DNA of 60,856 nucleotides, taken from Gemmatimonadota bacterium (GTDB taxonomy: Bacteria; Gemmatimonadota; Gemmatimonadetes; Gemmatimonadales; Gemmatimonadaceae). The stretch spans positions 1 through 60,856 of the forward strand of contig JACQBG010000029.1 of the NCBI GenBank assembly GCA_016194585.1, given 5' to 3'. The notes under the pieces were generated by a model, which saw only the letters and a program-made list of their open reading frames with translations, ran no database searches and was not told the origin of the DNA. Position numbers and translations under genes: made by a program. Below are positions 1 through 60,856 of this stretch, in pieces (position 1 is the first letter of the stretch; each line of letters starts with the position of its first letter).

Positions 1-1
1 G

Positions 2-1042
2 GGGTTCTCCAACTCGCGTCGAGTGAACAACGTCGATCTCCCCGTTTTCGTTCTCCCCGACACGAACAACGGGTTGCCGCAGCGCGGCGCGGGGATGGCG
101 ATCCGGCAGACGCAGCTGGGGTTGGCGGTCACGTCGCCGCAGGTGCTCGGCGCCAAGTTCGAAGGCGACCTCAACGTCGACTTCTTCGGCGGACAGCAGC
201 CGAGCAACGGCGGACGCACCTTCCCACTGCTGCGGCTGCGCACCACCCGCCTGCAGCTCACCTGGAAGAACGCGGACGTGATGGTCGGGCAGGAGACGCC
301 GCTCATCAGCGATCTCAATCCGATCAGCCTGGCCGCCGTCGGCTCGCCGGAGTTCTCGGCGTCGGGGAATCTGTGGCTCTGGCTCCCGCAAGTGCGAGCC
401 GGCGTGCACACGAGCGGCCCGCTGCGGTGGGGGGTGCAGGGCGCCGTGCTCGCTCCGACTTCAGGCGACCCTCAGGGACTGTTCGGCACGGACAACGATC
501 AGGCGGAGAAGTCGAGCCGCCCGTTCCTCGAGGCGCTGGCCAGCATGGCGTGGGGGGAGGACGAGACGGCCGGGGAGATCGGGATCGGCGTGCACCAGGG
601 CTGGTTCGCCACCAAGGGCGACTCGCTGCTCGTGAGCAGCGCCGTCGCGATGGACGCGAAGGTGCCGCTCAACAAGTGGGTCGAAGTGCGCGGCGAGGCG
701 TTCTCGGGGCAAGCGCTGAAGGGGCTCGGCGGCGGCGGCATCGGCCAAGGGTTCGGCGTGAACGGCGCGCCCGTGCACACCACCGGCGGGTGGGCGCAGG
801 TGAACGTGAAGCCGAACGCGCGCGTGCTGTTCGGCGCCGGCTACGGCTACGACGATCCTCGCGACTCCGACCTGCTCCCCGGTGGCCGGCTCAAGAACGC
901 GACGACGGAGCTGCACGTGCACTACCGTCCAGTGCAGCCGCTGGTGATCGGCTTGAGCTACCGCCGTCTCGAGACGACGTACGCCGCGAACGGCACGCTG
1001 GCGAACGACCACCTGAACCTCGCGCTCGGCTTCGAGTTCTGA
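2..1042 (+). CDS. Outer-membrane beta-barrel protein, porin-like, 5' truncated
   Basis: The frame is open from the window edge and stops at TGA 1040-1042, so the real start lies outside; GTG 23 is only the first in-frame start-like codon. About 346 residues are visible. They alternate short amphipathic strands (RLRTTRLQLTW, WGVQGAVLAP, TELHVHYRPV) with glycine-rich turns, and the chain ends LNLALGFEF, the terminal aromatic residue expected of proteins assembled by the BAM complex. The shape recalls DcaP-like trimeric porins that pass small solutes across the outer membrane, but no substrate can be named. It converges on the RNA methyltransferase gene across 42 bp. Confidence 0.7.
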   Translation, partial: GFSNSRRVNNVDLPVFVLPDTNNGLPQRGAGMAIRQTQLGLAVTSPQVLGAKFEGDLNVDFFGGQQPSNGGRTFPLLRLRTTRLQLTWKNADVMVGQETPLISDLNPISLAAVGSPEFSASGNLWLWLPQVRAGVHTSGPLRWGVQGAVLAPTSGDPQGLFGTDNDQAEKSSRPFLEALASMAWGEDETAGEIGIGVHQGWFATKGDSLLVSSAVAMDAKVPLNKWVEVRGEAFSGQALKGLGGGGIGQGFGVNGAPVHTTGGWAQVNVKPNARVLFGAGYGYDDPRDSDLLPGGRLKNATTELHVHYRPVQPLVIGLSYRRLETTYAANGTLANDHLNLALGFEF

Positions 1043-1084
1043 TTAGCGCCGGCGGCGCGCTCGGATGCCCGGGGTCGTGACCGC

Positions 1085-2245
1085 TCAGCCGCGCGAAGGC
1101 ACTTCGGCGGCGACGACCCGCACCGGGATGCCGCCGTTGCGGAACGACAGCATGTCGCGGAACGGGAGCCCCACCTGCGCGTCGAAGGCGCGGTCGGCGG
1201 AAAGGAAGGCGAGCGTCCAGCCCGCGCACTTCGCGCGCGCGACGTTGCCGAGCTGCGCGTAGAGGTTGCGCAGGGCGCCCTTGTCGCCGACGCGGTCGCC
1301 GTAGGGAGGATTCACGAGCACCAGCCCCGGTCCCTGGGGCGGCTCGACGGCGCTCAGCGCGCATTGCCGGAAGGCGATGTCGCCGGTGACGCCGGCCCGC
1401 TCGGCGTTCGCCTGCGCGGCGGCGATGGCGCCGGCGTCGCGGTCCGACGAGAGCAGCGGCACCGCGCACCGGTCGCGCGCGGCACGTCGCGCCGCGACGC
1501 GCGCCGCCGCCGGCACGCCGGCCGGCATCGTCGGCCACCGCTCGCAGGCGAAGCGCCGGCCGAGTCCGGGGGCGACGTTGCGCGCGATCAGCGCCGCCTC
1601 GATGGCGATCGTCCCCGAGCCGCACATCGGGTCGAGCAGGGGGCGTGTGCCGTCCCATCCGAGCGCGAGGAGGAGGCCGGCCGCGGTCGTCTCACGGATG
1701 GGCGCCTTCGCGGTGGCGAGCCGATAGCCGCGCCGGTGGAGCAGCTCGCCGGAGCTGTCGGCGCTGATCGTGCACACGTCGTGCGAGAGTCGCACGACGA
1801 ACAGTTGCGTGTCGGTGTCCGCCGGCGCGTCGTCGTCCCCCTCATCGCCCGCCGCGGCGGCGCGCGCGGCGGGAACCGCGCGTTCGATCGCCTTCGCCAC
1901 CCGCTCGGCGACGGCGTCGGAGTGATAGAGCCGCGACTTCCTGCAGGTCACGCGCAGCCGCACCTGCATGCCGGGCGCGACGAACTCGCTCCAGTCGACG
2001 GCGCGCGAGAGCCGCTCGAGTTCGTGGAACGCGCGGGCACGGAATTCCGCGACTCGCACGAGCACGCGGCTCACCGACCGCAGCGAGAGATTGGCGTGGA
2101 GCAGCTCGGCGGGCGTCGCCGAGAACGGGACGCCCCCCGGCTCGGCGGCGCGTGGTTCGATGCCGAGCGCCCGCAGCTCCTGCGCGGCGACGCGCTCGAA
2201 GCCCGGCGTGACGACGGCCCAGCCGTCATGGCGCGTGGGCGTCAT
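1085..2245 (-). CDS. THUMP-domain class I RNA methyltransferase (RlmL/YpsC-like)
   Basis: A 386-residue protein that should transfer a methyl group from SAM to a guanine base in RNA. The first ~170 residues look like the ferredoxin-like plus THUMP RNA-binding region (AVVTPGFERVAAQELRALG opens it). The catalytic half has the SAM motif DPMCGSGTIAIEAA near residue 202 and the target-base motif NPPYGDR near residue 309, as in COG0116 enzymes (23S rRNA m2G methyltransferase family). The ATG at 2245-2243 is chosen because it overlaps the stop of the upstream membrane glycosyltransferase as ATGA, which implies translational coupling. The exact RNA target cannot be read from sequence. Confidence 0.85.
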   Translation of the reverse strand: MTPTRHDGWAVVTPGFERVAAQELRALGIEPRAAEPGGVPFSATPAELLHANLSLRSVSRVLVRVAEFRARAFHELERLSRAVDWSEFVAPGMQVRLRVTCRKSRLYHSDAVAERVAKAIERAVPAARAAAAGDEGDDDAPADTDTQLFVVRLSHDVCTISADSSGELLHRRGYRLATAKAPIRETTAAGLLLALGWDGTRPLLDPMCGSGTIAIEAALIARNVAPGLGRRFACERWPTMPAGVPAAARVAARRAARDRCAVPLLSSDRDAGAIAAAQANAERAGVTGDIAFRQCALSAVEPPQGPGLVLVNPPYGDRVGDKGALRNLYAQLGNVARAKCAGWTLAFLSADRAFDAQVGLPFRDMLSFRNGGIPVRVVAAEVPSRG

Positions 2246-3684
2246 CGCGGGTCGCGGTGGAAGGGGACGGCGACGACGGAGTCGGTGCGGCCTTGCATGT
2301 CGTCCCACATGCCGGCGGCCGAGAGCGCGTCGCCCGTGCGATATCCGTGCCGGTGGAGGAGGACCGTCGGGGGCGGCCCCGGCGGCGGATGGTGCTCGCT
2401 CCAGACGAACCAGCCCTCGGTGGCGGTGAGCGCACTCGGCGACGGGGTGTACGCGACGTTCATGACGCCGCCCAGCCGCCGCGCCTGGAAGGCGAGGGGT
2501 CCCCCTTCGACCCAATTGCTCGTGAAGACGTCGGCGCGCCTCGGCGACGATGCGGCGACCATCTGCGCGGCGAGCCGGTCGTAGCGCACCTTCTCGGTGC
2601 CGTCGACGATCGCCGTCACGCTGAGTGCCGCGGGCCAGAGCGCGAACAGGATCGCGAACCGGCGGAGCGGCGCCGGCGGCGTCTCCGTCAAGGCGGCGGC
2701 CGTGAGCACCAGGAAGGGGACGGCACACGCCAGCACGTAGCGGGCCACCCAGATCGACATCGGCGTGAGCATGCTGACGGCGAGTACGATGAGGCTTGGC
2801 GCGAACGCCAGCAGCGCGAGCGGCGTGGTCGCGGGATTCGACCGCCGTGAACGCGTGACGTGCAGCGCGAGCAGGCCACCGAGCGCGACGAGCAGGGCGA
2901 GGTCGACGGCGATCCACGGCGAGCGGCCGAGGATCCAGCGATACGGGTCGAACAGGTCGCCGACGCTCGGGCGCGGGATCCAGCCCGCGTTGCCGAGCAC
3001 GTCCCCACTGCGCCGTGCGCGGCGTGCCACCAGCCAGAGCCAGGGGAGCAGCGAGCACGCGGTGACCGCGGCCGAGAGCGTGATGGCGCGCAGGCGGGCG
3101 CGTGCCCACCCGGCGGCGTCGATCCATTCCACGGCGACCACCACGCAACCGACGTAATGCGTGTTCACGAGGGCGACGTTCACCGCCGTGAGGAGCAGCA
3201 GGTCGCGGCGCGTCGCGCGCTCGCGCACGCGCAGCCAGAGCGCGAGCGACCATGCCGCGAGCAACGCGTACAGCGAGTAGTTCCGCAGTTCGTTGGAATG
3301 GAAGATGAGGGCCTGGCTCGCGGCGACGAGCGAGAGCGCGAGCGCCGTCGCCGCCGCGCCCAAGCGCGCGCGGCGGCAGATCGAGAGCACCGGCAGCGCG
3401 AGGAGGATGCCGAACAGGCAAGGGAGCAACCGCGACCACCAGAGCGAGTGGGGGCCGGCGGCGCGCCAGGCCCACAGCGCGAGGTAGAAGAGGGGCGGAT
3501 TGGTCTGGTCGTCCGCCTGCGAGACGACCATGTCGCGGAATGGCTGCGCGACGACGCCGAGGGTGAAGATCTCGTCGGTCCAGGGCGGCAACCGCACCAG
3601 CCACGGCAGGCGGAACGCGGCGAACAGCGCCACGGCGGCCCACGCTTCGACGCGTTCGCGCGCCGGCGTCGCGCGCTCAGTCAT
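2242..3684 (-). CDS. GT-C fold membrane glycosyltransferase (GT39/ArnT-like)
   Basis: A 480-residue multi-pass membrane protein. The first luminal loop carries the acidic pair WTDEIF (D37/E38) expected of dolichyl- or undecaprenyl-phosphate-sugar dependent GT-C enzymes, followed by QTNPPLFYLALW, a common PMT_2-family pattern. Roughly eight to ten hydrophobic segments follow, then a soluble C-terminal tail. Such enzymes move a sugar from a lipid carrier to protein or lipid on the outer face of the inner membrane. Donor and acceptor are unknown. The start ATG has no strong ribosome binding site. It is the first gene of a two-gene unit with the RNA methyltransferase, a pairing with no obvious functional logic. 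Confidence 0.75.
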   Translation of the reverse strand: MTERATPARERVEAWAAVALFAAFRLPWLVRLPPWTDEIFTLGVVAQPFRDMVVSQADDQTNPPLFYLALWAWRAAGPHSLWWSRLLPCLFGILLALPVLSICRRARLGAAATALALSLVAASQALIFHSNELRNYSLYALLAAWSLALWLRVRERATRRDLLLLTAVNVALVNTHYVGCVVVAVEWIDAAGWARARLRAITLSAAVTACSLLPWLWLVARRARRSGDVLGNAGWIPRPSVGDLFDPYRWILGRSPWIAVDLALLVALGGLLALHVTRSRRSNPATTPLALLAFAPSLIVLAVSMLTPMSIWVARYVLACAVPFLVLTAAALTETPPAPLRRFAILFALWPAALSVTAIVDGTEKVRYDRLAAQMVAASSPRRADVFTSNWVEGGPLAFQARRLGGVMNVAYTPSPSALTATEGWFVWSEHHPPPGPPPTVLLHRHGYRTGDALSAAGMWDDMQGRTDSVVAVPFHRDPR

Positions 3685-3689
3685 CGTGC

Positions 3690-3717
3690 GCCATCACGCG
3701 GGCGCCATCACGCGGGC
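3690..3717. repeat. Perfect 14-bp tandem duplication
   Basis: GCCATCACGCGGGC occurs twice head to tail at 3690-3703 and 3704-3717. The second copy contains the last codons and TGA stop of msrQ (minus strand); the first lies just past the stop, before the next gene at 3684. Because 14 is not a multiple of three, the duplication does not extend the protein, and it places a second out-of-frame TGATG just downstream. It looks like replication slippage. Confidence 0.8.
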
Positions 3718-4361
3718 GCTGCGGCCGCTCGCCTCGAGCGGCGTGCCAGTCGCCAGGCGAACAGCACCGCGAACCCGAGCGCGTACAGCAGCGGCTCGGT
3801 GACGTCCTTCTTCACCGACATCCAGAAATGGATCGTGCCGAGCACCGGCACGACGTAGGCGAGCCGGTGGAGCCGGTTCCATCGCGCGCCGCCGAGGCGG
3901 CGGATCATCCCCTTCGTGGACGTGAGGGCGAGGGGCATCATGCACACGAGGCCGGCCATCCCGATCATGATGTAGGGGCGCTTGGCCAGGTCCTTCGTAA
4001 GGTCGCCCCAGTCGAGCTGCACGTCGAGGAGCGCGTACGTGAGCCAGTGCAGCATCACGTAGGCGAAGGCGAAGAGGCCGAGCGTGCGCCGGTGCTTGGC
4101 GAGCCAGTTCCAGCCGGTCAGCTGGCGGACCGGCGTGACGGCGAGCGTGAGGAGGAGGAACCGCAACGTCCAGTCGCCGAGGAAGTGCTCCCCGTGCTTG
4201 ATGGGGTTCGATCCGAAGAAACGCGTGTCGCGCAGGATATCGGAGCCCATGGCGGCGACGGCGACGACGGCGGGCACGCACGCCGCGACGGCGAGCAGCG
4301 GGGTGAAGCCACGCGGCTCGCGGACGGCGCGCAGCCGCGTGCGGAAGGTCGATCCGTCCAC
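3708..4361 (-). CDS. msrQ: MsrQ, haem-binding membrane subunit of methionine sulfoxide reductase
   Basis: A 217-residue integral membrane protein of the ferric-reductase-like (YedZ) family. It passes electrons from the quinone pool or a flavin reductase to MsrP, which repairs oxidised methionines in periplasmic proteins. Six hydrophobic segments are visible, with haem-ligand histidine contexts at IKHGEHFLGDW, LAKHRRTLGL, YVMLHWLTY and RLHRLAYVVPVLGTIHFW. The start is a GTG (4361-4359) immediately after the msrP stop (TGAGTG), so translation is probably coupled. The length is normal for the family. The 3' end lies in a 14-bp tandem duplication. Confidence 0.93.
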   Translation of the reverse strand: MDGSTFRTRLRAVREPRGFTPLLAVAACVPAVVAVAAMGSDILRDTRFFGSNPIKHGEHFLGDWTLRFLLLTLAVTPVRQLTGWNWLAKHRRTLGLFAFAYVMLHWLTYALLDVQLDWGDLTKDLAKRPYIMIGMAGLVCMMPLALTSTKGMIRRLGGARWNRLHRLAYVVPVLGTIHFWMSVKKDVTEPLLYALGFAVLFAWRLARRSRRAAAAPA

Positions 4362-5306
4362 TCAGAAGTTCTTCCGCAGATCCATCCCCGCGTAGAGCGA
4401 CGCGACCTGGTCCTTGTAGCCGTTGAACATCAAGGTCGGGCGGCGGAGGAACTCGCCGATGCGGCGCTCCTTGGCCTGGCTCCACCGCGGATGGTCCACC
4501 TCGGGGTTCACGTTCGAGTAGAAGCCGTATTCCTGCGGGTTCGCCTCGTTCCAGGTGTTGCGCGGCTGCTTGTCGACCAGCCGGATGCGCACGATCGACT
4601 TGATCCCCTTGAAGCCGTACTTCCACGGCACGACGAGCCGCAGGGGCGCGCCGTTCTGGTTCGGGAGGTCGCGACCGTACACGCCGGTGGCGAGCAGGGT
4701 GAGCGGATGCATCGCCTCGTCGAGTCGCAGTCCTTCCACGTACGGCCACGGCAGTACGCCCGAGCGCTGGCCGGGCATGCGCTTGGGGTCGTACAGCGTG
4801 GTGAACTCGACGAACTTGGCCTGCGACGAGGGCTGCGCGCGCTTGAGCACGTCGGCGAGCGGGATGCCGCGCCACGGGATGACCATCGACCACGCTTCGA
4901 CGCAGCGGTGGCGGTAGATGCGGTCCTCGACGGCTGATGGCTTGAGGAAGTCCTCGAGCTGGTACTGGCCGGACTTCGCGACGAGGCCGTCGACCTGCAC
5001 GGTCCAGGGACGCGGGACGAATCCCTTCGCGTACTCCGCGGGATCCTCCTTGCCGGTGCCGAACTCGTAGAAGTTGTTGTAGCCGGTGACGTCCTTCCAC
5101 GGCGTCGGCTTGTCGTCGGGCTGGAGGCCGAACGGCTTGCCGACCGCCTGCGGCTCCTGCATCGCGCCGGCGTCGCGCGGCGCGAAGCCGGCGACGAGAC
5201 CGGCGCCGAGCAGTCCGGCGGCGGCGAGGAAGTCGCGCCGGTTCAGGTAGAGCGACTCGGGGGTCGTGTCCGACGACCGGAGGTCGTCGGCGCGGCGGAT
5301 CAGCAT
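4362..5306 (-). CDS. msrP: MsrP, periplasmic molybdopterin methionine sulfoxide reductase
   Basis: A 314-residue YedY-type oxidoreductase that reduces methionine sulfoxide in periplasmic proteins using a molybdopterin centre. The N-terminus carries a twin-arginine signal ([10 protein letters not shown] at about residues 23-32 followed by a hydrophobic stretch and AGA), so the folded protein is exported by Tat. The molybdenum-ligand cysteine sits in [16 protein letters not shown] near residue 134. [17 protein letters not shown] and [13 protein letters not shown] are further family signatures. It leads the msrPQ operon and has a good TATAAT box upstream. The ATG at 5306 gives the expected distance to the Tat motif. 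Confidence 0.95.
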
Positions 5307-5332
5307 CTGCGGCTCCGTGGGGTGTCAACCAT

Positions 5333-5338
5333 ATTATA
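5333..5338 (-). promoter_or_regulatory. -10 box of the msrPQ promoter
   Basis: On the minus strand a perfect TATAAT lies 26 bp before the msrP ATG, inside the only AT-rich patch of the msrP/mscS divergent gap. No good -35 hexamer is found 16-18 bp further upstream, so this could be an activator-dependent or extended promoter. The same patch could serve mscS on the other strand, but less convincingly. Confidence 0.45.
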
Positions 5339-5391
5339 CATCGGCGCCCCGATTGGTTTCCGGACGAGAGGCACCCCCCACCACGCACGCC

Positions 5392-6453
5392 ATGACGCTC
5401 CCGACGTCGCTGAGCACCGTCTACTTCAACAACCCGCTGCGCGACTGGCTCGTCGCGATGGGTGGCGCGATCGGCTTCGCGCTCGCCGTGCAGGTGCTGC
5501 GCCGCTACGTCGTGCGGCACCTCGAGGCGGCGGCGGCGAAGACCGAGACGGCCGCCGACGATTACGCCGTCGAGCTGCTCAAGGCGATCCGCACGCCGCT
5601 CGTCGTCGCCGTCGCGATCGCGATCGCGGAGCGGTTCCTCGACCTCCCGCCGAGCGTCGACAAGGCGGCGACGAAGGTGATGATCGTCGCGCTCGCCTGG
5701 CAGGGGCTGCGCTGGGCGAACAAGTCGGTGGACTTCTGGGTCGGCCAGTACGAGGAGCGGAGCCGCGCGCACCTCGAGAAGTCGGCGCTCTCGGTGCTCC
5801 GCTTCGCCGGACGGCTCGCGCTCTGGTCGGTCATCATCCTCGTGGTGCTCGAGCAGTTCGACATCGAGGTGAAGACGCTCGTCGCCGGCCTCGGCGTGAG
5901 CGGCATCGCGATCGCGCTCGCCGTGCAGAACATCCTCGGCGACCTGTTCGCGGCGCTGTCGATCTGGCTCGACAAGCCGTTCGTCGGCGGCGACTCGATC
6001 GCCGTCGACCAGTTCGAGGGGACGGTGGAGCACATCGGGCTCAAGACGACGCGGGTGCGCAGCCTGAACGGCGAGCAGCTGGTCTTCTCGAACGCCGACC
6101 TGCTGCGGAGCCGCATCCGCAACTATTCGCGGCGCGAGGGGCGCCGGCTGGTGCTCATGCTGAGCGTCGCGCCGGCCACGCCGGCCGCCAGGCTCGCGCG
6201 GGTGAGCGGGCTCATCCGCGAGGCGCTCGACGCGGAGCCGCATGCGACGCTCGTGCGGACGCACCTGAACGGCGTCGGCGCGCTCGGCTACGAGTACGAG
6301 ACGGCGATCCTCGTGCCGCACCCCGACTACAAGCACGCGATGGAAGTGCGGGAGGCGGTGCTGCTCGCGATCTTCGAGCGTTTCGAGCGCGAGGGGATCG
6401 CGCTCGCCGGTCCCGTGCCGGCGCCGGCGGTGCCGACGCCCGGCGTCGCATGA
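5392..6453 (+). CDS. Small-conductance mechanosensitive channel (MscS family)
   Basis: A 353-residue inner-membrane channel that opens under membrane tension and releases solutes during osmotic downshock. Hydrophobic segments occupy the first half; the pore/beta-domain signature runs from LGVSGIAIALAVQNILGD through FAALSIWLDKPFVGGDSI to VRSLNGEQLVFSNADLL, the standard MscS core. A Pro/Ala-rich tail ends the protein. ATG 5392 is preferred over earlier in-frame codons because it matches the usual family N-terminus and lies downstream of the divergent promoter region. Its stop overlaps the next start as ATGA. Confidence 0.9.
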   Translation: MTLPTSLSTVYFNNPLRDWLVAMGGAIGFALAVQVLRRYVVRHLEAAAAKTETAADDYAVELLKAIRTPLVVAVAIAIAERFLDLPPSVDKAATKVMIVALAWQGLRWANKSVDFWVGQYEERSRAHLEKSALSVLRFAGRLALWSVIILVVLEQFDIEVKTLVAGLGVSGIAIALAVQNILGDLFAALSIWLDKPFVGGDSIAVDQFEGTVEHIGLKTTRVRSLNGEQLVFSNADLLRSRIRNYSRREGRRLVLMLSVAPATPAARLARVSGLIREALDAEPHATLVRTHLNGVGALGYEYETAILVPHPDYKHAMEVREAVLLAIFERFEREGIALAGPVPAPAVPTPGVA

Positions 6454-8255
6454 GCACGACCGGCGGCACACGCGACCCGTCCGCGCAAGGACCGTCTGCC
6501 CGAACACCTTCAGTCGCTCGTAGCACCGAGAGTGCCGAGTGGCTGCGCCGCGCGGCGTTCACGACGGTGATCGTCCTGGGTGCGCTCGACGCGTGGTTCT
6601 TCCGCAACTGGAACGTGAATCCCGACGGGGTCAGTTACTTCGACCTGGCGCGTGCCGTGGCGGCGCACGGGCCGGCAGCCGCGCTCAACGGCTACTGGAG
6701 TCCACTCTACCCGGTGGCGCTCGGCGTGCTCCTGAAAGTCGTCCGCCCCTCGCAGCTCTGGATGTATCCGCTCGTGCGCGCGCTGTCGTTCGCGATCTTC
6801 GTCGCGACGACCGTCGCCTTCGACCGGCTCGTCCGCGTCGCGTGCCGGCAGAGTCCGGCCTACCAGGGCGCGAGGCCGTGGGCGCGTGCCGCGACGATGA
6901 TCGCGCTGTGGGACGCGTACGCGCTGTTCGTGCTGAAGGGCGTCGGGCTCTTCCTCGCGACACCCGACATGGGGGTGGCGTTCTTCGTCTTCTGGGTGAG
7001 CGGGTCGCTCCTTAAATTGGCCGCGGCGCACCGCCGCGGGCGGTGGTGGGCGTGGTTCGGCGTGGTTCTCGCGGTCGGCTACTGGTGGAAGGCCATCCTC
7101 TTCCCCGTCGGCGGACTGGCGCTCCTCATCACGTTCGCGATCGCGTGGCGGCGACGCGACCCGGTGCGCGGTCCCGTGTGGGCGGCGACGACGTTCGGTG
7201 TGCTCGCGCTGTGTCTCATCGTGCCCGTCAGCCGACTCGCCGGACGACCGACGTTCAGCGAGACGGGGCGGCTGAACCAGCTGTGGTACGTGAATTGGGC
7301 GCCGTATTCGTGGTCGCTGTGCGTCGGCCCCGACGCGCGGTTGCCGCTCGCGCGCGTCAAGACCGTCCGCACCGACTCGGTGCTCGCCACGCGGCCGCGG
7401 ACGTGCGCGCTTCCCGACCGGTGGCCCGAGGCGACGTTCCCGATGTGGTACGACCCGTCGTGGTGGTATCGCGACACGAAGGCGTACGTGGACGTCGGCG
7501 AGCAGTGGCGGGCGGTGCGCGTCAACGTCAGCTCCCTTCGCGACGACTTGCACGACACGGCGCCGCTCTTCGCCGCGGGCATGCTCCTCGTCGCGATCGC
7601 GGCGCTCGCGACCTGGTCCTCGATGGGCAACGCGTGGCCTCTCGCGTTGCTCTCGGCGGGAGCGACCGCGTTCTACCTGCTCGTGTACGTCGAGTTTCGG
7701 CACGTCGCGGCATTCTTCTCCATCGCCGTCATCACCGGGCTGTTCGCCCTCCTCGCCGATCGCGGGCGCTGGCGTGTCGCGCTGCTCGCCGCGGTCGCCG
7801 CGGCCGGCGTCGCCGACCTCGCGCGGTCGGCGACTCGCATCGCCGTCACGGAGATCGCGATCATGCGTCACGAGATACGCGGCGACCCGCGCCCGGAGCA
7901 GCTGACGCTGCGCGTCGCACGCGAACTGGCGGCCAAGGGACTCCTACCCGGCGACCGCCTCGCGACCGTCGGGACGCTCTGGAACACCGACTGGGCGCAG
8001 CGCGGAGGCTTTCGCGTGCGCGCGTACGTGCCCGAATACACTGTCGACATCCTGCACACGCTCGACGACCTGCGCGATCCGTGCCGCCTCTCCGCGTGGA
8101 CCGATGCGCTGGCCCGCGACCGAATCGACGCGGTCGTGTTGTCCATGCCGAAGGGCGAGCGCGCACCGTCCGCATTCGAGCCGCTCGACGACACGGGCTA
8201 CTACCTGCTCCGGATCGGGCGCGTGGAGCGCCCCGTGGACTGCCCGGGCACGTGA
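6450..8255 (+). CDS. Multi-pass membrane protein, probable GT-C glycosyltransferase
   Basis: A 601-residue protein with a short hydrophilic, Ser/Thr-rich N-terminus, then about ten hydrophobic segments and a soluble C-terminal domain of ~150 residues. The stretch NVNPDGVSYFDLARAVA followed by YWSPLYPVALGVLL resembles the first periplasmic loop of GT39/ArnT-type enzymes, where an acidic residue binds the lipid-linked sugar. I do not recognise a characterised member, so donor and acceptor stay open. ATG 6450 overlaps the mscS stop (ATGA), suggesting co-transcription with the channel. It could also be a non-enzymatic relative of the family. Confidence 0.6.
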   Translation: MSTTGGTRDPSAQGPSARTPSVARSTESAEWLRRAAFTTVIVLGALDAWFFRNWNVNPDGVSYFDLARAVAAHGPAAALNGYWSPLYPVALGVLLKVVRPSQLWMYPLVRALSFAIFVATTVAFDRLVRVACRQSPAYQGARPWARAATMIALWDAYALFVLKGVGLFLATPDMGVAFFVFWVSGSLLKLAAAHRRGRWWAWFGVVLAVGYWWKAILFPVGGLALLITFAIAWRRRDPVRGPVWAATTFGVLALCLIVPVSRLAGRPTFSETGRLNQLWYVNWAPYSWSLCVGPDARLPLARVKTVRTDSVLATRPRTCALPDRWPEATFPMWYDPSWWYRDTKAYVDVGEQWRAVRVNVSSLRDDLHDTAPLFAAGMLLVAIAALATWSSMGNAWPLALLSAGATAFYLLVYVEFRHVAAFFSIAVITGLFALLADRGRWRVALLAAVAAAGVADLARSATRIAVTEIAIMRHEIRGDPRPEQLTLRVARELAAKGLLPGDRLATVGTLWNTDWAQRGGFRVRAYVPEYTVDILHTLDDLRDPCRLSAWTDALARDRIDAVVLSMPKGERAPSAFEPLDDTGYYLLRIGRVERPVDCPGT

Positions 8256-8370
8256 GGCGCCACCGCGGGGAGCGCGTGGCTCACCGCGTCCGGGTCCGCA
8301 CGCCTCGACTCTTACGAGAGCACCCGACAGATTGAAGGATCGAACCACGTCCCCTACCCGGAGCTCCCCC

Positions 8371-8808
8371 ATGCCCGACAAGCCCCAGGATTTCGCCAGC
8401 CACCGCCGCTACCACCCCATCTGGCACTTCGTCGCGGCGCCGATCATCCTCCTCAACGTGATCGCGACGGCGTACTACGCCTACCGCCACCCGACGCGAT
8501 TCAACATGTGGGAAGTGGTGATGGCGGTCGGCATCCTCCTCGCCGTGTTCGCGGCGCGCGTGCAGACCGTCACCGTGCAGAACCGGCTCATCCGCCTCGA
8601 GATGCGCCTTCGGCTGCGCGAGCTGCTCCCGGCGGCGATGCACGCCCGCATCAACGACCTCACCGTCAATCAGCTCGTCGGCCTGCGCTTCGCCAGCGAC
8701 GCCGAGCTGCCGGCGCTCGTCGAGCGGTGCCTGAAGGGGGAGTTCACGGGACCCGACGACGTGAAGAAGGTGATCACGGCCTGGCAGGCCGACTGGGTGC
8801 GCGCGTGA
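8371..8808 (+). CDS. DUF6526-type small membrane protein
   Basis: A 145-residue protein of unknown function. Two hydrophobic helices (residues ~18-36 and ~46-66) are followed by a charged segment rich in NRLIRLEMRLRLREL and a soluble tail containing LTVNQLVGLRFASDAELP and a C-terminal WQADWVRA. This arrangement matches the conserved DUF6526 family found mainly in Bacteroidota, Acidobacteriota and Gemmatimonadota. The ATG at 8371 has GGAG 7 bp upstream. Its stop overlaps the GTG start of the CDGSH protein, so the two are co-translated. No enzymatic motif is visible. Confidence 0.75.
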   Translation: MPDKPQDFASHRRYHPIWHFVAAPIILLNVIATAYYAYRHPTRFNMWEVVMAVGILLAVFAARVQTVTVQNRLIRLEMRLRLRELLPAAMHARINDLTVNQLVGLRFASDAELPALVERCLKGEFTGPDDVKKVITAWQADWVRA

Positions 8809-9032
8809 CCGCACCGGTCACGATCACGGTCCGCAAGAACGGCTCTCTCCTCGTGACGGGCGACGTGCTGTTGCTCGATCACGAGGGGCAGCCGATCGAG
8901 CGCCCGGCGGGCAAGCCCAACATGGCGCTCTGCCGGTGCGGCCATTCGCAGCGGAAGCCGTTCTGCGACGCGTCGCACAAGGCGCACGGGTTCATCGACC
9001 CACCCGACGCGCCGGGCACCGTCGCGCCGTGA
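8805..9032 (+). CDS. CDGSH-type iron-sulfur protein (variant CDASH motif)
   Basis: A 75-residue protein with the mitoNEET-like cluster motif at its centre: CRCGHSQRKPFCDASH supplies three cysteines and one histidine for a redox-active 2Fe-2S cluster. The family consensus at the end of the motif is C-D-G-[ST]-H; here glycine is alanine. The N-terminal half forms beta strands (VTITVRKNGSLLVTGDVLLL). It starts with GTG 8805, overlapping the previous stop by GTGA, and its own stop overlaps the plsC GTG. Likely roles are electron transfer or cluster transfer; no partner is evident. Confidence 0.85.
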   Translation: MTAPVTITVRKNGSLLVTGDVLLLDHEGQPIERPAGKPNMALCRCGHSQRKPFCDASHKAHGFIDPPDAPGTVAP

Positions 9033-9775
9033 CACTGCTGGTCAACGCCTGGATCTGGACGACGACCGTCGCCCTCGTCATCGTCGGCACGCCGGTCGTG
9101 GCCCTCGTCTGGGCCTGCACCGCCCCGTTCGATCCGGGCCACTACGCCGCCGGGCGGGCGTTCCGCCTGCTCGGGGTGCTGTCGGTGAAGCTGAACCCGC
9201 TCTGGCACTTCGAGGTCGCCGGACAGATGGTGAGCGACCCGCGGCGGCCCTACGTGGCCGTCGCCAACCACGAGTCGTGGGCCGACATCTTCCTGTTGTG
9301 CCACCTGCCGTGGGAGATGAAGTGGCTCTCGAAGGACGCGATGTTCAAGATCCCGTGCTTCGGGTGGATGATGCGGATGGCGGGCGACATCTCCATCCGG
9401 CGCGGCGAGCGCTCGAGCGGCGCGCAGGCGCTGCTCGCGGCGCGCGACCGGCTCGCCAAGCGCGTCTCGGTGATGGTGTTCCCCGAGGGGACGCGGTCGC
9501 GTGACGGCTCGATGCTGCCGTTCAAGGACGGCGCGTTCCGCGTCGCCATCGAGACCGGCACGCCGATCCTCCCGATGGTGGTCGCCGGCACCCGGCGCGC
9601 CATGGCGAAAGGGAGCATGCGCTTCGCCCGCGCCCGCGCGCGGCTGCTCGTGCTCCCGCCGATCGACACGGCGGGACTCTCGATCGCCGACGTCGCGACG
9701 CTGCGTGAGCGGACGCGCACGCTCATCGCCGAGACGCGCGAACGGCTGCTGCGGGAGATGGAAGCGGGCGGCTAG
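9029..9775 (+). CDS. plsC: 1-acyl-sn-glycerol-3-phosphate acyltransferase (PlsC family)
   Basis: A 248-residue membrane-associated acyltransferase that makes phosphatidic acid by acylating lysophosphatidic acid. An N-terminal hydrophobic anchor (VNAWIWTTTVALVIVGTPVV) precedes the catalytic box NHESWAD (HX4D, near residue 80) and the glycerol-phosphate binding box FPEGTRSR near residue 151, followed by LPFKDGAFRVAIETG. Both boxes are intact. GTG 9029 is chosen because it overlaps the CDGSH stop (GTGA), and earlier in-frame codons lie inside that gene. The protein could be a lyso-ornithine-lipid or other PlsC-type acyltransferase rather than the housekeeping enzyme. Confidence 0.88.
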   Translation: MTLLVNAWIWTTTVALVIVGTPVVALVWACTAPFDPGHYAAGRAFRLLGVLSVKLNPLWHFEVAGQMVSDPRRPYVAVANHESWADIFLLCHLPWEMKWLSKDAMFKIPCFGWMMRMAGDISIRRGERSSGAQALLAARDRLAKRVSVMVFPEGTRSRDGSMLPFKDGAFRVAIETGTPILPMVVAGTRRAMAKGSMRFARARARLLVLPPIDTAGLSIADVATLRERTRTLIAETRERLLREMEAGG

Positions 9776-9781
9776 CCCCGG

Positions 9782-10276
9782 TCAGCGGCCGAGCAGCGCG
9801 GCATGCCACCCTGCCCCGGCCGCCGTCGCGAACCGCGCGCGATAGTCGGCCAGCGACGTCACCGTCGTGTCGTACACCGGCGTCGCCGCGTCCACTTCGC
9901 CGCTCGCCGCCAGCGCCTCGAACTCGGCGCGCGTCACGGAGTGGAGCAGGCCGAGCCGGTCACGGAAGAACACGCGGCCGCCGCCGACGAGCGACGCGCC
10001 GATCCCCTGCTCGATCGCCTGCAGCGTGCGGAAGAGCCCGTCGATCGAACAGCCGCTCGCCCCTTCGGTGCGCTGGTCGACGCCGATCACGAGGAACCGC
10101 TCGTCCCGCCATTCACGCGCCGAGGTGAGCGGATGGCCGTGCGCCTTCCACGCGTAGAGGAAGCCGTCGACGGCGGCGAGCAGCCGCGGCGCGTCGATGT
10201 CGTCGACGGGCGCGTCGGCGCCGAACACCCACACGCGGGCGTCGTCGGGAAGGTCGGAGAACTTGATGAGGGGCAT
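9782..10276 (-). CDS. Conserved hypothetical protein (Bacteroidota 'ABC transporter ATPase'-labelled family)
   Basis: A 164-residue soluble protein with no Walker motif. Recognisable family features are FSDLPDDARVWVFGAD at the N-terminus, WKAHGHPLTSAREWRDERFLVIGVD, and a short ASGCSIDGL motif with a cysteine, followed by a C-terminal region ending DTTVTSLADYRARFATAAGAGW. A protein family with this pattern is widespread in Bacteroidota and is often mislabelled as an ABC transporter ATPase; its function is unknown. The start is ATG 10276, with earlier in-frame sequence lacking similarity. It converges with plsC at a 6-bp gap and follows the aldolase gene on the same strand after 47 bp. Confidence 0.6.
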   Translation of the reverse strand: MPLIKFSDLPDDARVWVFGADAPVDDIDAPRLLAAVDGFLYAWKAHGHPLTSAREWRDERFLVIGVDQRTEGASGCSIDGLFRTLQAIEQGIGASLVGGGRVFFRDRLGLLHSVTRAEFEALAASGEVDAATPVYDTTVTSLADYRARFATAAGAGWHAALLGR

Positions 10277-10323
10277 CGGCAACGGCTCCGGCGCGCCATG
10301 CGCCGCGAAAGTGACGACGGAAT

Positions 10324-11010
10324 CTAAGCAGGCGGCTGCTGCCCGTACCCGGCATGGTAGCGCTGCCACCATTTCTCGATCTCCGCGTCGCTGAACCGCG
10401 CCGGCGTGCCCAGCCCCATGGCCAGCATCACGGTGTGCGCCGCGACCTCCGTGAGCAGCGCCGCCTTGAGGGCGAGCGCCGGCGTGCGATCGAAGGCGAA
10501 CACGCCGTGCCGCCCGAGCAGGATCGCCGGCGCGCGGGTGCGGTGCGCCATGATCGCGCGCGCGATGTGGTCGTCGGCGTTGTCGACGTACGGCGCGCAC
10601 GGGATGTCGCCGCCGAACTCGTCGGCCATCGACGTCATGGCGCAGGGGATCGGCCGCTCGACGAGCGCCCACGCCGTGGCGTGGATCGAGTGCGTGTGCA
10701 CGATCCCGCCAAGGGATGGGTCGGCGGCGTACAGCTCGAGGTGGTGCCGCAGGTCGACGCTCGGACGCAACGGGCTCGCGATGCCGTCGGGCACCTCGCG
10801 CGCCGCGAGCCGCCGGCCGTCGAGCGCCGTCGCCACCAGCGCCTCCGGCCGGAGCGTCTGGATATCGACGCCGCTCGGCTTGATGAGCACCACCCCGGCC
10901 TCGCGGTCGATACCCGACGCGTTGCCACTGTGGGCGTGCACCAGTCCGTGTCGGTGCAGATCGTGGTTGGCCTCGCACACCTGCTGCCTCAGATCGGCGA
11001 ACGTCGGCAC
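10324..11010 (-). CDS. araD: Class II aldolase family, probable L-ribulose-5-phosphate 4-epimerase
   Basis: A 228-residue zinc enzyme of the aldolase/epimerase/adducin family. Seen are the phosphate-binding NASGIDREAGVVLIKPSG region, the metal-site histidines in VHTHSIHATAW, and a third histidine in LLGRHGVFAF. Length (AraD about 231 residues) and the motif order favour L-ribulose-5-phosphate 4-epimerase, which yields D-xylulose-5-phosphate; L-fuculose-phosphate aldolase is the alternative. The start is GTG 11010-11008, supported by GGAGGGG six bases upstream; a longer frame back to 11091 lacks similarity and a ribosome binding site. No other pentose genes are nearby. Confidence 0.7.
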   Translation of the reverse strand: MPTFADLRQQVCEANHDLHRHGLVHAHSGNASGIDREAGVVLIKPSGVDIQTLRPEALVATALDGRRLAAREVPDGIASPLRPSVDLRHHLELYAADPSLGGIVHTHSIHATAWALVERPIPCAMTSMADEFGGDIPCAPYVDNADDHIARAIMAHRTRAPAILLGRHGVFAFDRTPALALKAALLTEVAAHTVMLAMGLGTPARFSDAEIEKWWQRYHAGYGQQPPA

Positions 11011-11182
11011 ATCCCCTCCACGGGTGCGGGCATGGACCTCGAGCGAGAACCGCCGCTCCCGCCGCCCGAGCGGCGAATGGAGATTAAGCACCCGGACACG
11101 CCGCAGAAAGGCGCGGCGGGGAGTCGAATTGGCTAGATTTCTTGCGGCGCGTCATTTTGATTCACTCGCATATGGTGACTGC

Positions 11183-11989
11183 ATGCCGTTGACCCCGACT
11201 TCCGCTCGTACGCTCGCCACGCGCCTCGCCATGGTCGCGGCGGGCATGCTGCTGCTCGTAGCGAGACCGTCGGCGGCGCAGGTCCTGTCGAAACCGGTCG
11301 ACCAGTCGATCGTGCCGTTCTCGACGTTGTACGGCACCGTCGGGCGGATGAACGCCGACCCGACCGGCATCAACTCGCATTTCTCGCGGCCGGACCTTCC
11401 CGGCGGTACGGGGTTCTCCGCGCTCTCGAACGATGCGTACTCGATCGGCGTCGGCGGTTACACGCCCATCGCCCGCATCCTGCTCGGCTTCGACTGGAAC
11501 TACGCCGACTTCGGCTACGAGACGAGTCCGCTCGGCAAGACGAACCGCGCCGAGACGTCGAACCTGATGGTGACGGCGGGGCTGCCCCTGTATACGACGT
11601 GGCGCTTCACCTTCTACCCGTACGTCGGCATCGGTGGCGGCGCGATGCGCGTGACCCTCAAGAGCCGCGACGGCGGCCCGACGGTGCCCCTCGACCGCAG
11701 CCCGACGTTCGACGAGATCATCCTCTCGCCGGGCTCCGAGAGCCAGGTCATCGGCAAGTACTTCATGGTCCAGCCGGGATTGGGATTCGACTATCTCATG
11801 CTCGCCGACAACCCGACGAGCCACTTCGGCGTGACGCTGGGCATCCGTTTCGCGACCATCATCACTCCCAACCGCACGCCGTGGACATACCGAGGCCACG
11901 AAGTATTCGGCGGCCCGACGTTCCAGCCGTCGGGCGGCACGCTGCGGCTCATCGTCGGCATCGGCGGATTCAAGCTCGCGAAGGAATAG
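11183..11989 (+). CDS. Secreted outer-membrane beta-barrel protein
   Basis: A 268-residue protein with an N-terminal Sec signal peptide (hydrophobic LATRLAMVAAGMLLLVARP, cleavage after SAA near residue 32). The mature part is built of alternating strands with aromatic girdle residues (ILLGFDWNYADFGYE, TWRFTFYPYVGIGGG, FMVQPGLGFDYLML, LRLIVGIGGFKL), as in eight-stranded outer-membrane barrels of the OmpA/OprF-like superfamily. It has no peptidoglycan-binding domain. The function is not recognisable. ATG 11183 gives the best signal peptide. A perfect terminator hairpin follows at 12014, so this is probably a single-gene transcript. Confidence 0.7.
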   Translation: MPLTPTSARTLATRLAMVAAGMLLLVARPSAAQVLSKPVDQSIVPFSTLYGTVGRMNADPTGINSHFSRPDLPGGTGFSALSNDAYSIGVGGYTPIARILLGFDWNYADFGYETSPLGKTNRAETSNLMVTAGLPLYTTWRFTFYPYVGIGGGAMRVTLKSRDGGPTVPLDRSPTFDEIILSPGSESQVIGKYFMVQPGLGFDYLMLADNPTSHFGVTLGIRFATIITPNRTPWTYRGHEVFGGPTFQPSGGTLRLIVGIGGFKLAKE

Positions 11990-12013
11990 CACGCCGCATG
12001 GGCGCGTGACCGG

Positions 12014-12040
12014 GGCGCTGGCGACTACGTCGCCAGCGCC
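12014..12040. terminator. Perfect 11-bp stem bidirectional terminator
   Basis: GGCGCTGGCGA (12014-12024) pairs exactly with TCGCCAGCGCC (12030-12040) around a 5-base loop, followed by TCTT on the plus strand. It ends the beta-barrel gene. The minus-strand glycosyltransferase gene converges here and its TAG stop (12027-12025) lies in the loop, so the same hairpin encodes its last codons (EALAT) and can act in both directions. Confidence 0.75.
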
Positions 12041-13170
12041 TCTTCGATTCCGCGGACCATCGCGGCCACGGTGAACCGCTCGCGCGCCCACGCGGCGCCC
12101 CGCTCGGCGATGGCGGCGGCGCGAGGCCGGTCGTCACGCAGCGACGCGATCGCCGCGGCGAGCGCGGCCACGTCGCCCGGCGGCACGAGGAGCCCGGTCA
12201 CACCGTCCTCGACGATCTCCGGCACGCCCCCGGCGTTCGACGCGATCACGGGCCGCCGCGCGAGCATCCCTTCGACGATCACGCGGCCGAACGGCTCGGG
12301 GTAGACCGACGCGTGCACCACCGCGTCGGCGGCGCGCAGCAGCACCGGCGCGTCGTCGCGGAAGCCGGTGAAGTGCACGCGATCGCGCACGCCGAGGCGC
12401 ACCGCCTGCGACTCGAGCTCGCGGGCGAACGCGTCCTCGCCGAACAGCGGCGCGCCGGCGACGATCGCGTGCACCCCGGGAAGCCGGGCGAGCGCGTCGA
12501 GCAGCACCTGTTGGCCCTTCCACGGATGGAATCGCCCGAGCATGGCGACCGTGAACGCGCCGTCGGGCACGCCGAGCGCGCGACGCTGGGCGAGCGCCGC
12601 ATCGTCGCTCACGGCGTCGAACGGCGCCGCGTCGATGCCGTTGTGCACGACGCGCACGAGGGCGGCGCGCCCGCCGGCGGCGATGAAGGCGTCGGCCGTC
12701 GCGCGCGAGTTCGCGATCACCCGGGCGGAGCGCGTGTTCGCGAGCAGCACGGCGGCGCGCACATTCGGGCCGCTGAAATGCGGCGGCGCGAGGATGTCGC
12801 GCAACATCCACGCGAGCGGGCGGCCGGCGCGCCACGCGGCGAGCGCCGCGACGACGAACGCCTTCTGCGAGTTCGCACAGAGCACGTCCACGTCGCCCGC
12901 GCGCGCGGCGAGCCGTCGCAACACGCGCACGGCGTCGAGCAGCGCGCCCGGCGCCGGCAGCCGCGTCGCCTTGCGCACGCCGGCGAGCGCGCCCATCGGC
13001 TCCACCGCCACGGGCACGCCGCGACGCTCGAGCAGGTCGCGGAACGGACCGTCGGCGAGGAGCACCACGCGCGCGCGCGCGCCGAGCGCCGCGGCGACGT
13101 CGAGCAACGAGAGTTCGGCGCCGCCGAGCACCCCCGCGTGGTCGACGAACAGCACGCGCGGCGGCGCCAT
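12025..13170 (-). CDS. Glycosyltransferase family 4
   Basis: A 381-residue GT-B fold retaining glycosyltransferase, last gene of the seven-gene minus-strand glycan operon. The N-terminal domain starts VLFVDHAGVLGGAELSLLDVA, the GGAE motif common in surface-glycan GT4 enzymes. The C-terminal nucleotide-sugar domain has MLGRFHPWKGQQ and the EX7E-containing stretch EPFGRVIVEGMLARRPVIAS near residue 287. It acts on the cytoplasmic face of the membrane during glycan assembly. The sugar and acceptor are unknown. ATG 13170 shares one base with the upstream stop (TGATG). Confidence 0.88.
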   Translation of the reverse strand: MAPPRVLFVDHAGVLGGAELSLLDVAAALGARARVVLLADGPFRDLLERRGVPVAVEPMGALAGVRKATRLPAPGALLDAVRVLRRLAARAGDVDVLCANSQKAFVVAALAAWRAGRPLAWMLRDILAPPHFSGPNVRAAVLLANTRSARVIANSRATADAFIAAGGRAALVRVVHNGIDAAPFDAVSDDAALAQRRALGVPDGAFTVAMLGRFHPWKGQQVLLDALARLPGVHAIVAGAPLFGEDAFARELESQAVRLGVRDRVHFTGFRDDAPVLLRAADAVVHASVYPEPFGRVIVEGMLARRPVIASNAGGVPEIVEDGVTGLLVPPGDVAALAAAIASLRDDRPRAAAIAERGAAWARERFTVAAMVRGIEEALAT

Positions 13171-16100
13171 CAGCGCATCGCCTCCTCGTACACGAGGCGC
13201 GTACGCTCGGCGATCACCGGCCAGTCGTAATGCCGGCGCGCGTACTGGAGGCACGTGCGCGCGTCGGGGAGCGGGAGCCGCCCGGTGAGCGCGGCGGCGA
13301 GCCCGTCGGCGATGGCGCGGGGGCCGACGTCCTTCAGCACCAGGTGCGGCGAGAGTCCGGTGACCGCGTCGGGGAGTCCGCCGACCGGCGTCACCAGGCA
13401 CGGCGTGCCGGCGGCGAACGACTCCGCGACGATGAGCCCGAACCCCTCGAGGGCGACCGTCGGCACGATGGTGATGTCGGCGGCGCGGTAGGCGCGCGGC
13501 AACGCTTCGTCGGGGACGAAGCCGAGCAGGCGCACGTGGTCGGCGAGGCCGAGCGCGTCGATCTGCTGCTGCAGCTCTCCCGCGATCGGCCCTCGCCCCG
13601 CGATGAGCACGAGCACATCGGGCACCGCCTCGCGCAGCTGGACGACGGACGCCACCAGGTCGTCGAGCCCCATCCGCCGCATGAGTCGGCGCACGGCGAG
13701 CACGATCGGCCGGTCGGTGGGCCAGCCGAGGAGTCGGCGGCACTCCTCGCGCGACTCCGTGATGGCGAAGCGCGGCACGTCCACGCCGCCCGGGATCACG
13801 TGGATCCGCTCGGCGGGGATGCCGAATCGCGTCTCGAGGATCCGGCCGAACGGCGCCGAGAGGACGATGAACGCCTTCGCGCGCCGGTAGACCATCCCTT
13901 CGACGGCGGTCTTCGCGAGCACCGTCGAGGGCGCCTGCCGCTCGGCGCGCCCCTCGAGCCCCCACGGTCCCTGGAAGTGCACGACGAGCGGATGGTCGCC
14001 CATCTCGTCGAGGATGGGCGCCGTGTAGAGCGCGAAGTGGCTCACGACGAGCACCGCCGGGTCGCTGCGCAGCAGCCGTCCGGCGAGGCGCCGCACGGCG
14101 AGCAGGCGCGGCGCGAGCCGCTCCGAGTGCGGCGCGAACCCCTCGATCATGCCGCGCGAGTCGGTGGCCACCTTCGCCGTGCCGGCCACGAGGCCGTGCA
14201 CCTCGACGCCCGCGTCGGGGAGGTGGCGCATCAGTTCGAAGTACACGCGATTCAGCCCGCCCGGCTTCTCGGGGAACCACTCCATCCCCACCTGGAGCGT
14301 GCGCAGGATGGCGCGCCGCGCGCGCTCCGGCTTGCGGAGGAAGTCGTCCATGCGCGCGTCGCGGTCGAGCGTGCGGTCGAGCACGAGGCGCGCCCACACC
14401 TCGAGCACGAGCAGCGTCCAGATCTGCTCGCCCCAATCGGTGACGCCGGTGAAGTGCTCGGCGAGCACGCGCCGCACGAACTCCGGGCGCACCCAGCCGC
14501 GGTCGAAGAAGGTGCGGTTGTCGAGCGCGGCGCGCACGAACGGCGCGAGCTCGCCGCGCAGCCAGCGCGATGCCGGCATCACGAAGCCGCGCTTGCGCCG
14601 GTAGAGCACCTCGCGCGGCACGAACCGCGCGGCGAGCCGCTTGAGCAAGTGCTTCGTCTCGAACCCGCGCAGCCGCATGTCGTTCGGGATCGTCGCCGCG
14701 TACTCGATGAGCGCCGTGTCGAGCAACGGCGAGCGTGCCTCGAGACTGTGCGCCATCGAGGCACGGTCGGCGCGCGGGAGGAGCTGGTCGGGGAGGTAGG
14801 TGTTGAAGTCGCCGTACAGCGCGCGGTCGATGTCGTCGAGTCCGTCGCACTCGTCCCAGACGCTGCGGTACAGCGCGTCGGGATGCGCGCCGGCGACGAG
14901 TTGCTTGAACAGCTCGGGGTACGCCTCGTCGCGGAACGGGCGGAAGGCGCGGTCGTAGGTGAACGCCTCGGCCGCGCTCACCGCGCCGGCGCGCGCGAGC
15001 AGCGCCACGCGACGGAACGGCCCCGCGTTGGTGTGGCGGAACAGCCGGCCCAGCGCCCGCCGCAGCGGCCCGGGCAGGAAGGCGCGGTACGGCACCGCGA
15101 GGCGGGCGAGGATCGGTCGGGTGTACCCGCCGAACAGCTCGTCGCCGCCGTCGCCGTTGAGCGCGACGGTCATCCAGCGATGGGCGGCCCGCGCCAGGTA
15201 GTGGTTGGGCACGATCGAGACGTCGGCCACCGGCTGTCCGTAGTGCCACACGATCGCCGGCAGGTCGGCGACGAGCGCCGGGCGCACCATCTCCTCGTGC
15301 ATCGGCATGCCGAGGTGCTGCGCCACGCGGCGCGCGTAGTGCCGCTCGTCGAACTCCGATTCCTCGAAGCCCACCGTCACGGCCTCGATCGGGCGCTCGC
15401 TCTCCTGCGAGGCGAGCGCCGCGACCAGCGACGAGTCGACGCCGCCGGAGAGGAAGACGCCGACGGGCACGTCGCTGACGAGCCGCTTCTTCACGGCCTC
15501 GCGCGCCAGGCGCTCGACGTGCGCGAGCACCTCCTCCTCCGACTCGCGTGTCTTGGTGGCGTACGACACGTGCCAGTACCGCGACTCGCGGCAGGCGCCG
15601 GAGTCGGCGTCGAACACGAGCGAGTGCGCCGGACGCAACTGCCGTACGTCGCGGAAGATGCTGAGCGGGCCCGGCACGGCCTGGTACACGAGGTACGCGT
15701 CGATCGCGTGCGGATCGAGCGGCGGCGTGCCGGGCAGGAACGCGAGCAGCGCGTTCAGCGTCGAGGCGAAATGGAACTGCCGCCCCTCATGCCGGAAGTA
15801 GAAGGGCTTCTTGCCGGCGCGGTCGCGCGCCGCGAACAGCCGGTGCCGCTGGTCGTCCCACAGCGCGAACGCGAACATGCCGTCGAGGCGCGGCAGGAGT
15901 CCGTCGGCCCCCCACTTCCGGTAGCCGTGGAGCAGCACCTCGGTGTCGGTATGCGAATGGAACGCGAAGTCACGCTCCAACTCCTTGCGCAGGGCCCGGT
16001 AATTGTAGATCTCGCCGTTGAACACGAGCACGACCTGCCGGTCGTCGCTCACGAACGGCTGGTGCCCCGCATCCGACGTGTCGATGATCGAGAGCCGCTG

Positions 16101-16238
16101 CGCGCCCACGCAGGCGTGCTCCCCGGCCCACACGCCGGCATCGTTCGGCCCCCGGTGCCGCATCAGGCCGCGCGCCGCCACGAGCCGGTCGCGCGACGCC
16201 GACGCGCCGTCCTTCACGACACCGATGATGCCGCACAT
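13170..16238 (-). CDS. Fusion: glutamine-dependent asparagine synthase-like amidotransferase + GT4 glycosyltransferase
   Basis: A single 1,022-residue frame. Residues 1-~629 form a class II amidotransferase: catalytic Cys2 in MCGIIGV, the glutaminase NGEIYNY region, the ATP pyrophosphatase loop LSGGVDSSL near 264, and NGDGGDELFGGY near 357. Residues ~630-1022 form a full GT4 enzyme beginning LQVGMEWFPEKPGGLNRVYFEL, with PGGVDVPRF and EGFGLIVAESFAAGTP. AsnB-like enzymes in glycan clusters are thought to amidate sugar carboxylates or similar acceptors; fusion to a transferase would couple modification and transfer. A Met at residue 630 could allow separate translation. No stop or frameshift separates the halves. 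Confidence 0.87.
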   Translation of the reverse strand: MCGIIGVVKDGASASRDRLVAARGLMRHRGPNDAGVWAGEHACVGAQRLSIIDTSDAGHQPFVSDDRQVVLVFNGEIYNYRALRKELERDFAFHSHTDTEVLLHGYRKWGADGLLPRLDGMFAFALWDDQRHRLFAARDRAGKKPFYFRHEGRQFHFASTLNALLAFLPGTPPLDPHAIDAYLVYQAVPGPLSIFRDVRQLRPAHSLVFDADSGACRESRYWHVSYATKTRESEEEVLAHVERLAREAVKKRLVSDVPVGVFLSGGVDSSLVAALASQESERPIEAVTVGFEESEFDERHYARRVAQHLGMPMHEEMVRPALVADLPAIVWHYGQPVADVSIVPNHYLARAAHRWMTVALNGDGGDELFGGYTRPILARLAVPYRAFLPGPLRRALGRLFRHTNAGPFRRVALLARAGAVSAAEAFTYDRAFRPFRDEAYPELFKQLVAGAHPDALYRSVWDECDGLDDIDRALYGDFNTYLPDQLLPRADRASMAHSLEARSPLLDTALIEYAATIPNDMRLRGFETKHLLKRLAARFVPREVLYRRKRGFVMPASRWLRGELAPFVRAALDNRTFFDRGWVRPEFVRRVLAEHFTGVTDWGEQIWTLLVLEVWARLVLDRTLDRDARMDDFLRKPERARRAILRTLQVGMEWFPEKPGGLNRVYFELMRHLPDAGVEVHGLVAGTAKVATDSRGMIEGFAPHSERLAPRLLAVRRLAGRLLRSDPAVLVVSHFALYTAPILDEMGDHPLVVHFQGPWGLEGRAERQAPSTVLAKTAVEGMVYRRAKAFIVLSAPFGRILETRFGIPAERIHVIPGGVDVPRFAITESREECRRLLGWPTDRPIVLAVRRLMRRMGLDDLVASVVQLREAVPDVLVLIAGRGPIAGELQQQIDALGLADHVRLLGFVPDEALPRAYRAADITIVPTVALEGFGLIVAESFAAGTPCLVTPVGGLPDAVTGLSPHLVLKDVGPRAIADGLAAALTGRLPLPDARTCLQYARRHYDWPVIAERTRLVYEEAMR

Positions 16239-17381
16239 CTAGCCGTCGCTCCGCGGCCCGCCGGCCGCCGCCGCGAACACCGCGTACTGCTCCTCCGCGA
16301 TGCGCGCCCAGTCGTACCGCGCCGACGACGCCACCGCGCCCGCCGAGAGCCGCGCGCGCAACGCGGCATCGTCGCGCAGGAGGAGCAGCTTCTCGCGCAA
16401 CGCGTCCGCACCGGCGGGCACGAGCCACCCGTTCTCCCCGTCGCGCACGAGCTCCTCGGTGCCGTTGATGGCGTGGGCCACGATCGGCAGCCCGGCCGCC
16501 GCGGCCTCCAGCGTGACGAGCGAGAACGCCTCGTACCGCGACGGGAAGCAGAACGCGTCGCAGGCGGCGTAGTAGTCCTGCGGCGCCGGGCTGGGCGGCA
16601 CGAACGTCACCCACCCCGCGGCGCCGGCGCGCGCCGACACCGCCGCCATCGCCACGGCGTCGCCGCGGCCGAGCACCACGAGATGCCCGTCGGCCACGCC
16701 GGCGATCGCCGCGATCGCGTCGCGCACCCCCTTGCGCTCCCAGTCGCCGCCGACGAACAGCGCGAGGAACGCGTCGCGCGGGAGCCCGAGCCGCTCGCGC
16801 AGCGCGCGCTTGGCCGCCGCGTCGGCCGCGGGGCGGAACTGCGCGCGATCGACCCCGTTCGGGATCACGGTGATGCGATCCGCCGGCACGTCATAGAACT
16901 CGCGCAGCTCGCGCGCCGTCCCCTGCGACACGGCGATCACGTGCCGCAGCCGGCGCGAACCATAGGCGTGCCGCTCCTCGGCCACGAAGCGCGACTGCGC
17001 GACCCGGTGGTACAGAGCGCGCGCGCCCGCCCCCCCGCGCAGCCCGCCGAACCGCGCCGTGAACGCGGCGTGGCAGAACTGCGCGGTGATCACGTCGGCC
17101 TCGAACGCCGCCGCGCCGATGCTGTTGCTGATCGTGCACGCCGCGCGGCGCTCGGCGGCGCGCGCGGCGCGCGCGAACGCCCACGTGCGCAGCACCGCGG
17201 GGCGCTGCGGCACCGTGATGGGCATCCACCGCACCGGCGCGTCGCCGAGCTCGCACACGCGCGCGATCACCGTCACCGGCAGGCGCGGCGCGAGCCGCGA
17301 CAGCACCTCGGCGGCCGCGCGCTCCATGCCGCCGCGGCGGTGCACCTCGTGCGCCACGAAGGCGAGCGAGAAGCCGCTCAC
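16239..17381 (-). CDS. Glycosyltransferase family 4
   Basis: A 380-residue GT-B enzyme. The N-terminus VSGFSLAFVAHEVHRRGGMERAA carries the RGGMER acceptor-domain motif, and the donor domain has VFVGGDWERKGVRDAI, VVLGRGDAV and RYEAFSLVTLEAAAAGLPIVA with the two EX7E glutamates near residue 280. It should add one hexose or heptose during synthesis of the surface glycan. The start is GTG 17381, overlapping the methyltransferase stop as GTGA; its own stop abuts the start of the AsnB-GT4 gene, so the order of action may follow gene order. Confidence 0.87.
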   Translation of the reverse strand: MSGFSLAFVAHEVHRRGGMERAAAEVLSRLAPRLPVTVIARVCELGDAPVRWMPITVPQRPAVLRTWAFARAARAAERRAACTISNSIGAAAFEADVITAQFCHAAFTARFGGLRGGAGARALYHRVAQSRFVAEERHAYGSRRLRHVIAVSQGTARELREFYDVPADRITVIPNGVDRAQFRPAADAAAKRALRERLGLPRDAFLALFVGGDWERKGVRDAIAAIAGVADGHLVVLGRGDAVAMAAVSARAGAAGWVTFVPPSPAPQDYYAACDAFCFPSRYEAFSLVTLEAAAAGLPIVAHAINGTEELVRDGENGWLVPAGADALREKLLLLRDDAALRARLSAGAVASSARYDWARIAEEQYAVFAAAAGGPRSDG

Positions 17382-18190
17382 GACGCGCCGTCGGTGCGCT
17401 GCAGCAGCGCGGCCATCGCCGTGTGCAACCGCCGCACGGCCACGCGCGGCAGCGCGCGCGTGAACGCCTCGACGCCGTCGAGCACCGCGCCCGGGAGCAC
17501 GCGATGCAGCCACGCCGTCTTGAGGTGGCCGTTCGTCAGCGGGTTCGTGAACAGCCGCACGTCGCGCACGGCGAGCCCCGCGTCACGGGCCAGTGCCGCG
17601 AGTTCGTCCTCGTGCAGCAGGAAGATGTGCCCGTCGGCATCCGGCTTGAACTGCATCGCCTCGAAGCGCGACGGATCCGCCGTCTCGGTGAACCGCGGCC
17701 GGTCGGAGAGGAAGTAGCCGCCGTTCGGCGTCGAGAGCAGCACGTAGCCCCCGGGGCGCGTCAGCCGCGACACCTGCCGCAGGAACTCGTCGGGGTGCGC
17801 GACATGTTCGATGATCTCGGTGATCACCACGAGATCGAACGGTCGTTCGAATTCCAGGTCGAACACGTTCCCCGGCGCGTAGCGCACGGTGCCGCGCTCG
17901 TGCTTGAGGCGCACGTACCCCTCGAGGTCCGCGCGCAGATCGTTCCACGTCACGTCGTAGCCCTGCTCGGCGAGCCAGAGCGTGTAGTTCCCCTGCGCCG
18001 CCGCCAGGTCGAGCACGCGATCGCCGGGGCGCAGCACTCCCGCCGCCATCTCGAGCAGATGGCGCGCCCGGTTGCGATACGCGCGCGCGTGCCCGGGATT
18101 CGACCGCTCGCCGAACACCTCGACGCGGTCGAAGGCGTACACGTGCCGCCAGCTCTCCGGCCAGTCGGCCGCCGCGACGACGCGCTTCAC
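17378..18190 (-). CDS. SAM-dependent methyltransferase (class I)
   Basis: A 270-residue Rossmann-fold methyltransferase. Motif I is RVLDLAAAQGNYTLWLAEQ near residue 65, a variant in which the usual Asp-x-Gly-x-Gly-x-Gly is DLAAAQGN. Motif II/III includes DVTWNDLRADLEGY, and EIIEHVAHPDEFLRQVSRLTRPGG is typical of small-molecule enzymes. It sits among glycosyltransferases, so O- or N-methylation of a sugar is likely, perhaps as a chain-capping step. GTG 18190 is selected from the GTGA overlap with the preceding GT2 gene. Confidence 0.8.
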   Translation of the reverse strand: MKRVVAAADWPESWRHVYAFDRVEVFGERSNPGHARAYRNRARHLLEMAAGVLRPGDRVLDLAAAQGNYTLWLAEQGYDVTWNDLRADLEGYVRLKHERGTVRYAPGNVFDLEFERPFDLVVITEIIEHVAHPDEFLRQVSRLTRPGGYVLLSTPNGGYFLSDRPRFTETADPSRFEAMQFKPDADGHIFLLHEDELAALARDAGLAVRDVRLFTNPLTNGHLKTAWLHRVLPGAVLDGVEAFTRALPRVAVRRLHTAMAALLQRTDGAS

Positions 18191-19059
18191 GCGCCCCCCG
18201 AAGGCGGAGGGAACTCGGCGGCGGACGCGCGCTCCCATGACGCGACATGGCCGCGCACGTACGCGAGCTCGCGCGCCAGCGACCAGAAGGCACCGATCGT
18301 GTCGAGCGACCTCGGCGTCGAGCGGATCACGCCGAGGCGATACCGCACGATCGTGCGCAGGAGCGCCGCCGCCACGGGACGAGGCGCGCCATGCTTGTAC
18401 ATGAACCGCACCTCCGACTCGCGGTACGCGCCGAGTCGCGCCCCGCTGGACTGGCGCCGCGGCGGATGGTCCACCACCGCGTCGCGCACGAAGCGGATCG
18501 GGCCCAGCGACGCGAGCCGGATGCGCAGGTCCTGGTCCTCCATGTGCGGGTGGCGAAACCGCTCGTCGAAGCCGCCCACGCGCTCGAACGTGGCGGCGCG
18601 CACGAGGAAATTGCACGACCAGAGCTTTCCGCCGGTCTCGTTCACGGGCGCGTGCCAGAGCGGCGAACCGAATCCTCCCTCGCACGTCGTGCGCCCCTCG
18701 TACACGTCGGCGCCGGGCGCGAGCGCGGCCACGAACGAGGCGAGCCACGCCGGCGAGGGGACGGTGTCGTCGTCGGTGAACGCGAGCCATTCGCCCCGGG
18801 CCGCCTTCGCCCCGGCGTTGCGGTTCGCCGCCGGTCCGCGTCGCGGACCCTCGACCGTTCGCGCCCAGGGATGGGTCGCGGCGAGCGCCGTCGCCGCGCT
18901 CCCGGGCGCGCCGTCGTCGCTCACAACCACCTCGTATCGCGCGGCGTCCAACGTCTGCGCGCCCGGCGCGAGGCGGTCGAGGCAGCGACGCAGCAGGTCG
19001 GGACGGTCGCGCGTGGGGACGACGACGCTGATCAGCAGGCGGGTGTCCTGGGGCTTCAC
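18187..19059 (-). CDS. Glycosyltransferase family 2
   Basis: A 290-residue inverting GT-A enzyme. The nucleotide-binding segment LLISVVVPTRDRPDLLRRCLD and VVVSDDGAPG come first, then the metal-binding DXD in WLAFTDDDTVP and the acceptor-region GGFDERFRHPHMEDQDLRIRL. A C-terminal helix region binds membrane or partner. The start is uncertain: GTG 19059 is closest to the conserved N-terminus and leaves a 47-bp gap to the upstream gene, the only sizeable gap in this operon. The sugar is unknown. Confidence 0.8.
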   Translation of the reverse strand: MKPQDTRLLISVVVPTRDRPDLLRRCLDRLAPGAQTLDAARYEVVVSDDGAPGSAATALAATHPWARTVEGPRRGPAANRNAGAKAARGEWLAFTDDDTVPSPAWLASFVAALAPGADVYEGRTTCEGGFGSPLWHAPVNETGGKLWSCNFLVRAATFERVGGFDERFRHPHMEDQDLRIRLASLGPIRFVRDAVVDHPPRRQSSGARLGAYRESEVRFMYKHGAPRPVAAALLRTIVRYRLGVIRSTPRSLDTIGAFWSLARELAYVRGHVASWERASAAEFPPPSGGA

Positions 19060-19106
19060 GTGGGGTGCCGCCGGGCGGGCGCTCGCCCCGGCGTCGCTCG
19101 CTGAAT

Positions 19107-20252
19107 CTACGGCTTGCCCATGGCGGGCGCTCCCCCGGCCGCCTCGCGCAGCGCCGCGATGACGGCCACGGCGTACCGACGGTCGTCGAAATCGGCGGCC
19201 CTGCCGCGCGCCGCGTGCCCGAGGCGCTCGGCGAGCGATGGATCCCTGAGGATCCGGAGCACGGCGGCGGCCAGCGCCGGCGCGTCGCCATACGGCGTGA
19301 GCAGGCCGTCGCGGCCGTCGGTGATGATCTCGGCCGGCCCGCCGGCACTCCCCGCCACCACCGGCTTGCCGAGCGCCATCGCCTCGATGACGACGATGCC
19401 GAACGGCTCGTGGTCCGACGCATGCACGATGACGTCCATCGCCTGCATCCACTCGGGAACGTTCGACTGGAAGCCCGCGAGCCGTACGGCGTGCGACACC
19501 CCCAGCGCGCTCGCGCGCTCGGCGAGCGCGGCGCCGTAGCCCGGCTCCGTCTCGTGCGGGCCGCCCACGATCACCGCGTGCGCGTCGGGACGCGCCGCCA
19601 GGATCGCCGGCATCGCCTCCACGAGCACGTGCACCCCCTTCCACCGCTGGAGTCGCGCCACCATCCCGATGAGCGTGCCCCGTTCGGGAAGCCCCAGCCG
19701 CCGCCGCGCCTCGGCCGGCGTCGGGAGCGCCCGAGGGTCGAAGGCGTCGAGCGACGCACCGGGATATACGAGCCATTGTCTCGACTTCGGCGTCAGCCGG
19801 GCCTGTGCCGCTCCGCCCTCGCGCGACAGTACGAGGACGCCGCGCGCCGGCAGCCACGAAGCGACGCGGTCGAGCCAGTCGGGGCGTGGCGTGCCGACCT
19901 GATACCACACGCAGGGCGCGCCGGCGAGCCAGGCGGCGGGTCCAGCGGTGAGTTGCCCCGCCACCATCCAGCCGACCACGAGGTCGGCCTGCCTCGAGCG
20001 CGCCAGCGCCGCGACGCGACGGATCGCGCCGATGCGGCGGACCACGTTGCGGAACCGCCCGGCATCGACGACGTGCGTCTCGACGCCGAGGGCGCGCGCT
20101 TCGTCGACCATCGGCCCGTCGCGCAGGTAGCAGACGATCCACTCGACGCCATGCCCGCGGCCGTGCCGCAGGAGCTGGCGCAGCATCTGCTCACCGCCGC
20201 CGAACGGCGTGGCGAGCGGCATCACGACCAGTACGCGGAGCGGGCGCGTCAC
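19107..20252 (-). CDS. Glycosyltransferase family 4
   Basis: A 381-residue GT-B enzyme. Diagnostic segments are VLVVMPLATPFGGGEQMLRQLL at the N-terminus, GMVARLQRWKGVHVLVEAM at the start of the donor domain, and EPFGIVVIEAMALGKPVVAGSAGG with the EX7E motif. It belongs to the GT4 branch often found in capsule and O-antigen loci. GTG 20252 overlaps the preceding stop (GTGA). The donor sugar cannot be predicted from these motifs. Confidence 0.87.
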   Translation of the reverse strand: MTRPLRVLVVMPLATPFGGGEQMLRQLLRHGRGHGVEWIVCYLRDGPMVDEARALGVETHVVDAGRFRNVVRRIGAIRRVAALARSRQADLVVGWMVAGQLTAGPAAWLAGAPCVWYQVGTPRPDWLDRVASWLPARGVLVLSREGGAAQARLTPKSRQWLVYPGASLDAFDPRALPTPAEARRRLGLPERGTLIGMVARLQRWKGVHVLVEAMPAILAARPDAHAVIVGGPHETEPGYGAALAERASALGVSHAVRLAGFQSNVPEWMQAMDVIVHASDHEPFGIVVIEAMALGKPVVAGSAGGPAEIITDGRDGLLTPYGDAPALAAAVLRILRDPSLAERLGHAARGRAADFDDRRYAVAVIAALREAAGGAPAMGKP

Positions 20253-21226
20253 GCGGGGGGATGCTGTACGCGCGCCGCAGCGCCGGCGCGCGGTTCACGC
20301 ATCCAATGCCGCCAGCCGCGGATGCGACCGGCGAGCGTGGCGCGCCATCGCGCCCCGGCGTGCGCGTCGCCACGGAGCAACAGGCGAGGCAGTTGCGCGA
20401 GGCCGGGTTCGCCTCGCGTGCCGACGAGGAGCGCCCACGTAAGATACGCCAGGCGTGCGAGCCCACGCTGGTGCCCGAGCAGGACGAGCGTCTCGTTGTG
20501 CACCGCCTGCACCTGTGGCCGCGCCGCGAACACGCCGCGATGGCGCTGGTCGTCGTCGTGGCGCGGCGCGATGTGGTGGTCGACGGCGATCGCGGGATCG
20601 TAGACGAGCGTCCATCCGGCGCGCCGCAGGGGCAGGCACAGAGCGAGCTCCCAGAACATCTGCGCCCCCTCCCCTTCGAGCCGCGTGTCGAAGCCGAGCG
20701 CCCGCAGGAGGGGGGCCCGGAAGGCGGCGTCGACCCCCTTGAGCACGTCCACCGGGCGCGGTGCGCCCGCGCCGAGGTGGTGGTTGCCGATCACGCGGCC
20801 GAACCACTGCACGCGCCCGACGTCGGTGCGGTCGCCTCGCTCGAGCGGTTGCCAGTCGCGCCCCCCGACGCCCCCGACCCGGGGATCGGCGAACGCCGCA
20901 CCGATGCGCGCGAGCCAGTCGGGGCGCGGCTCGGCGTCGTCGTCGGTGAGGGCGACGACGTCGCCGCGGCAGCGCGCGAGCGCCGCGTTCATCGCGGCGA
21001 TCACTCCCGGCTCGTCCGTCGGCGCGCGCACGACCGGTACCCGCAGCGCGGGCTCGAGCGCGTCGAGCGCGGCGCCGGTCTCGGCGTCGTCCGCGCGCAC
21101 GCCGACCACGATCTCCAGCGGCGGCGCCGTCTGCGCCGAAAGCGCGCGCAGGCACCGCGCGAGCGATTCCGGGCGGCGCCACGAGGGGACGAGAACCGAG
21201 ACGGTCGGCACGTTCACAGTATGCAT
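20249..21226 (-). CDS. Glycosyltransferase family 2, first gene of the 7-gene glycan operon
   Basis: A 325-residue GT-A enzyme with VSVLVPSWRRPESLARCLRAL, the metal site VALTDDDAEPRPDWLARIG, and KGVDAAFRAPLLRALGFD in the acceptor region. The C-terminal ~70 residues are Arg/Ala/Leu-rich and may lie on the membrane. ATG 21226 is the simplest start; a GTG at 21216, five residues before the conserved VLVPS core, is possible too. The gene diverges from the ABC exporter across about 107 bp that contain a palindromic operator-like sequence. It likely adds an early sugar of the exported glycan, but the specificity is unknown. Confidence 0.8.
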   Translation of the reverse strand: MHTVNVPTVSVLVPSWRRPESLARCLRALSAQTAPPLEIVVGVRADDAETGAALDALEPALRVPVVRAPTDEPGVIAAMNAALARCRGDVVALTDDDAEPRPDWLARIGAAFADPRVGGVGGRDWQPLERGDRTDVGRVQWFGRVIGNHHLGAGAPRPVDVLKGVDAAFRAPLLRALGFDTRLEGEGAQMFWELALCLPLRRAGWTLVYDPAIAVDHHIAPRHDDDQRHRGVFAARPQVQAVHNETLVLLGHQRGLARLAYLTWALLVGTRGEPGLAQLPRLLLRGDAHAGARWRATLAGRIRGWRHWMREPRAGAAARVQHPPA

Positions 21227-21247
21227 CGGGGGCGCGGCACCGGCCAA

Positions 21248-21291
21248 GCCGAGCGCTCGGCATTTCGCTCGGCCGGGCCGAACGGTAGAAT
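21248..21291. promoter_or_regulatory. Divergent promoter region with palindrome, wzm-like/GT2
   Basis: A perfect 14-bp palindrome GCCGAGCGCTCGGC (21248-21261) is followed by a further CGCTCGG half-site at 21266-21272. A -10-like TAGAAT lies at 21286-21291, facing the ABC permease gene 42 bp downstream; its -35 is poor. This arrangement suggests a regulator bound between the two divergent glycan operons. It is inferred from symmetry only. Confidence 0.4.
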
Positions 21292-21333
21292 CCACGAGGC
21301 CATGCCCCCACGACCCTCCGCCACCCGCCGCGC

Positions 21334-22158
21334 GTGAGCGACGTCCTCCACGTCATCCGCCCCATCGGCGATCGTCGCTTCCCCGATCTCGCGGAAGTGT
21401 GGCGGTTCCGCGACCTGTGTGGCGCCCTCGGACGCCGCGACGTCACCCTGCGCTACCGGCAGACGCTGCTCGGCGTGGTGTGGGTGGTGCTGCAGCCCCT
21501 CATCGCCGGCGGGCTGTTCACCGTCGTGTTCGGCAAGGTCGCCAAGCTGCCGAGCGACGGGATCCCGTATTTCCTCTTCGCGTACAGCGGATTCGTGGCG
21601 TGGACGGCGTTCCAGAACGCCCTCACGCGCAGCAGCGGCTCCCTGCTCGCGCAGGCGAGTCTCGTGACGAAGGTGTATTTCCCGCGCCTCGTGCTGCCGC
21701 TCTCGTCGCTCTGGAGCACGGCGGTCGATTTCCTCGTCGGGCTGACGTCGCTGGCCGTGCTCCTCGCCGTATACCGCGTGGCGCCCGGGTGGCCGCTCCT
21801 CACGCTCCCGCTCTGGATCGCGCTCCTCCACGCGATGGGGCTCGGGCTCGGCACGCTCGCCGCGGCGCTCTCCGTGCGCTATCGCGACCTGCAGTACGCG
21901 CTCCCCGTGCTCGTGCAGCTGCTGCTGTACGCGAGCCCCGTCGCGTACGGCACCGCCGCGGTGCCGGCGCGGTTCCGCGCGCTCTACGTGCTGAATCCGC
22001 TCGCCGGGACGTTGGACGGATTCCGCTGGTCGGTGGCCGGCACCGCGCCGCCGTCGACACTGTCGGTGACGATGGCGGTCGCGGGCGCGCTCGTCTCGCT
22101 CGCCGTCGGCCTCGTCTTCTTCGCGCGCTTCGAGCGCCGGCTCGCCGATGTCATCTAG
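21334..22158 (+). CDS. ABC transporter permease for polysaccharide export (Wzm-like)
   Basis: A 274-residue ABC-2 type membrane protein with six hydrophobic segments. The N-terminal cytoplasmic amphipathic part runs into LRYRQTLLGVVWVVLQPLIAGGLFTVVFG, the hallmark of O-antigen/teichoic-acid exporters, and PYFLFAYSGFVAWTAFQNAL and LYVLNPLAGTLDGFRWSVAG are further signatures. It forms the channel through which an undecaprenyl-linked glycan crosses the inner membrane, powered by the ATPase encoded next. It starts at GTG 21334 after a short leader. It overlaps the ATPase gene by 11 bp, as expected for a matched pair. Confidence 0.92.
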   Translation: MSDVLHVIRPIGDRRFPDLAEVWRFRDLCGALGRRDVTLRYRQTLLGVVWVVLQPLIAGGLFTVVFGKVAKLPSDGIPYFLFAYSGFVAWTAFQNALTRSSGSLLAQASLVTKVYFPRLVLPLSSLWSTAVDFLVGLTSLAVLLAVYRVAPGWPLLTLPLWIALLHAMGLGLGTLAAALSVRYRDLQYALPVLVQLLLYASPVAYGTAAVPARFRALYVLNPLAGTLDGFRWSVAGTAPPSTLSVTMAVAGALVSLAVGLVFFARFERRLADVI

Positions 22159-23392
22159 CGCCGCCGGCGAGATGGCGATCGGCGTCGCGGGGCTTTCCAA
22201 GGCCTACCGGCTCGGCGTGGACGGCGGCGCGACGACGTTCCGCGAGGCGCTCATCCAGAAGGTGAAAGGGAGCGCGCCCGCGGCGACGGACATCCTGTGG
22301 GCGCTCAAGGACGTGACGTTCGACATCCGGCGTGGCGAGACGGTCGGCATCATCGGCCGCAACGGCGCCGGCAAGAGCACGCTGCTCAAGCTGCTCTCGC
22401 GCATCACCTGGCCCACCGAGGGGGAGATCCGGCTCTACGGACGCATCGGGAGTCTGCTCGAGGTCGGCACGGGGTTCCATCCGGAACTCACGGGGCGCGA
22501 GAACGTGTATCTCAACGGCACGATCCTCGGCATGCGGCGCGCCGAGATCGCGCGCCGCTTCGACGAGATCGTCGCGTTCGCCGAGATCGAGCGGTTCCTC
22601 GACACCCCCGTGAAGCGCTACAGCAGCGGGATGTACGTGCGCCTCGCGTTCGCGGTCGCGGCGCACCTCGATCCGGAGATCCTCGTCGTCGACGAGGTGC
22701 TCGCCGTCGGCGATGCCGCGTTCCAGCGGAAATGCCTCGGCAAGATGGGGGAGGTGGCGCGCGAGGAAGGGCGCGCCGTGCTCTTCGTGAGCCACAACAT
22801 GGTGGCGATCACGGCGCTGTGCGAGCGCGGCATCCTGCTTGAGCAGGGGCGCCTCACCGCCGACGGCGCCGCCGGCGCGGTCGTGCAGCAGTACCTGCGT
22901 TCGCTCGAGACGCTCGGCGTGACGCCGCTCGCCGACCGCGCCGACCGGCGCGGCACGGGCGCGCTCCGCTTCGAGTCGCTCGCCATCGTGAACGCGGCCA
23001 CGGGAGGCGGCCTCGTGCGCTCGGGCGACGACGTGCGGCTCGAGGTACGCTATCGCAGCGACGCGCCGTCGCTCACCAACGTGCACATCGATGCCGTCAT
23101 CCACGGCCCGTTCGACGAGCAGCTCTGCCAGCTGTCGAGCACGGCGCAGCGTGGCGAGTTCGAGCGCGTGCCCGGGGGCGGGGTCTTCACCTGCCGCATC
23201 CCCCGGCTCCCGCTCGAGGCGGGGACGTATCGCGTGACGCTCTACTGCACCGTCAACGGCGACATCGCCGACTGGGTGATGCACGCCGGGTCGATCGACG
23301 TCGAGCCCGGCGACTATTTCGGCACGGGGCGCACGAACTTCGAGGGACAGGGGCACTTCCTCGTCACGCACGCGTGGGACGTCGAGGGGTGA
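22148..23392 (+). CDS. ABC transporter ATPase with C-terminal glycan-binding domain (Wzt-like)
   Basis: A 414-residue exporter ATPase. The nucleotide-binding domain has Walker A GIIGRNGAGKSTLL near residue 66, the signature YSSGMYVRLAFA near 157 and Walker B EILVVDEVLAVGD. Beyond residue ~265 is an extra beta-sandwich of about 150 residues (VRLEVRYRSD through TYRVTLYCTVNGDIADWV) like the Wzt C-terminal domain that recognises the terminal modification of the finished glycan. A chain-end modified glycan, perhaps by the methyltransferase in the divergent operon, is therefore plausible. A compact hairpin follows the stop. Confidence 0.92.
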   Translation: MSSSAAGEMAIGVAGLSKAYRLGVDGGATTFREALIQKVKGSAPAATDILWALKDVTFDIRRGETVGIIGRNGAGKSTLLKLLSRITWPTEGEIRLYGRIGSLLEVGTGFHPELTGRENVYLNGTILGMRRAEIARRFDEIVAFAEIERFLDTPVKRYSSGMYVRLAFAVAAHLDPEILVVDEVLAVGDAAFQRKCLGKMGEVAREEGRAVLFVSHNMVAITALCERGILLEQGRLTADGAAGAVVQQYLRSLETLGVTPLADRADRRGTGALRFESLAIVNAATGGGLVRSGDDVRLEVRYRSDAPSLTNVHIDAVIHGPFDEQLCQLSSTAQRGEFERVPGGGVFTCRIPRLPLEAGTYRVTLYCTVNGDIADWVMHAGSIDVEPGDYFGTGRTNFEGQGHFLVTHAWDVEG

Positions 23393-23408
23393 CCGTCGCG
23401 GGCGACGG
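23393..23408. terminator. Compact hairpin between convergent wzt-like and GT-FkbM genes
   Basis: CCGTCGC (23393-23399) is followed after two bases by its exact complement GCGACGG (23402-23408). It sits just after the wzt-like stop and before the stop of the convergent gene. There is no T tract, so termination efficiency is uncertain. Confidence 0.4.
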
Positions 23409-23417
23409 ACGGATCGC

Positions 23418-25118
23418 TCAGGGCCGCTCCTCGCGCCACGCATAGACGAGCGCGAACCAGGCCATCCCCGGCGCCGGCGGCTGGAACACGGGCTTCGTGG
23501 CGGCGTTCGTCTGCTCGTCGAGGTCGTGCACGAAGTACCGGAAGCCGTGCGCGTCGAGCAGGTCGAGGATCGCGCCCAACCGCTGCGGGCCGCCGTACCA
23601 CCCGTGGTACTCGAACACCATCGAGCGGATGGAGCGGAGCTTCCCCGACGCCGCGAGTTCGTGCAGCACCTCGAACTCCGCGCCTTCGATGTTGAGCTTG
23701 AGGAAGTCGACTTCCTCGGTGACGTAGCGGCTCAGCGGCTCGACCTTCACGCGGATGTTGCCGCCGGCGGCGGAGAGCGCGCCCCCCGCTTGCCCGTCGG
23801 ACGCGAACGCCATCTCGCCGTCGGCGGCGCCGATCGCGCAATGCACCAGCCGGACGTCGCCCGCGCCGTTCGCCGAGAGGTTCTCGCGCAGCAGATGGAA
23901 CAGCGCCGGGTCCGGCTCGAACGCGACGATGCGCGCCCGCGGATGGTCGCGACGCGTCGCCAGCGAGAACATCCCGATGTTCGCGCCGCCATCGATGACG
24001 AATGGCGCGGGGTTCGTCGTTTGGAACGCGTAGTTGCGCCGGACGAACTCGTCCTTGTACTGCATGAAGGCGTTCGGTCCGTCGGTGATGCGCAGCCGCA
24101 GGCCGCCGACGGTCACCGTCGCGCCGGCGGGCGCGTTCCACAGACGGAGGCGCACCCGCTCGAGCCGGAGTTCGCTCCGCAACCAGCCGAGGTGTCCACG
24201 CGTGCGACCCGCGAACTCCCACCATCGCTTGAACCATGCGGCGAGCCCGAGGCGCGTACGCCGCGCCAGCCGGCGCACGAGCGGCACGGGAGGACCGTCG
24301 ATCGCCAGGCGCCACCGCTCGGCGGAGCCGGGCTGCTCGCGCACGTCCGACGGCCAGACGATCGACTCCGGCGCCGGAGCCGGCGCCGACACGGGCTCCC
24401 ACCCCGCCGCGTGCGGCGAGTTCGTGGCGCGCTCGTCGTACCCGATGTGCTGCACCATCGACGTCGCCGGGAAGAGGAAGAGGCCGCCCCGCGCGAGCAT
24501 GTGCAGGTTGAATCGGATGTCCCACGTGCCGAGCTGTTGTTCGTGGATCGGCGAGTCCATCAGGTCGCGTCCGAAGCGAGACGGATCGATCCCCCTCGCG
24601 AGGCATTCGTCGCGCCGCTCGAGCGCCGTCGCGTCGAGCATGCCGTCCCACGCGCGACGCCAGGTGCCCCACATCAGCCCCGACATCCGCCCGGTGAAGT
24701 ACGGCTGCGTCACGCCCGGCGGCGTCACCGACGGATGCGTCCACGCCGTCACGCCCATCACCTGCGGCACGTCACGATAGCGCGTCAGTGCGGTGCACAG
24801 GAACGCGTACGTCCCCGGCACGGACTCGAGGTCCTCCTCGACGATCACCGCCATCTCGTGCTCGGCCAGCACGCGCGTGATGCCACGCTGCTCCGACTCC
24901 GACACCCCGAGGTTCACCGGCGATTCCACGATGGTGATGCGTGTCCAATCCACGGTCCGCAGTTCGGCGCGCACGGCCGCGACGTCGGCGGCGACCGACG
25001 CGTCGCGCGCCCCGTCGCTGAACGCGTAGATCATCGGCACGTCGTTCGCCCGCAGCGACGCGAGGGTGCGGCGCAGCAGGTCGGCGCGCCGGTAGGCGAA
25101 GAGCACGACGGGGATCAT
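23418..25118 (-). CDS. Fusion: GT-A glycosyltransferase + FkbM-family methyltransferase
   Basis: A 566-residue two-domain protein that ends the long exopolysaccharide operon. Residues 1-~290 begin MIPVVLFAYRRADLLRRTLASL and contain VIVEEDLESVPGTYAFL, the acidic site of a GT2/GNT-I-like fold. Residues ~340-566 are an FkbM methyltransferase: FVIDGGANIGMFSLATRRD (SAM site), RIVAFEPDPALFHLLREN, and EVDFLKLNIEGAEFEVLHEL. The protein probably transfers a sugar and O-methylates it or a neighbour. Both domains look intact. ATG 25118 overlaps the upstream stop as ATGA. Confidence 0.85.
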   Translation of the reverse strand: MIPVVLFAYRRADLLRRTLASLRANDVPMIYAFSDGARDASVAADVAAVRAELRTVDWTRITIVESPVNLGVSESEQRGITRVLAEHEMAVIVEEDLESVPGTYAFLCTALTRYRDVPQVMGVTAWTHPSVTPPGVTQPYFTGRMSGLMWGTWRRAWDGMLDATALERRDECLARGIDPSRFGRDLMDSPIHEQQLGTWDIRFNLHMLARGGLFLFPATSMVQHIGYDERATNSPHAAGWEPVSAPAPAPESIVWPSDVREQPGSAERWRLAIDGPPVPLVRRLARRTRLGLAAWFKRWWEFAGRTRGHLGWLRSELRLERVRLRLWNAPAGATVTVGGLRLRITDGPNAFMQYKDEFVRRNYAFQTTNPAPFVIDGGANIGMFSLATRRDHPRARIVAFEPDPALFHLLRENLSANGAGDVRLVHCAIGAADGEMAFASDGQAGGALSAAGGNIRVKVEPLSRYVTEEVDFLKLNIEGAEFEVLHELAASGKLRSIRSMVFEYHGWYGGPQRLGAILDLLDAHGFRYFVHDLDEQTNAATKPVFQPPAPGMAWFALVYAWREERP

Positions 25119-26278
25119 GTCGACTCCAAGATAGGCGGCCGCCCCTCGGCGCACGCGCGGAAGAGCTCGACGTACCGTGGCGCGAGCCGCGTCCACGAGA
25201 ACCGGTCGCGCACCCACGCGTGGCGTGCTTCGGCCGCACGGTCGTCCGCCCCCGCGCGGCCCGCAAGCAGTTCCGCGAGCGCCCCGGCCAGCACGCCCGG
25301 GCGCGTGAGGTCGGCGCGCCGGCCGTGCGGCCCGAAGAGATACGCCGTCGTCGGGGTCTCGTGCACGACGCACGGCACGCCGCTCATCAGCGCCTCGAGG
25401 TAGGCGAGCCCGAACCCCTCGCGCACCGACGCGAGCACGAACACGTCCGCGGCGCCGTACGCCGCGAGCGCGGTCGCGCGGTCCACCGAACGCATCGTCA
25501 CCTGCCCTGCGCCAAGCGCCTCGGCGGCGAGCTGGCGCAGCGCCGGCGTCTCCGCCGTGTCTGCACCGAGCAGCAGCAGGTGCGGCCGCGGGGCGCCGAG
25601 TGCCGCGACCTCGCGCACCACGTAGTCCATCCGCTTCACGCTCACGTCCAACGCACCGACGCTCAGCACGAGCGGGCCGTCGGCCGGCACGCCGAGCGCG
25701 CGCCGGACCGCGCGGCGCGCATCGTCCGTGGGCCGCACGAACGTCCCGGGCACGTCGATGCCATGCGGCAGGAGCACCTGCCGCTCCGGCGATTCGCCGC
25801 GCGCGAGCGCCGCGGCCAGGTGCTCGGGACTCACCTGCTGCACGAGGTCGCAGCGCGTGAACGGGCGCGTCGTCGCCCCGCCGTTATAGAAGAGCATCCG
25901 GTAGCGCTGCCCGCTCGCGCGGCGCCAGTGCCAGAGCGCATTGCCGAGGTTGAGGTCGGCGAAGTACACGAGATCCGGGTCGCCGCCGACGAGCGACGGC
26001 AGGAAGGAGAGCGCGAAGCTCTCCTGCTCGACCACGTACGGGACGCGCCGCAGCAGGGCGCCGAGCAACCCGGCGGCGGCGCCGCGGCGGCTGAGCGCAC
26101 CGACGTGGCGCTCCGTCGCGAGCAACGCCGCGCCACCGCCGAACACCGTCACCTCGACGTCGTCGCGGCCCGCCAGCGCCGCCGCGCACTCGCGCGTGAA
26201 GGTCTCGAAGCCGCGCGCCTCGCGGCCGAGCCCGCTGCACGGCAGGAACACCCGCACGCGACGCGCCGGCGATGCCAT
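25115..26278 (-). CDS. Glycosyltransferase family 4
   Basis: A 387-residue GT-B enzyme beginning RRVRVFLPCSGLGREARGFETF, a pattern found in GT4 enzymes of capsule loci. The donor domain shows VLLPHGIDVPG, LVLSVGALDVSVKRMDYVV and VREGFGLAYLEALMSGVPCVVHETP with a recognisable EX7E. ATG 26278 is used rather than the farther upstream in-frame Met at 26341, because it overlaps the preceding methyltransferase stop by one base (TGATG) and starts just before the conserved core. The substrate is unknown. Confidence 0.85.
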   Translation of the reverse strand: MASPARRVRVFLPCSGLGREARGFETFTRECAAALAGRDDVEVTVFGGGAALLATERHVGALSRRGAAAGLLGALLRRVPYVVEQESFALSFLPSLVGGDPDLVYFADLNLGNALWHWRRASGQRYRMLFYNGGATTRPFTRCDLVQQVSPEHLAAALARGESPERQVLLPHGIDVPGTFVRPTDDARRAVRRALGVPADGPLVLSVGALDVSVKRMDYVVREVAALGAPRPHLLLLGADTAETPALRQLAAEALGAGQVTMRSVDRATALAAYGAADVFVLASVREGFGLAYLEALMSGVPCVVHETPTTAYLFGPHGRRADLTRPGVLAGALAELLAGRAGADDRAAEARHAWVRDRFSWTRLAPRYVELFRACAEGRPPILEST

Positions 26279-27105
26279 CAGCCGTCCTTCCGCGCGATCA
26301 GCAGTCGCATGTCGCTCGCCCGTTCGCGCCACGATTCCCACGCCGACTGCTGATACCGCGGTTCGTACGCGAGGTAGTCCTCACGCACGACCACGGTGCA
26401 CGCTGCCGAAGCGAGCGCCCCCTCGATGCGCGCCCACTCGATGTGGTCGTCGGGCCAGATGTGCAGGTCCCCTTCAGGCATCCACCGCGGGTCGAGCCAC
26501 GAGCGCCACGCGAACCAGGCGCGCAACCGCTTGAGATAACGATGTGGCTGCAGCCAGTACCACCAGCGCCGCCGCGGCCAAATCACGGCCTCGCGCAGGA
26601 ACTGCCGGTATGAGGCGCTCACCCACGACTCGTCGCTGCGCTCGTGGTCGAAGAACACGATGCCGCCGGGGCGCGTCACGCGCGCCATCTCGGTCACGAG
26701 CGCCACGTAGTCGGGCACGTGGTGCAGCACCGAATACGCGGCCACGAGATCGAACGTCGCGTCGGGCACCGGCCGCAGATCGGTGCCGTTGAGCGTCATC
26801 GTCTCGAGCCGGCCGGTGCCGGCGAACCGCCGGCGCGTCACGTCGAGCAGTCTCGTCGAGAGGTCAGCCGCCGTGACGCGCGCGCCGAGCGCGAGCAGGT
26901 GCCTCGTCAGGTTCCCCGAGCCGCAGCCGACGTCGAGCGCGCGCACGACCGCGGGCGAGTCCGCGACTTCGCGCACCGCGCGGGCCAACGCGGCCTCGAG
27001 CCGCGCCTGCTCCACCGGATTGAAGATCTCGGGATGTGAGGCGTCGTAGACGTCGGCGTGCCGGTCATGCGCCGCGCGATTGTGCGCGATGGCGTCCCGC
27101 GGCAT
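26278..27105 (-). CDS. SAM-dependent methyltransferase (class I, UbiE/Methyltransf_11-like)
   Basis: A 275-residue enzyme with a classical SAM-binding motif ALDVGCGSGNLTRHLLALGARV, followed by TAADLSTRLLDVTRRRF and DLVAAYSVLHHVPDYVALVTEMARVTRPGG. The C-terminal ~100 residues are rich in Trp and Arg (WPRRRWWYWLQPHRYLKRL) and may contact membrane or a lipid-linked glycan. Location inside the polysaccharide operon suggests methylation of a sugar or carrier. ATG 27105 lies 6 bp after the previous stop. Confidence 0.82.
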   Translation of the reverse strand: MPRDAIAHNRAAHDRHADVYDASHPEIFNPVEQARLEAALARAVREVADSPAVVRALDVGCGSGNLTRHLLALGARVTAADLSTRLLDVTRRRFAGTGRLETMTLNGTDLRPVPDATFDLVAAYSVLHHVPDYVALVTEMARVTRPGGIVFFDHERSDESWVSASYRQFLREAVIWPRRRWWYWLQPHRYLKRLRAWFAWRSWLDPRWMPEGDLHIWPDDHIEWARIEGALASAACTVVVREDYLAYEPRYQQSAWESWRERASDMRLLIARKDG

Positions 27106-27110
27106 CGGCG

Positions 27111-28322
27111 TCAGACCCGGTCGTCGAGGCTCTTGCCGCTCGCCTGCGGCGCGAACTCCGGCACCACGCGCCGCACGCACGCCGCGATCGCGCCCTTGTC
27201 GGCACGCACCGACGAGTCGTCGATCCACCGCGACAGCGTCGCCAGCACCTCACGCAACGTCGCCGCGTCGGCCCCGGGCTGCGGCACGGCCCGCAGCTGC
27301 GAGAGCCCCACCTCGACCGCGGCCTCGTGCGCGCCCACGAACGTCTCCTCCGCCTTCTCGCCGTCGGTGTCCCGCGGCGTGCGGAGCACGGGCCAGGCGC
27401 CGCGCGCCGCTTCGCGCGCCACCGCGCCACGCGCCTCGGCTTCGTCGTCGTACCATGCCGTCGCGTACCCTGCCGCGCGCACGAACCCCTCGGCGATCGG
27501 CGCCAGCTCGCGCAGGTCGGTTTCGACCGTGAGGCGCGGCACCGCGACGTGGCCGGCCGGGATCGCCGTCGCCGCGAGCAGGCAGATCGCCGCCGCCTCG
27601 TCGAGGCTCACGAAGTACCGACGCGTGTCGCGCGGCACCGCCAGCGGTTGCCGCTTCGCGATCCGCGCGCTCCAGCTTTCGAGCAGACTCCCCGCCGAGA
27701 ACGCCACGTTCGCGAACCGCGCCGACGTCACGACCGCGCCACCGAGCGGCGCGCCGGTGAAGAGCAACTGCTCCATCAGCCGCTTGCTGGCGCCCATGAA
27801 ATTCACCGGGTCGGCCGCCTTGTCGGTCGACACGGCGAAGTAACGTGCCGGAGTGCCCGCCTCGGCGAGCCAACTGAGCAACCGCGCCTGCTTCACGACG
27901 TTCGTGTCGAGCATCTGCAGCACCGAGGCCGGGTCCTTCTCCGACCGCACGTGCTTGAGCGCCGCGAAGTGGAGCACCGCGTCGTACGGCCCGGCCGCGT
28001 CGAGGAAGCGCCGCGTCACCGCCGCGCCGTAATCGAGCGGCATCAACCGCACGTCCACCGCCGCCGCGGCCATCGCCGCCCCGCGGATGTCACGCGCCAC
28101 CTCCGCCAGACCGTTCTCGTTCTGGTCCACCACGTGCAGCGCCGCCGGCGCGTAGGCGAGCAGCGCGCGCACCGTCGCCGAGCCGATGCTCCCCGCCCCG
28201 CCGATCACCAGCACGCGCCGCCCCGCGTACGCGTCGCGCGCGCGCGCGTCACTCGCAGTGAGATCCGCGGTCCAGCGCGATTCCCGGTGTCCGGTCGCGA
28301 GCGCGACGAGTTCCGGCGTCAC
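27111..28322 (-). CDS. Polysaccharide biosynthesis SDR (FlaA1/CapD-type UDP-sugar 4,6-dehydratase/epimerase)
   Basis: A 403-residue soluble short-chain dehydrogenase. The NAD(P) site is VLVIGGAGSIGSATVRALL near residue 35, and the family signature FAVSTDKAADPVNFMGASKRLMEQ supplies the active-site lysines; FAALKHVRSEKDP is the CapD-like motif. Such enzymes convert UDP-GlcNAc to UDP-QuiNAc or UDP-FucNAc precursors. It lacks the membrane domain of full-length WbpM and has an extra C-terminal ~100 residues. GTG 28322 overlaps the upstream stop (GTGA). The product sugar is inferred only at family level. Confidence 0.82.
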   Translation of the reverse strand: MTPELVALATGHRESRWTADLTASDARARDAYAGRRVLVIGGAGSIGSATVRALLAYAPAALHVVDQNENGLAEVARDIRGAAMAAAAVDVRLMPLDYGAAVTRRFLDAAGPYDAVLHFAALKHVRSEKDPASVLQMLDTNVVKQARLLSWLAEAGTPARYFAVSTDKAADPVNFMGASKRLMEQLLFTGAPLGGAVVTSARFANVAFSAGSLLESWSARIAKRQPLAVPRDTRRYFVSLDEAAAICLLAATAIPAGHVAVPRLTVETDLRELAPIAEGFVRAAGYATAWYDDEAEARGAVAREAARGAWPVLRTPRDTDGEKAEETFVGAHEAAVEVGLSQLRAVPQPGADAATLREVLATLSRWIDDSSVRADKGAIAACVRRVVPEFAPQASGKSLDDRV

Positions 28323-29257
28323 GACACGGCTCCTGCCGGCGCCGACGCATCCCACGCGGCCCGCACGCTCTCGTCGAGCGGCGTCGTGGCGCGCCACCCC
28401 AGCTCGGCCGCGGCCTTCGACGGGTTTCCCACGAGCGCGTCGACCGGCGCGGCGCGCATCAGCGCCGCATCGGTCACCACGTCGACCGGCTCGCCGGCGA
28501 GCGCGAGCAGCCGCTCGAGCACCTCCGCCACCGAGTGCCCCGCGCCGGAGCAGAGATTGTATACCTCCCCCGCCCGGCCGCGCTCGCCGGCCCGCACGAT
28601 CCCCTCGGCGACGTCGCGCACGTCGAGGAAGTCGCGCACCGCGCTCGTCGAACCGATCGTGATGCGGCGCCCCGCCTCGCCGGGCGGCTCGGCGAGCGCC
28701 GTCCGCAGCCGGTGGATGATGGCGCCGACCACCAACGTATCGGCGATGCCGGGCCCCATCGGATTGAACGGACGCGCGACCGTCACGTGCAGTCCGCCAC
28801 GCGCGTACTCGCCCGCCAGGCGCGTCACGCCCTGCTTCGCTCGACCGTACGCCGTGAGCGGCACGCCGTCGAACGTCTCGTCGACCGGCTGCGCGCTCGC
28901 CGGCACGCGTCCGTACTCGGCCGCCGACCCGATGACCACCACGCGCGCCGCCGGCGACTCCGCGGCCGCCGCGTCGAGCACGTGCCGCGTGCTCTCCACG
29001 TTCGTGCGCATGATCGCGTCGTCCGGGCCGCCGAACTGCCCGACGAGGTGCACGACGAGGTCGGGCTGGTACCGCGCGAACAACTCGCGCGCGGCCGCGG
29101 CATCTTCGAGGTCCGCCACCGACCAGCCGTCGTACCCCGGGAGGCGATGGTCGCGTCGGTCGACGCCGTGGAGCCGCATCCCCGGTCGGCGACGCAGCGC
29201 CGCCGTGAGGTGCCGTCCGATGAACCCGCAGGCCCCCGTCACGAGCGTCGTCGTCAT
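28319..29257 (-). CDS. NAD-dependent sugar epimerase/dehydratase (extended SDR)
   Basis: A 312-residue extended SDR with TLVTGACGFIGRHLTAAL (GxxGxxG) at the N-terminus, the conserved IGSAAEYG stretch, and the catalytic YGRAKQGVTRLA (YxxxK). The motif VARPFNPMGPGIAD and a substrate-binding SAVRDFLDVRDVAEGI resemble GDP-mannose 4,6-dehydratase and GDP-6-deoxy-4-keto-hexose reductase relatives. It probably makes a deoxysugar nucleotide with the neighbouring nucleotidyltransferase. Both ends overlap neighbours (ATGA upstream, GTGA downstream). Confidence 0.83.
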   Translation of the reverse strand: MTTTLVTGACGFIGRHLTAALRRRPGMRLHGVDRRDHRLPGYDGWSVADLEDAAAARELFARYQPDLVVHLVGQFGGPDDAIMRTNVESTRHVLDAAAAESPAARVVVIGSAAEYGRVPASAQPVDETFDGVPLTAYGRAKQGVTRLAGEYARGGLHVTVARPFNPMGPGIADTLVVGAIIHRLRTALAEPPGEAGRRITIGSTSAVRDFLDVRDVAEGIVRAGERGRAGEVYNLCSGAGHSVAEVLERLLALAGEPVDVVTDAALMRAAPVDALVGNPSKAAAELGWRATTPLDESVRAAWDASAPAGAVS

Positions 29258-29979
29258 CCGCCCGCCACGCGCGGCCCGTGGATGAACCGCGCCGGATCGG
29301 CGACGAAGTCCTCGCTCGCCCGCGTGTAGTCGTCGAAGCGCCCGATATCCTGCCAGTAGCACGACGTGCGATGGCAGTGCACGCCGTCGCCACCGCGGTG
29401 CAGCGCGAGCATCAGGTCGGGCATGTCGAACCGCCCCGCCGGCGGCACGCGGCGCAGCGCGCGCGTCGTCAGCACGTTGATCCCCATCGACACGTAGTAC
29501 GGGATCACCGGCTTCTCGCGATAATCGAGGAACGCGCCATCCCCGGCGATCTCGATCACGCCGTAGTCGATGCGCTCCTCGCGCCGCGCCACCGCGATCG
29601 TCGCCGCCGCCCCGCTGGCACGATGCACCGCGACCAGGTCGCGGTACGACAGGTCGGTGAGCAGGTCGCCGTTCATCACGAGGAAATCGTCGGGGAGGTC
29701 GGCGAGGAGCCGCAGCGGCCCGGCCGTGCCGAGCGGCTCCTCCTCGCGCACGTACTCGATGCGCACCCCGTACCGGCTGCCGTCGCCGAAATGCGCCGTG
29801 AACAGGGGCGCCATGTGGCCGAGCGTCAGCACCACCCGCGTGAAGCCGTCGTTGGCGAGCTGGCGCAGCACGACTTCGAGCACGGGCACGTCGCCCAGCG
29901 GCAACAGCGGCTTCGGGATCGTCATCGTGAACGGCTTCAGGCGCGTGCCCTTGCCGCCCGCCAGGATTACCGCGAGCAT
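29254..29979 (-). CDS. Sugar-phosphate nucleotidyltransferase
   Basis: A 241-residue NTP-transferase fold enzyme. The activation loop MLAVILAGGKGTRLKPFT and PKPLLPLGDVPVLEVVLRQL are diagnostic, with EEPLGTAGPLRLLADLPDDFLVMNGD giving the metal-binding aspartate. It activates a sugar-1-phosphate to an NDP-sugar. GDP-mannose-like or dTDP-glucose-like products are possible, and the short length (no C-terminal beta-helix) fits the RmlA/HddC size range. ATG 29979 is 40 bp downstream of the preceding gene. It likely feeds the dehydratase encoded next. Confidence 0.83.
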   Translation of the reverse strand: MLAVILAGGKGTRLKPFTMTIPKPLLPLGDVPVLEVVLRQLANDGFTRVVLTLGHMAPLFTAHFGDGSRYGVRIEYVREEEPLGTAGPLRLLADLPDDFLVMNGDLLTDLSYRDLVAVHRASGAAATIAVARREERIDYGVIEIAGDGAFLDYREKPVIPYYVSMGINVLTTRALRRVPPAGRFDMPDLMLALHRGGDGVHCHRTSCYWQDIGRFDDYTRASEDFVADPARFIHGPRVAGG

Positions 29980-30019
29980 CGCGCGTCCAATGGGAGGGTG
30001 TGGTCGGTGGGAGAGCGTC

Positions 30020-31426
30020 TCACGTGCGCGGCTCCGTGCCGGCGGCCCCGTTCGCAGGTTCCGCGGCCAGCGAGCGCATCCATTCCAGATAGTCGCGTTC
30101 GTGCCGGCGCCTGTCAAACCGGCGCTCCGCATCGCGTCTCGCCTCGTGCCCCAGCGCAGCGCGCCACGCGCCCTCGCGCTGTGCGAACGCATCGAGGACG
30201 GCCGCCAGTGCCCCGGCGTCACCACCCGGCACCACCGCGCCGGTCGGCGCCGCACCGCGTGCCGTGTCGATCGCGCCGGCGAGGCCGCCGCTCTTCAACT
30301 GCTCCGGGATGCCACCGACCGCCGTCGCGACCACCGGCGTGCCGCAGGCGAGCGCTTCGAGCACGCTGAGCGGCGACGTGTCGGCCCTCGCGGGGTGCAC
30401 GTACGCGTCGGCCGCCTGCAGCAGGCGCACGACGGTCGCGTCGTCCGCGCCGGCGCTGAACCGGCGGAGGGTGACGTTCCCGAGGCGCACGTCGTCGCCC
30501 GGCGCGCCGAGCGCGATCCACTGCGCACCCGCCGCGGCGGCGCCCACCCGTTCGAGTGCGCCACGGAATTGCGCGCCATCCTTGAAGGTGCGCTCTCTGA
30601 GACAGTTGTCGTGACAGAGGAACATCGGCCGGTCGGGATCGAGCCCCAACGCGATGCGCGCCGCGCGCCGGTCCGACGGCGTGTAGAAGTCGAGGTCCAC
30701 GCCATAGGGGATGACGCGCAATTCGCGCACCGCCGGCGCGAGGATCGAACGCCGCACCCGATCGGCCAGCCACTCGCACGGAACACCCACGGACAATCGG
30801 CTCCGCGAGAGCAGCTCGCGCTTCCGCACCCAATTGCGGGCCGTGTCGTCTCTCGGCGTCGCTGGGTACGACCAGAGATAGGGGCACGCCCCACACCCCG
30901 TCTCCCACCGCTCGCAGTCGAAGCCATGCGAGCAGTGTCCCGTCGTGAGCCACGCGTCGTGCAGCGAGATGAGCGTCGGCGTGGCGCCGGTCATCGCCGG
31001 CAGCTGGCGAAGGTCGAAATAACCGCCGTGCAGGTTGTGAAGATGGAGCGCCGCGGCCGGCCGCCCCCCGATCGTCGGGATCGCCGACGTCCCCGGGAAA
31101 TCGAAGTCTTCCTCGCCGCGCTGACGCGCCCGCCAACGCCGGGGGCTCGCCATGCGCTCGCGCACGGCACGCCCGAGCCGGCCGGCCGCGCCGCCCGCCG
31201 GGAGCGCGTCGGCGACGCGAAGACAGCCGCGCGTCCACGGCGAGCGCCTCGCGCGGTTCGGCACCTCCACCGTGCGCGCGTCGTCGCCACGCCGTATCCC
31301 CACGGCGAGCCACGCGTCCTCGCCGTTCGCTAGGTAGTTCTCGTGCAGTTGGCGCGCGATGCGCTCGGCGCCTCCGCCGTTGTCGGCGGAGTTGACGGTG
31401 ACGAACGTCCGACCGCGCGGCGTCAC
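30020..31426 (-). CDS. Glycosyltransferase family 4 with Cys-rich WcaC-like motif
   Basis: A 468-residue GT4 enzyme. Besides the donor-domain signature RADTSPLSVLEALACGTPVVA, it carries in its first half a cysteine cluster (HDAWLTTGHCSHGFDCERW, then TGCGACP), as in WcaC-type transferases of colanic-acid loci, where a structural metal or disulfide has been proposed. It starts FVTVNSADNGGGAERIARQL (NGGGAER acceptor motif). GTG 31426 overlaps the upstream methyltransferase stop (GTGA). The long N-terminal Arg-rich region suggests membrane association. Confidence 0.82.
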   Translation of the reverse strand: MTPRGRTFVTVNSADNGGGAERIARQLHENYLANGEDAWLAVGIRRGDDARTVEVPNRARRSPWTRGCLRVADALPAGGAAGRLGRAVRERMASPRRWRARQRGEEDFDFPGTSAIPTIGGRPAAALHLHNLHGGYFDLRQLPAMTGATPTLISLHDAWLTTGHCSHGFDCERWETGCGACPYLWSYPATPRDDTARNWVRKRELLSRSRLSVGVPCEWLADRVRRSILAPAVRELRVIPYGVDLDFYTPSDRRAARIALGLDPDRPMFLCHDNCLRERTFKDGAQFRGALERVGAAAAGAQWIALGAPGDDVRLGNVTLRRFSAGADDATVVRLLQAADAYVHPARADTSPLSVLEALACGTPVVATAVGGIPEQLKSGGLAGAIDTARGAAPTGAVVPGGDAGALAAVLDAFAQREGAWRAALGHEARRDAERRFDRRRHERDYLEWMRSLAAEPANGAAGTEPRT

Positions 31427-32178
31427 GACGCGCTCGCGCCGGTGGACGGCGCGCCGGGCGACGCCGCGCGCGTCGCGACGGCCGTGATCAGCACCGGATA
31501 ATCGGCGTCGCGCGCCGCCAGCTCGTCCGCCGAGAGTTCCTCCGCCGACATCCCTGCCAGGTAGGCGTGCGCGGCGACGTGGTTCCCGTACGCGGTCACC
31601 GTCACCTGGTCCGCGCCGAACACCGGCTCGAGGAGCCGGCGCACCGACTGCTCGGTGAAGTGCCAGTACTCGCCCCAACGCTCCGCGTCGTACCGGCTCA
31701 CGGCCGCGATGGCGGGCACGGTGATGAGCGCCGAACCACCCGGGCGCAGCGACGCGTGCACGTGCCGCACCGCCGCGCTCACGTCGAAGATGCACTGCAG
31801 CACCTGCGTGAGGATCACGGCGTCGTAGCGGTCCACCGGGATCCCCTCTCCGGTGGCGAGATCGCCGACGATCGTCGCCGCCGCGTTGCCGGCCACCGCG
31901 TGGAGCACGTCGCTCGCGGTGACGCGCGCGCCGCCGAACCGCGTCGTGTACTCCCGGTCGGCCACTTCGAGCACGCGCCCGCGGATGAGCGTCTGGCGCG
32001 CGTCGAGGAATCGCTCGATGTACCACCGGCAGATCGCGCCGCCGCGATCGAGTCCCATCAGGCGGCTCACCGGTTCCATGCGCCGCAGGTCGCCCATGTC
32101 CACGCGGGCCGTGCGCCGCCACCAGCGACGGAGCGCCAGCGGCAGGAGCCGGCGCGCGAGGCCGTCCCGGAGTGACAT
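31423..32178 (-). CDS. Putative SAM-dependent methyltransferase
   Basis: A 251-residue protein whose central part, LEVADREYTTRFGGARVTASDVL, then YDAVILTQVLQCIFDVSAAV and LRPGGSALITVPAIAAVSRYD, matches small glycan methyltransferases. The usual glycine-rich motif I is reduced (RGRVLEVADREYT), as in a recurrent family in polysaccharide loci. It may methylate a sugar or be an inactive relative. The N-terminus is Arg/Leu-rich. ATG 32178 lies two bases after the deacetylase stop, and its own stop overlaps the GT4 start. Confidence 0.7.
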   Translation of the reverse strand: MSLRDGLARRLLPLALRRWWRRTARVDMGDLRRMEPVSRLMGLDRGGAICRWYIERFLDARQTLIRGRVLEVADREYTTRFGGARVTASDVLHAVAGNAAATIVGDLATGEGIPVDRYDAVILTQVLQCIFDVSAAVRHVHASLRPGGSALITVPAIAAVSRYDAERWGEYWHFTEQSVRRLLEPVFGADQVTVTAYGNHVAAHAYLAGMSAEELSADELAARDADYPVLITAVATRAASPGAPSTGASAS

Positions 32179-32180
32179 CG

Positions 32181-33197
32181 CTACGCCGCCCACCAGGCGT
32201 GGAGTCGCGACTCGAACGTCGCCGCGTCCCAGTCGCGCACGAGCAGCCGCGGCACGCGCAGCGCGTCGTCCCACCGCCACGCGGGGGCGGGCATGTTCAC
32301 GAAGGCAGCGGCAAAACCGGCCGCGCGCGCGGCGCGCACCGTGGCGGCGGAGACGTCGGCGTCAGTGCCGAACGGATAGGCGACGTGCGGCACCGGGCGG
32401 CCCAGCCACCCTTCGAGCGTTTCGCGGCTCTCCTGCAGTTCGCGGCGCTGCACGGCGGGCTCCTGCGCCGAGAGGCGCGGATGCGTCATCGTGTGCGCGC
32501 CCACGGCGATGCCGGGGACCGCCGCCAGCATCGCGAGCTCGGCGCGTGAGAGCGTGCGATGCGAGTCACGCGCCGTGGCGCTCACCCCGGCCCACTCCCG
32601 CAGCGTCGCCACGTGACGGTCGCGCTCCGGCGACGGCAGTCCGCCCAGCGCGCCGCACAGCGTGAGGAAGAGCCGTTGCCGCGCGGTGTGCGGCGCCGCG
32701 AACACGTTCCATCGCGCGTCGACCTCGCTCGCGCTCGCCTCGGCGCTCCACGGCTGGGCGAGCGCGGGAGCGTCGCCGCCGAGCGGGCGCGGCGCGAACG
32801 CGATGCGCTCGACGTCGTCCCACCAGAACTCGCCGGCCCCCCCGACCATCCCCGCCGTCACGAAGACCGTCGCCGGTACTCCCGCCGCCTGCAGGCGTGG
32901 CGCGGCGGCGAGCAGGTTGTCGGCGTAGCCGTCATCGAACGTCACGGCGACGGCGCGCGGCGGGAGCCGGCCGGCGCGCCGGAGCGACTCGAACTCCCCG
33001 AGCGGGAGCACGGCGGCCGTCGCCCGGAGCACGTCGAGGTGCTCCACGAACCGCGCGGGCGCGACGTCGAGGAGCATCGGGTCGAACCGCGGCCCGGCGA
33101 CCCGATGATAGAGCAGCACGAGTCCGCGCCGGCTGCGGCGGCGCACGAACGCCCGCGCGGCACCCGACCAGCGTCGGAGGGCGCGCGCGCCGATCAT
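32181..33197 (-). CDS. Polysaccharide deacetylase family protein
   Basis: A 338-residue protein with a carbohydrate-esterase-4 (NodB-like) core: LVLLYHRVAG near the start, the catalytic/metal TFDDGYADNLLAAAPRLQAA near residue 92, and VGAHTMTHPRLSAQ carrying the second and third metal ligands, followed by VPHVAYPFGTD. It removes N-acetyl (or O-acetyl) groups from a polysaccharide, probably at the cell surface or periplasm, though no clear signal peptide is seen (an Arg-rich N-terminus instead). Start ATG 33197 is one base after the previous stop. Confidence 0.87.
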   Translation of the reverse strand: MIGARALRRWSGAARAFVRRRSRRGLVLLYHRVAGPRFDPMLLDVAPARFVEHLDVLRATAAVLPLGEFESLRRAGRLPPRAVAVTFDDGYADNLLAAAPRLQAAGVPATVFVTAGMVGGAGEFWWDDVERIAFAPRPLGGDAPALAQPWSAEASASEVDARWNVFAAPHTARQRLFLTLCGALGGLPSPERDRHVATLREWAGVSATARDSHRTLSRAELAMLAAVPGIAVGAHTMTHPRLSAQEPAVQRRELQESRETLEGWLGRPVPHVAYPFGTDADVSAATVRAARAAGFAAAFVNMPAPAWRWDDALRVPRLLVRDWDAATFESRLHAWWAA

Positions 33198-33198
33198 G

Positions 33199-34782
33199 TC
33201 ATTTCCCGTCGATGCCGGCGCCCGCCAACGGTGGCGCGACGTCGGCACGCGCGGCGAGCATCGCCTCGCGCTGGGACGCGGCGAGGCGGAAGCGCTGCGA
33301 CCGCAGCGCGCTCCCCGTCGTCAGATGGAACGCGTGCGCGCCGATGCCGAGGCCGATCATCGACCAGATGAGCAACCCCGTCGGGCCGGTGAAGACGTCG
33401 CCCACGGGGAGGATCGAGACGAGCGCCACCGCCGTCGCGCGGATGGCGTTCGCGAAGCTGTCGTTGCGGGCCTCGAAGTACCGCGCCGACTGCAGGATGA
33501 GCCCCGAGATGCCGAGGAAGAAGAGCGTGCCGCCCGGCCACCCGAAGACGTAGAACACCTCGAGGAAACCGTTGTCGAGCGACCGCACGCCCTGGTTGCC
33601 GCGCAATTTGATCGCGCCACCCGTCGAGCCGAGCCCCGACCCCTCCGCGCTCTCCACGATGCTGCTCGCCGTCTCCTGCGAGAACTCGACGCGCTTCACG
33701 AAGCTGTTGTCCTGGCGCAGGTTCGTGAGCGTGTTCAAGCGAGGCAGGATCGTGTTCCGGAACTGCGGCGTCGCCGCGAGCGGCAGTGCCATCAGCGAGA
33801 CGGCGAGCAGCGTGATCGTGCGCTTCGGGATGCGTCCGAGCGGCTGCGAGAGCTGCGATACCACGACGCCGAGGATGAAGGCGATCCACGCCGACCGGGT
33901 GCGCGTCAGCAGCAGCGCGACGAGGGCGAGCGCGATGGCCGGGTAGCGCAGCCATCCCCGGTACGGGAGGATGAGGAGCGTGCCGGTGAGGAGCACGGCC
34001 GCGTACGGCCCGGGCGTGTTGAGCGTGCCGAAGACGCGCACCAGGAACGGCAGCGGTGAGCCGATGCTGCGCATGTCGGCGTTGCGCATCCACGTCGCGT
34101 CCCACACGGGGAGCCGCACGAACTGGTAGATGCCGTACGCCGCGAGGAGGGGCAACGCCACGTGGAACGTGCGCAGGATCGACGCGCGCAGTTCCGGATA
34201 GCGGCGCCACATCACGGCGAGCTGCAGGCCGAACAACGCGGGGGCCAGCCACGTCAGCAGTGCGTACGTCGCCGGGATGGCGCCCACTGTGACGAGCCCC
34301 ACCATGTAGCCGTACCCGAGCGCGGCCAGCACGAGCAGGTAGGGGGCGAACAGGATGCCGCGCAGTTCCTTCAGGTTGCGCGCCAGCGTGATCACCGCGA
34401 GCAGCGCGGCGACCTGGGGCGCGAGCAGCACCGGACTGGTGGCGTTCCACCCGTGGTGCCAGTCGAGCACGCGGCGCACGAACGGCGAGATGAACCAGAG
34501 CCAGAACGTGAAGTTCACGTACGACACGGGATCGGACTGGTGCAGTACGAGCGCCGCGAGCGCCGCGATGGCGGCGAAGGCGATGCTCGCCGGCCGCCCG
34601 CCGGCGCCGGCGAGCATCGCGAGCGTGGCCGCGCCGAAGAGGCCGACCACGATGACGGTCGTCGCCGGCACCCGGCGCCCCGAGGTGGGGAGCGCCGGGG
34701 CCGCGGCCGGCGCCTGCCGGGGCGGCCACGGCATCGCGGTCGGCGCGCCGAGCGGCACTGGAGGCGTATGCACCGCGCTCAC
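33199..34782 (-). CDS. O-antigen polymerase/ligase-like membrane protein (Wzy/WaaL-type)
   Basis: A 527-residue multi-pass protein with roughly ten to twelve hydrophobic helices. A long periplasmic loop around NTLTNLRQDNSFVKRVEF and a conserved-looking FGTLNTPGPYAAVLLTG segment place it with bacterial polymerase/ligase proteins that join undecaprenyl-linked glycans. Sequence within this family is poorly conserved, so polymerase versus ligase cannot be decided. It starts at GTG 34782 with GGAG six bases upstream. It follows the small membrane protein after a 15-bp gap, next to the chain-length regulator. Confidence 0.72.
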   Translation of the reverse strand: MSAVHTPPVPLGAPTAMPWPPRQAPAAAPALPTSGRRVPATTVIVVGLFGAATLAMLAGAGGRPASIAFAAIAALAALVLHQSDPVSYVNFTFWLWFISPFVRRVLDWHHGWNATSPVLLAPQVAALLAVITLARNLKELRGILFAPYLLVLAALGYGYMVGLVTVGAIPATYALLTWLAPALFGLQLAVMWRRYPELRASILRTFHVALPLLAAYGIYQFVRLPVWDATWMRNADMRSIGSPLPFLVRVFGTLNTPGPYAAVLLTGTLLILPYRGWLRYPAIALALVALLLTRTRSAWIAFILGVVVSQLSQPLGRIPKRTITLLAVSLMALPLAATPQFRNTILPRLNTLTNLRQDNSFVKRVEFSQETASSIVESAEGSGLGSTGGAIKLRGNQGVRSLDNGFLEVFYVFGWPGGTLFFLGISGLILQSARYFEARNDSFANAIRATAVALVSILPVGDVFTGPTGLLIWSMIGLGIGAHAFHLTTGSALRSQRFRLAASQREAMLAARADVAPPLAGAGIDGK

Positions 34783-34797
34783 GTGCGCTCCGGCGCG

Positions 34798-35460
34798 CTA
34801 GGCGTCGCGATGACGACGCGAGCCGGACGAAGACGACGAACCGACCGACGCCTCCCGCAGCCGCCGGCGCAGCCGGCGGCGCCCCGACACGACCGCATAG
34901 GCGAGCAAGCTGATCGAGATCGTCGACGCCGTGCCGTGCGCGAACAGGCTGAACGGCGCCAGAGTCGACGGCGGCGGCGCGATCGGCGCCGTGCTCGCCC
35001 GGAAGCTCTTCATGCCGTTGAGCGCCGCCAGCATGCTGACGTCCAGCCCCAGCACCGCCGACGGCAGCGTCGTCGTGAACGACGACGAGAGGGTCGGGTC
35101 GCTCGCGCGGAAGACGAACATCACCGTGAGCCACATCCCGACGAGCAGGAGCGTGCTCAGGTAGAGCAAGCGCGACGTGATGCCGCGGCGCCGCGTGCGC
35201 TTGCGCCGCCCCGACCAGGGCTGGTCGAGCATCCACCAGAACAGCAGCGAGATGACGAGCGTGATCCCGAACACGGTCGGCGCGACGAGCAGCTCCAGCG
35301 CGAACAGCACGAGTCCGGCGATCGACGCGGCGCTGAACTGCCCCGACGACGGCAGCCGCTCCGTCCCCGTGTCGAACAGGTCGGGGACGAGCTCGCCCGT
35401 CTTGCGATCGGCGGGCGAGAGCGGCACGCGACCGCTCGTCCTCAGGGGATCAACGGGCAT
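34798..35460 (-). CDS. Small membrane protein of the exopolysaccharide operon, unknown function
   Basis: A 220-residue protein with about four hydrophobic segments (SIAGLVLFALELLVAPTVFG, ITLVISLLFWWML, LLYLSTLLLVGMWLTVMFVF and a later FSLFAHGTASTISISLLAYA), a Thr/Ser/Pro-rich external stretch and a basic, Ser-rich C-terminus (LREASVGSSSSSGSRRHRD). I recognise no family. It overlaps the BY-kinase gene end by 11 bp, hinting at coupled translation and perhaps a partner role in chain-length control or polymerase assembly. Confidence 0.65.
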   Translation of the reverse strand: MPVDPLRTSGRVPLSPADRKTGELVPDLFDTGTERLPSSGQFSAASIAGLVLFALELLVAPTVFGITLVISLLFWWMLDQPWSGRRKRTRRRGITSRLLYLSTLLLVGMWLTVMFVFRASDPTLSSSFTTTLPSAVLGLDVSMLAALNGMKSFRASTAPIAPPPSTLAPFSLFAHGTASTISISLLAYAVVSGRRRLRRRLREASVGSSSSSGSRRHRDA

Positions 35461-37810
35461 AGTCGTAGTAGTAGCCGTAGCCGAGCCGGTAGCGGGAACT
35501 GCGCCGGAACTCGACGTCGTTGAGGATCGTGCCGGCGAGCGTCACCTGCACGTTGCGCAGCTGCGCGACCGCGTACTTCAGCTCCTCGCGGTCGGTCTTG
35601 TCGGCGCGCGCCACGAGCAGCAGCGCGTCGGCGTGCGCGCCGATGAGCGCGCCGTCGGTGAAGAGGTTGAGCGGCGGCGTGTCGATGAGCACGTAGTCGT
35701 ACTGCCCGCGGAGCCGCTCGAACAGCGGCTGCAGCCGCCCCGCCACCAGCAGGTCGGCGGGGTTCACGCTCGGCGCGCTGCCGAGCGGGAGCACGTCGAT
35801 CGTGCCGCCCCCTTCCATCTGCACGCGACGGATGCACTCGCCCGGCGATGCCTGGCCGTACATGAGGTCGAAGAACCCGGGGGCCGGCGGGATGCCGAAC
35901 ACGTCGTGCACCGTGCCGCGCCGCGTCTCCGCGTCGATGAGGATCACGCGCTGCCCCTGGTGCGCCAGCGTCACGGCGAGGTTCACCACCGTCGTCGTCT
36001 TGCCGTCGCCCGGGAGGGCGCTCGTCACCACGATCACCCGCGGCGGACGCGGCGGCGTGAGGTAGTTCAGGTTCGTGCGCAACGTGCGGTACGCCTCGGC
36101 GGCCGGCGTCTGGTACTCCCGCCCCGCCGCCGGTCGCGACTCGTCGCCGTCCTTGGGAGTCGGCAATCGATACCCCACACTCCGCGCCTGCTGCTGCAGG
36201 TTCGGGATGATCCCCACCACGGCCACGCCGACGATGTTCGCGAGGTCGGCCTCGGTGCGGATCGTCGTGTCGAGCCAGTCGCGCAGGAAGGCCACCGCCA
36301 CGCCGACGAGCAGCCCCGAGAACACCGCCACCGCGAAGATCAGCGTCTCGCTGCTCCCCCCCTGCCGCGACGGGTTCACCGCCTCGTCGAGCACCGACGC
36401 CGTCGAGTCCTGCACCGCCTCCTGGATCTGCGCTTCCTTCAGCCGCCCCTGCACCAGCGTGATCATCTCCTCGACGATGTGCCGGTTGCGTTCGAGCTTG
36501 GAGTACTCGATCAGCTGCTCCGGCACCTTGTTGAGCTTCGCCTGCGTCGCCTGGATGCGCGGCCGCAGCGCGGCGAGCTGCTCGTCGAGGTTCACGAGGA
36601 ACGCCATCGTGCGCTTGCGGATGTTGTCCTGTGTCTCGCGGATCTGCTTGTCGAGGTTGCGGATGGTGCTGCCGTCGGGCGTGTAGCGGGTCAGCTCGGT
36701 CGACCGCTGCGCCAGCAGCGCGTCGTACCGGGCCACCTCGTTGTTCGCGATCCCCGACCGCTGGAAGTCGGGCGTCGCCATCAGCTTCTGGAGGAAGAGC
36801 GTGCGCGCGAGCACCGTGTCGGGGTTGCTCAACGGATCGAGCGCGCGGGTGATGTTCTCCTTCTGCTGTTCGAGCTCGCGCTGCTGCGAGACCAGGTTCA
36901 GCAGCTCCTGCGAGAGCATCGACTGCTCCGACTGCACGCCGCTGATCTGCTCGCGCTCGAGGTAGGCGCGCATCGCCGACTCGGCGTCCGTCACGTCCGC
37001 CTGCAGCTGCGCCATCTGCCGCTCGAGGTAGTCGACCTGCGTCTTCGCGCCGCTCCGGTCGAGCTCCATGCTCCGGTGCACGAACAGCCGCGCCATCACG
37101 TTCGGGATGTCGCGCGCCAGCGCCGAGTCCTTGCCCGTGTAGGAGATGGCCAGGACGTTCGCGTCCTTGTTCGTCGGCTGCACCGTGATCGACCCGCGCA
37201 GGTACTCCGCCACCTGCACGCGCGGCTCGACCGAGAGGTTGAAGTGCTCGAGCGCCCGCCCGTCGGCCGTGAGCGCCAGCTGGCCACCGATGATGTGCAA
37301 CGGCGCCGAATCCGGATACGTGCCGAGCAGCGAGTCGGGGGCGATCGTGTGCACCTCGCGCCCCGCCGGCGTGTTCAGCACCCGGTAGGCGAGCGACGGG
37401 GCATCCGACATCAGCTTCGCCCACGCGACGTAGCGGCTGCGCACCGGCGTCTGCGGCTGCGTCACGCTCAACCGCAGGCCGAGGGAGTCCACCGCCTCCG
37501 CCGCCAGCGTGCGGCTCGTGATGACCTCGCCGGCCATCGCCAGCAACCCCTGGTTGTCGACGCCGAAGCCGTACATCGCCGCGGCGCCCATCTGCGCCGA
37601 CTTCTTGTCGTCGATGCGCACCGTCGCCGAGGCCGTGTACGTCGGCTCCACCTGCCGCGCCGCGACGAGCGCCGCGACGACCGCGAGCCCCACGCACACG
37701 ACGATGATCCAAGCGCTCCGCGCGACCGTCTGCCACGCGCGGCGGAGGTCGATCTCCTGGTTCGGCTCGGCGAACGACGGCGGGAGGGCGGGAAGATTGT
37801 CCACGGACAA
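35450..37810 (-). CDS. Polysaccharide co-polymerase / BY-type tyrosine autokinase (Wzc-like)
   Basis: A 786-residue fused Wzz plus bacterial tyrosine kinase that sets glycan chain length and controls Wza-dependent export. An N-terminal membrane helix follows residue ~35 (SAWIIVVCVGLAVVAALVAA), then a long periplasmic coiled-coil region (residues ~170-430) and a second membrane helix near 470. The kinase has Walker A SALPGDGKTTTVVN near 594, Walker A' VILIDAETRRG near 617 and Walker B YVLIDTPPLN near 704. In Walker A' the second aspartate is glutamate. The tail YRLGYGYYYDY is the autophosphorylated Tyr cluster. The stop overlaps the next gene. Confidence 0.93.
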   Translation of the reverse strand: MSVDNLPALPPSFAEPNQEIDLRRAWQTVARSAWIIVVCVGLAVVAALVAARQVEPTYTASATVRIDDKKSAQMGAAAMYGFGVDNQGLLAMAGEVITSRTLAAEAVDSLGLRLSVTQPQTPVRSRYVAWAKLMSDAPSLAYRVLNTPAGREVHTIAPDSLLGTYPDSAPLHIIGGQLALTADGRALEHFNLSVEPRVQVAEYLRGSITVQPTNKDANVLAISYTGKDSALARDIPNVMARLFVHRSMELDRSGAKTQVDYLERQMAQLQADVTDAESAMRAYLEREQISGVQSEQSMLSQELLNLVSQQRELEQQKENITRALDPLSNPDTVLARTLFLQKLMATPDFQRSGIANNEVARYDALLAQRSTELTRYTPDGSTIRNLDKQIRETQDNIRKRTMAFLVNLDEQLAALRPRIQATQAKLNKVPEQLIEYSKLERNRHIVEEMITLVQGRLKEAQIQEAVQDSTASVLDEAVNPSRQGGSSETLIFAVAVFSGLLVGVAVAFLRDWLDTTIRTEADLANIVGVAVVGIIPNLQQQARSVGYRLPTPKDGDESRPAAGREYQTPAAEAYRTLRTNLNYLTPPRPPRVIVVTSALPGDGKTTTVVNLAVTLAHQGQRVILIDAETRRGTVHDVFGIPPAPGFFDLMYGQASPGECIRRVQMEGGGTIDVLPLGSAPSVNPADLLVAGRLQPLFERLRGQYDYVLIDTPPLNLFTDGALIGAHADALLLVARADKTDREELKYAVAQLRNVQVTLAGTILNDVEFRRSSRYRLGYGYYYDYAR

Positions 37811-37813
37811 CGG

Positions 37814-38476
37814 CTACCTCGTCAGCAGTGAGATCGCACCGAATATCATCGTGGCCACCTGGGCCACTTGGAACAGGCTGCCCATGATCCCCTGGTTCCG
37901 GATGAAGAAGTCCTCGTCCTGCACATAGATCGCGTCGCCCCGCGAGATGTCGACCGACGACAGCCGCGCCTCGCGCGGGAGCACGAAGTTGCGGCCGTCA
38001 CGCTTCACGAGGTAGATGAGCGGCTCGCGCCCGCTGCCCACCGACCCACCGCTCTTCGCGAGCACGCCCAGCACCGTCGTCGCCTGATCGACGACCACCG
38101 GCCCCGGGTTGCGCACCTGCCCGTACACCATCAACTCGCGGCTGAACTGGACGTCCACCGCCGGGTCGACGACGAGCTTCGCGTAGCGCGCCTGCACGTC
38201 GGCCTGCAGCGAATCGAGCGTGAGCCCGGAGACGTTCACCTTGCCGAGACCGGCGAAGAACGCCGACCCCGACTCCGTCACCTGCGCCTCGCCCGTCAGC
38301 TCCGGCTCACGGTACACGCGCGTCCGGATCACGTCGCCGATGTCGATCCGCCACACCGGACGCGCGCTCACCAGCGCGACCGGCTTCCGCAGGGCGGGCT
38401 GTCGCGTCGCGCATCCGGCCACCGCGATCACCGCGACGCACGTCAGGAACGGTCGGCACATCCGAGTCAGGCGCAT
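37814..38476 (-). CDS. Polysaccharide export lipoprotein (Wza-like, short form)
   Basis: A 220-residue outer-membrane lipoprotein. A lipobox VAGC (Cys22) ends the signal peptide, followed by the poly-export/SLBB pattern: IDIGDVIRTRVYREPELTGEAQVTESGS, LGKVNVSGLTLDSLQADV and a VYGQVRNPGPVVVDQATTVLGVL SLBB unit. It is shorter than E. coli Wza (about 380 residues) and seems to have one full SLBB unit. It forms the outer-membrane pore for the exopolysaccharide with the neighbouring kinase. The start ATG 38476 has only a weak ribosome binding site. Confidence 0.9.
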   Translation of the reverse strand: MRLTRMCRPFLTCVAVIAVAGCATRQPALRKPVALVSARPVWRIDIGDVIRTRVYREPELTGEAQVTESGSAFFAGLGKVNVSGLTLDSLQADVQARYAKLVVDPAVDVQFSRELMVYGQVRNPGPVVVDQATTVLGVLAKSGGSVGSGREPLIYLVKRDGRNFVLPREARLSSVDISRGDAIYVQDEDFFIRNQGIMGSLFQVAQVATMIFGAISLLTR

Positions 38477-38601
38477 CGAGAGAGGATCCGGTGAAAGGCG
38501 GGCCTCACGCCCAGCGGTGCCCCGCGTGGCGTTCGGCCGTTCTGTAGTTAACGATGTCCACGGGGCGTGCGTCACCGCCGCCGCTCGCGCGTCGCGCGTC
38601 A

Positions 38602-40080
38602 TCAGAACGCCCCCTTCATGCTCAGCACTGCGGGGATCGTCCGCAACAGGATCAGGAAATCCCGCCATACCGTCCATCCCCGGATGTACGACGCCTCGAG
38701 CTGCACCACGTCCTCGAAGTTCCGGACGGCGTTGCGCCCGCTCACCTGCCACGGCCCCGTCATCCCGGGCAACACCTCGAACCGCACGAAGTGGTGCTGC
38801 CGGTAGCGCGCCACCTCCGTCGGCAGCGCCGGCCGCGGCCCCACCAGCGACATCTCGCCGCGCAGCACGTTCAGCAACTGCGGCAACTCGTCGAGCGACG
38901 ACTTGCGCAGGAACACCCCGATCGACGTCGTGCGCGGATCGCGCGCGAGCTTGAACAGCGGGTCCGTGGAGTAGACGTTCGCCCCCTCCAGCTCCCCCTG
39001 CTGCGCCTCCGCGCCGTGCACCATCGTGCGGAACTTCACCATCAGGAAGGGCTCGCCGCCGAGCCCGACCCGCATCTGCCGGAAGAGCACCGGCCCCCGC
39101 GACGTCAGCCGCACCGCGAGCGCCACCGCCGCGAACACCGGCGAGAGCACGACGATCCCGACCAGCGCGCCGACGAGGTCCACCGCGCGCTTGAGCACCA
39201 GCTGCGACCCGACCAGCGCCGGCCGCGAGAGGAGCGAGAGCGGCTGCGCGCGCCGCAGCACGAAGCTCGGCTCGTTCAGCTCCCGGAACGCCTCCCGCCG
39301 CGTGGCGTACACGCTCGCCCCGGCGCTCGACGAGGCGATCATCACCGCCTGGAGCGCCGCGTCGGAGAGCGAGCCGACCAGCACCACCGTGTCCGCCGCC
39401 GAGTCGGCCATCGCATCGTACAACTCGCGCATGCTCTCCTGCGTGCCCGCCGGCCACGTCTCCGACAACGGGAACACCGGCGCCTCCGCCCGCCCCCCCT
39501 CGCTGCGCGCGCGCGCCAGCCGCTTCACGTCGGCGGCGGGTCCCACGATCAGCGTCCGCGCCGGATCGATGCGACGCGGATCGATCGGCTTCAGCGCCTG
39601 CGTGAGCACCCGGCGCTGCAGCGTGATCGCCAACCACACCGCCGCGAGCACCACGCCGATCAGCAGCCAGCGCCAATGCGCCTCCGCCGACCACACTTCC
39701 ACCCAGCGCGGCAACACGAGCCCGAGCAAGACCGCCGCCGCGATGCGCGTCGGCAATTGCTCGCGCTGCGTGTGGTCGTACGACCGCGTCACGATCAGGC
39801 AGAACAGCAACGACGTCACGCGACGAAGGAGCGCCACCGGCGTCTGCGGCAGGAGGCCGTTGACGAAGGACGTCCCGCCTTCCCCCTGGCCGAATCCCGG
39901 CAGCAGGGCGTTCAACGGCAGCATCCCGAGCAGCGCGAAGATCGCGGAGATGGTGAGGATGTCGGCCGCCACCATCACGCCGCCGTAACTCACCTCGCGC
40001 CAGAAACGGCGGCGCTGCAGTACCAGCGCGCGGTACCGAAGTTCCAGCCTGGCAAGGTGGACGGGCGTGGCCAAAGTCAC
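38602..40080 (-). CDS. Exopolysaccharide priming polyprenyl-phosphate sugar phosphotransferase (WbaP/WcaJ-like)
   Basis: A 492-residue enzyme that starts glycan synthesis by moving a sugar-1-phosphate onto undecaprenyl phosphate. The N-terminal part has four to five hydrophobic segments and a nucleotide-binding-like middle (ARTLIVGPAADVKRLARA). The catalytic C-terminal domain shows KRAVDLVGALVGIVVLSPVF, the RKSSLDELPQLLNVLRGEM stretch with SLVGPRPALPTEV, and PGMTGPWQVSGRN. GTG 40080 is the start. As first gene of the long minus-strand operon it probably sets the rate of polymer production. Confidence 0.92.
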   Translation of the reverse strand: MTLATPVHLARLELRYRALVLQRRRFWREVSYGGVMVAADILTISAIFALLGMLPLNALLPGFGQGEGGTSFVNGLLPQTPVALLRRVTSLLFCLIVTRSYDHTQREQLPTRIAAAVLLGLVLPRWVEVWSAEAHWRWLLIGVVLAAVWLAITLQRRVLTQALKPIDPRRIDPARTLIVGPAADVKRLARARSEGGRAEAPVFPLSETWPAGTQESMRELYDAMADSAADTVVLVGSLSDAALQAVMIASSSAGASVYATRREAFRELNEPSFVLRRAQPLSLLSRPALVGSQLVLKRAVDLVGALVGIVVLSPVFAAVALAVRLTSRGPVLFRQMRVGLGGEPFLMVKFRTMVHGAEAQQGELEGANVYSTDPLFKLARDPRTTSIGVFLRKSSLDELPQLLNVLRGEMSLVGPRPALPTEVARYRQHHFVRFEVLPGMTGPWQVSGRNAVRNFEDVVQLEASYIRGWTVWRDFLILLRTIPAVLSMKGAF

Positions 40081-40145
40081 TATCGGGTCAGATGTTCGTC
40101 TAGTAGGGAAGACGGCCTAATCTAGGCAGCGACGTGGTTTCCCGT

Positions 40146-40173
40146 TTGCCCGGGCAGGAGCTATCAATATAGT
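40146..40173 (+). promoter_or_regulatory. Candidate sigma-70-type promoter upstream of the PilT-like gene (distal)
   Basis: TTGCCC (40146-40151) and TATAGT (40168-40173) are separated by 16 bp in the AT-rich divergent gap. It faces the PilT-like gene. A second, better candidate lies just downstream, so this one may be accessory. Confidence 0.35.
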
Positions 40174-40187
40174 ATGAACACTAATGG

Positions 40188-40217
40188 ACTGGACAGTTTT
40201 GTTCCAGTGTTTATATT
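40188..40217 (+). promoter_or_regulatory. Candidate promoter overlapped by an inverted repeat (operator-like)
   Basis: TGGACA (40190-40195) and TATATT (40212-40217) are 16 bp apart, each one mismatch from consensus. ACTGGA (40188-40193) and TCCAGT (40203-40208) form an exact inverted repeat that covers the -35 and the spacer. A start site near 40224 would leave a leader of about 127 nt before the PilT-like ATG. A repressor acting on the divergent exopolysaccharide region would fit. Confidence 0.45.
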
Positions 40218-40350
40218 CTAATCGTGTCCCCCGGCCCAAACGAGCCGCGCGCTTCTTCTCGCGCGTCCTCCACCTTCGCCGCCGCTCATCTACGCCGCAG
40301 ATTCCTTGCACCACGCGCTGAAGTCCTCGTCTCCAACCTTCCCGGCTGAC

Positions 40351-41493
40351 ATGTCGACCGGCCCCGCGCCAGAGGATCGCCGCTTCCGCCCGTCGGCGTC
40401 CGTCGCCGAGGTGGAGAAGCTGCGGAAATTCCTCGCCGAGGCGATCGAACGCGGCGCGTCGGACATCCACATCCGCGCTGGGGACGTGGTCTACGCGCGC
40501 ATCGGCGGTCAGCTCACCCCGCTCGACACGCCGACCCTCACGGCCGTCAGCACGTACGAGATGGTCACGCACATCCTCGGCACGTCGTCCAACGCGCCAT
40601 CGATCGAGGACGTCCGCGACTACTCCGGCCCGTGGAGCGCGCCGGGCATCGCCCGCTTCCGCGTCAGCATCCTCAAGCAACGGTCGAGCTTCGCCATCGT
40701 CATGCGCGTCATCCCCGACGTGCTGCCGACGCTCGAAGGACTGGGCCTCCCGGCCGTCATCGGCCAGGCCGTCCTCGCCGACTTCGGCCTCTTCTTCGTG
40801 TCCGGCGTGCCGGGCTCGGGACGCGCGAGCACCATCGCCGCGCTCATCCACCACCTCAACACGCACTCGCCCCGCCGCCGCCACATCGTCGCCATCGAGA
40901 CGGCGATCGAGTTCCTGCACCGCAACAACAAGTGCGCGATCACGCAGCGTGAGGTGGGCGTCGACACCGACAGCTTCGCCGACGGCATGCGTGCCGCCCT
41001 CGACCAGGACGCCGACATCATCGTCGTCGGCGAGATGAACGACCCGGAGATCATCGAGCTCGCCGTCCGCGCCGCCGAGGCGGGACGCCTCGTCATCGGC
41101 AAGATGAGCGCCCCCGACGCGACCGGAGCGCTCCGCCAGTTCCTCGCCGGCCTCCCGAGCGAACAGCAGGACACGGCGCGCCTGCACGTCACCGAGATGC
41201 TGCGCGCCGTCGTCGCGCAGCGGCTCCTGCCGCGCTCCGACGGCCAGGGGCGCGTGCTCGCCTGTGAGATCCTCCTCATGACGCCGCTCGTGCGCGACGT
41301 GCTGGGCGATCCGGGGCGCCTCGCCGAGATCCGGCAGACGCTCGCCGACGGCCGCGCGGAGTTCGGCACGCAGACCTTCGACCAGCAACTGGCCGATCTC
41401 GTCATCAGCGGGCAGGTGTCGTTCGAGGTCGCGCTCACGCTCGCCACCAACTCGCTCGACTTCGAGCTGCAACTGCGCGGATTGCGCCGCTAG
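40351..41493 (+). CDS. PilT-like protein with degenerate ATPase motifs
   Basis: A 380-residue homologue of the type IV pilus retraction ATPase PilT: SDIHIRAGDVVYARIGGQL, the CAITQREVG motif and DIIVVGEMNDPEI place it firmly. The catalytic parts have changed. Walker A reads GVPGSGRAST (the invariant Lys is Arg, near residue 152), the Asp box IEDPIEF is IETAIEF, and the His box TLHT is KMSA near residue 250. Nucleotide hydrolysis is therefore doubtful, and a regulatory pseudo-ATPase is likely. It stands alone, without other pilus genes, divergent from the exopolysaccharide operon. The ribosome binding site is weak; a TTG at 40306 is a less likely start. Confidence 0.85.
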   Translation: MSTGPAPEDRRFRPSASVAEVEKLRKFLAEAIERGASDIHIRAGDVVYARIGGQLTPLDTPTLTAVSTYEMVTHILGTSSNAPSIEDVRDYSGPWSAPGIARFRVSILKQRSSFAIVMRVIPDVLPTLEGLGLPAVIGQAVLADFGLFFVSGVPGSGRASTIAALIHHLNTHSPRRRHIVAIETAIEFLHRNNKCAITQREVGVDTDSFADGMRAALDQDADIIVVGEMNDPEIIELAVRAAEAGRLVIGKMSAPDATGALRQFLAGLPSEQQDTARLHVTEMLRAVVAQRLLPRSDGQGRVLACEILLMTPLVRDVLGDPGRLAEIRQTLADGRAEFGTQTFDQQLADLVISGQVSFEVALTLATNSLDFELQLRGLRR

Positions 41494-41509
41494 CGCGAAC
41501 GCTTCGTTC

Positions 41510-42343
41510 TCACGTCCGTCCGAACAGGCGCGCCCAGAACGGGCGCGCCTGTCCCGCATCCGGCCTCGTGAAGCTCACCGGCGGCACCGGCAGCGGCTCC
41601 TCGCCCGCGCACAGCCGGCCGGGGTTCACCACCGTGAGCAACTCGGCCTGCTCCGACGCGCCGATCGACTCGAGCAGCGAGACGAACGACGCGACGCCGG
41701 GCTCGCCGCGCGCGTGGTAATCGCTCGAGACGTAATCCACCCACCCGCTCGCCAGCAATCGCTGTGCGACCGCCGCGGCGCGCGCGCCGTAGCCGCCCGA
41801 GAGCGAGGCGGCGTTCAGCTGCATCCGTCCGCCCGCGGCGCGGAACCGCGCGAACGTCACCAGTTCCTCGTCGACGTTGCGATAGCGCTCGGGGTGCGCG
41901 ATCACCGGGCGCCATCCTTTCTGCCGCAGCGCGACGACCGCGTACTCGGCGTTGAGCGGCGGCAACTGCAGCCCGGGGAACTCGACGAGCACGAACGGCC
42001 CCCCCGCCAGGCGCAGCCGCTCGTCCGACAGGTCGGGATCGGGGATGTCGAGCATCACTTCGGCGCCACGCGCGACGGTGAGCGCACCTCCGTGCGCGGC
42101 TCCCTCACCGGCCGCCACGCGTTGCAGCGACGCCCATCCCGCGTCGAGCTCGGCGAGCCGCGTGGCGAGCGCCTCGGCGACGAGCGTGAGCGACCCCATG
42201 AAATGTGGCGTGGTGACGACGCGTCCCACCCCTTCGCCGCGGAACCGCTCGAGCGCGGCGGCGCTGAAGGACTCGTCACGCGCGCCGTCGTCCACGCCGG
42301 GCATGAGGTGGCTGTGGAAGTCGGTGCGGCGCAACGCGGTCAT
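41510..42343 (-). CDS. CpsB/CapC-type tyrosine-protein phosphatase (PHP domain)
   Basis: A 277-residue metal-dependent PHP phosphatase. Metal-binding motifs are in order: TDFHSHLMPGVDDGA (HxH at residues 10 and 12), TTPHFMG, IAHPERYR and SSDYHARG. In capsule systems this enzyme dephosphorylates the C-terminal tyrosines of the BY-kinase, so it is the natural partner of the Wzc-like protein encoded about 5 kb away in the divergent operon. It has an ATGA overlap with the epimerase gene upstream and shares a terminator-like palindrome at its 3' end. Confidence 0.88.
   Translation of the reverse strand: MTALRRTDFHSHLMPGVDDGARDESFSAAALERFRGEGVGRVVTTPHFMGSLTLVAEALATRLAELDAGWASLQRVAAGEGAAHGGALTVARGAEVMLDIPDPDLSDERLRLAGGPFVLVEFPGLQLPPLNAEYAVVALRQKGWRPVIAHPERYRNVDEELVTFARFRAAGGRMQLNAASLSGGYGARAAAVAQRLLASGWVDYVSSDYHARGEPGVASFVSLLESIGASEQAELLTVVNPGRLCAGEEPLPVPPVSFTRPDAGQARPFWARLFGRT
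41524..41552. terminator. 12-bp stem palindrome ending the convergent pilT-like and cpsB-type genes
   Basis: ACAGGCGCGCCC (41524-41535) pairs exactly with GGGCGCGCCTGT (41541-41552) around a 5-base loop. It lies inside the last codons of the minus-strand phosphatase gene and 30 bp past the stop of the PilT-like gene. No T tract follows, but the stem is very stable and probably ends transcription from both sides. Confidence 0.6.
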
Positions 42344-43239
42344 GCGCGCTCCCGCAGCGCGGCGCGCAGCGCGCCCTCGAGCGACGGCTGCTCCCACGCG
42401 AATCCCGCGCGCTGGAGGCGCGCCGGCCGCACCCGCTGGCTCACGAGCAGCGTCTGCTCGGCCATCTCGCCGAACGCGGTACGCAAGGCGATCGCGGGGA
42501 CGGGGATGATCGCCGGGCGGTGGAGCACGTGGCCGAGCGTCTTCGTGAACGCGGCGTTGGTCACCGGCTCGGGCGCGACCACGTTCACCGCGCCGTCGAG
42601 GGTGGCGTCGTCGAGCATCGCGACGATCGCCCGCACGGTGTCGGCGCGCGAGATCCAGCTCATCCACTGCGCGCCGCTGCCGACGGGTCCTCCGAGTCCG
42701 AGCCGGAACGGGGGAAGCAGCTTGGCGAGCGCGCCGCCGTCGGTGGCGAGCACGACGCCGAGGCGGGGATGCACCACGCGGATGCCGGCGTCGCGCGCCG
42801 CATCGGCGGCACGTTCCCACGCCACGCACACGGAGGCAAGGAACCCCTCGCCGTGCGCTTGCCCCTCGTCGAGCCACGACTCGCCCCCTTCGCCGTAATA
42901 GCCGATGGCGCTCGCGCTGACGAACGCGAGCGGCCGGGGCGAGAGCGCGGCGATCGTGTGCGCGAGGAGCGCCGTGCCCGACGTGCGGCTCTCCATGATC
43001 AGGCGACGCCGCGCCTCGGTCCATCGAACGGCGATCGGCTCGCCCGCGAGATGCACGACGGCGCTGGTCCCGTCGAGCGCGCGCGCGTCGAGCGTGCCCG
43101 ACGACGGATCCCAGCGCACGTCACTGCCGGCGCCGCGCCCGATCGTGAGCACCGACCAGCCGGCGGCGCGGAGCGCGCCCAGCAACGCCCGGCCGATCAG
43201 CCCGCTCCCACCGGTCACCGCGACGCGACGCACGTTCAT
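42340..43239 (-). CDS. TIGR01777-family NAD(P)-dependent epimerase-like protein (YfcH/SDR39U1)
   Basis: A 299-residue SDR-fold protein. The nucleotide loop VTGGSGLIGRALLGALRAAG opens it, followed by VVHLAGEPI, WTEARRRLIMESRTSGT and SASAIGYYGEGG, then VHPRLGVVLATDGGALAKLLPPFRLGLGGPVGSG, all typical of YfcH/SDR39U1. The C-terminal ~45 residues are DUF1731-like (RPAIIPVPAIALRTAFGEMA). Its physiological reaction is unknown in most bacteria, with suggested roles in envelope or cell-division functions. It sits between the AlkA-like gene and the phosphatase; it overlaps the latter. Confidence 0.87.
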   Translation of the reverse strand: MNVRRVAVTGGSGLIGRALLGALRAAGWSVLTIGRGAGSDVRWDPSSGTLDARALDGTSAVVHLAGEPIAVRWTEARRRLIMESRTSGTALLAHTIAALSPRPLAFVSASAIGYYGEGGESWLDEGQAHGEGFLASVCVAWERAADAARDAGIRVVHPRLGVVLATDGGALAKLLPPFRLGLGGPVGSGAQWMSWISRADTVRAIVAMLDDATLDGAVNVVAPEPVTNAAFTKTLGHVLHRPAIIPVPAIALRTAFGEMAEQTLLVSQRVRPARLQRAGFAWEQPSLEGALRAALRERA

Positions 43240-43249
43240 CGGCGTGCCG

Positions 43250-43858
43250 TCAATCGTCGAGTTCGAGGCTGCGCCACAGGTACCAACTCGCCACGGAGCG
43301 CCAGGGCGCCCACCGCTCGCCGACCTTGGCGAGCCGCTTCGCGCTCGGGAGCGAGCGCAGGCCGTGCACCTTCTGCAGTCCCTTCTGCAGGCCGAGGTCG
43401 AGTTCGGCGAGCACGTCGGGGCGCTTGAGGCGGAACATCAGCACCATCTGCGCCGTCCACCGGCCGACCCCCCTCACCTGCGTGAGCGTGTCGATGACCG
43501 CGTCGTCGTCGAGTTCGTGCAGCGACTCGATGGGGAGCGCTCGCGTCTTCACCTGCTTGGCGAGGGCGTGGAGGTACTCGACTTTGCGACCGGAGAGTCC
43601 CGCGGCGCGGAGCTTCTCCACGGGGGTGCGCAGCAGCTGGGCGGCGGTGGGCGAGGCGTCGCCGTACAGCGCCATGACGCGGCCGTGGATGGTCGAGGCG
43701 GCCGCGCCCGAGAGTTGCTGGTACACGATCGAGCGCACGACGGCGTCGAAGTGCGTGCCGGCGGTGCGGTAGTTGGGCCGGTACGGACCGACGCGGTCGA
43801 TGTACGCGCCGAGCTTCGGGTCGGCGGTGCGGAGGTGCGCGAGTGCCTTCTTGCTCAT
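43250..43858 (-). CDS. DNA-3-methyladenine glycosylase II-like (HhH-GPD)
   Basis: A 202-residue AlkA-type base-excision glycosylase that removes alkylated purines. The helix-hairpin-helix is TLTQVRGVGRWTAQMV (residues ~125-139), and the catalytic aspartate is D154 in AELDLGLQKG; IVYQQLSGAAASTIHGR is the first family helix. It lacks the N-terminal TBP-like domain of E. coli AlkA (282 residues), as is usual for short bacterial and eukaryotic MAG1-type forms. ATG 43858 lies 10 bp beyond the response-regulator stop. Confidence 0.9.
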   Translation of the reverse strand: MSKKALAHLRTADPKLGAYIDRVGPYRPNYRTAGTHFDAVVRSIVYQQLSGAAASTIHGRVMALYGDASPTAAQLLRTPVEKLRAAGLSGRKVEYLHALAKQVKTRALPIESLHELDDDAVIDTLTQVRGVGRWTAQMVLMFRLKRPDVLAELDLGLQKGLQKVHGLRSLPSAKRLAKVGERWAPWRSVASWYLWRSLELDD

Positions 43859-43867
43859 GCCGGGAAG

Positions 43868-44590
43868 CTAGAGCGCCGGCCACGCTCCCGACAGGCGCGC
43901 CGCCTTCGGCTCGCTGATCTCCATGGTGCCGTCGAAGGCGCTGATCTCGACCTTCACCGCCTCGCGCAGGAGTTGTGCGTCGAACGGCGGCCGGCCGGGG
44001 CCGAGTTCCTCGAGGATGGCCGCGGTGCGGAGCGCGTCGAAGGCGACGCTCGCCCCCGCCGCGGCCGCGACGAGCGCCGTCAGCTGGCCGTGGTCGACGG
44101 GGAGCACCGCGTCGAGCGCGTCGGCGAGGGCGCCGAGCGCCTGCCGCGCGTCGTCGCGCAGTTGCACGTAGCGCCGCGAGTCGACGCGGTGCTTGACGAG
44201 CAGGTCGCGTGGCGACGGGATGCGCCGGGGCCGGCGTTCCATGACGCGGTCGAGCCGCATCGCCATCTTGTCGACGGGGATCGGCTTGCGGATGAAGTCG
44301 GTGACGCCGAGCCGCAGCACGCGCTCGATGATGTCGGCGCTCGAGTCGCCGGCGCAGAAGACCACGGGCACGTCACGCAGCCACGGCAGTGGCCGGAGAT
44401 CCTCGACGAGCGCGATGCCGTTCCCGTCGGGGAGTTCGACATCGAGCACGATGAGGTCGACGGCGACGCCGCGCAGCAGCGCGGTCGCCTCGGCCAGCGT
44501 GCCGACGCGACGCGCCGGATATCGCAGCCGCCGGAAGAGCTGCGACAGCATCTCCGCCGTGACCGGATCGTCTTCGACCAACAGGATCAT
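43868..44590 (-). CDS. Response regulator, receiver domain plus unknown helical output
   Basis: A 240-residue protein. The receiver domain (residues 1-~118) has the acidic pair E6/D7-D8, phospho-acceptor D50 in LIVLDVELPDG, and the conserved lysine in FIRKPIP. At the end of the fourth strand the usual Thr/Ser is replaced (VVFCAGD), which may alter activation. The C-terminal ~115 residues are alpha-helical (RRYVQLRDDARQALGALADAL, LTALVAAAAGASVAFDALRTA) with no DNA-binding or enzymatic signature. It follows cheZ in the chemotaxis operon and could be an adaptation or flagellar regulator. Confidence 0.7.
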   Translation of the reverse strand: MILLVEDDPVTAEMLSQLFRRLRYPARRVGTLAEATALLRGVAVDLIVLDVELPDGNGIALVEDLRPLPWLRDVPVVFCAGDSSADIIERVLRLGVTDFIRKPIPVDKMAMRLDRVMERRPRRIPSPRDLLVKHRVDSRRYVQLRDDARQALGALADALDAVLPVDHGQLTALVAAAAGASVAFDALRTAAILEELGPGRPPFDAQLLREAVKVEISAFDGTMEISEPKAARLSGAWPAL

Positions 44591-44656
44591 GACCTGCTCC
44601 GAACTGCCGCGCCGCGTGCGGTCGCACCAGAGTGGAGCGCGCCGCCGTGTCGCGAG

Positions 44657-45334
44657 TTACGCCTTGGGCGTCGAGGAAAAGACCTCGTCCGCGACCGACT
44701 GGCGTTTTTCCTGGTCCTGCACCGTCGCGTGCATGTCGAACGTCGGGGCCGCGTCGTTCAGCGGCGGCAACTGGGGGAGCGCGTCGGACTTCCCGGCGCC
44801 CGGATCGAGGATCTGCATCAGCCGCAGCAGCTTCGCTTCCATGTCGAGCAGCACGTTCGACGCGTAGTTGATCTGCTGGGTGGTGATGTCCTGGAACTGC
44901 AGCGCCCCGATGATCCCGAAGATCTCGTCGCGGAGGCTGTTGCGGACGTCCTTCGACCGGCCACCGTCGCCGGTGTCGGCGTCGAGCTCGTCGATGAGCC
45001 CCTGCGCGCGGTCGAGCGCGTCGAGGATGCCGTTCGTCGCCGTCTCGGTGGCCGACGTCACTTCCTGCAGCTTCGAGTGCGTGTGCTGGATACGCTCGAC
45101 GGTGCTGTGCTCGAGCGCGCTGCGGCTCTCGCGGAGGCTCGTGATCACCTGCACGATCTCGGCGTTCGCGAGCTGCAGGATGTACGGCAACGAGGCGAGG
45201 ATGGTGCGCCCGTCGGCCGCGCCGTCGTTCGCCGCGGCGGGCTCGCCCGCCTTCAACTCGCCGAGTTCGCGGTCGACGAGGCGTAGCGTTGCCTCGCTCT
45301 CGTACAGCACCTCGGCGGCACGATTGGGTGTCAT
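44657..45334 (-). CDS. cheZ: CheZ-family chemotaxis phosphatase
   Basis: A 225-residue protein. The long helices (residues ~10-120) form the CheZ coiled-coil hairpin. The catalytic motif ALQFQDITTQQ holds D149 and Q153, which line up with D143 and Q147 of the E. coli enzyme that dephosphorylates CheY-P. After a Pro-rich linker, the C-terminal SVADEVFSS looks like the CheY-binding peptide. It is adjacent to cheY (4-bp gap), consistent with partner function. CheZ is best known from Proteobacteria, so its presence here helps define the chemotaxis type. Confidence 0.85.
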   Translation of the reverse strand: MTPNRAAEVLYESEATLRLVDRELGELKAGEPAAANDGAADGRTILASLPYILQLANAEIVQVITSLRESRSALEHSTVERIQHTHSKLQEVTSATETATNGILDALDRAQGLIDELDADTGDGGRSKDVRNSLRDEIFGIIGALQFQDITTQQINYASNVLLDMEAKLLRLMQILDPGAGKSDALPQLPPLNDAAPTFDMHATVQDQEKRQSVADEVFSSTPKA

Positions 45335-45338
45335 GGCA

Positions 45339-45713
45339 TCACCCGGCCACGTTGGCCGCGGTGAGCGCGTCGATCTTGTCCTTGAGCACCTGCGGCGTGA
45401 ACGGCTTCACGATGTAGTTGTTCACGCCCGATTCCAGCGCCGTGATGATGTCTTCCTTCAGCGAACGCGTCGTCATCATGAGGATCGGCACGGTCTTGCC
45501 GTCGTCGCGCGCCCGGATGGCGCGCGCGAAGTCCACCCCGCCGAGGTTCGGCATGTTCCAGTCGGTGATGATGAAACCGACGGAGGCGTCGAACTTCTGG
45601 AGCGCTTCCTTGCCGTCGCCGGCTTCGACGATGTCGGTGACACCGATCCGCTGCAGCGAGTTCACGACGATGCGTCGCATCGTCGCCGAGTCATCGATCA
45701 CGAGGAACTTCAT
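45339..45713 (-). CDS. cheY: CheY chemotaxis response regulator
   Basis: A 124-residue single-domain receiver. Acidic pocket D7/D8, phosphorylation site D51 in IITDWNMPNLGG, the switch Thr in MMTTRS and the lysine in VKPFTP are all present, as is the tyrosine (NNYIVKP) of the CheY output face. It carries chemoreceptor signals to the flagellar motor. It is encoded between flgM and cheZ and is presumably co-expressed from the flgM promoter. Length and motifs are canonical. Confidence 0.93.
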   Translation of the reverse strand: MKFLVIDDSATMRRIVVNSLQRIGVTDIVEAGDGKEALQKFDASVGFIITDWNMPNLGGVDFARAIRARDDGKTVPILMMTTRSLKEDIITALESGVNNYIVKPFTPQVLKDKIDALTAANVAG

Positions 45714-45744
45714 GGGCGCGTCCGGAAGGCAGAAGGTGGAAAGG

Positions 45745-46035
45745 TCAGAGGTCGCCGCTCTTCAGGATGTTCTGCGCGACCCGGTCGACGACGGCCGAGG
45801 AGTCGTACGCGCCCTGGAGGATGCGTTGACGGATGAGCGTGGTGCGTTCAGGCGTGAGCGCGCCGCCCTTCGACAGCGCGCGCCCTTCGGCCGACAGCTC
45901 GACGCTGTCCCGCCGTGGCGCGCGTGGCTGGGCCGGCGCCGCGGGAACCTGAGTACCCTGCACCGGCGCACCCGCCTCGGGGCGGACGTGGGAAACCTTC
46001 GAGGCACCGTCGAACGGCGTGGGGTTGATCTTCAT
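45745..46035 (-). CDS. flgM: Anti-sigma-28 factor FlgM
   Basis: A 96-residue protein that holds the flagellar sigma factor FliA inactive until the hook is complete. The N-terminus is short, charged and disordered with a typical MKINPTPFDG; the C-terminal part RDSVELSAEGRALSK and RTTLIRQRILQGAYDSSAV is the conserved sigma-binding region. ATG 46035 has a strong AGGAGGA five bases upstream, and a sigma-28 promoter precedes it, giving the usual feedback loop. It heads the flgM-cheY-cheZ-response-regulator operon. Confidence 0.93.
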   Translation of the reverse strand: MKINPTPFDGASKVSHVRPEAGAPVQGTQVPAAPAQPRAPRRDSVELSAEGRALSKGGALTPERTTLIRQRILQGAYDSSAVVDRVAQNILKSGDL

Positions 46036-46056
46036 CGTGTTCCTCCTGGGAGGTCA

Positions 46057-46083
46057 GTATCGGCGCGCGCCGGATGAACTTGA
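46057..46083 (-). promoter_or_regulatory. Sigma-28 (FliA) promoter of flgM
   Basis: On the minus strand TCAAGTTC-N11-GCCGATAC matches the flagellar sigma-28 consensus TAAAGTTT-N11-GCCGATAA at 6/8 and 7/8 positions with exact spacing. A start near 46050 leaves just the AGGAGGA ribosome site before the flgM ATG. The same CCGATAC core appears before fliC and fliS. Confidence 0.78.
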
Positions 46084-46090
46084 ACCGGCG

Positions 46091-46387
46091 TCAGCGGACG
46101 ATGTCGAGATGATGGGGTGTGATGGACGCGATGCGCGCGTCCGGCGCGGCGTCGAGCACGGGACGCGCCGGCGTCAGCGCCGACACGGCCTCGGCGTGCA
46201 ACCGGCCCAGCTGCTCGCGCGTCGACCGCGCGGCATGGCGCACCCGATCGACGTCCATCGCCGCCTTCGCGATGAAATCGTCGATGCGGCGCGGTTCGCT
46301 CGGCTCCTCGTCCGCCGCCATCTCCAGCGTCGAACGGACGAGACCGGGCCACCGCGCCGACGGCGCGCCCTGCCGTACGGAAGCCAT
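46091..46387 (-). CDS. Unknown small protein in the flgM operon
   Basis: A 98-residue protein with a mostly helical, charged composition (RIDDFIAKAAMDVDRVRHAAR, REQLGRLHAEAVSALTP) and a C-terminal DARIASITPHHLDIVR. No known family was recognised. Its position between flgM and flgL is where many genomes carry flgN or flgK, so a hook-filament junction chaperone is possible, but the sequence does not show FlgN motifs. ATG 46387 shares a base with the upstream stop (TGATG). Confidence 0.55.
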   Translation of the reverse strand: MASVRQGAPSARWPGLVRSTLEMAADEEPSEPRRIDDFIAKAAMDVDRVRHAARSTREQLGRLHAEAVSALTPARPVLDAAPDARIASITPHHLDIVR

Positions 46388-46605
46388 CAGTCACACACCC
46401 TCGGCGGCCTCGCCGCCATCAAGTACTCCGACGCCACCGCCTCGACATGGTCGAGGTGCGAGCACTCCTGACGCACGCGCGCGCCCGCCGTGTCGAGCCG
46501 CGCGTGCAAGGCGTCGGCGAACACGGGGCGGGACTTCGCGGTGCTCGAGCCGGACCCCCCGGCGGACGCCGGGTCGCCCGGCACGTGCTGCTCACGCCGG
46601 TTCAT
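46387..46605 (-). CDS. Unknown small protein, first gene upstream of flgM
   Basis: A 72-residue protein, hydrophilic, with a Ser/Gly-rich N-terminus and a helix around VFADALHARLDTAGARVRQE that includes a cysteine and two histidines (CSHLDHVEAV). No domain recognised. ATG 46605 is supported by AGGAA five bases upstream; an in-frame GTG at 46608 is the alternative. It precedes the 98-residue gene with a TGATG overlap, so both are probably co-expressed, and it diverges from flgL. It could be a small flagellar regulator or chaperone. Confidence 0.45.
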   Translation of the reverse strand: MNRREQHVPGDPASAGGSGSSTAKSRPVFADALHARLDTAGARVRQECSHLDHVEAVASEYLMAARPPRVCD

Positions 46606-46705
46606 CACATTCCTATCATCGGCACCCTCCCCCGATTTCTTGAGCCCGGACCCGGGGGTCCTCTAATAGGAAGGGGCAGGCGCCCGGCATGGCCCCGCCC
46701 CCGGA

Positions 46706-46721
46706 TGGCACGCTTTCTGCG
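46706..46721 (+). promoter_or_regulatory. Sigma-54 (RpoN) promoter of flgL-fliW
   Basis: TGGCACGCTTTCTGCG has the invariant GG and GC spaced by 10 bases as in -24/-12 promoters. A start near 46732 leaves a leader of 34 bases before the flgL ATG. An inverted repeat GGACCC-N2-GGGTCC lies at 46648-46661 (about -84 to -71) and could be an activator site. Confidence 0.75.
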
Positions 46722-46765
46722 ACACCTCTCCGCGAACGCCACCGCCGCCCACGGAGAGGTACGGA

Positions 46766-47668
46766 ATGCGCATCACCAACAACCTGGCCACCCAGCTCGC
46801 GATCACGAACTTCTCGACCGTCCGCGAGCAGCTCGACGCGGCCCAGACGCAGGTCACCACGGGGCACAAGTTCGAGCAGGCGTCGCAGGACCCCACCGCC
46901 GCTGTGGGCGTCATGCAGGACGAGAGCCAGCTCTCCGCCCTCGGCCAGTACCAGCGCAACGTCGGCACGGCGAGCGCCCGCGTGAACCTCGAATCGGGCG
47001 TGCTGAACCAGATCAACGACCTGCTCACCCGCGCCAAGGAGCTGGCGATCGCCCAGGCCACCGGCACGGCGACGGCGGCCACGCGGCAATCGACCCTCCC
47101 CGAGGTCAACCAGCTCCTCGCGCAGGCCGTGCAGCTCTCGAACACCAAGGACGGCAGCGAGTACCTGTTCGGCGGCACCAACTCGACCAACGTCCCCTAC
47201 ACGGTGCAGACGACGGGCCAGAGTTACACCTTCTCGGTCGCGACGCCACCGCCCAGCGGACCGCGGCAGCTCGAGATCTCGGCCGGACAGCGCATCGTGG
47301 CCGGGCACGACGGCACGCAGGTGTTCGGCGACGCCACGTCGGGCACCCTCAAGACGCTGCAGGACCTCGCCGGCGCGCTCCAGTCGGGCGACCAGACGCA
47401 GGTCACCAACACGCTCTCGTCGATCGACACCGCCATCCAGAACACCCAGTCGCTCATCGGCGACGCCGGGGCGCGCGCCAACACGCTCGACATCACCAAG
47501 GCGAACATCACGGCGCTCAACAACCAGGTGACGCAATTCAAGTCCGACCTGCAAGACGTCGATGTTGAGACGGCGATGACCAACCTCGTCAGCAGGCAGA
47601 CCGCCTATCAGGCGGCGATGGCAGCGACCTCGCGCGTGCTCAGTCTCTCCCTCACGAGCTACCTGTGA
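46766..47668 (+). CDS. flgL: Flagellar hook-associated protein FlgL (HAP3)
   Basis: A 300-residue junction protein between hook and filament. The flagellin-type N-terminus MRITNNLATQLAITNFSTVR and QVTTGHKFEQASQDPTAAVGV, and the C-terminus QDVDVETAMTNLVSRQTAYQ, are the conserved coiled-coil ends needed for export and assembly; the middle (GGTNSTNVPYTVQTTG) is variable. It has a good GGAGAGG ribosome site. Its stop and the fliW start overlap (TGATG). flgK, its usual partner, is not in this window. Confidence 0.92.
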   Translation: MRITNNLATQLAITNFSTVREQLDAAQTQVTTGHKFEQASQDPTAAVGVMQDESQLSALGQYQRNVGTASARVNLESGVLNQINDLLTRAKELAIAQATGTATAATRQSTLPEVNQLLAQAVQLSNTKDGSEYLFGGTNSTNVPYTVQTTGQSYTFSVATPPPSGPRQLEISAGQRIVAGHDGTQVFGDATSGTLKTLQDLAGALQSGDQTQVTNTLSSIDTAIQNTQSLIGDAGARANTLDITKANITALNNQVTQFKSDLQDVDVETAMTNLVSRQTAYQAAMAATSRVLSLSLTSYL

Positions 47669-48135
47669 TGACCGCCCCCCTGCTCGCGGTTCCCGTCGCC
47701 GGCGCACGCCGCACCATCCCCACCGAACTCTTCGGCCCGCTCGACATCGCCGAGGAGCACATCATCGAATTCAGCGAGGGGATCCTCGGATTCCCGGCGT
47801 GCCACGGCTGGGTGCTCATCGACGGGGCGAAGCCGGGCACGGCGTGGCTCCAATCGGTGGAGTACTCGGCGCTCGTCTTCCTGCTCGCCGATCCGTTCGT
47901 GTTCTTCGAGGGCTTCACTGCCGAACTCTCGCCGACGGAGTTGCGCCGCCTCGATGCGCGCGAGCCGGGGCAGCTCGCCGTCTTCGCCATCGTGACGCTG
48001 CCGGAGAGGCGGAGCGGCGATGCGACGGCGAACCTCCAGGGGCCGATCATCATCAACGTGCACTCGCGCCGCGGTGCCCAAGTCGTGCTCGGCGAGTCGT
48101 CGTGGAGCGTGCGGCAGCCGATCTCCTTCGGCTGA
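47668..48135 (+). CDS. fliW: Flagellar assembly factor FliW
   Basis: A 155-residue beta-rich protein that binds flagellin and, in many bacteria, CsrA, so linking filament assembly to flagellin translation. Typical segments are GPLDIAEEHIIEFSEGILGFP, SVEYSALVFLLADPFVFF and RSGDATANLQGPIIINVHSRRG, ending with ESSWSVRQPIS. ATG 47668 overlaps the flgL stop. Unlike many FliW loci there is no csrA gene directly downstream. A hairpin at 48143 probably ends this transcript. Confidence 0.92.
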   Translation: MTAPLLAVPVAGARRTIPTELFGPLDIAEEHIIEFSEGILGFPACHGWVLIDGAKPGTAWLQSVEYSALVFLLADPFVFFEGFTAELSPTELRRLDAREPGQLAVFAIVTLPERRSGDATANLQGPIIINVHSRRGAQVVLGESSWSVRQPISFG

Positions 48136-48142
48136 ACCGCGC

Positions 48143-48167
48143 CCGACCGTAAAGGGAAACCGGTCGG
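48143..48167 (+). terminator. Hairpin after fliW
   Basis: CCGACCG (48143-48149) is complementary to CGGTCGG (48161-48167) around an 11-base loop, 8 bp after the fliW stop. It overlaps a second small dyad GGCAG-TTT-CTGCC. No T tract follows, so it may only attenuate. Confidence 0.45.
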
Positions 48168-48221
48168 CAGTTTCTGCCCGGTCACCCGGCCGATCGTTCC
48201 AGGCGGACCACAACTGACAGT

Positions 48222-48238
48222 CTAAGTCGTTATCCGAC
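48222..48238 (+). promoter_or_regulatory. Shared motif upstream of sigma-54 promoter (copy 1)
   Basis: CTAAGTCGTTATCCGAC lies 13 bp upstream of the -24 element and matches 15 of 17 bases with copy 2 at 59862. It contains TCGT-N6-ACGA symmetry when two more bases are included. It may bind the sigma-54 activator. The role is inferred from conservation and position. Confidence 0.5.
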
Positions 48239-48239
48239 G

Positions 48240-48268
48240 ATGCATTCCGTGTGGCACACGGGATGCAT
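48240..48268. repeat. 29-bp inverted repeat containing the sigma-54 promoter
   Basis: Arms ATGCATTCCGTGT (48240-48252) and ACACGGGATGCAT (48256-48268) pair at 12 of 13 positions around three bases. The -24 GG and -12 GC lie inside it. An adjoining dyad GATGCA-N3-TGCATC spans 48262-48276. It could be an operator, or a hairpin for transcripts coming from fliW. Confidence 0.6.
48252..48267 (+). promoter_or_regulatory. Sigma-54 promoter of the TPR-glycosyltransferase gene
   Basis: TGGCACACGGGATGCA fits the -24/-12 consensus TGGCAC-N5-TTGCA with one mismatch, GG and GC separated by 10 bases. A start near 48278 leaves about 62 bases of leader before the ATG at 48340. Confidence 0.7.
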
Positions 48269-48339
48269 TGTGCATCTATAGAAGTTGGTCTGCCACGAGT
48301 CGTGGCGGCCCCGAAAATTCACCGCCTTCGGTCCCACCC

Positions 48340-51300
48340 ATGACGTCACCCTCCCAGAACGGCCAGCTCCTCAGCCAGGCGAAGGAGCGGTTCGACGCCG
48401 CGGTCCGCCTGCACCTGCAGGGCGACATCGCGGGCGCGCGTCGCGCGTACGAGACCGTCGTCGATGCGCTGCCGTCGTTCGCCGAGGCGCGCAACAACCT
48501 GGCGGCGCTCCTCGCGCAGTCGAGGGAGTTCGACGCCGCCATCGCGCATCTGCGCGAAGCGACGCGAGCGCAGCCGGCGTATGCCGACGCGTGGCACAAC
48601 CTGGGGTTGGCGCTCGCGCAGCGCGGCCGCCCGGCGGATGCGGTCGCGCCGCTGCGCACGGCCGTGGAGCTGCAGCCCGATCGCGCCGCGTGGTGGGGTG
48701 ACCTCGGCAATGCGCTCGTCGAAGACCTGCGTCACGAGGAGGCGCTCGACGCGTACACGCGCGCCGAAGGATTGGCGCCGGGCGACGTGATGGCGGTGTC
48801 GAATCGCGCGATCGCGCTGCGCGGCCTGCGCCGGCTGCCGGAGGCCGGCGAGGCGTGCCGGCGCGCGCTCGCCATCGATCCCGGCCATCTCGAGACCCTG
48901 AACAACTTCGGCGTCATCCTCAAGGAGATGCGCGCCTTCGACGACGCGGAACGCCTGTATGGAGCGGCGCTCGCGCGGCACCCGCACGCGATGACGCTGC
49001 AGGTGAACCAGGCGGTGCTCCTCATGGAGATGGGGCGGCACGACGAGGCCGAGTCGATCGCGCGCCTCCTCACGGAACGGCATCCCGAGGCGGTGGAGCC
49101 GTGGAACGTGCTCGGCCACTGCGCGCACGAGCGCGGCGATTGGGCGACGGCCGAGCGCTGCGAGCGGCGCGCGCTCGCGCTCGACCCCGACGACCGCAAC
49201 GCCAATTGGAACCGGGCGATCCACACGTTGCTGCGGGGCGACCTCGCCGACGGGTTCCGCCTGTTCGAGTGTCGCAAGCGGCTCCTCTCCGTCGTCTTCA
49301 CGCGCCGGCAGTTCGCGGCGCCCGAGTGGGACGGCTCGCCGCTCGCCGGGCGAACGATCTTCGTGCACGCCGAGCAGGGGCTGGGCGACGGTTTCCAGTT
49401 CGTCCGTTACGCCGCGACGTTGAAGGCGCGCGGCGCGGCGCGGGTGATGGTGGAAGCGTCGCCGTCGGCGGAAGAGGTGATGCGCACCGCTCCCGGCGTC
49501 GACGACGTGGTGCTGCCGGGCAATCCGCTTCCCGCGTTCGACGTGCACGCGTCGCTGATGAGCCTTCCGTACCTGTGCGGCACGGCGGTGGTGGACGACA
49601 TCCCGAACGCGGTCCCCTACCTTCGGGCGCCGGCGCGTGCGATCGCGCGGACGATCGCGGATCGGGGCGAGGGGCTCCGCGTCGGCATCGTGTGGGCCGG
49701 GAATCCGATGCACCAGCGCGACCGCGTGCGGTCGATGGCGCTGTCGCAGCTCGAACCGCTGCTGGCGGCCCGCGGCGTGACGTTCTTCTCGTTGCAGAAG
49801 GGGGACGCCGCGACGCAGCTCGCCGATCCACGCTTCGCGCACGTGGTGGACCTGGCCCCGGCACTCACCGACCTCGGCGATGCGGCGGCGGCGATCGCGG
49901 CGCTCGATCTCGTGATCACGGTCGACACCGCGATCGCGCACCTCGCCGGTGCGCTCGGGAAGCCCGTGTGGACGTTGCTGCCGCTCGTCCCCGACTGGCG
50001 TTGGATGCGCGACGGGGAGACGTCGCCCTGGTATCCCTCGATGCGACTGTTCCGTCAGCGTGAGCGGAACGCGTGGGGGCCGGTCGTCGGCGAGGTGATC
50101 CAGTCGCTCGCTTCGTTCCGCGCCGAGGCGGCGCCGCAGCCGGCGAGCGCGCACGCGGTGCCATCACCGGCGCCCGGCGCGAACGCGGCGGAGCAGACCG
50201 GCGACCGGCGCCGGATCGTGGAGATCGAATGGCAGGCCGGGCTGACGTCGGGGTGGGGCACGTACGGGCTGCACCTGGCGCTCGCGCTGCACCGCTCCGA
50301 TCGCGCCGAGCCGGTGTTGCTCGAGGCGCCGGTGCTCGCCGGGCTCAACCCGCTCGTCGAGCGCCGCCTGCGCAAGACGCTGCGACTCACGCCGGCGGCG
50401 CGCGTCCCGTCGGCGATCAGGCTCACGGGGATGGGCAACTACCTCGAGCGCCGCTCGTCGGCGGAGCTCCCGCGCGACCGGCGCAACGTGGGCGTGATCT
50501 TCTTCGAGGACGCGCTCCTCGACGCGACGGCCGTGCTGCGCGCCCGCGAGTACGAGCTCATCGTCGCCGGTTGCACGTGGGGCGCCGAGATGCTCAAGGC
50601 CTATTCCATCGAGAACGTCGCGATGGTGCTGCAGGGCGTCGATCCCTCGCTCTTCCATCCCGCGCCGCGCAGCGGCGCGTTCGGCGACCGCTTCCACGTG
50701 TTCTCGGGGGGGAAGCTCGAGTTCCGGAAGGGGCAGGACATCGTGGTGGAGGCATTCAAGCGGTTCCACGCGACGCACCCCGACGCGGTGCTCGTCACGG
50801 CGTGGCACAACCACTGGCCGGCGACGATGAAGGGCATCGACGCCGCGGGCTGGGTGCACGGCGTGCCCGAAGTGAACGGCCGGCAGTGCGCGGTCGCGCC
50901 ATGGCTCGTCGCCAACGGCGTGGCCGCCGACGCGGTGATCGACCTGGGCGTGCTGCCGCAGCCGCAGATGGCGCAGGTGCTGCGCGAGATGGACGTCGCG
51001 GTGTTCACGAACCGGTGCGAGGGAGGCACCAACCTCGTGGCCATGGAGGCGATGGCGTGCGCGATCCCGACGATCGTGTCGGCGAACACGGGACACCTGA
51101 ATCTCATCGGCGCCGACACCTGCTTCCCGCTCGAGCGACAGCCGTCGGTGACCGCGACGAGCGGACAATATCGGAGCACGTACTGCTGGGGGGAGAGCGA
51201 TCCCGACGAGGTCGTGGCGCACCTCGAGCGCGTGTATGACGACCGTGCCGAGGCGCGGCGTCGTGGCGAGCAGGGTGCACGGCTGATGGCGCAACTGCCG

Positions 51301-51345
51301 TGGGAGCGTCAGGCGGCGGAGCTGCTGCGCGTGGTGGGCGCGTGA
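48340..51345 (+). CDS. TPR + GT9/FlbA-like + GT4 glycosyltransferase, likely flagellin-modifying
   Basis: A 1,001-residue three-part protein. Residues ~10-310 are about eight TPR helices (FAEARNNLAALLAQSREFDAAI, ADAWHNLGLALAQRG). Residues ~330-590 form a GT-B half like heptosyltransferase/FlbA proteins (FVHAEQGLGDGFQFVRYA, VGIVWAGNPMHQRDRVRSM, DTAIAHLAGALGKPVW). Residues ~620-1001 are a GT4 enzyme (FSGGKLEFRKGQDIV, RCEGGTNLVAMEAMACA). FlbA-like TPR transferases are linked to flagellin modification in Caulobacter. The sigma-54 promoter and the position before fliC support flagellin glycosylation here; TPRs would bind flagellin or its chaperone. ATG 48340 is chosen because the frame's earlier codons are inside the promoter. 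Confidence 0.8.
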   Translation: MTSPSQNGQLLSQAKERFDAAVRLHLQGDIAGARRAYETVVDALPSFAEARNNLAALLAQSREFDAAIAHLREATRAQPAYADAWHNLGLALAQRGRPADAVAPLRTAVELQPDRAAWWGDLGNALVEDLRHEEALDAYTRAEGLAPGDVMAVSNRAIALRGLRRLPEAGEACRRALAIDPGHLETLNNFGVILKEMRAFDDAERLYGAALARHPHAMTLQVNQAVLLMEMGRHDEAESIARLLTERHPEAVEPWNVLGHCAHERGDWATAERCERRALALDPDDRNANWNRAIHTLLRGDLADGFRLFECRKRLLSVVFTRRQFAAPEWDGSPLAGRTIFVHAEQGLGDGFQFVRYAATLKARGAARVMVEASPSAEEVMRTAPGVDDVVLPGNPLPAFDVHASLMSLPYLCGTAVVDDIPNAVPYLRAPARAIARTIADRGEGLRVGIVWAGNPMHQRDRVRSMALSQLEPLLAARGVTFFSLQKGDAATQLADPRFAHVVDLAPALTDLGDAAAAIAALDLVITVDTAIAHLAGALGKPVWTLLPLVPDWRWMRDGETSPWYPSMRLFRQRERNAWGPVVGEVIQSLASFRAEAAPQPASAHAVPSPAPGANAAEQTGDRRRIVEIEWQAGLTSGWGTYGLHLALALHRSDRAEPVLLEAPVLAGLNPLVERRLRKTLRLTPAARVPSAIRLTGMGNYLERRSSAELPRDRRNVGVIFFEDALLDATAVLRAREYELIVAGCTWGAEMLKAYSIENVAMVLQGVDPSLFHPAPRSGAFGDRFHVFSGGKLEFRKGQDIVVEAFKRFHATHPDAVLVTAWHNHWPATMKGIDAAGWVHGVPEVNGRQCAVAPWLVANGVAADAVIDLGVLPQPQMAQVLREMDVAVFTNRCEGGTNLVAMEAMACAIPTIVSANTGHLNLIGADTCFPLERQPSVTATSGQYRSTYCWGESDPDEVVAHLERVYDDRAEARRRGEQGARLMAQLPWERQAAELLRVVGA

Positions 51346-52190
51346 CGGCGGCGCCGATGTCCGCGGATGCGGGGCGGCAGCGCGTGTCGCTGGACCTCCA
51401 CACGCCGGCCGGCGATCACGCGCTCGTCTTCGAGCTCGACCGCGCGCGTCCGGTACAGGCGCACATGGGCGACCTGCTCTCGCAGGGCCGGTTCTACGAA
51501 GCGGAGACGACGGTGCTCCTCGGCTCCGTGCTCAAGCCCGGCGACGTGTTCGTCGACGTCGGGGCGCACGTCGGCTACTTCACGATCATCGCGGCGGCGC
51601 TGGTAGGCCCGTCGGGACACGTCGTCTCATTCGAGCCGTCACCGGAGATCTACGCGGCGCTGGTGAATCACGTGCGCGTCAACGGCGTCCGCCACGTGTG
51701 GCCGATGCACTGGGCGGTCGGTGCCGACGAAGGGGTCGCCGAACTGCACCTCAACGCCGACAATGACGGCGGGCATGCGTTGTGGGACGTGGGAACGCAC
51801 GTGCTGAACGCGCGGTCGCGCGAGCGCCCTCGCACGTACCCGGTGTTCGTCGCGACGCTCGACCGTGTGCTCGCGGGTATCGCGCCGGGGCGCGTGAAGG
51901 CGATCAAGATCGACGTCGAGGGGAACGAGCTCGCCGTGCTGCGCGGCGCGCGGTGCGTACTCGAGACGCATCGCGTCCCCTTCGTCGTCGCCGAGATCAA
52001 CCGGCACGCCCTCGCCTCGTTGGGCACGAGCGAGGAGGCGCTGCGCGATCACATGACCGACCTCGGGTATGAGACGTGGTTCGTGGCGGGGTCGCCTCCC
52101 TCGCTGCAGCGCCTCGAGCGCGGGCAGACGATGTCGGGGGACTCCGTGTTCAACGTCCTCTTCCGGCGGCCGGGAGCCGAGATCGGGTGA
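51342..52190 (+). CDS. FkbM-family methyltransferase
   Basis: A 282-residue SAM-dependent O-methyltransferase. The SAM site is DVFVDVGAHVGYFTIIAAAL near residue 67, then VVSFEPSPEIYAALVNHV and KAIKIDVEGNELAVLRGA, all standard FkbM motifs. A GTGA overlap couples it to the giant glycosyltransferase. It probably methylates the sugar added to flagellin, directly upstream of fliC. A methylated flagellar glycan can alter surface properties, but the site cannot be predicted. Confidence 0.85.
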   Translation: MTAAPMSADAGRQRVSLDLHTPAGDHALVFELDRARPVQAHMGDLLSQGRFYEAETTVLLGSVLKPGDVFVDVGAHVGYFTIIAAALVGPSGHVVSFEPSPEIYAALVNHVRVNGVRHVWPMHWAVGADEGVAELHLNADNDGGHALWDVGTHVLNARSRERPRTYPVFVATLDRVLAGIAPGRVKAIKIDVEGNELAVLRGARCVLETHRVPFVVAEINRHALASLGTSEEALRDHMTDLGYETWFVAGSPPSLQRLERGQTMSGDSVFNVLFRRPGAEIG

Positions 52191-52204
52191 ATCGGAGCCG
52201 GCGC

Positions 52205-52231
52205 TAAAGTCCCGTGAGGTGGCTCCGATAC
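52205..52231 (+). promoter_or_regulatory. Sigma-28 (FliA) promoter of fliC
   Basis: TAAAGTCC-N11-TCCGATAC matches the sigma-28 consensus, with the TAAAG -35 core perfect and exact spacing. A start near 52238 leaves about 72 bases of leader. A 7-bp inverted repeat TGGCTCC (52220-52226) / GGAGCCA (52240-52246) spans the -10 and the start site, so a regulator may bind here, or the hairpin may act in RNA read from upstream. Confidence 0.8.
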
Positions 52232-52309
52232 TGGACTCTGGAGCCAGTGCACGGACGCGGTGGCTCATGAGGGAACGGAATCCCTCGTCAATCAACCAGG
52301 GAGCAGGGT

Positions 52310-53404
52310 ATGAAGATCAACACGAACGTCTCCGCCTTGACGGCAGCCCGCAATCTCGGCACGGTGCAGGATGCCATCGCGAAGTCGTCGGAGAAGCTGT
52401 CCAGCGGCTTCCGCATCAACCACGCCTCTGACGACGCCGCCGGTCTCGGCATCGCCAACACGCTGCGTTCGGACATCGCGGCGTACACGCAGGCGTCGCG
52501 CAACGCCGACCAGGCGAACTCGGTGTACAACATTGCGGAAGGCGCCGCGTCCTCGGTGCAGACGATGCTGCAGCGCATGAAGGAGCTCGCCACGCAGGCC
52601 GCGTCGGACAGTGTCGATTCGAACGCCCGCACGCGCATCAACCAGGAGTTCACGCAGCTCCAGAGCGAAATCGACCGTACGGTCAACACCGTCAAGTTCC
52701 AGGGCAACGCGCTCCTGAACGGCGGCTTCGGCGCGACGGTCAATGCGAGCTCGACGGTCCTCGCGGCCGGCACGGGCGCGTACGGCGTGCAGCTCAACGG
52801 CGCCGCGGCGGGTTCGTTCACCCTGAGCGAGGCCGCGAACGTCGCCTCGTTGACGAACGGCAGCGTGACGCAGACCCTCGCGGTGACGTCGGCCGCGAAC
52901 CAGACGCTGAACTTCTCGCAGTTCGGCATCTCGGTGAGCACGAACAAGGACGTCGGTGCGGCGACGCTGGCCGGCAACATCACCGTCGGCGCGAGCGTCG
53001 GCACGTTCCTCGTCGGCGCGTCGGGCTCGTACACCAGCAACGACGTGCTCACGATCAACGGCACCAGCCTCGACCTCCGCACGAGCACGCTCGGCATCGG
53101 CAGCTCGGCCGTCGACACCCTGGCGAACGCGCAGACCGCGCTGTCGGCCCTCGACACCGCGATCGGTGACGTGAACACCGCGCTCGGCGTCATCGGCGCC
53201 GGCCAGAGCCGCATCACGAACGCCATCAACAACGTCAAGACGACGATCCTGAACTACTCGGCGGCCGAGAGCACGATCCGCGACGTGGACATGGCGACGG
53301 AGATGGTGACGTACCAGAAGAACCAGATCCTGGCGCAGGCCGGCACAGCGATGCTGGCGCAGGCGAACCAGAGCGGCCAGGGCATCCTCAAGCTCTTCCA
53401 GTAG
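52310..53404 (+). CDS. fliC: Flagellin (filament protein)
   Basis: A 364-residue flagellin. The N-terminal D0/D1 region starts MKINTNVSALTAARNLGTV and includes SSGFRINHASDDAAGLGIA; the C-terminal D0 ends AGTAMLAQANQSGQGILKL. The middle (~residues 140-290) is a short variable domain rich in Ser, Thr, Asn and Gly, providing likely O-glycosylation sites for the neighbouring transferase. A GGAG-type ribosome site precedes the ATG. A strong hairpin follows the gene, as expected for an abundantly expressed single filament protein. Confidence 0.96.
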   Translation: MKINTNVSALTAARNLGTVQDAIAKSSEKLSSGFRINHASDDAAGLGIANTLRSDIAAYTQASRNADQANSVYNIAEGAASSVQTMLQRMKELATQAASDSVDSNARTRINQEFTQLQSEIDRTVNTVKFQGNALLNGGFGATVNASSTVLAAGTGAYGVQLNGAAAGSFTLSEAANVASLTNGSVTQTLAVTSAANQTLNFSQFGISVSTNKDVGAATLAGNITVGASVGTFLVGASGSYTSNDVLTINGTSLDLRTSTLGIGSSAVDTLANAQTALSALDTAIGDVNTALGVIGAGQSRITNAINNVKTTILNYSAAESTIRDVDMATEMVTYQKNQILAQAGTAMLAQANQSGQGILKLFQ

Positions 53405-53454
53405 TCCTGGACGGTCTTCTGAGGCTGGCAGCATAGCAGTGGGTAGCAGGGGCG

Positions 53455-53486
53455 CGTCCCCGGGGCCATCACCGGCTCCGGGGACG
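53455..53486 (+). terminator. 13-bp stem hairpin between fliC and fliD
   Basis: CGTCCCCGGGGCC (53455-53467) and GGCTCCGGGGACG (53474-53486) form a 13-bp stem with one G-U pair and a 6-base loop. No T run follows. It would stabilise the fliC 3' end and reduce, not necessarily stop, read-through into fliD. Confidence 0.65.
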
Positions 53487-53519
53487 TGACCTCAGAAGGA
53501 CGGCCACAGGAGAACGCCG

Positions 53520-56294
53520 ATGACGTCCCCGATCAGTTCGAGTTCACTCGGTCTCGGTTCGCTCGCCCCGACGTCGCCCTCGTCGACGGGCAGCGCGCAG
53601 CCGATCGCGTCGATCAACGGCATCGCGAGCGGCATCCAGTGGCAAGGCATGGTCGACCAGATCATGCAGGTCGAGCAGGCCACCGAACTCGATCCCGTCA
53701 CCGCCAAAGAGAACGCCGCCCAGGCCCAGTCCCAGGCGTGGACCACCTTCCAGGGCGTGCTCGGCAAGTTCCGCGACGCGGCGAACGCGCTCGGCGCGTC
53801 GTCCGCGTTCGACGTCTATACCGCGACCGCCGACAAGAGCCCGACGTCGAGTCGCGACCTCATCTCGGCCACCGCGACGACCGGGGCCTCGACCGGCACC
53901 TTTTCGGCCGAAGTGCTCCAGCTCGCCCGCGCCGAGAAGATCGGCGGCAACGTCGTCGCCGACAGTTCGGCCGCGCTCAACATCAGCGGGCAATTCGCGA
54001 TCAACGGCGTGACGATCACCGTCGCCGCCACCGATTCGCTGTCGTCGATCCGCGACAAGATCAACGCCGCCGACTCGGGCACCGCACCGTCGGGAGTGAC
54101 CGCGACGATCCTCGCCGCGGGCTCGGGTTCGCAGCTCGTGCTGACGAGCGACACCACCGGCAGTGCCGGCATCCAGACGATCGACGACGCCGCGGGGACG
54201 CTGGGCGCCCTCGGCTTCGCCGACGGCACCGCCGTGGCCAACATCGCGTCGAGCGGCGCGACGCAAACCAACCGCATGTGGTCGGCGACCAGCTCGATCG
54301 GTTCGCTCATCGGCCTGACGATGCCCGCGGCGTCGACGATCAAGGTCGGCGGCCAGGTGATCAGCGTCGACCTCTCGACGGATTCGCTGCAGTCGATCGC
54401 GAGCAAGATCAACACCGCGCTTGGGAGCACGACGGCGGCGACCGTCGTCAGCGAGACCGTCGGGACGCGCACGGCCTACCGGTTGCAGACGAGTGCGACC
54501 GTCGAGACCGACGCGAGCGTGAACGCCGCCGCGAGCGCGCAGATCCTCGCGACGCTCGGCTTCACGAACGAAGGACGCTCCGGCACGACGGCCTCCGTCG
54601 GCAGCGCCAACCTGTTCAACGACGCCTCGACGAGCGCGGCGGTGACGACGGCCACGGCGCTGAGCCAGCTGCAGATCGGGACGCAGTCGCTCGGCCTCGC
54701 GACGGGCGACGTCGTCACGATCGCCGGCACGCGCGGCGACGGCACGGCCGTCTCGACGACGTACACCGTCGGCGGCGCGAGCACGATGCAGGACCTGCTG
54801 AACGCGATCAACAACACGACGAACGGCTTCGGCAGCGGCACGCGCACGGCGACGGCGAGCCTGAACGCCGGCCGCATCGTGCTCACCGACGGCACGGCGG
54901 GCGCGTCGCAGCTCGGGCTCTCGCTGACCGTCGCGCGCGCGAGCGGCGGGACGATCAGCCTCGGCACCTTCGGGACGGCCACCGGCGGAACCGCCGGGCG
55001 GAGCCGCGAACTCGTCTCCGGCACCGACGCCAAGCTCCGCATCGACGGCCAGACGGTCACGCGCTCGACGAACACGATCAGCGACGCCATCACCGGCGTC
55101 ACGCTCAACCTGCTCGGCGCCGAGCCGGGCACGGCCGTGAACGTCAACATCGCGCACGACATCAACACCATCACGCAGACGATCCAGACGTTCGTCACGG
55201 CGTACAACAACGTTCGCACGTGGGTGACCCAGAACACCGCCACCGGCGCGCCGCTCGCCAACGACACGACCGCGAGGTCGATGGCGCAGTCGCTCACGAC
55301 GGCGCTGCTGAACAACGTCGTCGGCGCCACCGGGTCGCTGACGACGGCGGCGATCGCCGGCCTGCAACACGACAAGACCGGCGTGCTGTCGCTCGACACC
55401 ACGACGTTCCAGGGCTTCGCGAACACCAACTTCGACGACCTCCGCCGGCTCTTCTCGATGAGCGGCGTGCCGAGTGACCCCTCGATCACGTTCATCTCGG
55501 CGGGGCCGAACGCCAAGGCGACGGCCACGCCGTATCCGGTGGTGATCACGCAGGCCGCGACGCTCGGCAGCGTGACCGGCGCCATCTGGTCGACGTACGC
55601 GACGACCGGCGCGCCCGACACGATGACGATCACCGACGCGTCGACGGGCTACTCCGGGAGCGTGTCGCTGACCAACGGCGACAGCATCGACACCACCATC
55701 GCGCACCTCAACTCGATGTTCGGCGTGCAGAAGATGCGGCTCACGGCGTCGAAGACCGCCGACAGCCGCATCCAGATCACGTCGCTCGACTACGGCACGA
55801 CGGGCGGATTCAAGGTGGCCTACACGCCGGGGGCCGGCGGCGACGGCACCGCCGCGCTCGGCATCGCCGCCACGTCGTACGCGGGGCTCGACGTCGCCGG
55901 GACCATCAATGGCGTCGCGGGCACGGGCAAGGGGCAGTATCTCACGGGGGCCGTGGGCGACGCGAGCGAGAGCATCGTGCTCCGCTACACGGGCACCACG
56001 GCGCGCAGCGCGGGAACGCTCGGGTTCTCGGTCGGCGTCGGTGGCGTGCTCGGCAGCATCGCCACCAGCCTCGCCGCCGACAACACGGGAGCCGCCGCCA
56101 CCGAAGCGGCGAACGCCACGACGAACGCCTCGGACCTCGCCGCCAACATCGCGAGCATCCAGTCCCGCCTCGACGCCCGCCGCGCGCAGCTCACGGCCCA
56201 GTTCGTCGCGATGGAGACGGCGCTGTCGCAGTCGCAGGCGCTCGGCGCCGCGCTGACGTCGCAGATCAACAGCCTTCAGGCGCCGACCAAGTAG
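53520..56294 (+). CDS. fliD: Flagellar filament cap FliD (HAP2), enlarged
   Basis: A 924-residue cap protein, much longer than the usual 450-700. The conserved N-terminal ASINGIASGIQWQGMVDQIM and ASAFDVYTATADKSPTSSRD parts and the C-terminal helical IASIQSRLDARRAQLTAQF are present; the middle has repeated immunoglobulin-like or D2/D3-like stretches very rich in Thr, Ser, Ala and Gly (VLTSDTTGSAGIQTIDDAAG, VTLNLLGAEPGTAVNVNIAH). It helps flagellin fold at the tip. AGGAG lies 8 bp before ATG 53520. Expansion probably reflects extra outer domains. Confidence 0.9.
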   Translation: MTSPISSSSLGLGSLAPTSPSSTGSAQPIASINGIASGIQWQGMVDQIMQVEQATELDPVTAKENAAQAQSQAWTTFQGVLGKFRDAANALGASSAFDVYTATADKSPTSSRDLISATATTGASTGTFSAEVLQLARAEKIGGNVVADSSAALNISGQFAINGVTITVAATDSLSSIRDKINAADSGTAPSGVTATILAAGSGSQLVLTSDTTGSAGIQTIDDAAGTLGALGFADGTAVANIASSGATQTNRMWSATSSIGSLIGLTMPAASTIKVGGQVISVDLSTDSLQSIASKINTALGSTTAATVVSETVGTRTAYRLQTSATVETDASVNAAASAQILATLGFTNEGRSGTTASVGSANLFNDASTSAAVTTATALSQLQIGTQSLGLATGDVVTIAGTRGDGTAVSTTYTVGGASTMQDLLNAINNTTNGFGSGTRTATASLNAGRIVLTDGTAGASQLGLSLTVARASGGTISLGTFGTATGGTAGRSRELVSGTDAKLRIDGQTVTRSTNTISDAITGVTLNLLGAEPGTAVNVNIAHDINTITQTIQTFVTAYNNVRTWVTQNTATGAPLANDTTARSMAQSLTTALLNNVVGATGSLTTAAIAGLQHDKTGVLSLDTTTFQGFANTNFDDLRRLFSMSGVPSDPSITFISAGPNAKATATPYPVVITQAATLGSVTGAIWSTYATTGAPDTMTITDASTGYSGSVSLTNGDSIDTTIAHLNSMFGVQKMRLTASKTADSRIQITSLDYGTTGGFKVAYTPGAGGDGTAALGIAATSYAGLDVAGTINGVAGTGKGQYLTGAVGDASESIVLRYTGTTARSAGTLGFSVGVGGVLGSIATSLAADNTGAAATEAANATTNASDLAANIASIQSRLDARRAQLTAQFVAMETALSQSQALGAALTSQINSLQAPTK

Positions 56295-56301
56295 CCGATA
56301 C
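56275..56301 (+). promoter_or_regulatory. Candidate sigma-28 promoter upstream of fliS
   Basis: TTCAG-N14-GCCGATAC lies at the end of fliD. The -10 matches 7 of 8 consensus positions and is identical to that of flgM; the -35 is weak (3 of 5). A start near 56308 would leave about 25 bases before the fliS GTG. Confidence 0.5.
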
Positions 56302-56332
56302 TCACGACAGACCGCCACCCGGAGCGCCCGCC

Positions 56333-56731
56333 GTGTCCAATCCGTATGCCTCGTCCGCCGGCAATGCCTATCGCGAGACGGAGATCCTCTCGGCGACGCC
56401 CGGCCGGCTCGTCGTGCTCACGTTCGACGGACTCCTCGCCGCGCTGGCCCGCGCCCGCGTCGGCATCACGATGGGGAACGACGACGTGCGCATCGCCGGC
56501 TTCGACAAGGCGCGGCTCATGCTCGGCGAGCTCCTCGCGGCGCTCGACGTCGAACGGGGCGGCGACATCGCGCGACAGCTCAGCGGGCTCTACGTGTTCC
56601 TCCTGAGCGAACTCGTCACCCTCGGCGTGCGGCCGGACGTCGCCACGCTCGACCGCATCACCGGCATCGTCCGCGAGCTGCGCGACGCATTCCACCAGAT
56701 CGCCGACACTCCGCGCCGGGAAGTGGCATGA
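56333..56731 (+). CDS. fliS: Flagellin export chaperone FliS
   Basis: A 132-residue all-helical chaperone that binds the C-terminus of newly made flagellin and delivers it to the export gate. It opens SNPYASSAGNAYRETEIL, with the typical FliS stretches RLVVLTFDGLLAALARARV and VERGGDIARQLSGLYVFLL. The start is GTG 56333 with GGAG upstream. Its stop overlaps the next start (ATGA), a common FliS-FliT arrangement. Confidence 0.9.
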   Translation: MSNPYASSAGNAYRETEILSATPGRLVVLTFDGLLAALARARVGITMGNDDVRIAGFDKARLMLGELLAALDVERGGDIARQLSGLYVFLLSELVTLGVRPDVATLDRITGIVRELRDAFHQIADTPRREVA

Positions 56732-57093
56732 TAGGATCGCCGGAACAGGCCGTCGAGCGGCTCGCCGAGCTCGAACGGCTGTTCGACCACGCCCGCTGCC
56801 ACGCCGCGCACGACGCGCTCGCCCTCGGCGAGATCTTCGACGAAGCGCGGCGCATCCTCGACGACCTCACCGCCTCGGGGATCGACGAGACGACCGGCCC
56901 CGGACGCGACGCGGTGATCGAAGCCGCCGAGCGCGCGCGGCGAAGCCACACCGCCCTCACGCACGCGATCGGCATCGAGGTCGCCCGCGTCGGGCGCGAC
57001 CTGGCCAAGCTCTCACGCGCCAGCGCGGCGACGTCGGGCTACGCCGCGGCGGCGCGCGCCCCGCACTCGGGACTCGTCGACCGCTCGCTCTGA
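56728..57093 (+). CDS. Helical protein in the FliT position
   Basis: A 121-residue protein, mainly alpha-helical (RLAELERLFDHARCHAAHDAL, GEIFDEARRILDDL, VIEAAERARRSHTALTHAIG) with a disordered Ala/Ser-rich end. No clear FliT signature was recognised, but it is translationally coupled to fliS by ATGA and has the size and fold expected for a FliT-type chaperone of the filament cap. It is equally possible that it is an unrelated small flagellar protein. Confidence 0.55.
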   Translation: MIGSPEQAVERLAELERLFDHARCHAAHDALALGEIFDEARRILDDLTASGIDETTGPGRDAVIEAAERARRSHTALTHAIGIEVARVGRDLAKLSRASAATSGYAAAARAPHSGLVDRSL

Positions 57094-57107
57094 CCGGGAC
57101 GCCGCGC

Positions 57108-58094
57108 TCAGCGCGCGACGGACGAGCGCTGCGCGCGCCGGTACTTCTTCCCCGCGCGGGCGATCGCGTCGCGCGCGCCCGCCCGGAACGCCGCTGTGCC
57201 GAAGGTGCGCCGCGCCGTCTCGCGAGCGGCGGCCCCCATGCGGCGCGCGAGCCCTTCGTCGTCGAGCAGCGCTTCGGCGTGCGCGCGCGCCTCGGCGGGC
57301 GTCGCCGCGAGGAACCCGTCCACGCCGTGCGTGAGCGGCGAGGTCGGATGCGCGTTCGCGACCACCGGCAACCCCGCCGCCATCGCCTCCACCATCGCCA
57401 TGTTGAACCCGTCCTCGTAGCGCGGGTCGGCGGTGTGGATGAAGAAGCGGTGCGTCGCGAACCGCGCCTTGAGGTCGTCCCAGTCGCGCGCCGGCGCCGC
57501 GCCCAGCGCGGGATTGTGCCCGACCAGCGTCACCGGCAGCTCCGCGAACGCCGCCTCGTGGAAATCCCACGCGAGGAACACGCGCTTCGAGAGCACGTCG
57601 TTCGCCACGCGCAGCCCCGCCGCGCGAGCGTACGTCGGCTCGGGATAATCCGCCGGATCGCTCGCCGTGAGCAGCGGCTTGCCGGCGATCCCCCACGACG
57701 CGCCCTTCGACGCCGTCACCCCGACGGCGTGCGCACCGAGACGCTCGAGATAGGTGCGAAGCAAGGCCACCATCTCGTCGCGCTCGAACGACGCCCCCTG
57801 CTGCGCCATGCGGCCGTCGAGCGTGTCGTGCGCGACGAACAGCTTCGGCGCGTCGATGGCGGCGGTCTCGATGAGGTCGGTGATGTTGTGGCAGATCACC
57901 GCGTCCCACACGGGACGCTCGGCGAGCGCCTCGGCGAGCGTCAGGAACCGCGTCCGCGGTGGCGCCGGCCGCATCCGTTCATCCCACCCCGTCACGAGGC
58001 GCCCCTCGAGCCCGACGACGATGTCGAGATCGGCGTCGAGCCAGCGCAGCTGATACACCCACGGTTCGTGACAATTCAGGACGAGAAGTCGCAC
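57108..58094 (-). CDS. Glycosyltransferase family 4-like, antisense inside the flagellar cluster
   Basis: A 328-residue GT-B-type protein. It starts RLLVLNCHEPWVYQLRWLDA and has VAHDTLDGRMAQQG in the acceptor half. The donor half includes DPRYEDGFNMAMVEAMAAGLPVVANAHP with a recognisable EX7E. GTG 58094 overlaps a small inverted repeat CACAA-TTCG-TTGTG. The gene faces fliS/FliT convergently and diverges from the sigma-54 activator. It may belong to the flagellin glycosylation set, though it lacks an obvious flagellar promoter. Confidence 0.78.
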   Translation of the reverse strand: MRLLVLNCHEPWVYQLRWLDADLDIVVGLEGRLVTGWDERMRPAPPRTRFLTLAEALAERPVWDAVICHNITDLIETAAIDAPKLFVAHDTLDGRMAQQGASFERDEMVALLRTYLERLGAHAVGVTASKGASWGIAGKPLLTASDPADYPEPTYARAAGLRVANDVLSKRVFLAWDFHEAAFAELPVTLVGHNPALGAAPARDWDDLKARFATHRFFIHTADPRYEDGFNMAMVEAMAAGLPVVANAHPTSPLTHGVDGFLAATPAEARAHAEALLDDEGLARRMGAAARETARRTFGTAAFRAGARDAIARAGKKYRRAQRSSVAR

Positions 58095-58122
58095 AATTCG
58101 TTGTGGCTTGGGCGCGTACGGG

Positions 58123-58143
58123 ACCCGGCAAGAGTTGCCGGGT
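58123..58143. promoter_or_regulatory. 21-bp perfect dyad between the glycosyltransferase and the sigma-54 activator
   Basis: ACCCGGCAA-GAG-TTGCCGGGT (58123-58143) has 9 perfectly paired positions each side. It sits 55 bp before the activator ATG and 29 bp before the glycosyltransferase GTG, the place expected for an operator. There is no T tract, so a terminator is less likely. Confidence 0.55.
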
Positions 58144-58197
58144 GGGGCAGCGAGGTGTATCGTTGCAAGGATTGAACCAGTCCCGCCACTCCCGATA

Positions 58198-59757
58198 ATG
58201 GCCTCGATCCTCTACGTCGACGACGATCCGTCAGTCGGCCTGATCCTGCAGGACACCCTCGAGCGGGCCGGCCATCACACGGTCGGCGCGCGGAACGTGC
58301 CCGAAGCGTTTCAGGTGCTGGCCCGCGGTGGCGTGGACCTGATCATCTCCGATTATCGGATGCCGGGGTTGTCGGGGCTCGAGTTCCTCAACCTGCTGGC
58401 GCGCGACGGCTACGACGTGCCGCTCATCATGCTCACCGGCTACGCGAGCATCGAGAACGCGGTCGCGAGCATCAAGGCCGGCGCCGTCGACTACATCACC
58501 AAGCCGATCCGCCCGCAGCAGCTCGAGCTCGCGGTCGACCAGGCGCTCGAGTTCGTGCGGCTGCGCCGCGAGAACGAGGCGCTCCGCCGCGAAGTGATGG
58601 AGTTCCGAAACGAGCGGCAGATCATCGGCGATTCGGTCGCGCTGCGCCGCATCCTGCAGACGGTCGCGATGGCGGCGCCCACCCGGGCGACGGTGCTGCT
58701 GCAGGGTGAGAGCGGCACGGGCAAGGAACTCTTCGCGCGCGCCATCCACGACCGGAGCGACCGCGCCGACCGCGCGTTCATCCAGCTGAACTGCGCGGCC
58801 CTCCCCGAGGGGCTCATCGAGAGCGCGCTGTTCGGCCACGAGCGCGGCGCCTTCACGGGCGCCATCAAGCGCGTCGAGGGCGCCTTCGAGCGGGCCCATC
58901 GCGGCACGCTCCTGCTCGACGAAGTGAGCGAGATGCGGCTCGACCTCCAGGCCAAGCTGCTGCGCGTGCTCCAGGAGCAGGAGTTCGAGCGCGTGGGCGG
59001 CACGACGCCGATCCGCGTCGACGTGCGCATCATCGCGACGACCAACCGCGACCTCGCCGCCGAGGCGGCGGCGGGCGCGTTCCGTCGCGACCTCTACTAT
59101 AGGTTGGGCGTCATCCCGATCCTCATCCCGCCGCTCCGCGAACGGAAGGAGGACATCGCCCTCCTCGCGATGCGCTTCGCGGTGAAGACGGGCACCGAGA
59201 TGGGGAAGGAGATCCGCGGCCTCTCGGCGGAGGCGATCGAGTTCCTCATGTCGCAGGAGTGGCCGGGGAACGTGCGCGAGTTGCAGCACGCCGTCGAGCG
59301 TGCCGTGATCCTCTCGAACGATCCGGTCATCCAGGTGCACGCGTTCGACCCGTTGCGATACGGCCTCACGCCGGTCGCCGGCATCGCGCAGATCTCCGGC
59401 GCGCGCGCGCCGACGCCGGCACCGGCGGCCGTCACGCCGGCCGGTATCAGCGGCAGCGCGGCGCCGGTGTTCGGCACCGCCACCGGCGCCCCGGCCACCG
59501 CGCCGGTCCCGCCGATGGTGCCGCTTGTGCCGGCGGCGCCGGCCGCGACGTCCAGCCCGGCGAGTGGCTCGAACGTCCTGCTCAACTCGCTCAACGTCGC
59601 CGACGCCGAGCGTGTGCTCATCGAGCGCGCGCTCGAGGCGGCCGGCGGCAACCGCACGCGGGCGGCCGACCTGCTCGGGATCTCCGTCCGCACGCTGCGC
59701 AACAAGCTGAACAACCCCGGCGGCGATGCCGGCGGCGGAGAAGATCACGGCGCCTGA
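58198..59757 (+). CDS. Sigma-54-dependent response regulator (NtrC/FlrC-type)
   Basis: A 519-residue activator. Receiver domain: acidic D8-D10 pocket, phosphorylation D52 in IISDYRMPG and lysine in YITKPIRP. The AAA+ domain has Walker A GESGTGKELFARAIH near 172, the sigma-54-contact GAFTGA near 218 and LLLDEVSEM near 238. A Pro/Ala-rich linker (~403-455) leads to a Fis-type helix-turn-helix NRTRAADLLGISVRTLRNKL. Its flagellar location suggests FlrC/FleR-like control of the flgL, glycosyltransferase and flgB promoters. The histidine kinase partner is not in the window. Confidence 0.93.
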   Translation: MASILYVDDDPSVGLILQDTLERAGHHTVGARNVPEAFQVLARGGVDLIISDYRMPGLSGLEFLNLLARDGYDVPLIMLTGYASIENAVASIKAGAVDYITKPIRPQQLELAVDQALEFVRLRRENEALRREVMEFRNERQIIGDSVALRRILQTVAMAAPTRATVLLQGESGTGKELFARAIHDRSDRADRAFIQLNCAALPEGLIESALFGHERGAFTGAIKRVEGAFERAHRGTLLLDEVSEMRLDLQAKLLRVLQEQEFERVGGTTPIRVDVRIIATTNRDLAAEAAAGAFRRDLYYRLGVIPILIPPLRERKEDIALLAMRFAVKTGTEMGKEIRGLSAEAIEFLMSQEWPGNVRELQHAVERAVILSNDPVIQVHAFDPLRYGLTPVAGIAQISGARAPTPAPAAVTPAGISGSAAPVFGTATGAPATAPVPPMVPLVPAAPAATSSPASGSNVLLNSLNVADAERVLIERALEAAGGNRTRAADLLGISVRTLRNKLNNPGGDAGGGEDHGA

Positions 59758-59785
59758 CCCCACCGGCGCGCCTGGTCCGCGGTGA

Positions 59786-59820
59786 GCAGACGGCAGTTCC
59801 TGCCGCCTGCTTTCGTGTTT
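59786..59820 (+). terminator. Intrinsic terminator of the sigma-54 activator gene
   Basis: GCAGACGGCAG (59786-59796) and CTGCCGCCTGC (59800-59810) form an 11-bp stem with one mismatch and a 3-base loop, followed by TTTCGTGTTT. It lies 28 bp after the stop codon. Its core GGCAG-TTY-CTGCC also occurs at 48166. Confidence 0.7.
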
Positions 59821-59861
59821 AAGGCCCCTTTCGGTCGTCGCGCCGCGGTGGGCAGTGTGAC

Positions 59862-59878
59862 CTAAGTCGTTGTCCCAC
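59862..59878 (+). promoter_or_regulatory. Shared motif upstream of sigma-54 promoter (copy 2)
   Basis: CTAAGTCGTTGTCCCAC matches copy 1 (48222) at 15 of 17 positions and sits 14 bp upstream of the first -24 element here. The base context GTTGT-CCC-ACAAC is a perfect dyad. It is a probable binding site for an activator. Confidence 0.5.
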
Positions 59879-59892
59879 AACAAAGATCCGCG

Positions 59893-59908
59893 CGGCACGA
59901 ACGCTGCA
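59893..59908 (+). promoter_or_regulatory. Upstream weak sigma-54 element of the flgB operon
   Basis: CGGCACGAACGCTGCA has GG and GC separated by 10 bases but lacks the first T and the TT before GC. It is the element aligned with the glycosyltransferase promoter in spacing and flanks. It may be a relic or a second start site 23 bp upstream of the strong one. Confidence 0.4.
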
Positions 59909-59915
59909 TAGGGAG

Positions 59916-59931
59916 TGGCACTGTGGTTGCA
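59916..59931 (+). promoter_or_regulatory. Sigma-54 promoter of the flgB-flgC operon
   Basis: TGGCACTGTGGTTGCA matches TGGCAC-N5-TTGCA perfectly. A start near 59942 leaves 23 bases before the flgB ATG, including AAGGA at 59954-59958. This is the best sigma-54 site in the window. Confidence 0.85.
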
Positions 59932-59964
59932 CGTGCGGTGCACAGGACCATCCCAAGGACTCCC

Positions 59965-60255
59965 ATGCCGATCGATCTCGTTGGCCGGACGACGATGGCG
60001 AACCAGCTGAAGGCGAGCCTCGACGTGAGCGTACAGCGCACGCGAGCGATCGCCGACCGTGTGGCGCAGGCCACCGCGCGTCAGCAGGGTTTCACGCTCC
60101 CCGACGTGGGAGCGGGCCCGGGCAGTCAGGAACAGGGACCGGTCGACGTCGAGACGGAGATGGTGAGCCTGGCCGACGAGCAGTTGCGGTTCGAGGCGAC
60201 GGCGAAGCTCCTCAAGGACACGTACGCCGGCATGCGCGACGCGCTCAAGGGCTGA
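59965..60255 (+). CDS. flgB: Flagellar basal-body rod protein FlgB (short)
   Basis: A 96-residue rod protein (family usually about 130). The conserved C-terminal helix motif VDVETEMVSLADEQLRFEAT is present; the N-terminal part MPIDLVGRTTMANQLKASLD replaces the usual longer helix, and the central region is short. ATG 59965 is favoured by AAGGA upstream; an earlier GTG at 59923 overlaps the promoter. It forms the proximal rod with FlgC and FliE, starting a basal-body operon. Confidence 0.8.
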   Translation: MPIDLVGRTTMANQLKASLDVSVQRTRAIADRVAQATARQQGFTLPDVGAGPGSQEQGPVDVETEMVSLADEQLRFEATAKLLKDTYAGMRDALKG

Positions 60256-60260
60256 TCCGG

Positions 60261-60800
60261 ATGCCGACCGATCCCACTCTGCCGACCGGCCTGTCGTCGC
60301 TCGTCCGCCCGATGTTCCGCACGCTGGGGATCGCGGCGAGCGGGCTCTCCGCGCAGCGCATGCGCATGGAGACGATCGCGACCAACATCGCCAACGCCGA
60401 GACGACGCACACCGATGGCGGCGGCCCGTACCGGCGCCGCGTGGTGCAGATGCAGGGCGTGTCGTCGCAGTTCGGCGAGGCGCTCGCGTCGGCGAACGGA
60501 ACGAGAACGGACGCGACCGCGGGCGGCGACCTCGCCACCGGCGAGGCGGCGGCCGCCGACCAGCAGGGCGAGATCGCCGGCGGCGTGAAGGTCACGGCGA
60601 TCACCGAGGATCCGAGCGAAGGGCCGCTCGTCTACGACCCGAGCCACCCCGACGCCAACGCGGACGGCTACGTCCGCTATCCGAACGTGAACGTCACGAC
60701 CGAGATGGTCGACCTGATGGACGCGCGCCGGCTGTACGAGGCGAACGCGACCGTCTTCCAAGCCACGAAGTCGATGCTGCGGCGCAGCATCGATCTGTGA
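60261..60800 (+). CDS. flgC: Flagellar basal-body rod protein FlgC
   Basis: A 179-residue rod protein. The typical N-terminal LGIAASGLSAQRMRMETIATN and YVRYPNVNVTTEMVDLMDARR C-terminal motifs are intact, with a central variable segment (ATAGGDLATGEAAAADQQG). Met at 60261 gives an extra 17 residues; Met 60312 (FRTLGIAASG) matches the family start better and may be the true one. It follows flgB after 5 bp. Confidence 0.92.
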   Translation: MPTDPTLPTGLSSLVRPMFRTLGIAASGLSAQRMRMETIATNIANAETTHTDGGGPYRRRVVQMQGVSSQFGEALASANGTRTDATAGGDLATGEAAAADQQGEIAGGVKVTAITEDPSEGPLVYDPSHPDANADGYVRYPNVNVTTEMVDLMDARRLYEANATVFQATKSMLRRSIDL

Positions 60801-60810
60801 GGAACGAGCG

Positions 60811-60856
60811 ATGAGCGTCACCGGAGTGAACAACGCGCTGCGCGACCTGCTCGCCA
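60811..60856 (+). CDS. Partial gene after flgC, probably fliE
   Basis: Only the first 15 codons (MSVTGVNNALRDLLA) are in the window, with a GAGGAA ribosome site 10 bp after the flgC stop. fliE normally follows flgB and flgC, so this is the best guess, but the visible residues do not prove it. Confidence 0.45.
   Translation, partial: MSVTGVNNALRDLLA

Follow-up and report, generated by a model that had tools for sequence, protein, structure and literature searches.

A PilT-family pseudo-ATPase associated with an exopolysaccharide locus in Gemmatimonadaceae

The exopolysaccharide locus

We analysed a window of 60,856 nucleotides, that is, the whole stretch of DNA considered here, from a Gemmatimonadota bacterium (Gemmatimonadaceae; assembly GCA_016194585.1, contig JACQBG010000029.1). 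It contains the gene of a PilT-family protein with altered catalytic motifs, referred to below as pseudo-PilT, which is flanked by genes for exopolysaccharide (EPS) synthesis. The locus comprises the following features:

33199-34758, minus strand: Wzy/O-antigen-ligase-type polymerase (Wzy_C, 6.5e-11)
34798-35427, minus strand: 209-aa protein without Pfam or NCBIfam match, part of the conserved EPS block
35450-37810, minus strand: Wzc-type chain-length protein/tyrosine autokinase
37814-38431, minus strand: Wza-type polysaccharide export protein (Poly_export, 2e-15)
38602-40080, minus strand: priming glycosylphosphotransferase (EPS_sugtrans, Bac_transf)
40188-40217, no strand assigned: dyad ACTGG-N11-CCAGT with a sigma70-like TGGACA-16-TATATT overlapping it, between the two divergent genes
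40351-41493, plus strand: PilT-family pseudo-ATPase, 380 aa, translated without internal stop
41449-41490, plus strand: codons of the C-terminal tail, NSLDFELQLRGLRR, residues 367-380, the best-conserved stretch in the pseudo-PilT clade
41510-42343, minus strand: CpsB/CapC-type phosphatase, convergent neighbour (CpsB_CapC, 1e-30)

The first-pass annotation of this DNA had placed the gene opposite the priming transferase, next to a CpsB-type phosphatase and away from pilus genes, and all three points were confirmed. The transferase gene starts at 40080 on the minus strand, 270 bp from pseudo-PilT, the convergent phosphatase gene ends 16 bp downstream of it, and the scan of window genes revealed no pilus gene. 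In five genera, every locus that retains this flank has pseudo-PilT and the priming transferase diverging, and the order beyond the divergent promoter region is priming transferase, Wza, Wzc, 209-aa protein and Wzy. Pseudo-PilT is convergent with CpsB in nearly all loci, and the more distant genes vary. It is thus not encoded with pilus genes, and EPS genes adjoin it in all loci with intact flanks; a pilus neighbourhood is not a strict mark of PilT, because orphan PilTs exist. In the loci checked, the 209-aa protein lies between Wzc and Wzy in several genera, with 33-58% identity.

The EPS pathway parts found are thus the priming transferase, Wzy, Wzc and Wza, and no Wzx flippase turned up in the scan of window genes. 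The cluster that holds the Wzy-type genes also encodes, at 22172-23392 (plus strand), an ABC ATPase of the Wzt type with a sugar-binding Wzt_C domain, and therefore two export routes may coexist. At 13170-16238 (minus strand) lies the gene of a 1022-aa protein in which an asparagine-synthase/XrtA-type amidotransferase (residues 1-615) is joined to a GT4 glycosyltransferase (residues about 780-1020). On the other side, beside the EPS locus, flagellar and chemotaxis genes occupy 43868-48135 and 53520-56294 (CheY-like, CheZ-like with 5.8e-8, FlgL, FliD); outside Proteobacteria, CheZ is unusual. The gene at 48340-51345 (plus strand), just downstream of that for FlgL, encodes a 1001-aa protein that combines TPR repeats with a GT9-like stretch and a GT4-type domain, and that possibly participates in flagellin glycosylation.

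Assignment to the PilT family

Pseudo-PilT matched Pfam T2SSE (3.6e-26) and passed the NCBIfam PilT/PilU model TIGR01420 marginally, with 319.5 bits for a cut-off of 319.1, compared with 481 for the true PilT and 437 for an intact orphan paralogue of the same genome. The closest solved structure by sequence was Thermus thermophilus PilT2 (5fl3, E 6.4e-81), which was also the top fold match (TM 0.85) of the AF2 model of pseudo-PilT (mean pLDDT 85.6). The full-length PilT/PilU model, albeit marginally, and the fold thus both place it in this family.

The source genome is 98% complete. A search for pil genes elsewhere in the genome, as the first-pass annotation had proposed, located a PilB-PilT-PilC cluster on another contig (C7); a PilT-like protein is encoded on C18 and the intact orphan PilT on C10 (G000:C10:41891-42955, L067:8856-9956). 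The latter protein is present in most sampled genomes of the order (loci L067, L022-L036, L070, L071, L075 and L076) and has no pilus neighbours where these are annotated. Its Asp box reads LENPIEF, with Asn, rarely His or Glu, in place of the usual Asp.

Orthologues and phylogeny

Twenty-eight orthologous copies of pseudo-PilT were found in four genera of the family (64-94% identity), and two distant copies, with 51-53% identity, in a fifth genus. All 30 form a single clade (support 100/100) on a long branch (1.32), which arises from among the intact orphan PilTs; long-branch attraction was flagged for the two distant members, whose exact position in the tree is less sure. Among 395 genomes drawn from the whole phylum, no clade member was found outside the family. 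Relatives in other collections were from Gemmatimonadota and, according to their record titles, several came from lake metagenomes. Our literature searches for a pseudo-ATPase PilT, and for PilT in Gemmatimonadetes together with exopolysaccharide, returned no description of either.

Catalytic motifs lost and kept

Aligned to the intact orphan paralogue, pseudo-PilT reads GVPGSGRAST, IETAIEFLH, GEMND and GRLVIGKMSA, versus GVTGSGKSST, LENPIEFLH, GEMRD and GHLLISTLHT. The strings quoted beforehand for the four motifs (GVPGSGRAST, IETAIEFLH, VGEMND and GRLVIGKMSAPDA) were borne out, and the non-catalytic SDIHIRAGD and TQREVG are kept, as had been claimed.

The Walker A Lys is replaced by Arg (K158R) in 30/30 members of the clade, while it is Lys in all 24 comparison sequences, and pseudo-PilT therefore does not conform to the GxxxxGK[ST] pattern of PilT and PilU. 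It also departs from their His box, since the first histidine is changed to Arg (H246R) and the second, H253, is lost in every clade member (H253S in the window copy). The Arg that follows the catalytic Glu next to Walker B, R230, is likewise gone in 30/30. The Asp-box Glu, E183, is kept in 29/30 (27/28 without the two distant members) and the arginine fingers R104 and R119 in all 30, as in PilT and PilU. E228, the catalytic Glu that follows Walker B, is present in the window copy and in 22/28 orthologues, and is gone in the other six and in both members of genus g14.

The initial description of three ruined motifs was therefore slightly overstated. It holds for Walker A and for the His box, where both histidines have gone and not just that of TLHT. 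The Walker B motif has lost its adjacent Arg but kept the catalytic Glu, and the Asp box has kept its Glu, the adjoining Asp being already Asn, His or Glu in the intact sister paralogue. The alignment of homologues from related genomes indicated that these substitutions are conserved, and the situation that was to argue against a pseudo-ATPase, namely intact boxes in close orthologues with the window copy as a singleton, was not encountered.

In PilB structures a His-box His contacts the gamma-phosphate, and the Asp-box Glu coordinates Mg2+ and touches the Arg finger of the adjacent subunit (PMC5424180). According to these roles, the residues lost belong mainly to phosphate binding and sensing, and those kept include residues that join subunits. 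The motifs strongly suggest that pseudo-PilT has lost ATP hydrolysis, although nucleotide could still be bound by its Walker A Arg, given that the Asp-box Glu, the catalytic Glu and the Arg fingers have been retained.

Pseudo-PilT could instead still hydrolyse ATP, perhaps slowly, in a pocket reworked around Arg in place of Lys, and drive the EPS export machine as its motor. This could also explain the retention of the catalytic Glu in 22/28, of the Asp-box Glu in 27/28 and of all Arg fingers, and the Arg residues at 158 and 246 are fixed rather than random. We consider it improbable, since no clade member has the Walker A Lys, either histidine of the His box or the Arg beside Walker B, the catalytic Glu is itself dispensed with in six orthologues and both g14 members, and the intact paralogue evolves more slowly in the Walker B and His-box segments.

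Selection and shifted constraint

Pairwise dN/dS for 13 close pairs of pseudo-PilT was between 0.017 and 0.222, similar to intact PilTs; the intact-paralogue pairs L071/L076 and L033/L034 were excluded because of alignment artefacts (in-frame stops upstream of the gene), which also make the synonymous-variation figures of the intact paralogue unusable. Residues 223-256, which span Walker B to the His box, are relaxed, with a mean entropy of 0.96 versus 0.26 in the intact paralogue. Conversely, the last 14 residues have a mean entropy of 0.02 bit in the clade, versus 0.85-0.92 in the intact paralogue, and this tail (367-380) ranks first of 344 windows for conservation. None of 20000 random site sets matched the relaxation of 223-256, and none of 20000 the constraint on 367-380. 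Synonymous variation is about as frequent in the tail as in the rest of the gene, so the constraint acts on the protein, and a DNA-level element was rejected as the cause of the conservation.

Among seven proteins of the locus, pseudo-PilT evolves most slowly (mean distance 0.30-0.32), followed by the priming transferase (0.36), Wzc (0.41), CpsB (0.42), the product of gene 38 (0.43), Wzy (0.51) and Wza (0.58). Its distances track those of the priming transferase best (r 0.95).

Some drift at catalytic positions and a truncated remnant in one genome (G005, see below) might suggest a functionless gene that decays while being carried along by its neighbours. This is scarcely credible, as it is already contradicted by the dN/dS values of 0.02-0.22, the open reading frame in 30/30 and the slow evolution of a protein whose C-terminus is nearly invariant. 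A singleton or decaying copy was also rejected on account of the 28 orthologous copies. The pattern of constraint looks like a change of job and not like decay. Together with the purifying selection, the 30/30 Lys-to-Arg change in Walker A and the loss of both histidines and of the Walker-B-adjacent Arg lend strong support to the pseudo-ATPase reading proposed at the outset.

Co-occurrence and natural deletions

An orthologue of the priming transferase was present in 30 of 179 genomes of the family, 29 of which also carried full-length pseudo-PilT; one had the transferase alone, and full-length pseudo-PilT was never found without it. The association (Fisher 1e-32 over the 179 genomes) is not corrected for kinship, and both linkage and kinship inflate the figure. 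The presence of pseudo-PilT varies inside four genera (g1, g13, g14 and g47). Pseudo-PilT is thus linked to, and co-occurs with, the Wza/Wzc/Wzy EPS genes.

In G005 a natural deletion has removed the EPS genes of the compared block, leaving CpsB intact. It ends within pseudo-PilT (L066:6359-7030), which is cut to residues ~158-380 with its 5' half gone, the block between gene 4 and pseudo-PilT being absent. In G064 the EPS block is present, but no pseudo-PilT lies within 5 kb upstream of its transferase; pseudo-PilT is therefore not strictly required.

A dead subunit might alternatively modulate pilus retraction, by entering or stacking on rings of PilT or of the orphan PilT and slowing retraction when the EPS locus is expressed. 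The inter-subunit residues (R104/R119 and the Asp-box Glu) are kept in 29-30/30, potential partners are encoded on C7 (PilB-PilT-PilC) and C10 (intact orphan PilT), and Vibrio cholerae PilU works through PilT (PMC6762196). The same study argues against mixed PilT/PilU hexamers, and the true PilT is just 37% identical to pseudo-PilT. Two genomes, G014 and G016 (96 and 100% complete), have pseudo-PilT without an intact orphan PilT, so that partner is not needed, and an obligate partnership was rejected as a general rule. Since pseudo-PilT is tied to the EPS locus and its annotated neighbours are not pilus genes, a brake on retraction is weakened further, and we regard it as unlikely.

The shared intergenic element

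The 30-bp dyad/promoter element lies inside the intergenic region shared by pseudo-PilT and the priming transferase (40081-40350), and its sigma70-like -35/-10 match is on the plus strand, reading toward pseudo-PilT. It has been conserved in g44, in most members of genus g1 and in some of g47; it is weak in g13, where only the right half was found, poor in locus L063 and absent from the g14 locus examined. Exact matches to the searched dyad pattern occur in the genome at this locus only. A genome-wide regulon marked by the dyad was rejected, given the single exact match and a two-mismatch count not above control.

The first-pass annotation had suggested that the protein may connect surface sensing with polysaccharide synthesis. 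The polysaccharide half of this suggestion is thus supported by synteny, by co-occurrence and by a conserved shared intergenic element. This comparative evidence shows a tie between pseudo-PilT and EPS at the level of genomes; its weak point is that tight linkage alone yields co-occurrence, and that the genomes are related.

Proposed role of pseudo-PilT

The comparison of genomes indicates that pseudo-PilT is dedicated to one EPS locus and conserved across a group of Gemmatimonadota within one family. Our preferred interpretation, to which we assign a probability of roughly 0.6, is that a hydrolysis-dead PilT paralogue was recruited to regulate or scaffold one Wza/Wzc/Wzy EPS pathway, as a dedicated protein without motor function. 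An orphan PilT-type ATPase would have been duplicated and would then have lost hydrolysis. The protein is presumably still folded, and probably still forms rings, because the Arg fingers and the Asp-box Glu are kept. We infer that it would be held in one nucleotide-independent conformation, in which its C-terminal face may bind a component of the EPS machine. As a guess, this partner would most likely be the priming transferase, at initiation, or Wzc, and binding could switch on or localise EPS synthesis.

Comparison with known systems

Pseudo-PilT shares with PilT/PilU (TIGR01420; PilT2 5fl3 and Geobacter metallireducens PilT4) the fold, the Arg fingers of the N2D, the Asp-box Glu, the QREVG region and the C-terminal domain. 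It differs from them in having neither the Walker A Lys, nor the two histidines of the His box, nor the Arg beside Walker B, and by the absence of pilus neighbours, the linkage to EPS genes and a fixed C-terminal ELQLRGLRR tail. Its closest relative, with 49% identity, is the intact orphan PilT of the same order, which unlike pseudo-PilT has a canonical Walker A Lys, His box and catalytic Glu and adjoins MgtC, tRNA synthetase 1b and purA genes instead of EPS genes.

In Myxococcus xanthus, PilB regulates EPS. Its Walker A mutant K327A brings EPS back in the absence of pili, which a Walker B mutant does not do, and the PilB mutants suggest that the nucleotide-free form is the EPS-signalling form (PMC5544727). 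The pilus ATPase superfamily can therefore do such a job, and M. xanthus PilB offers a parallel to pseudo-PilT, as it is related to the pilus ATPases and its Walker A form without hydrolysis signals for EPS (PMC5544727). PilB differs in that it is a functional motor for extension, carries c-di-GMP motifs and acts upstream of Dif, whereas the loss in pseudo-PilT, a PilT paralogue encoded beside an EPS operon, occurred naturally and has become fixed.

How pilus machines and polysaccharide synthesis communicate is an open question in the field. More tentatively, and with the odds rather against it, pseudo-PilT might be a ring in a constitutive signalling state that activates or positions the priming transferase via its invariant tail, a pilus motor having become a polysaccharide switch. 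If this is true, evolution reached the switch through a Walker A change of the kind seen in the EPS-signalling PilB mutant. That PilB form was made in the laboratory; here such a form appears to be naturally fixed, as a separate, motor-free protein beside EPS genes, and signalling could therefore be studied apart from pilus movement.

A second precedent comes from the same organism, in which EPS is controlled by EpsW directly contacting the priming transferase EpsZ (PMC12802240). The two precedents together favour a hydrolysis-dead ring or scaffold acting on EPS initiation or on Wzc. The likeness of EpsW-EpsZ to the role proposed for pseudo-PilT lies in the post-translational control of EPS by a non-enzymatic partner at the priming transferase (PMC12802240), with the difference that EpsW is a response regulator of unrelated fold.
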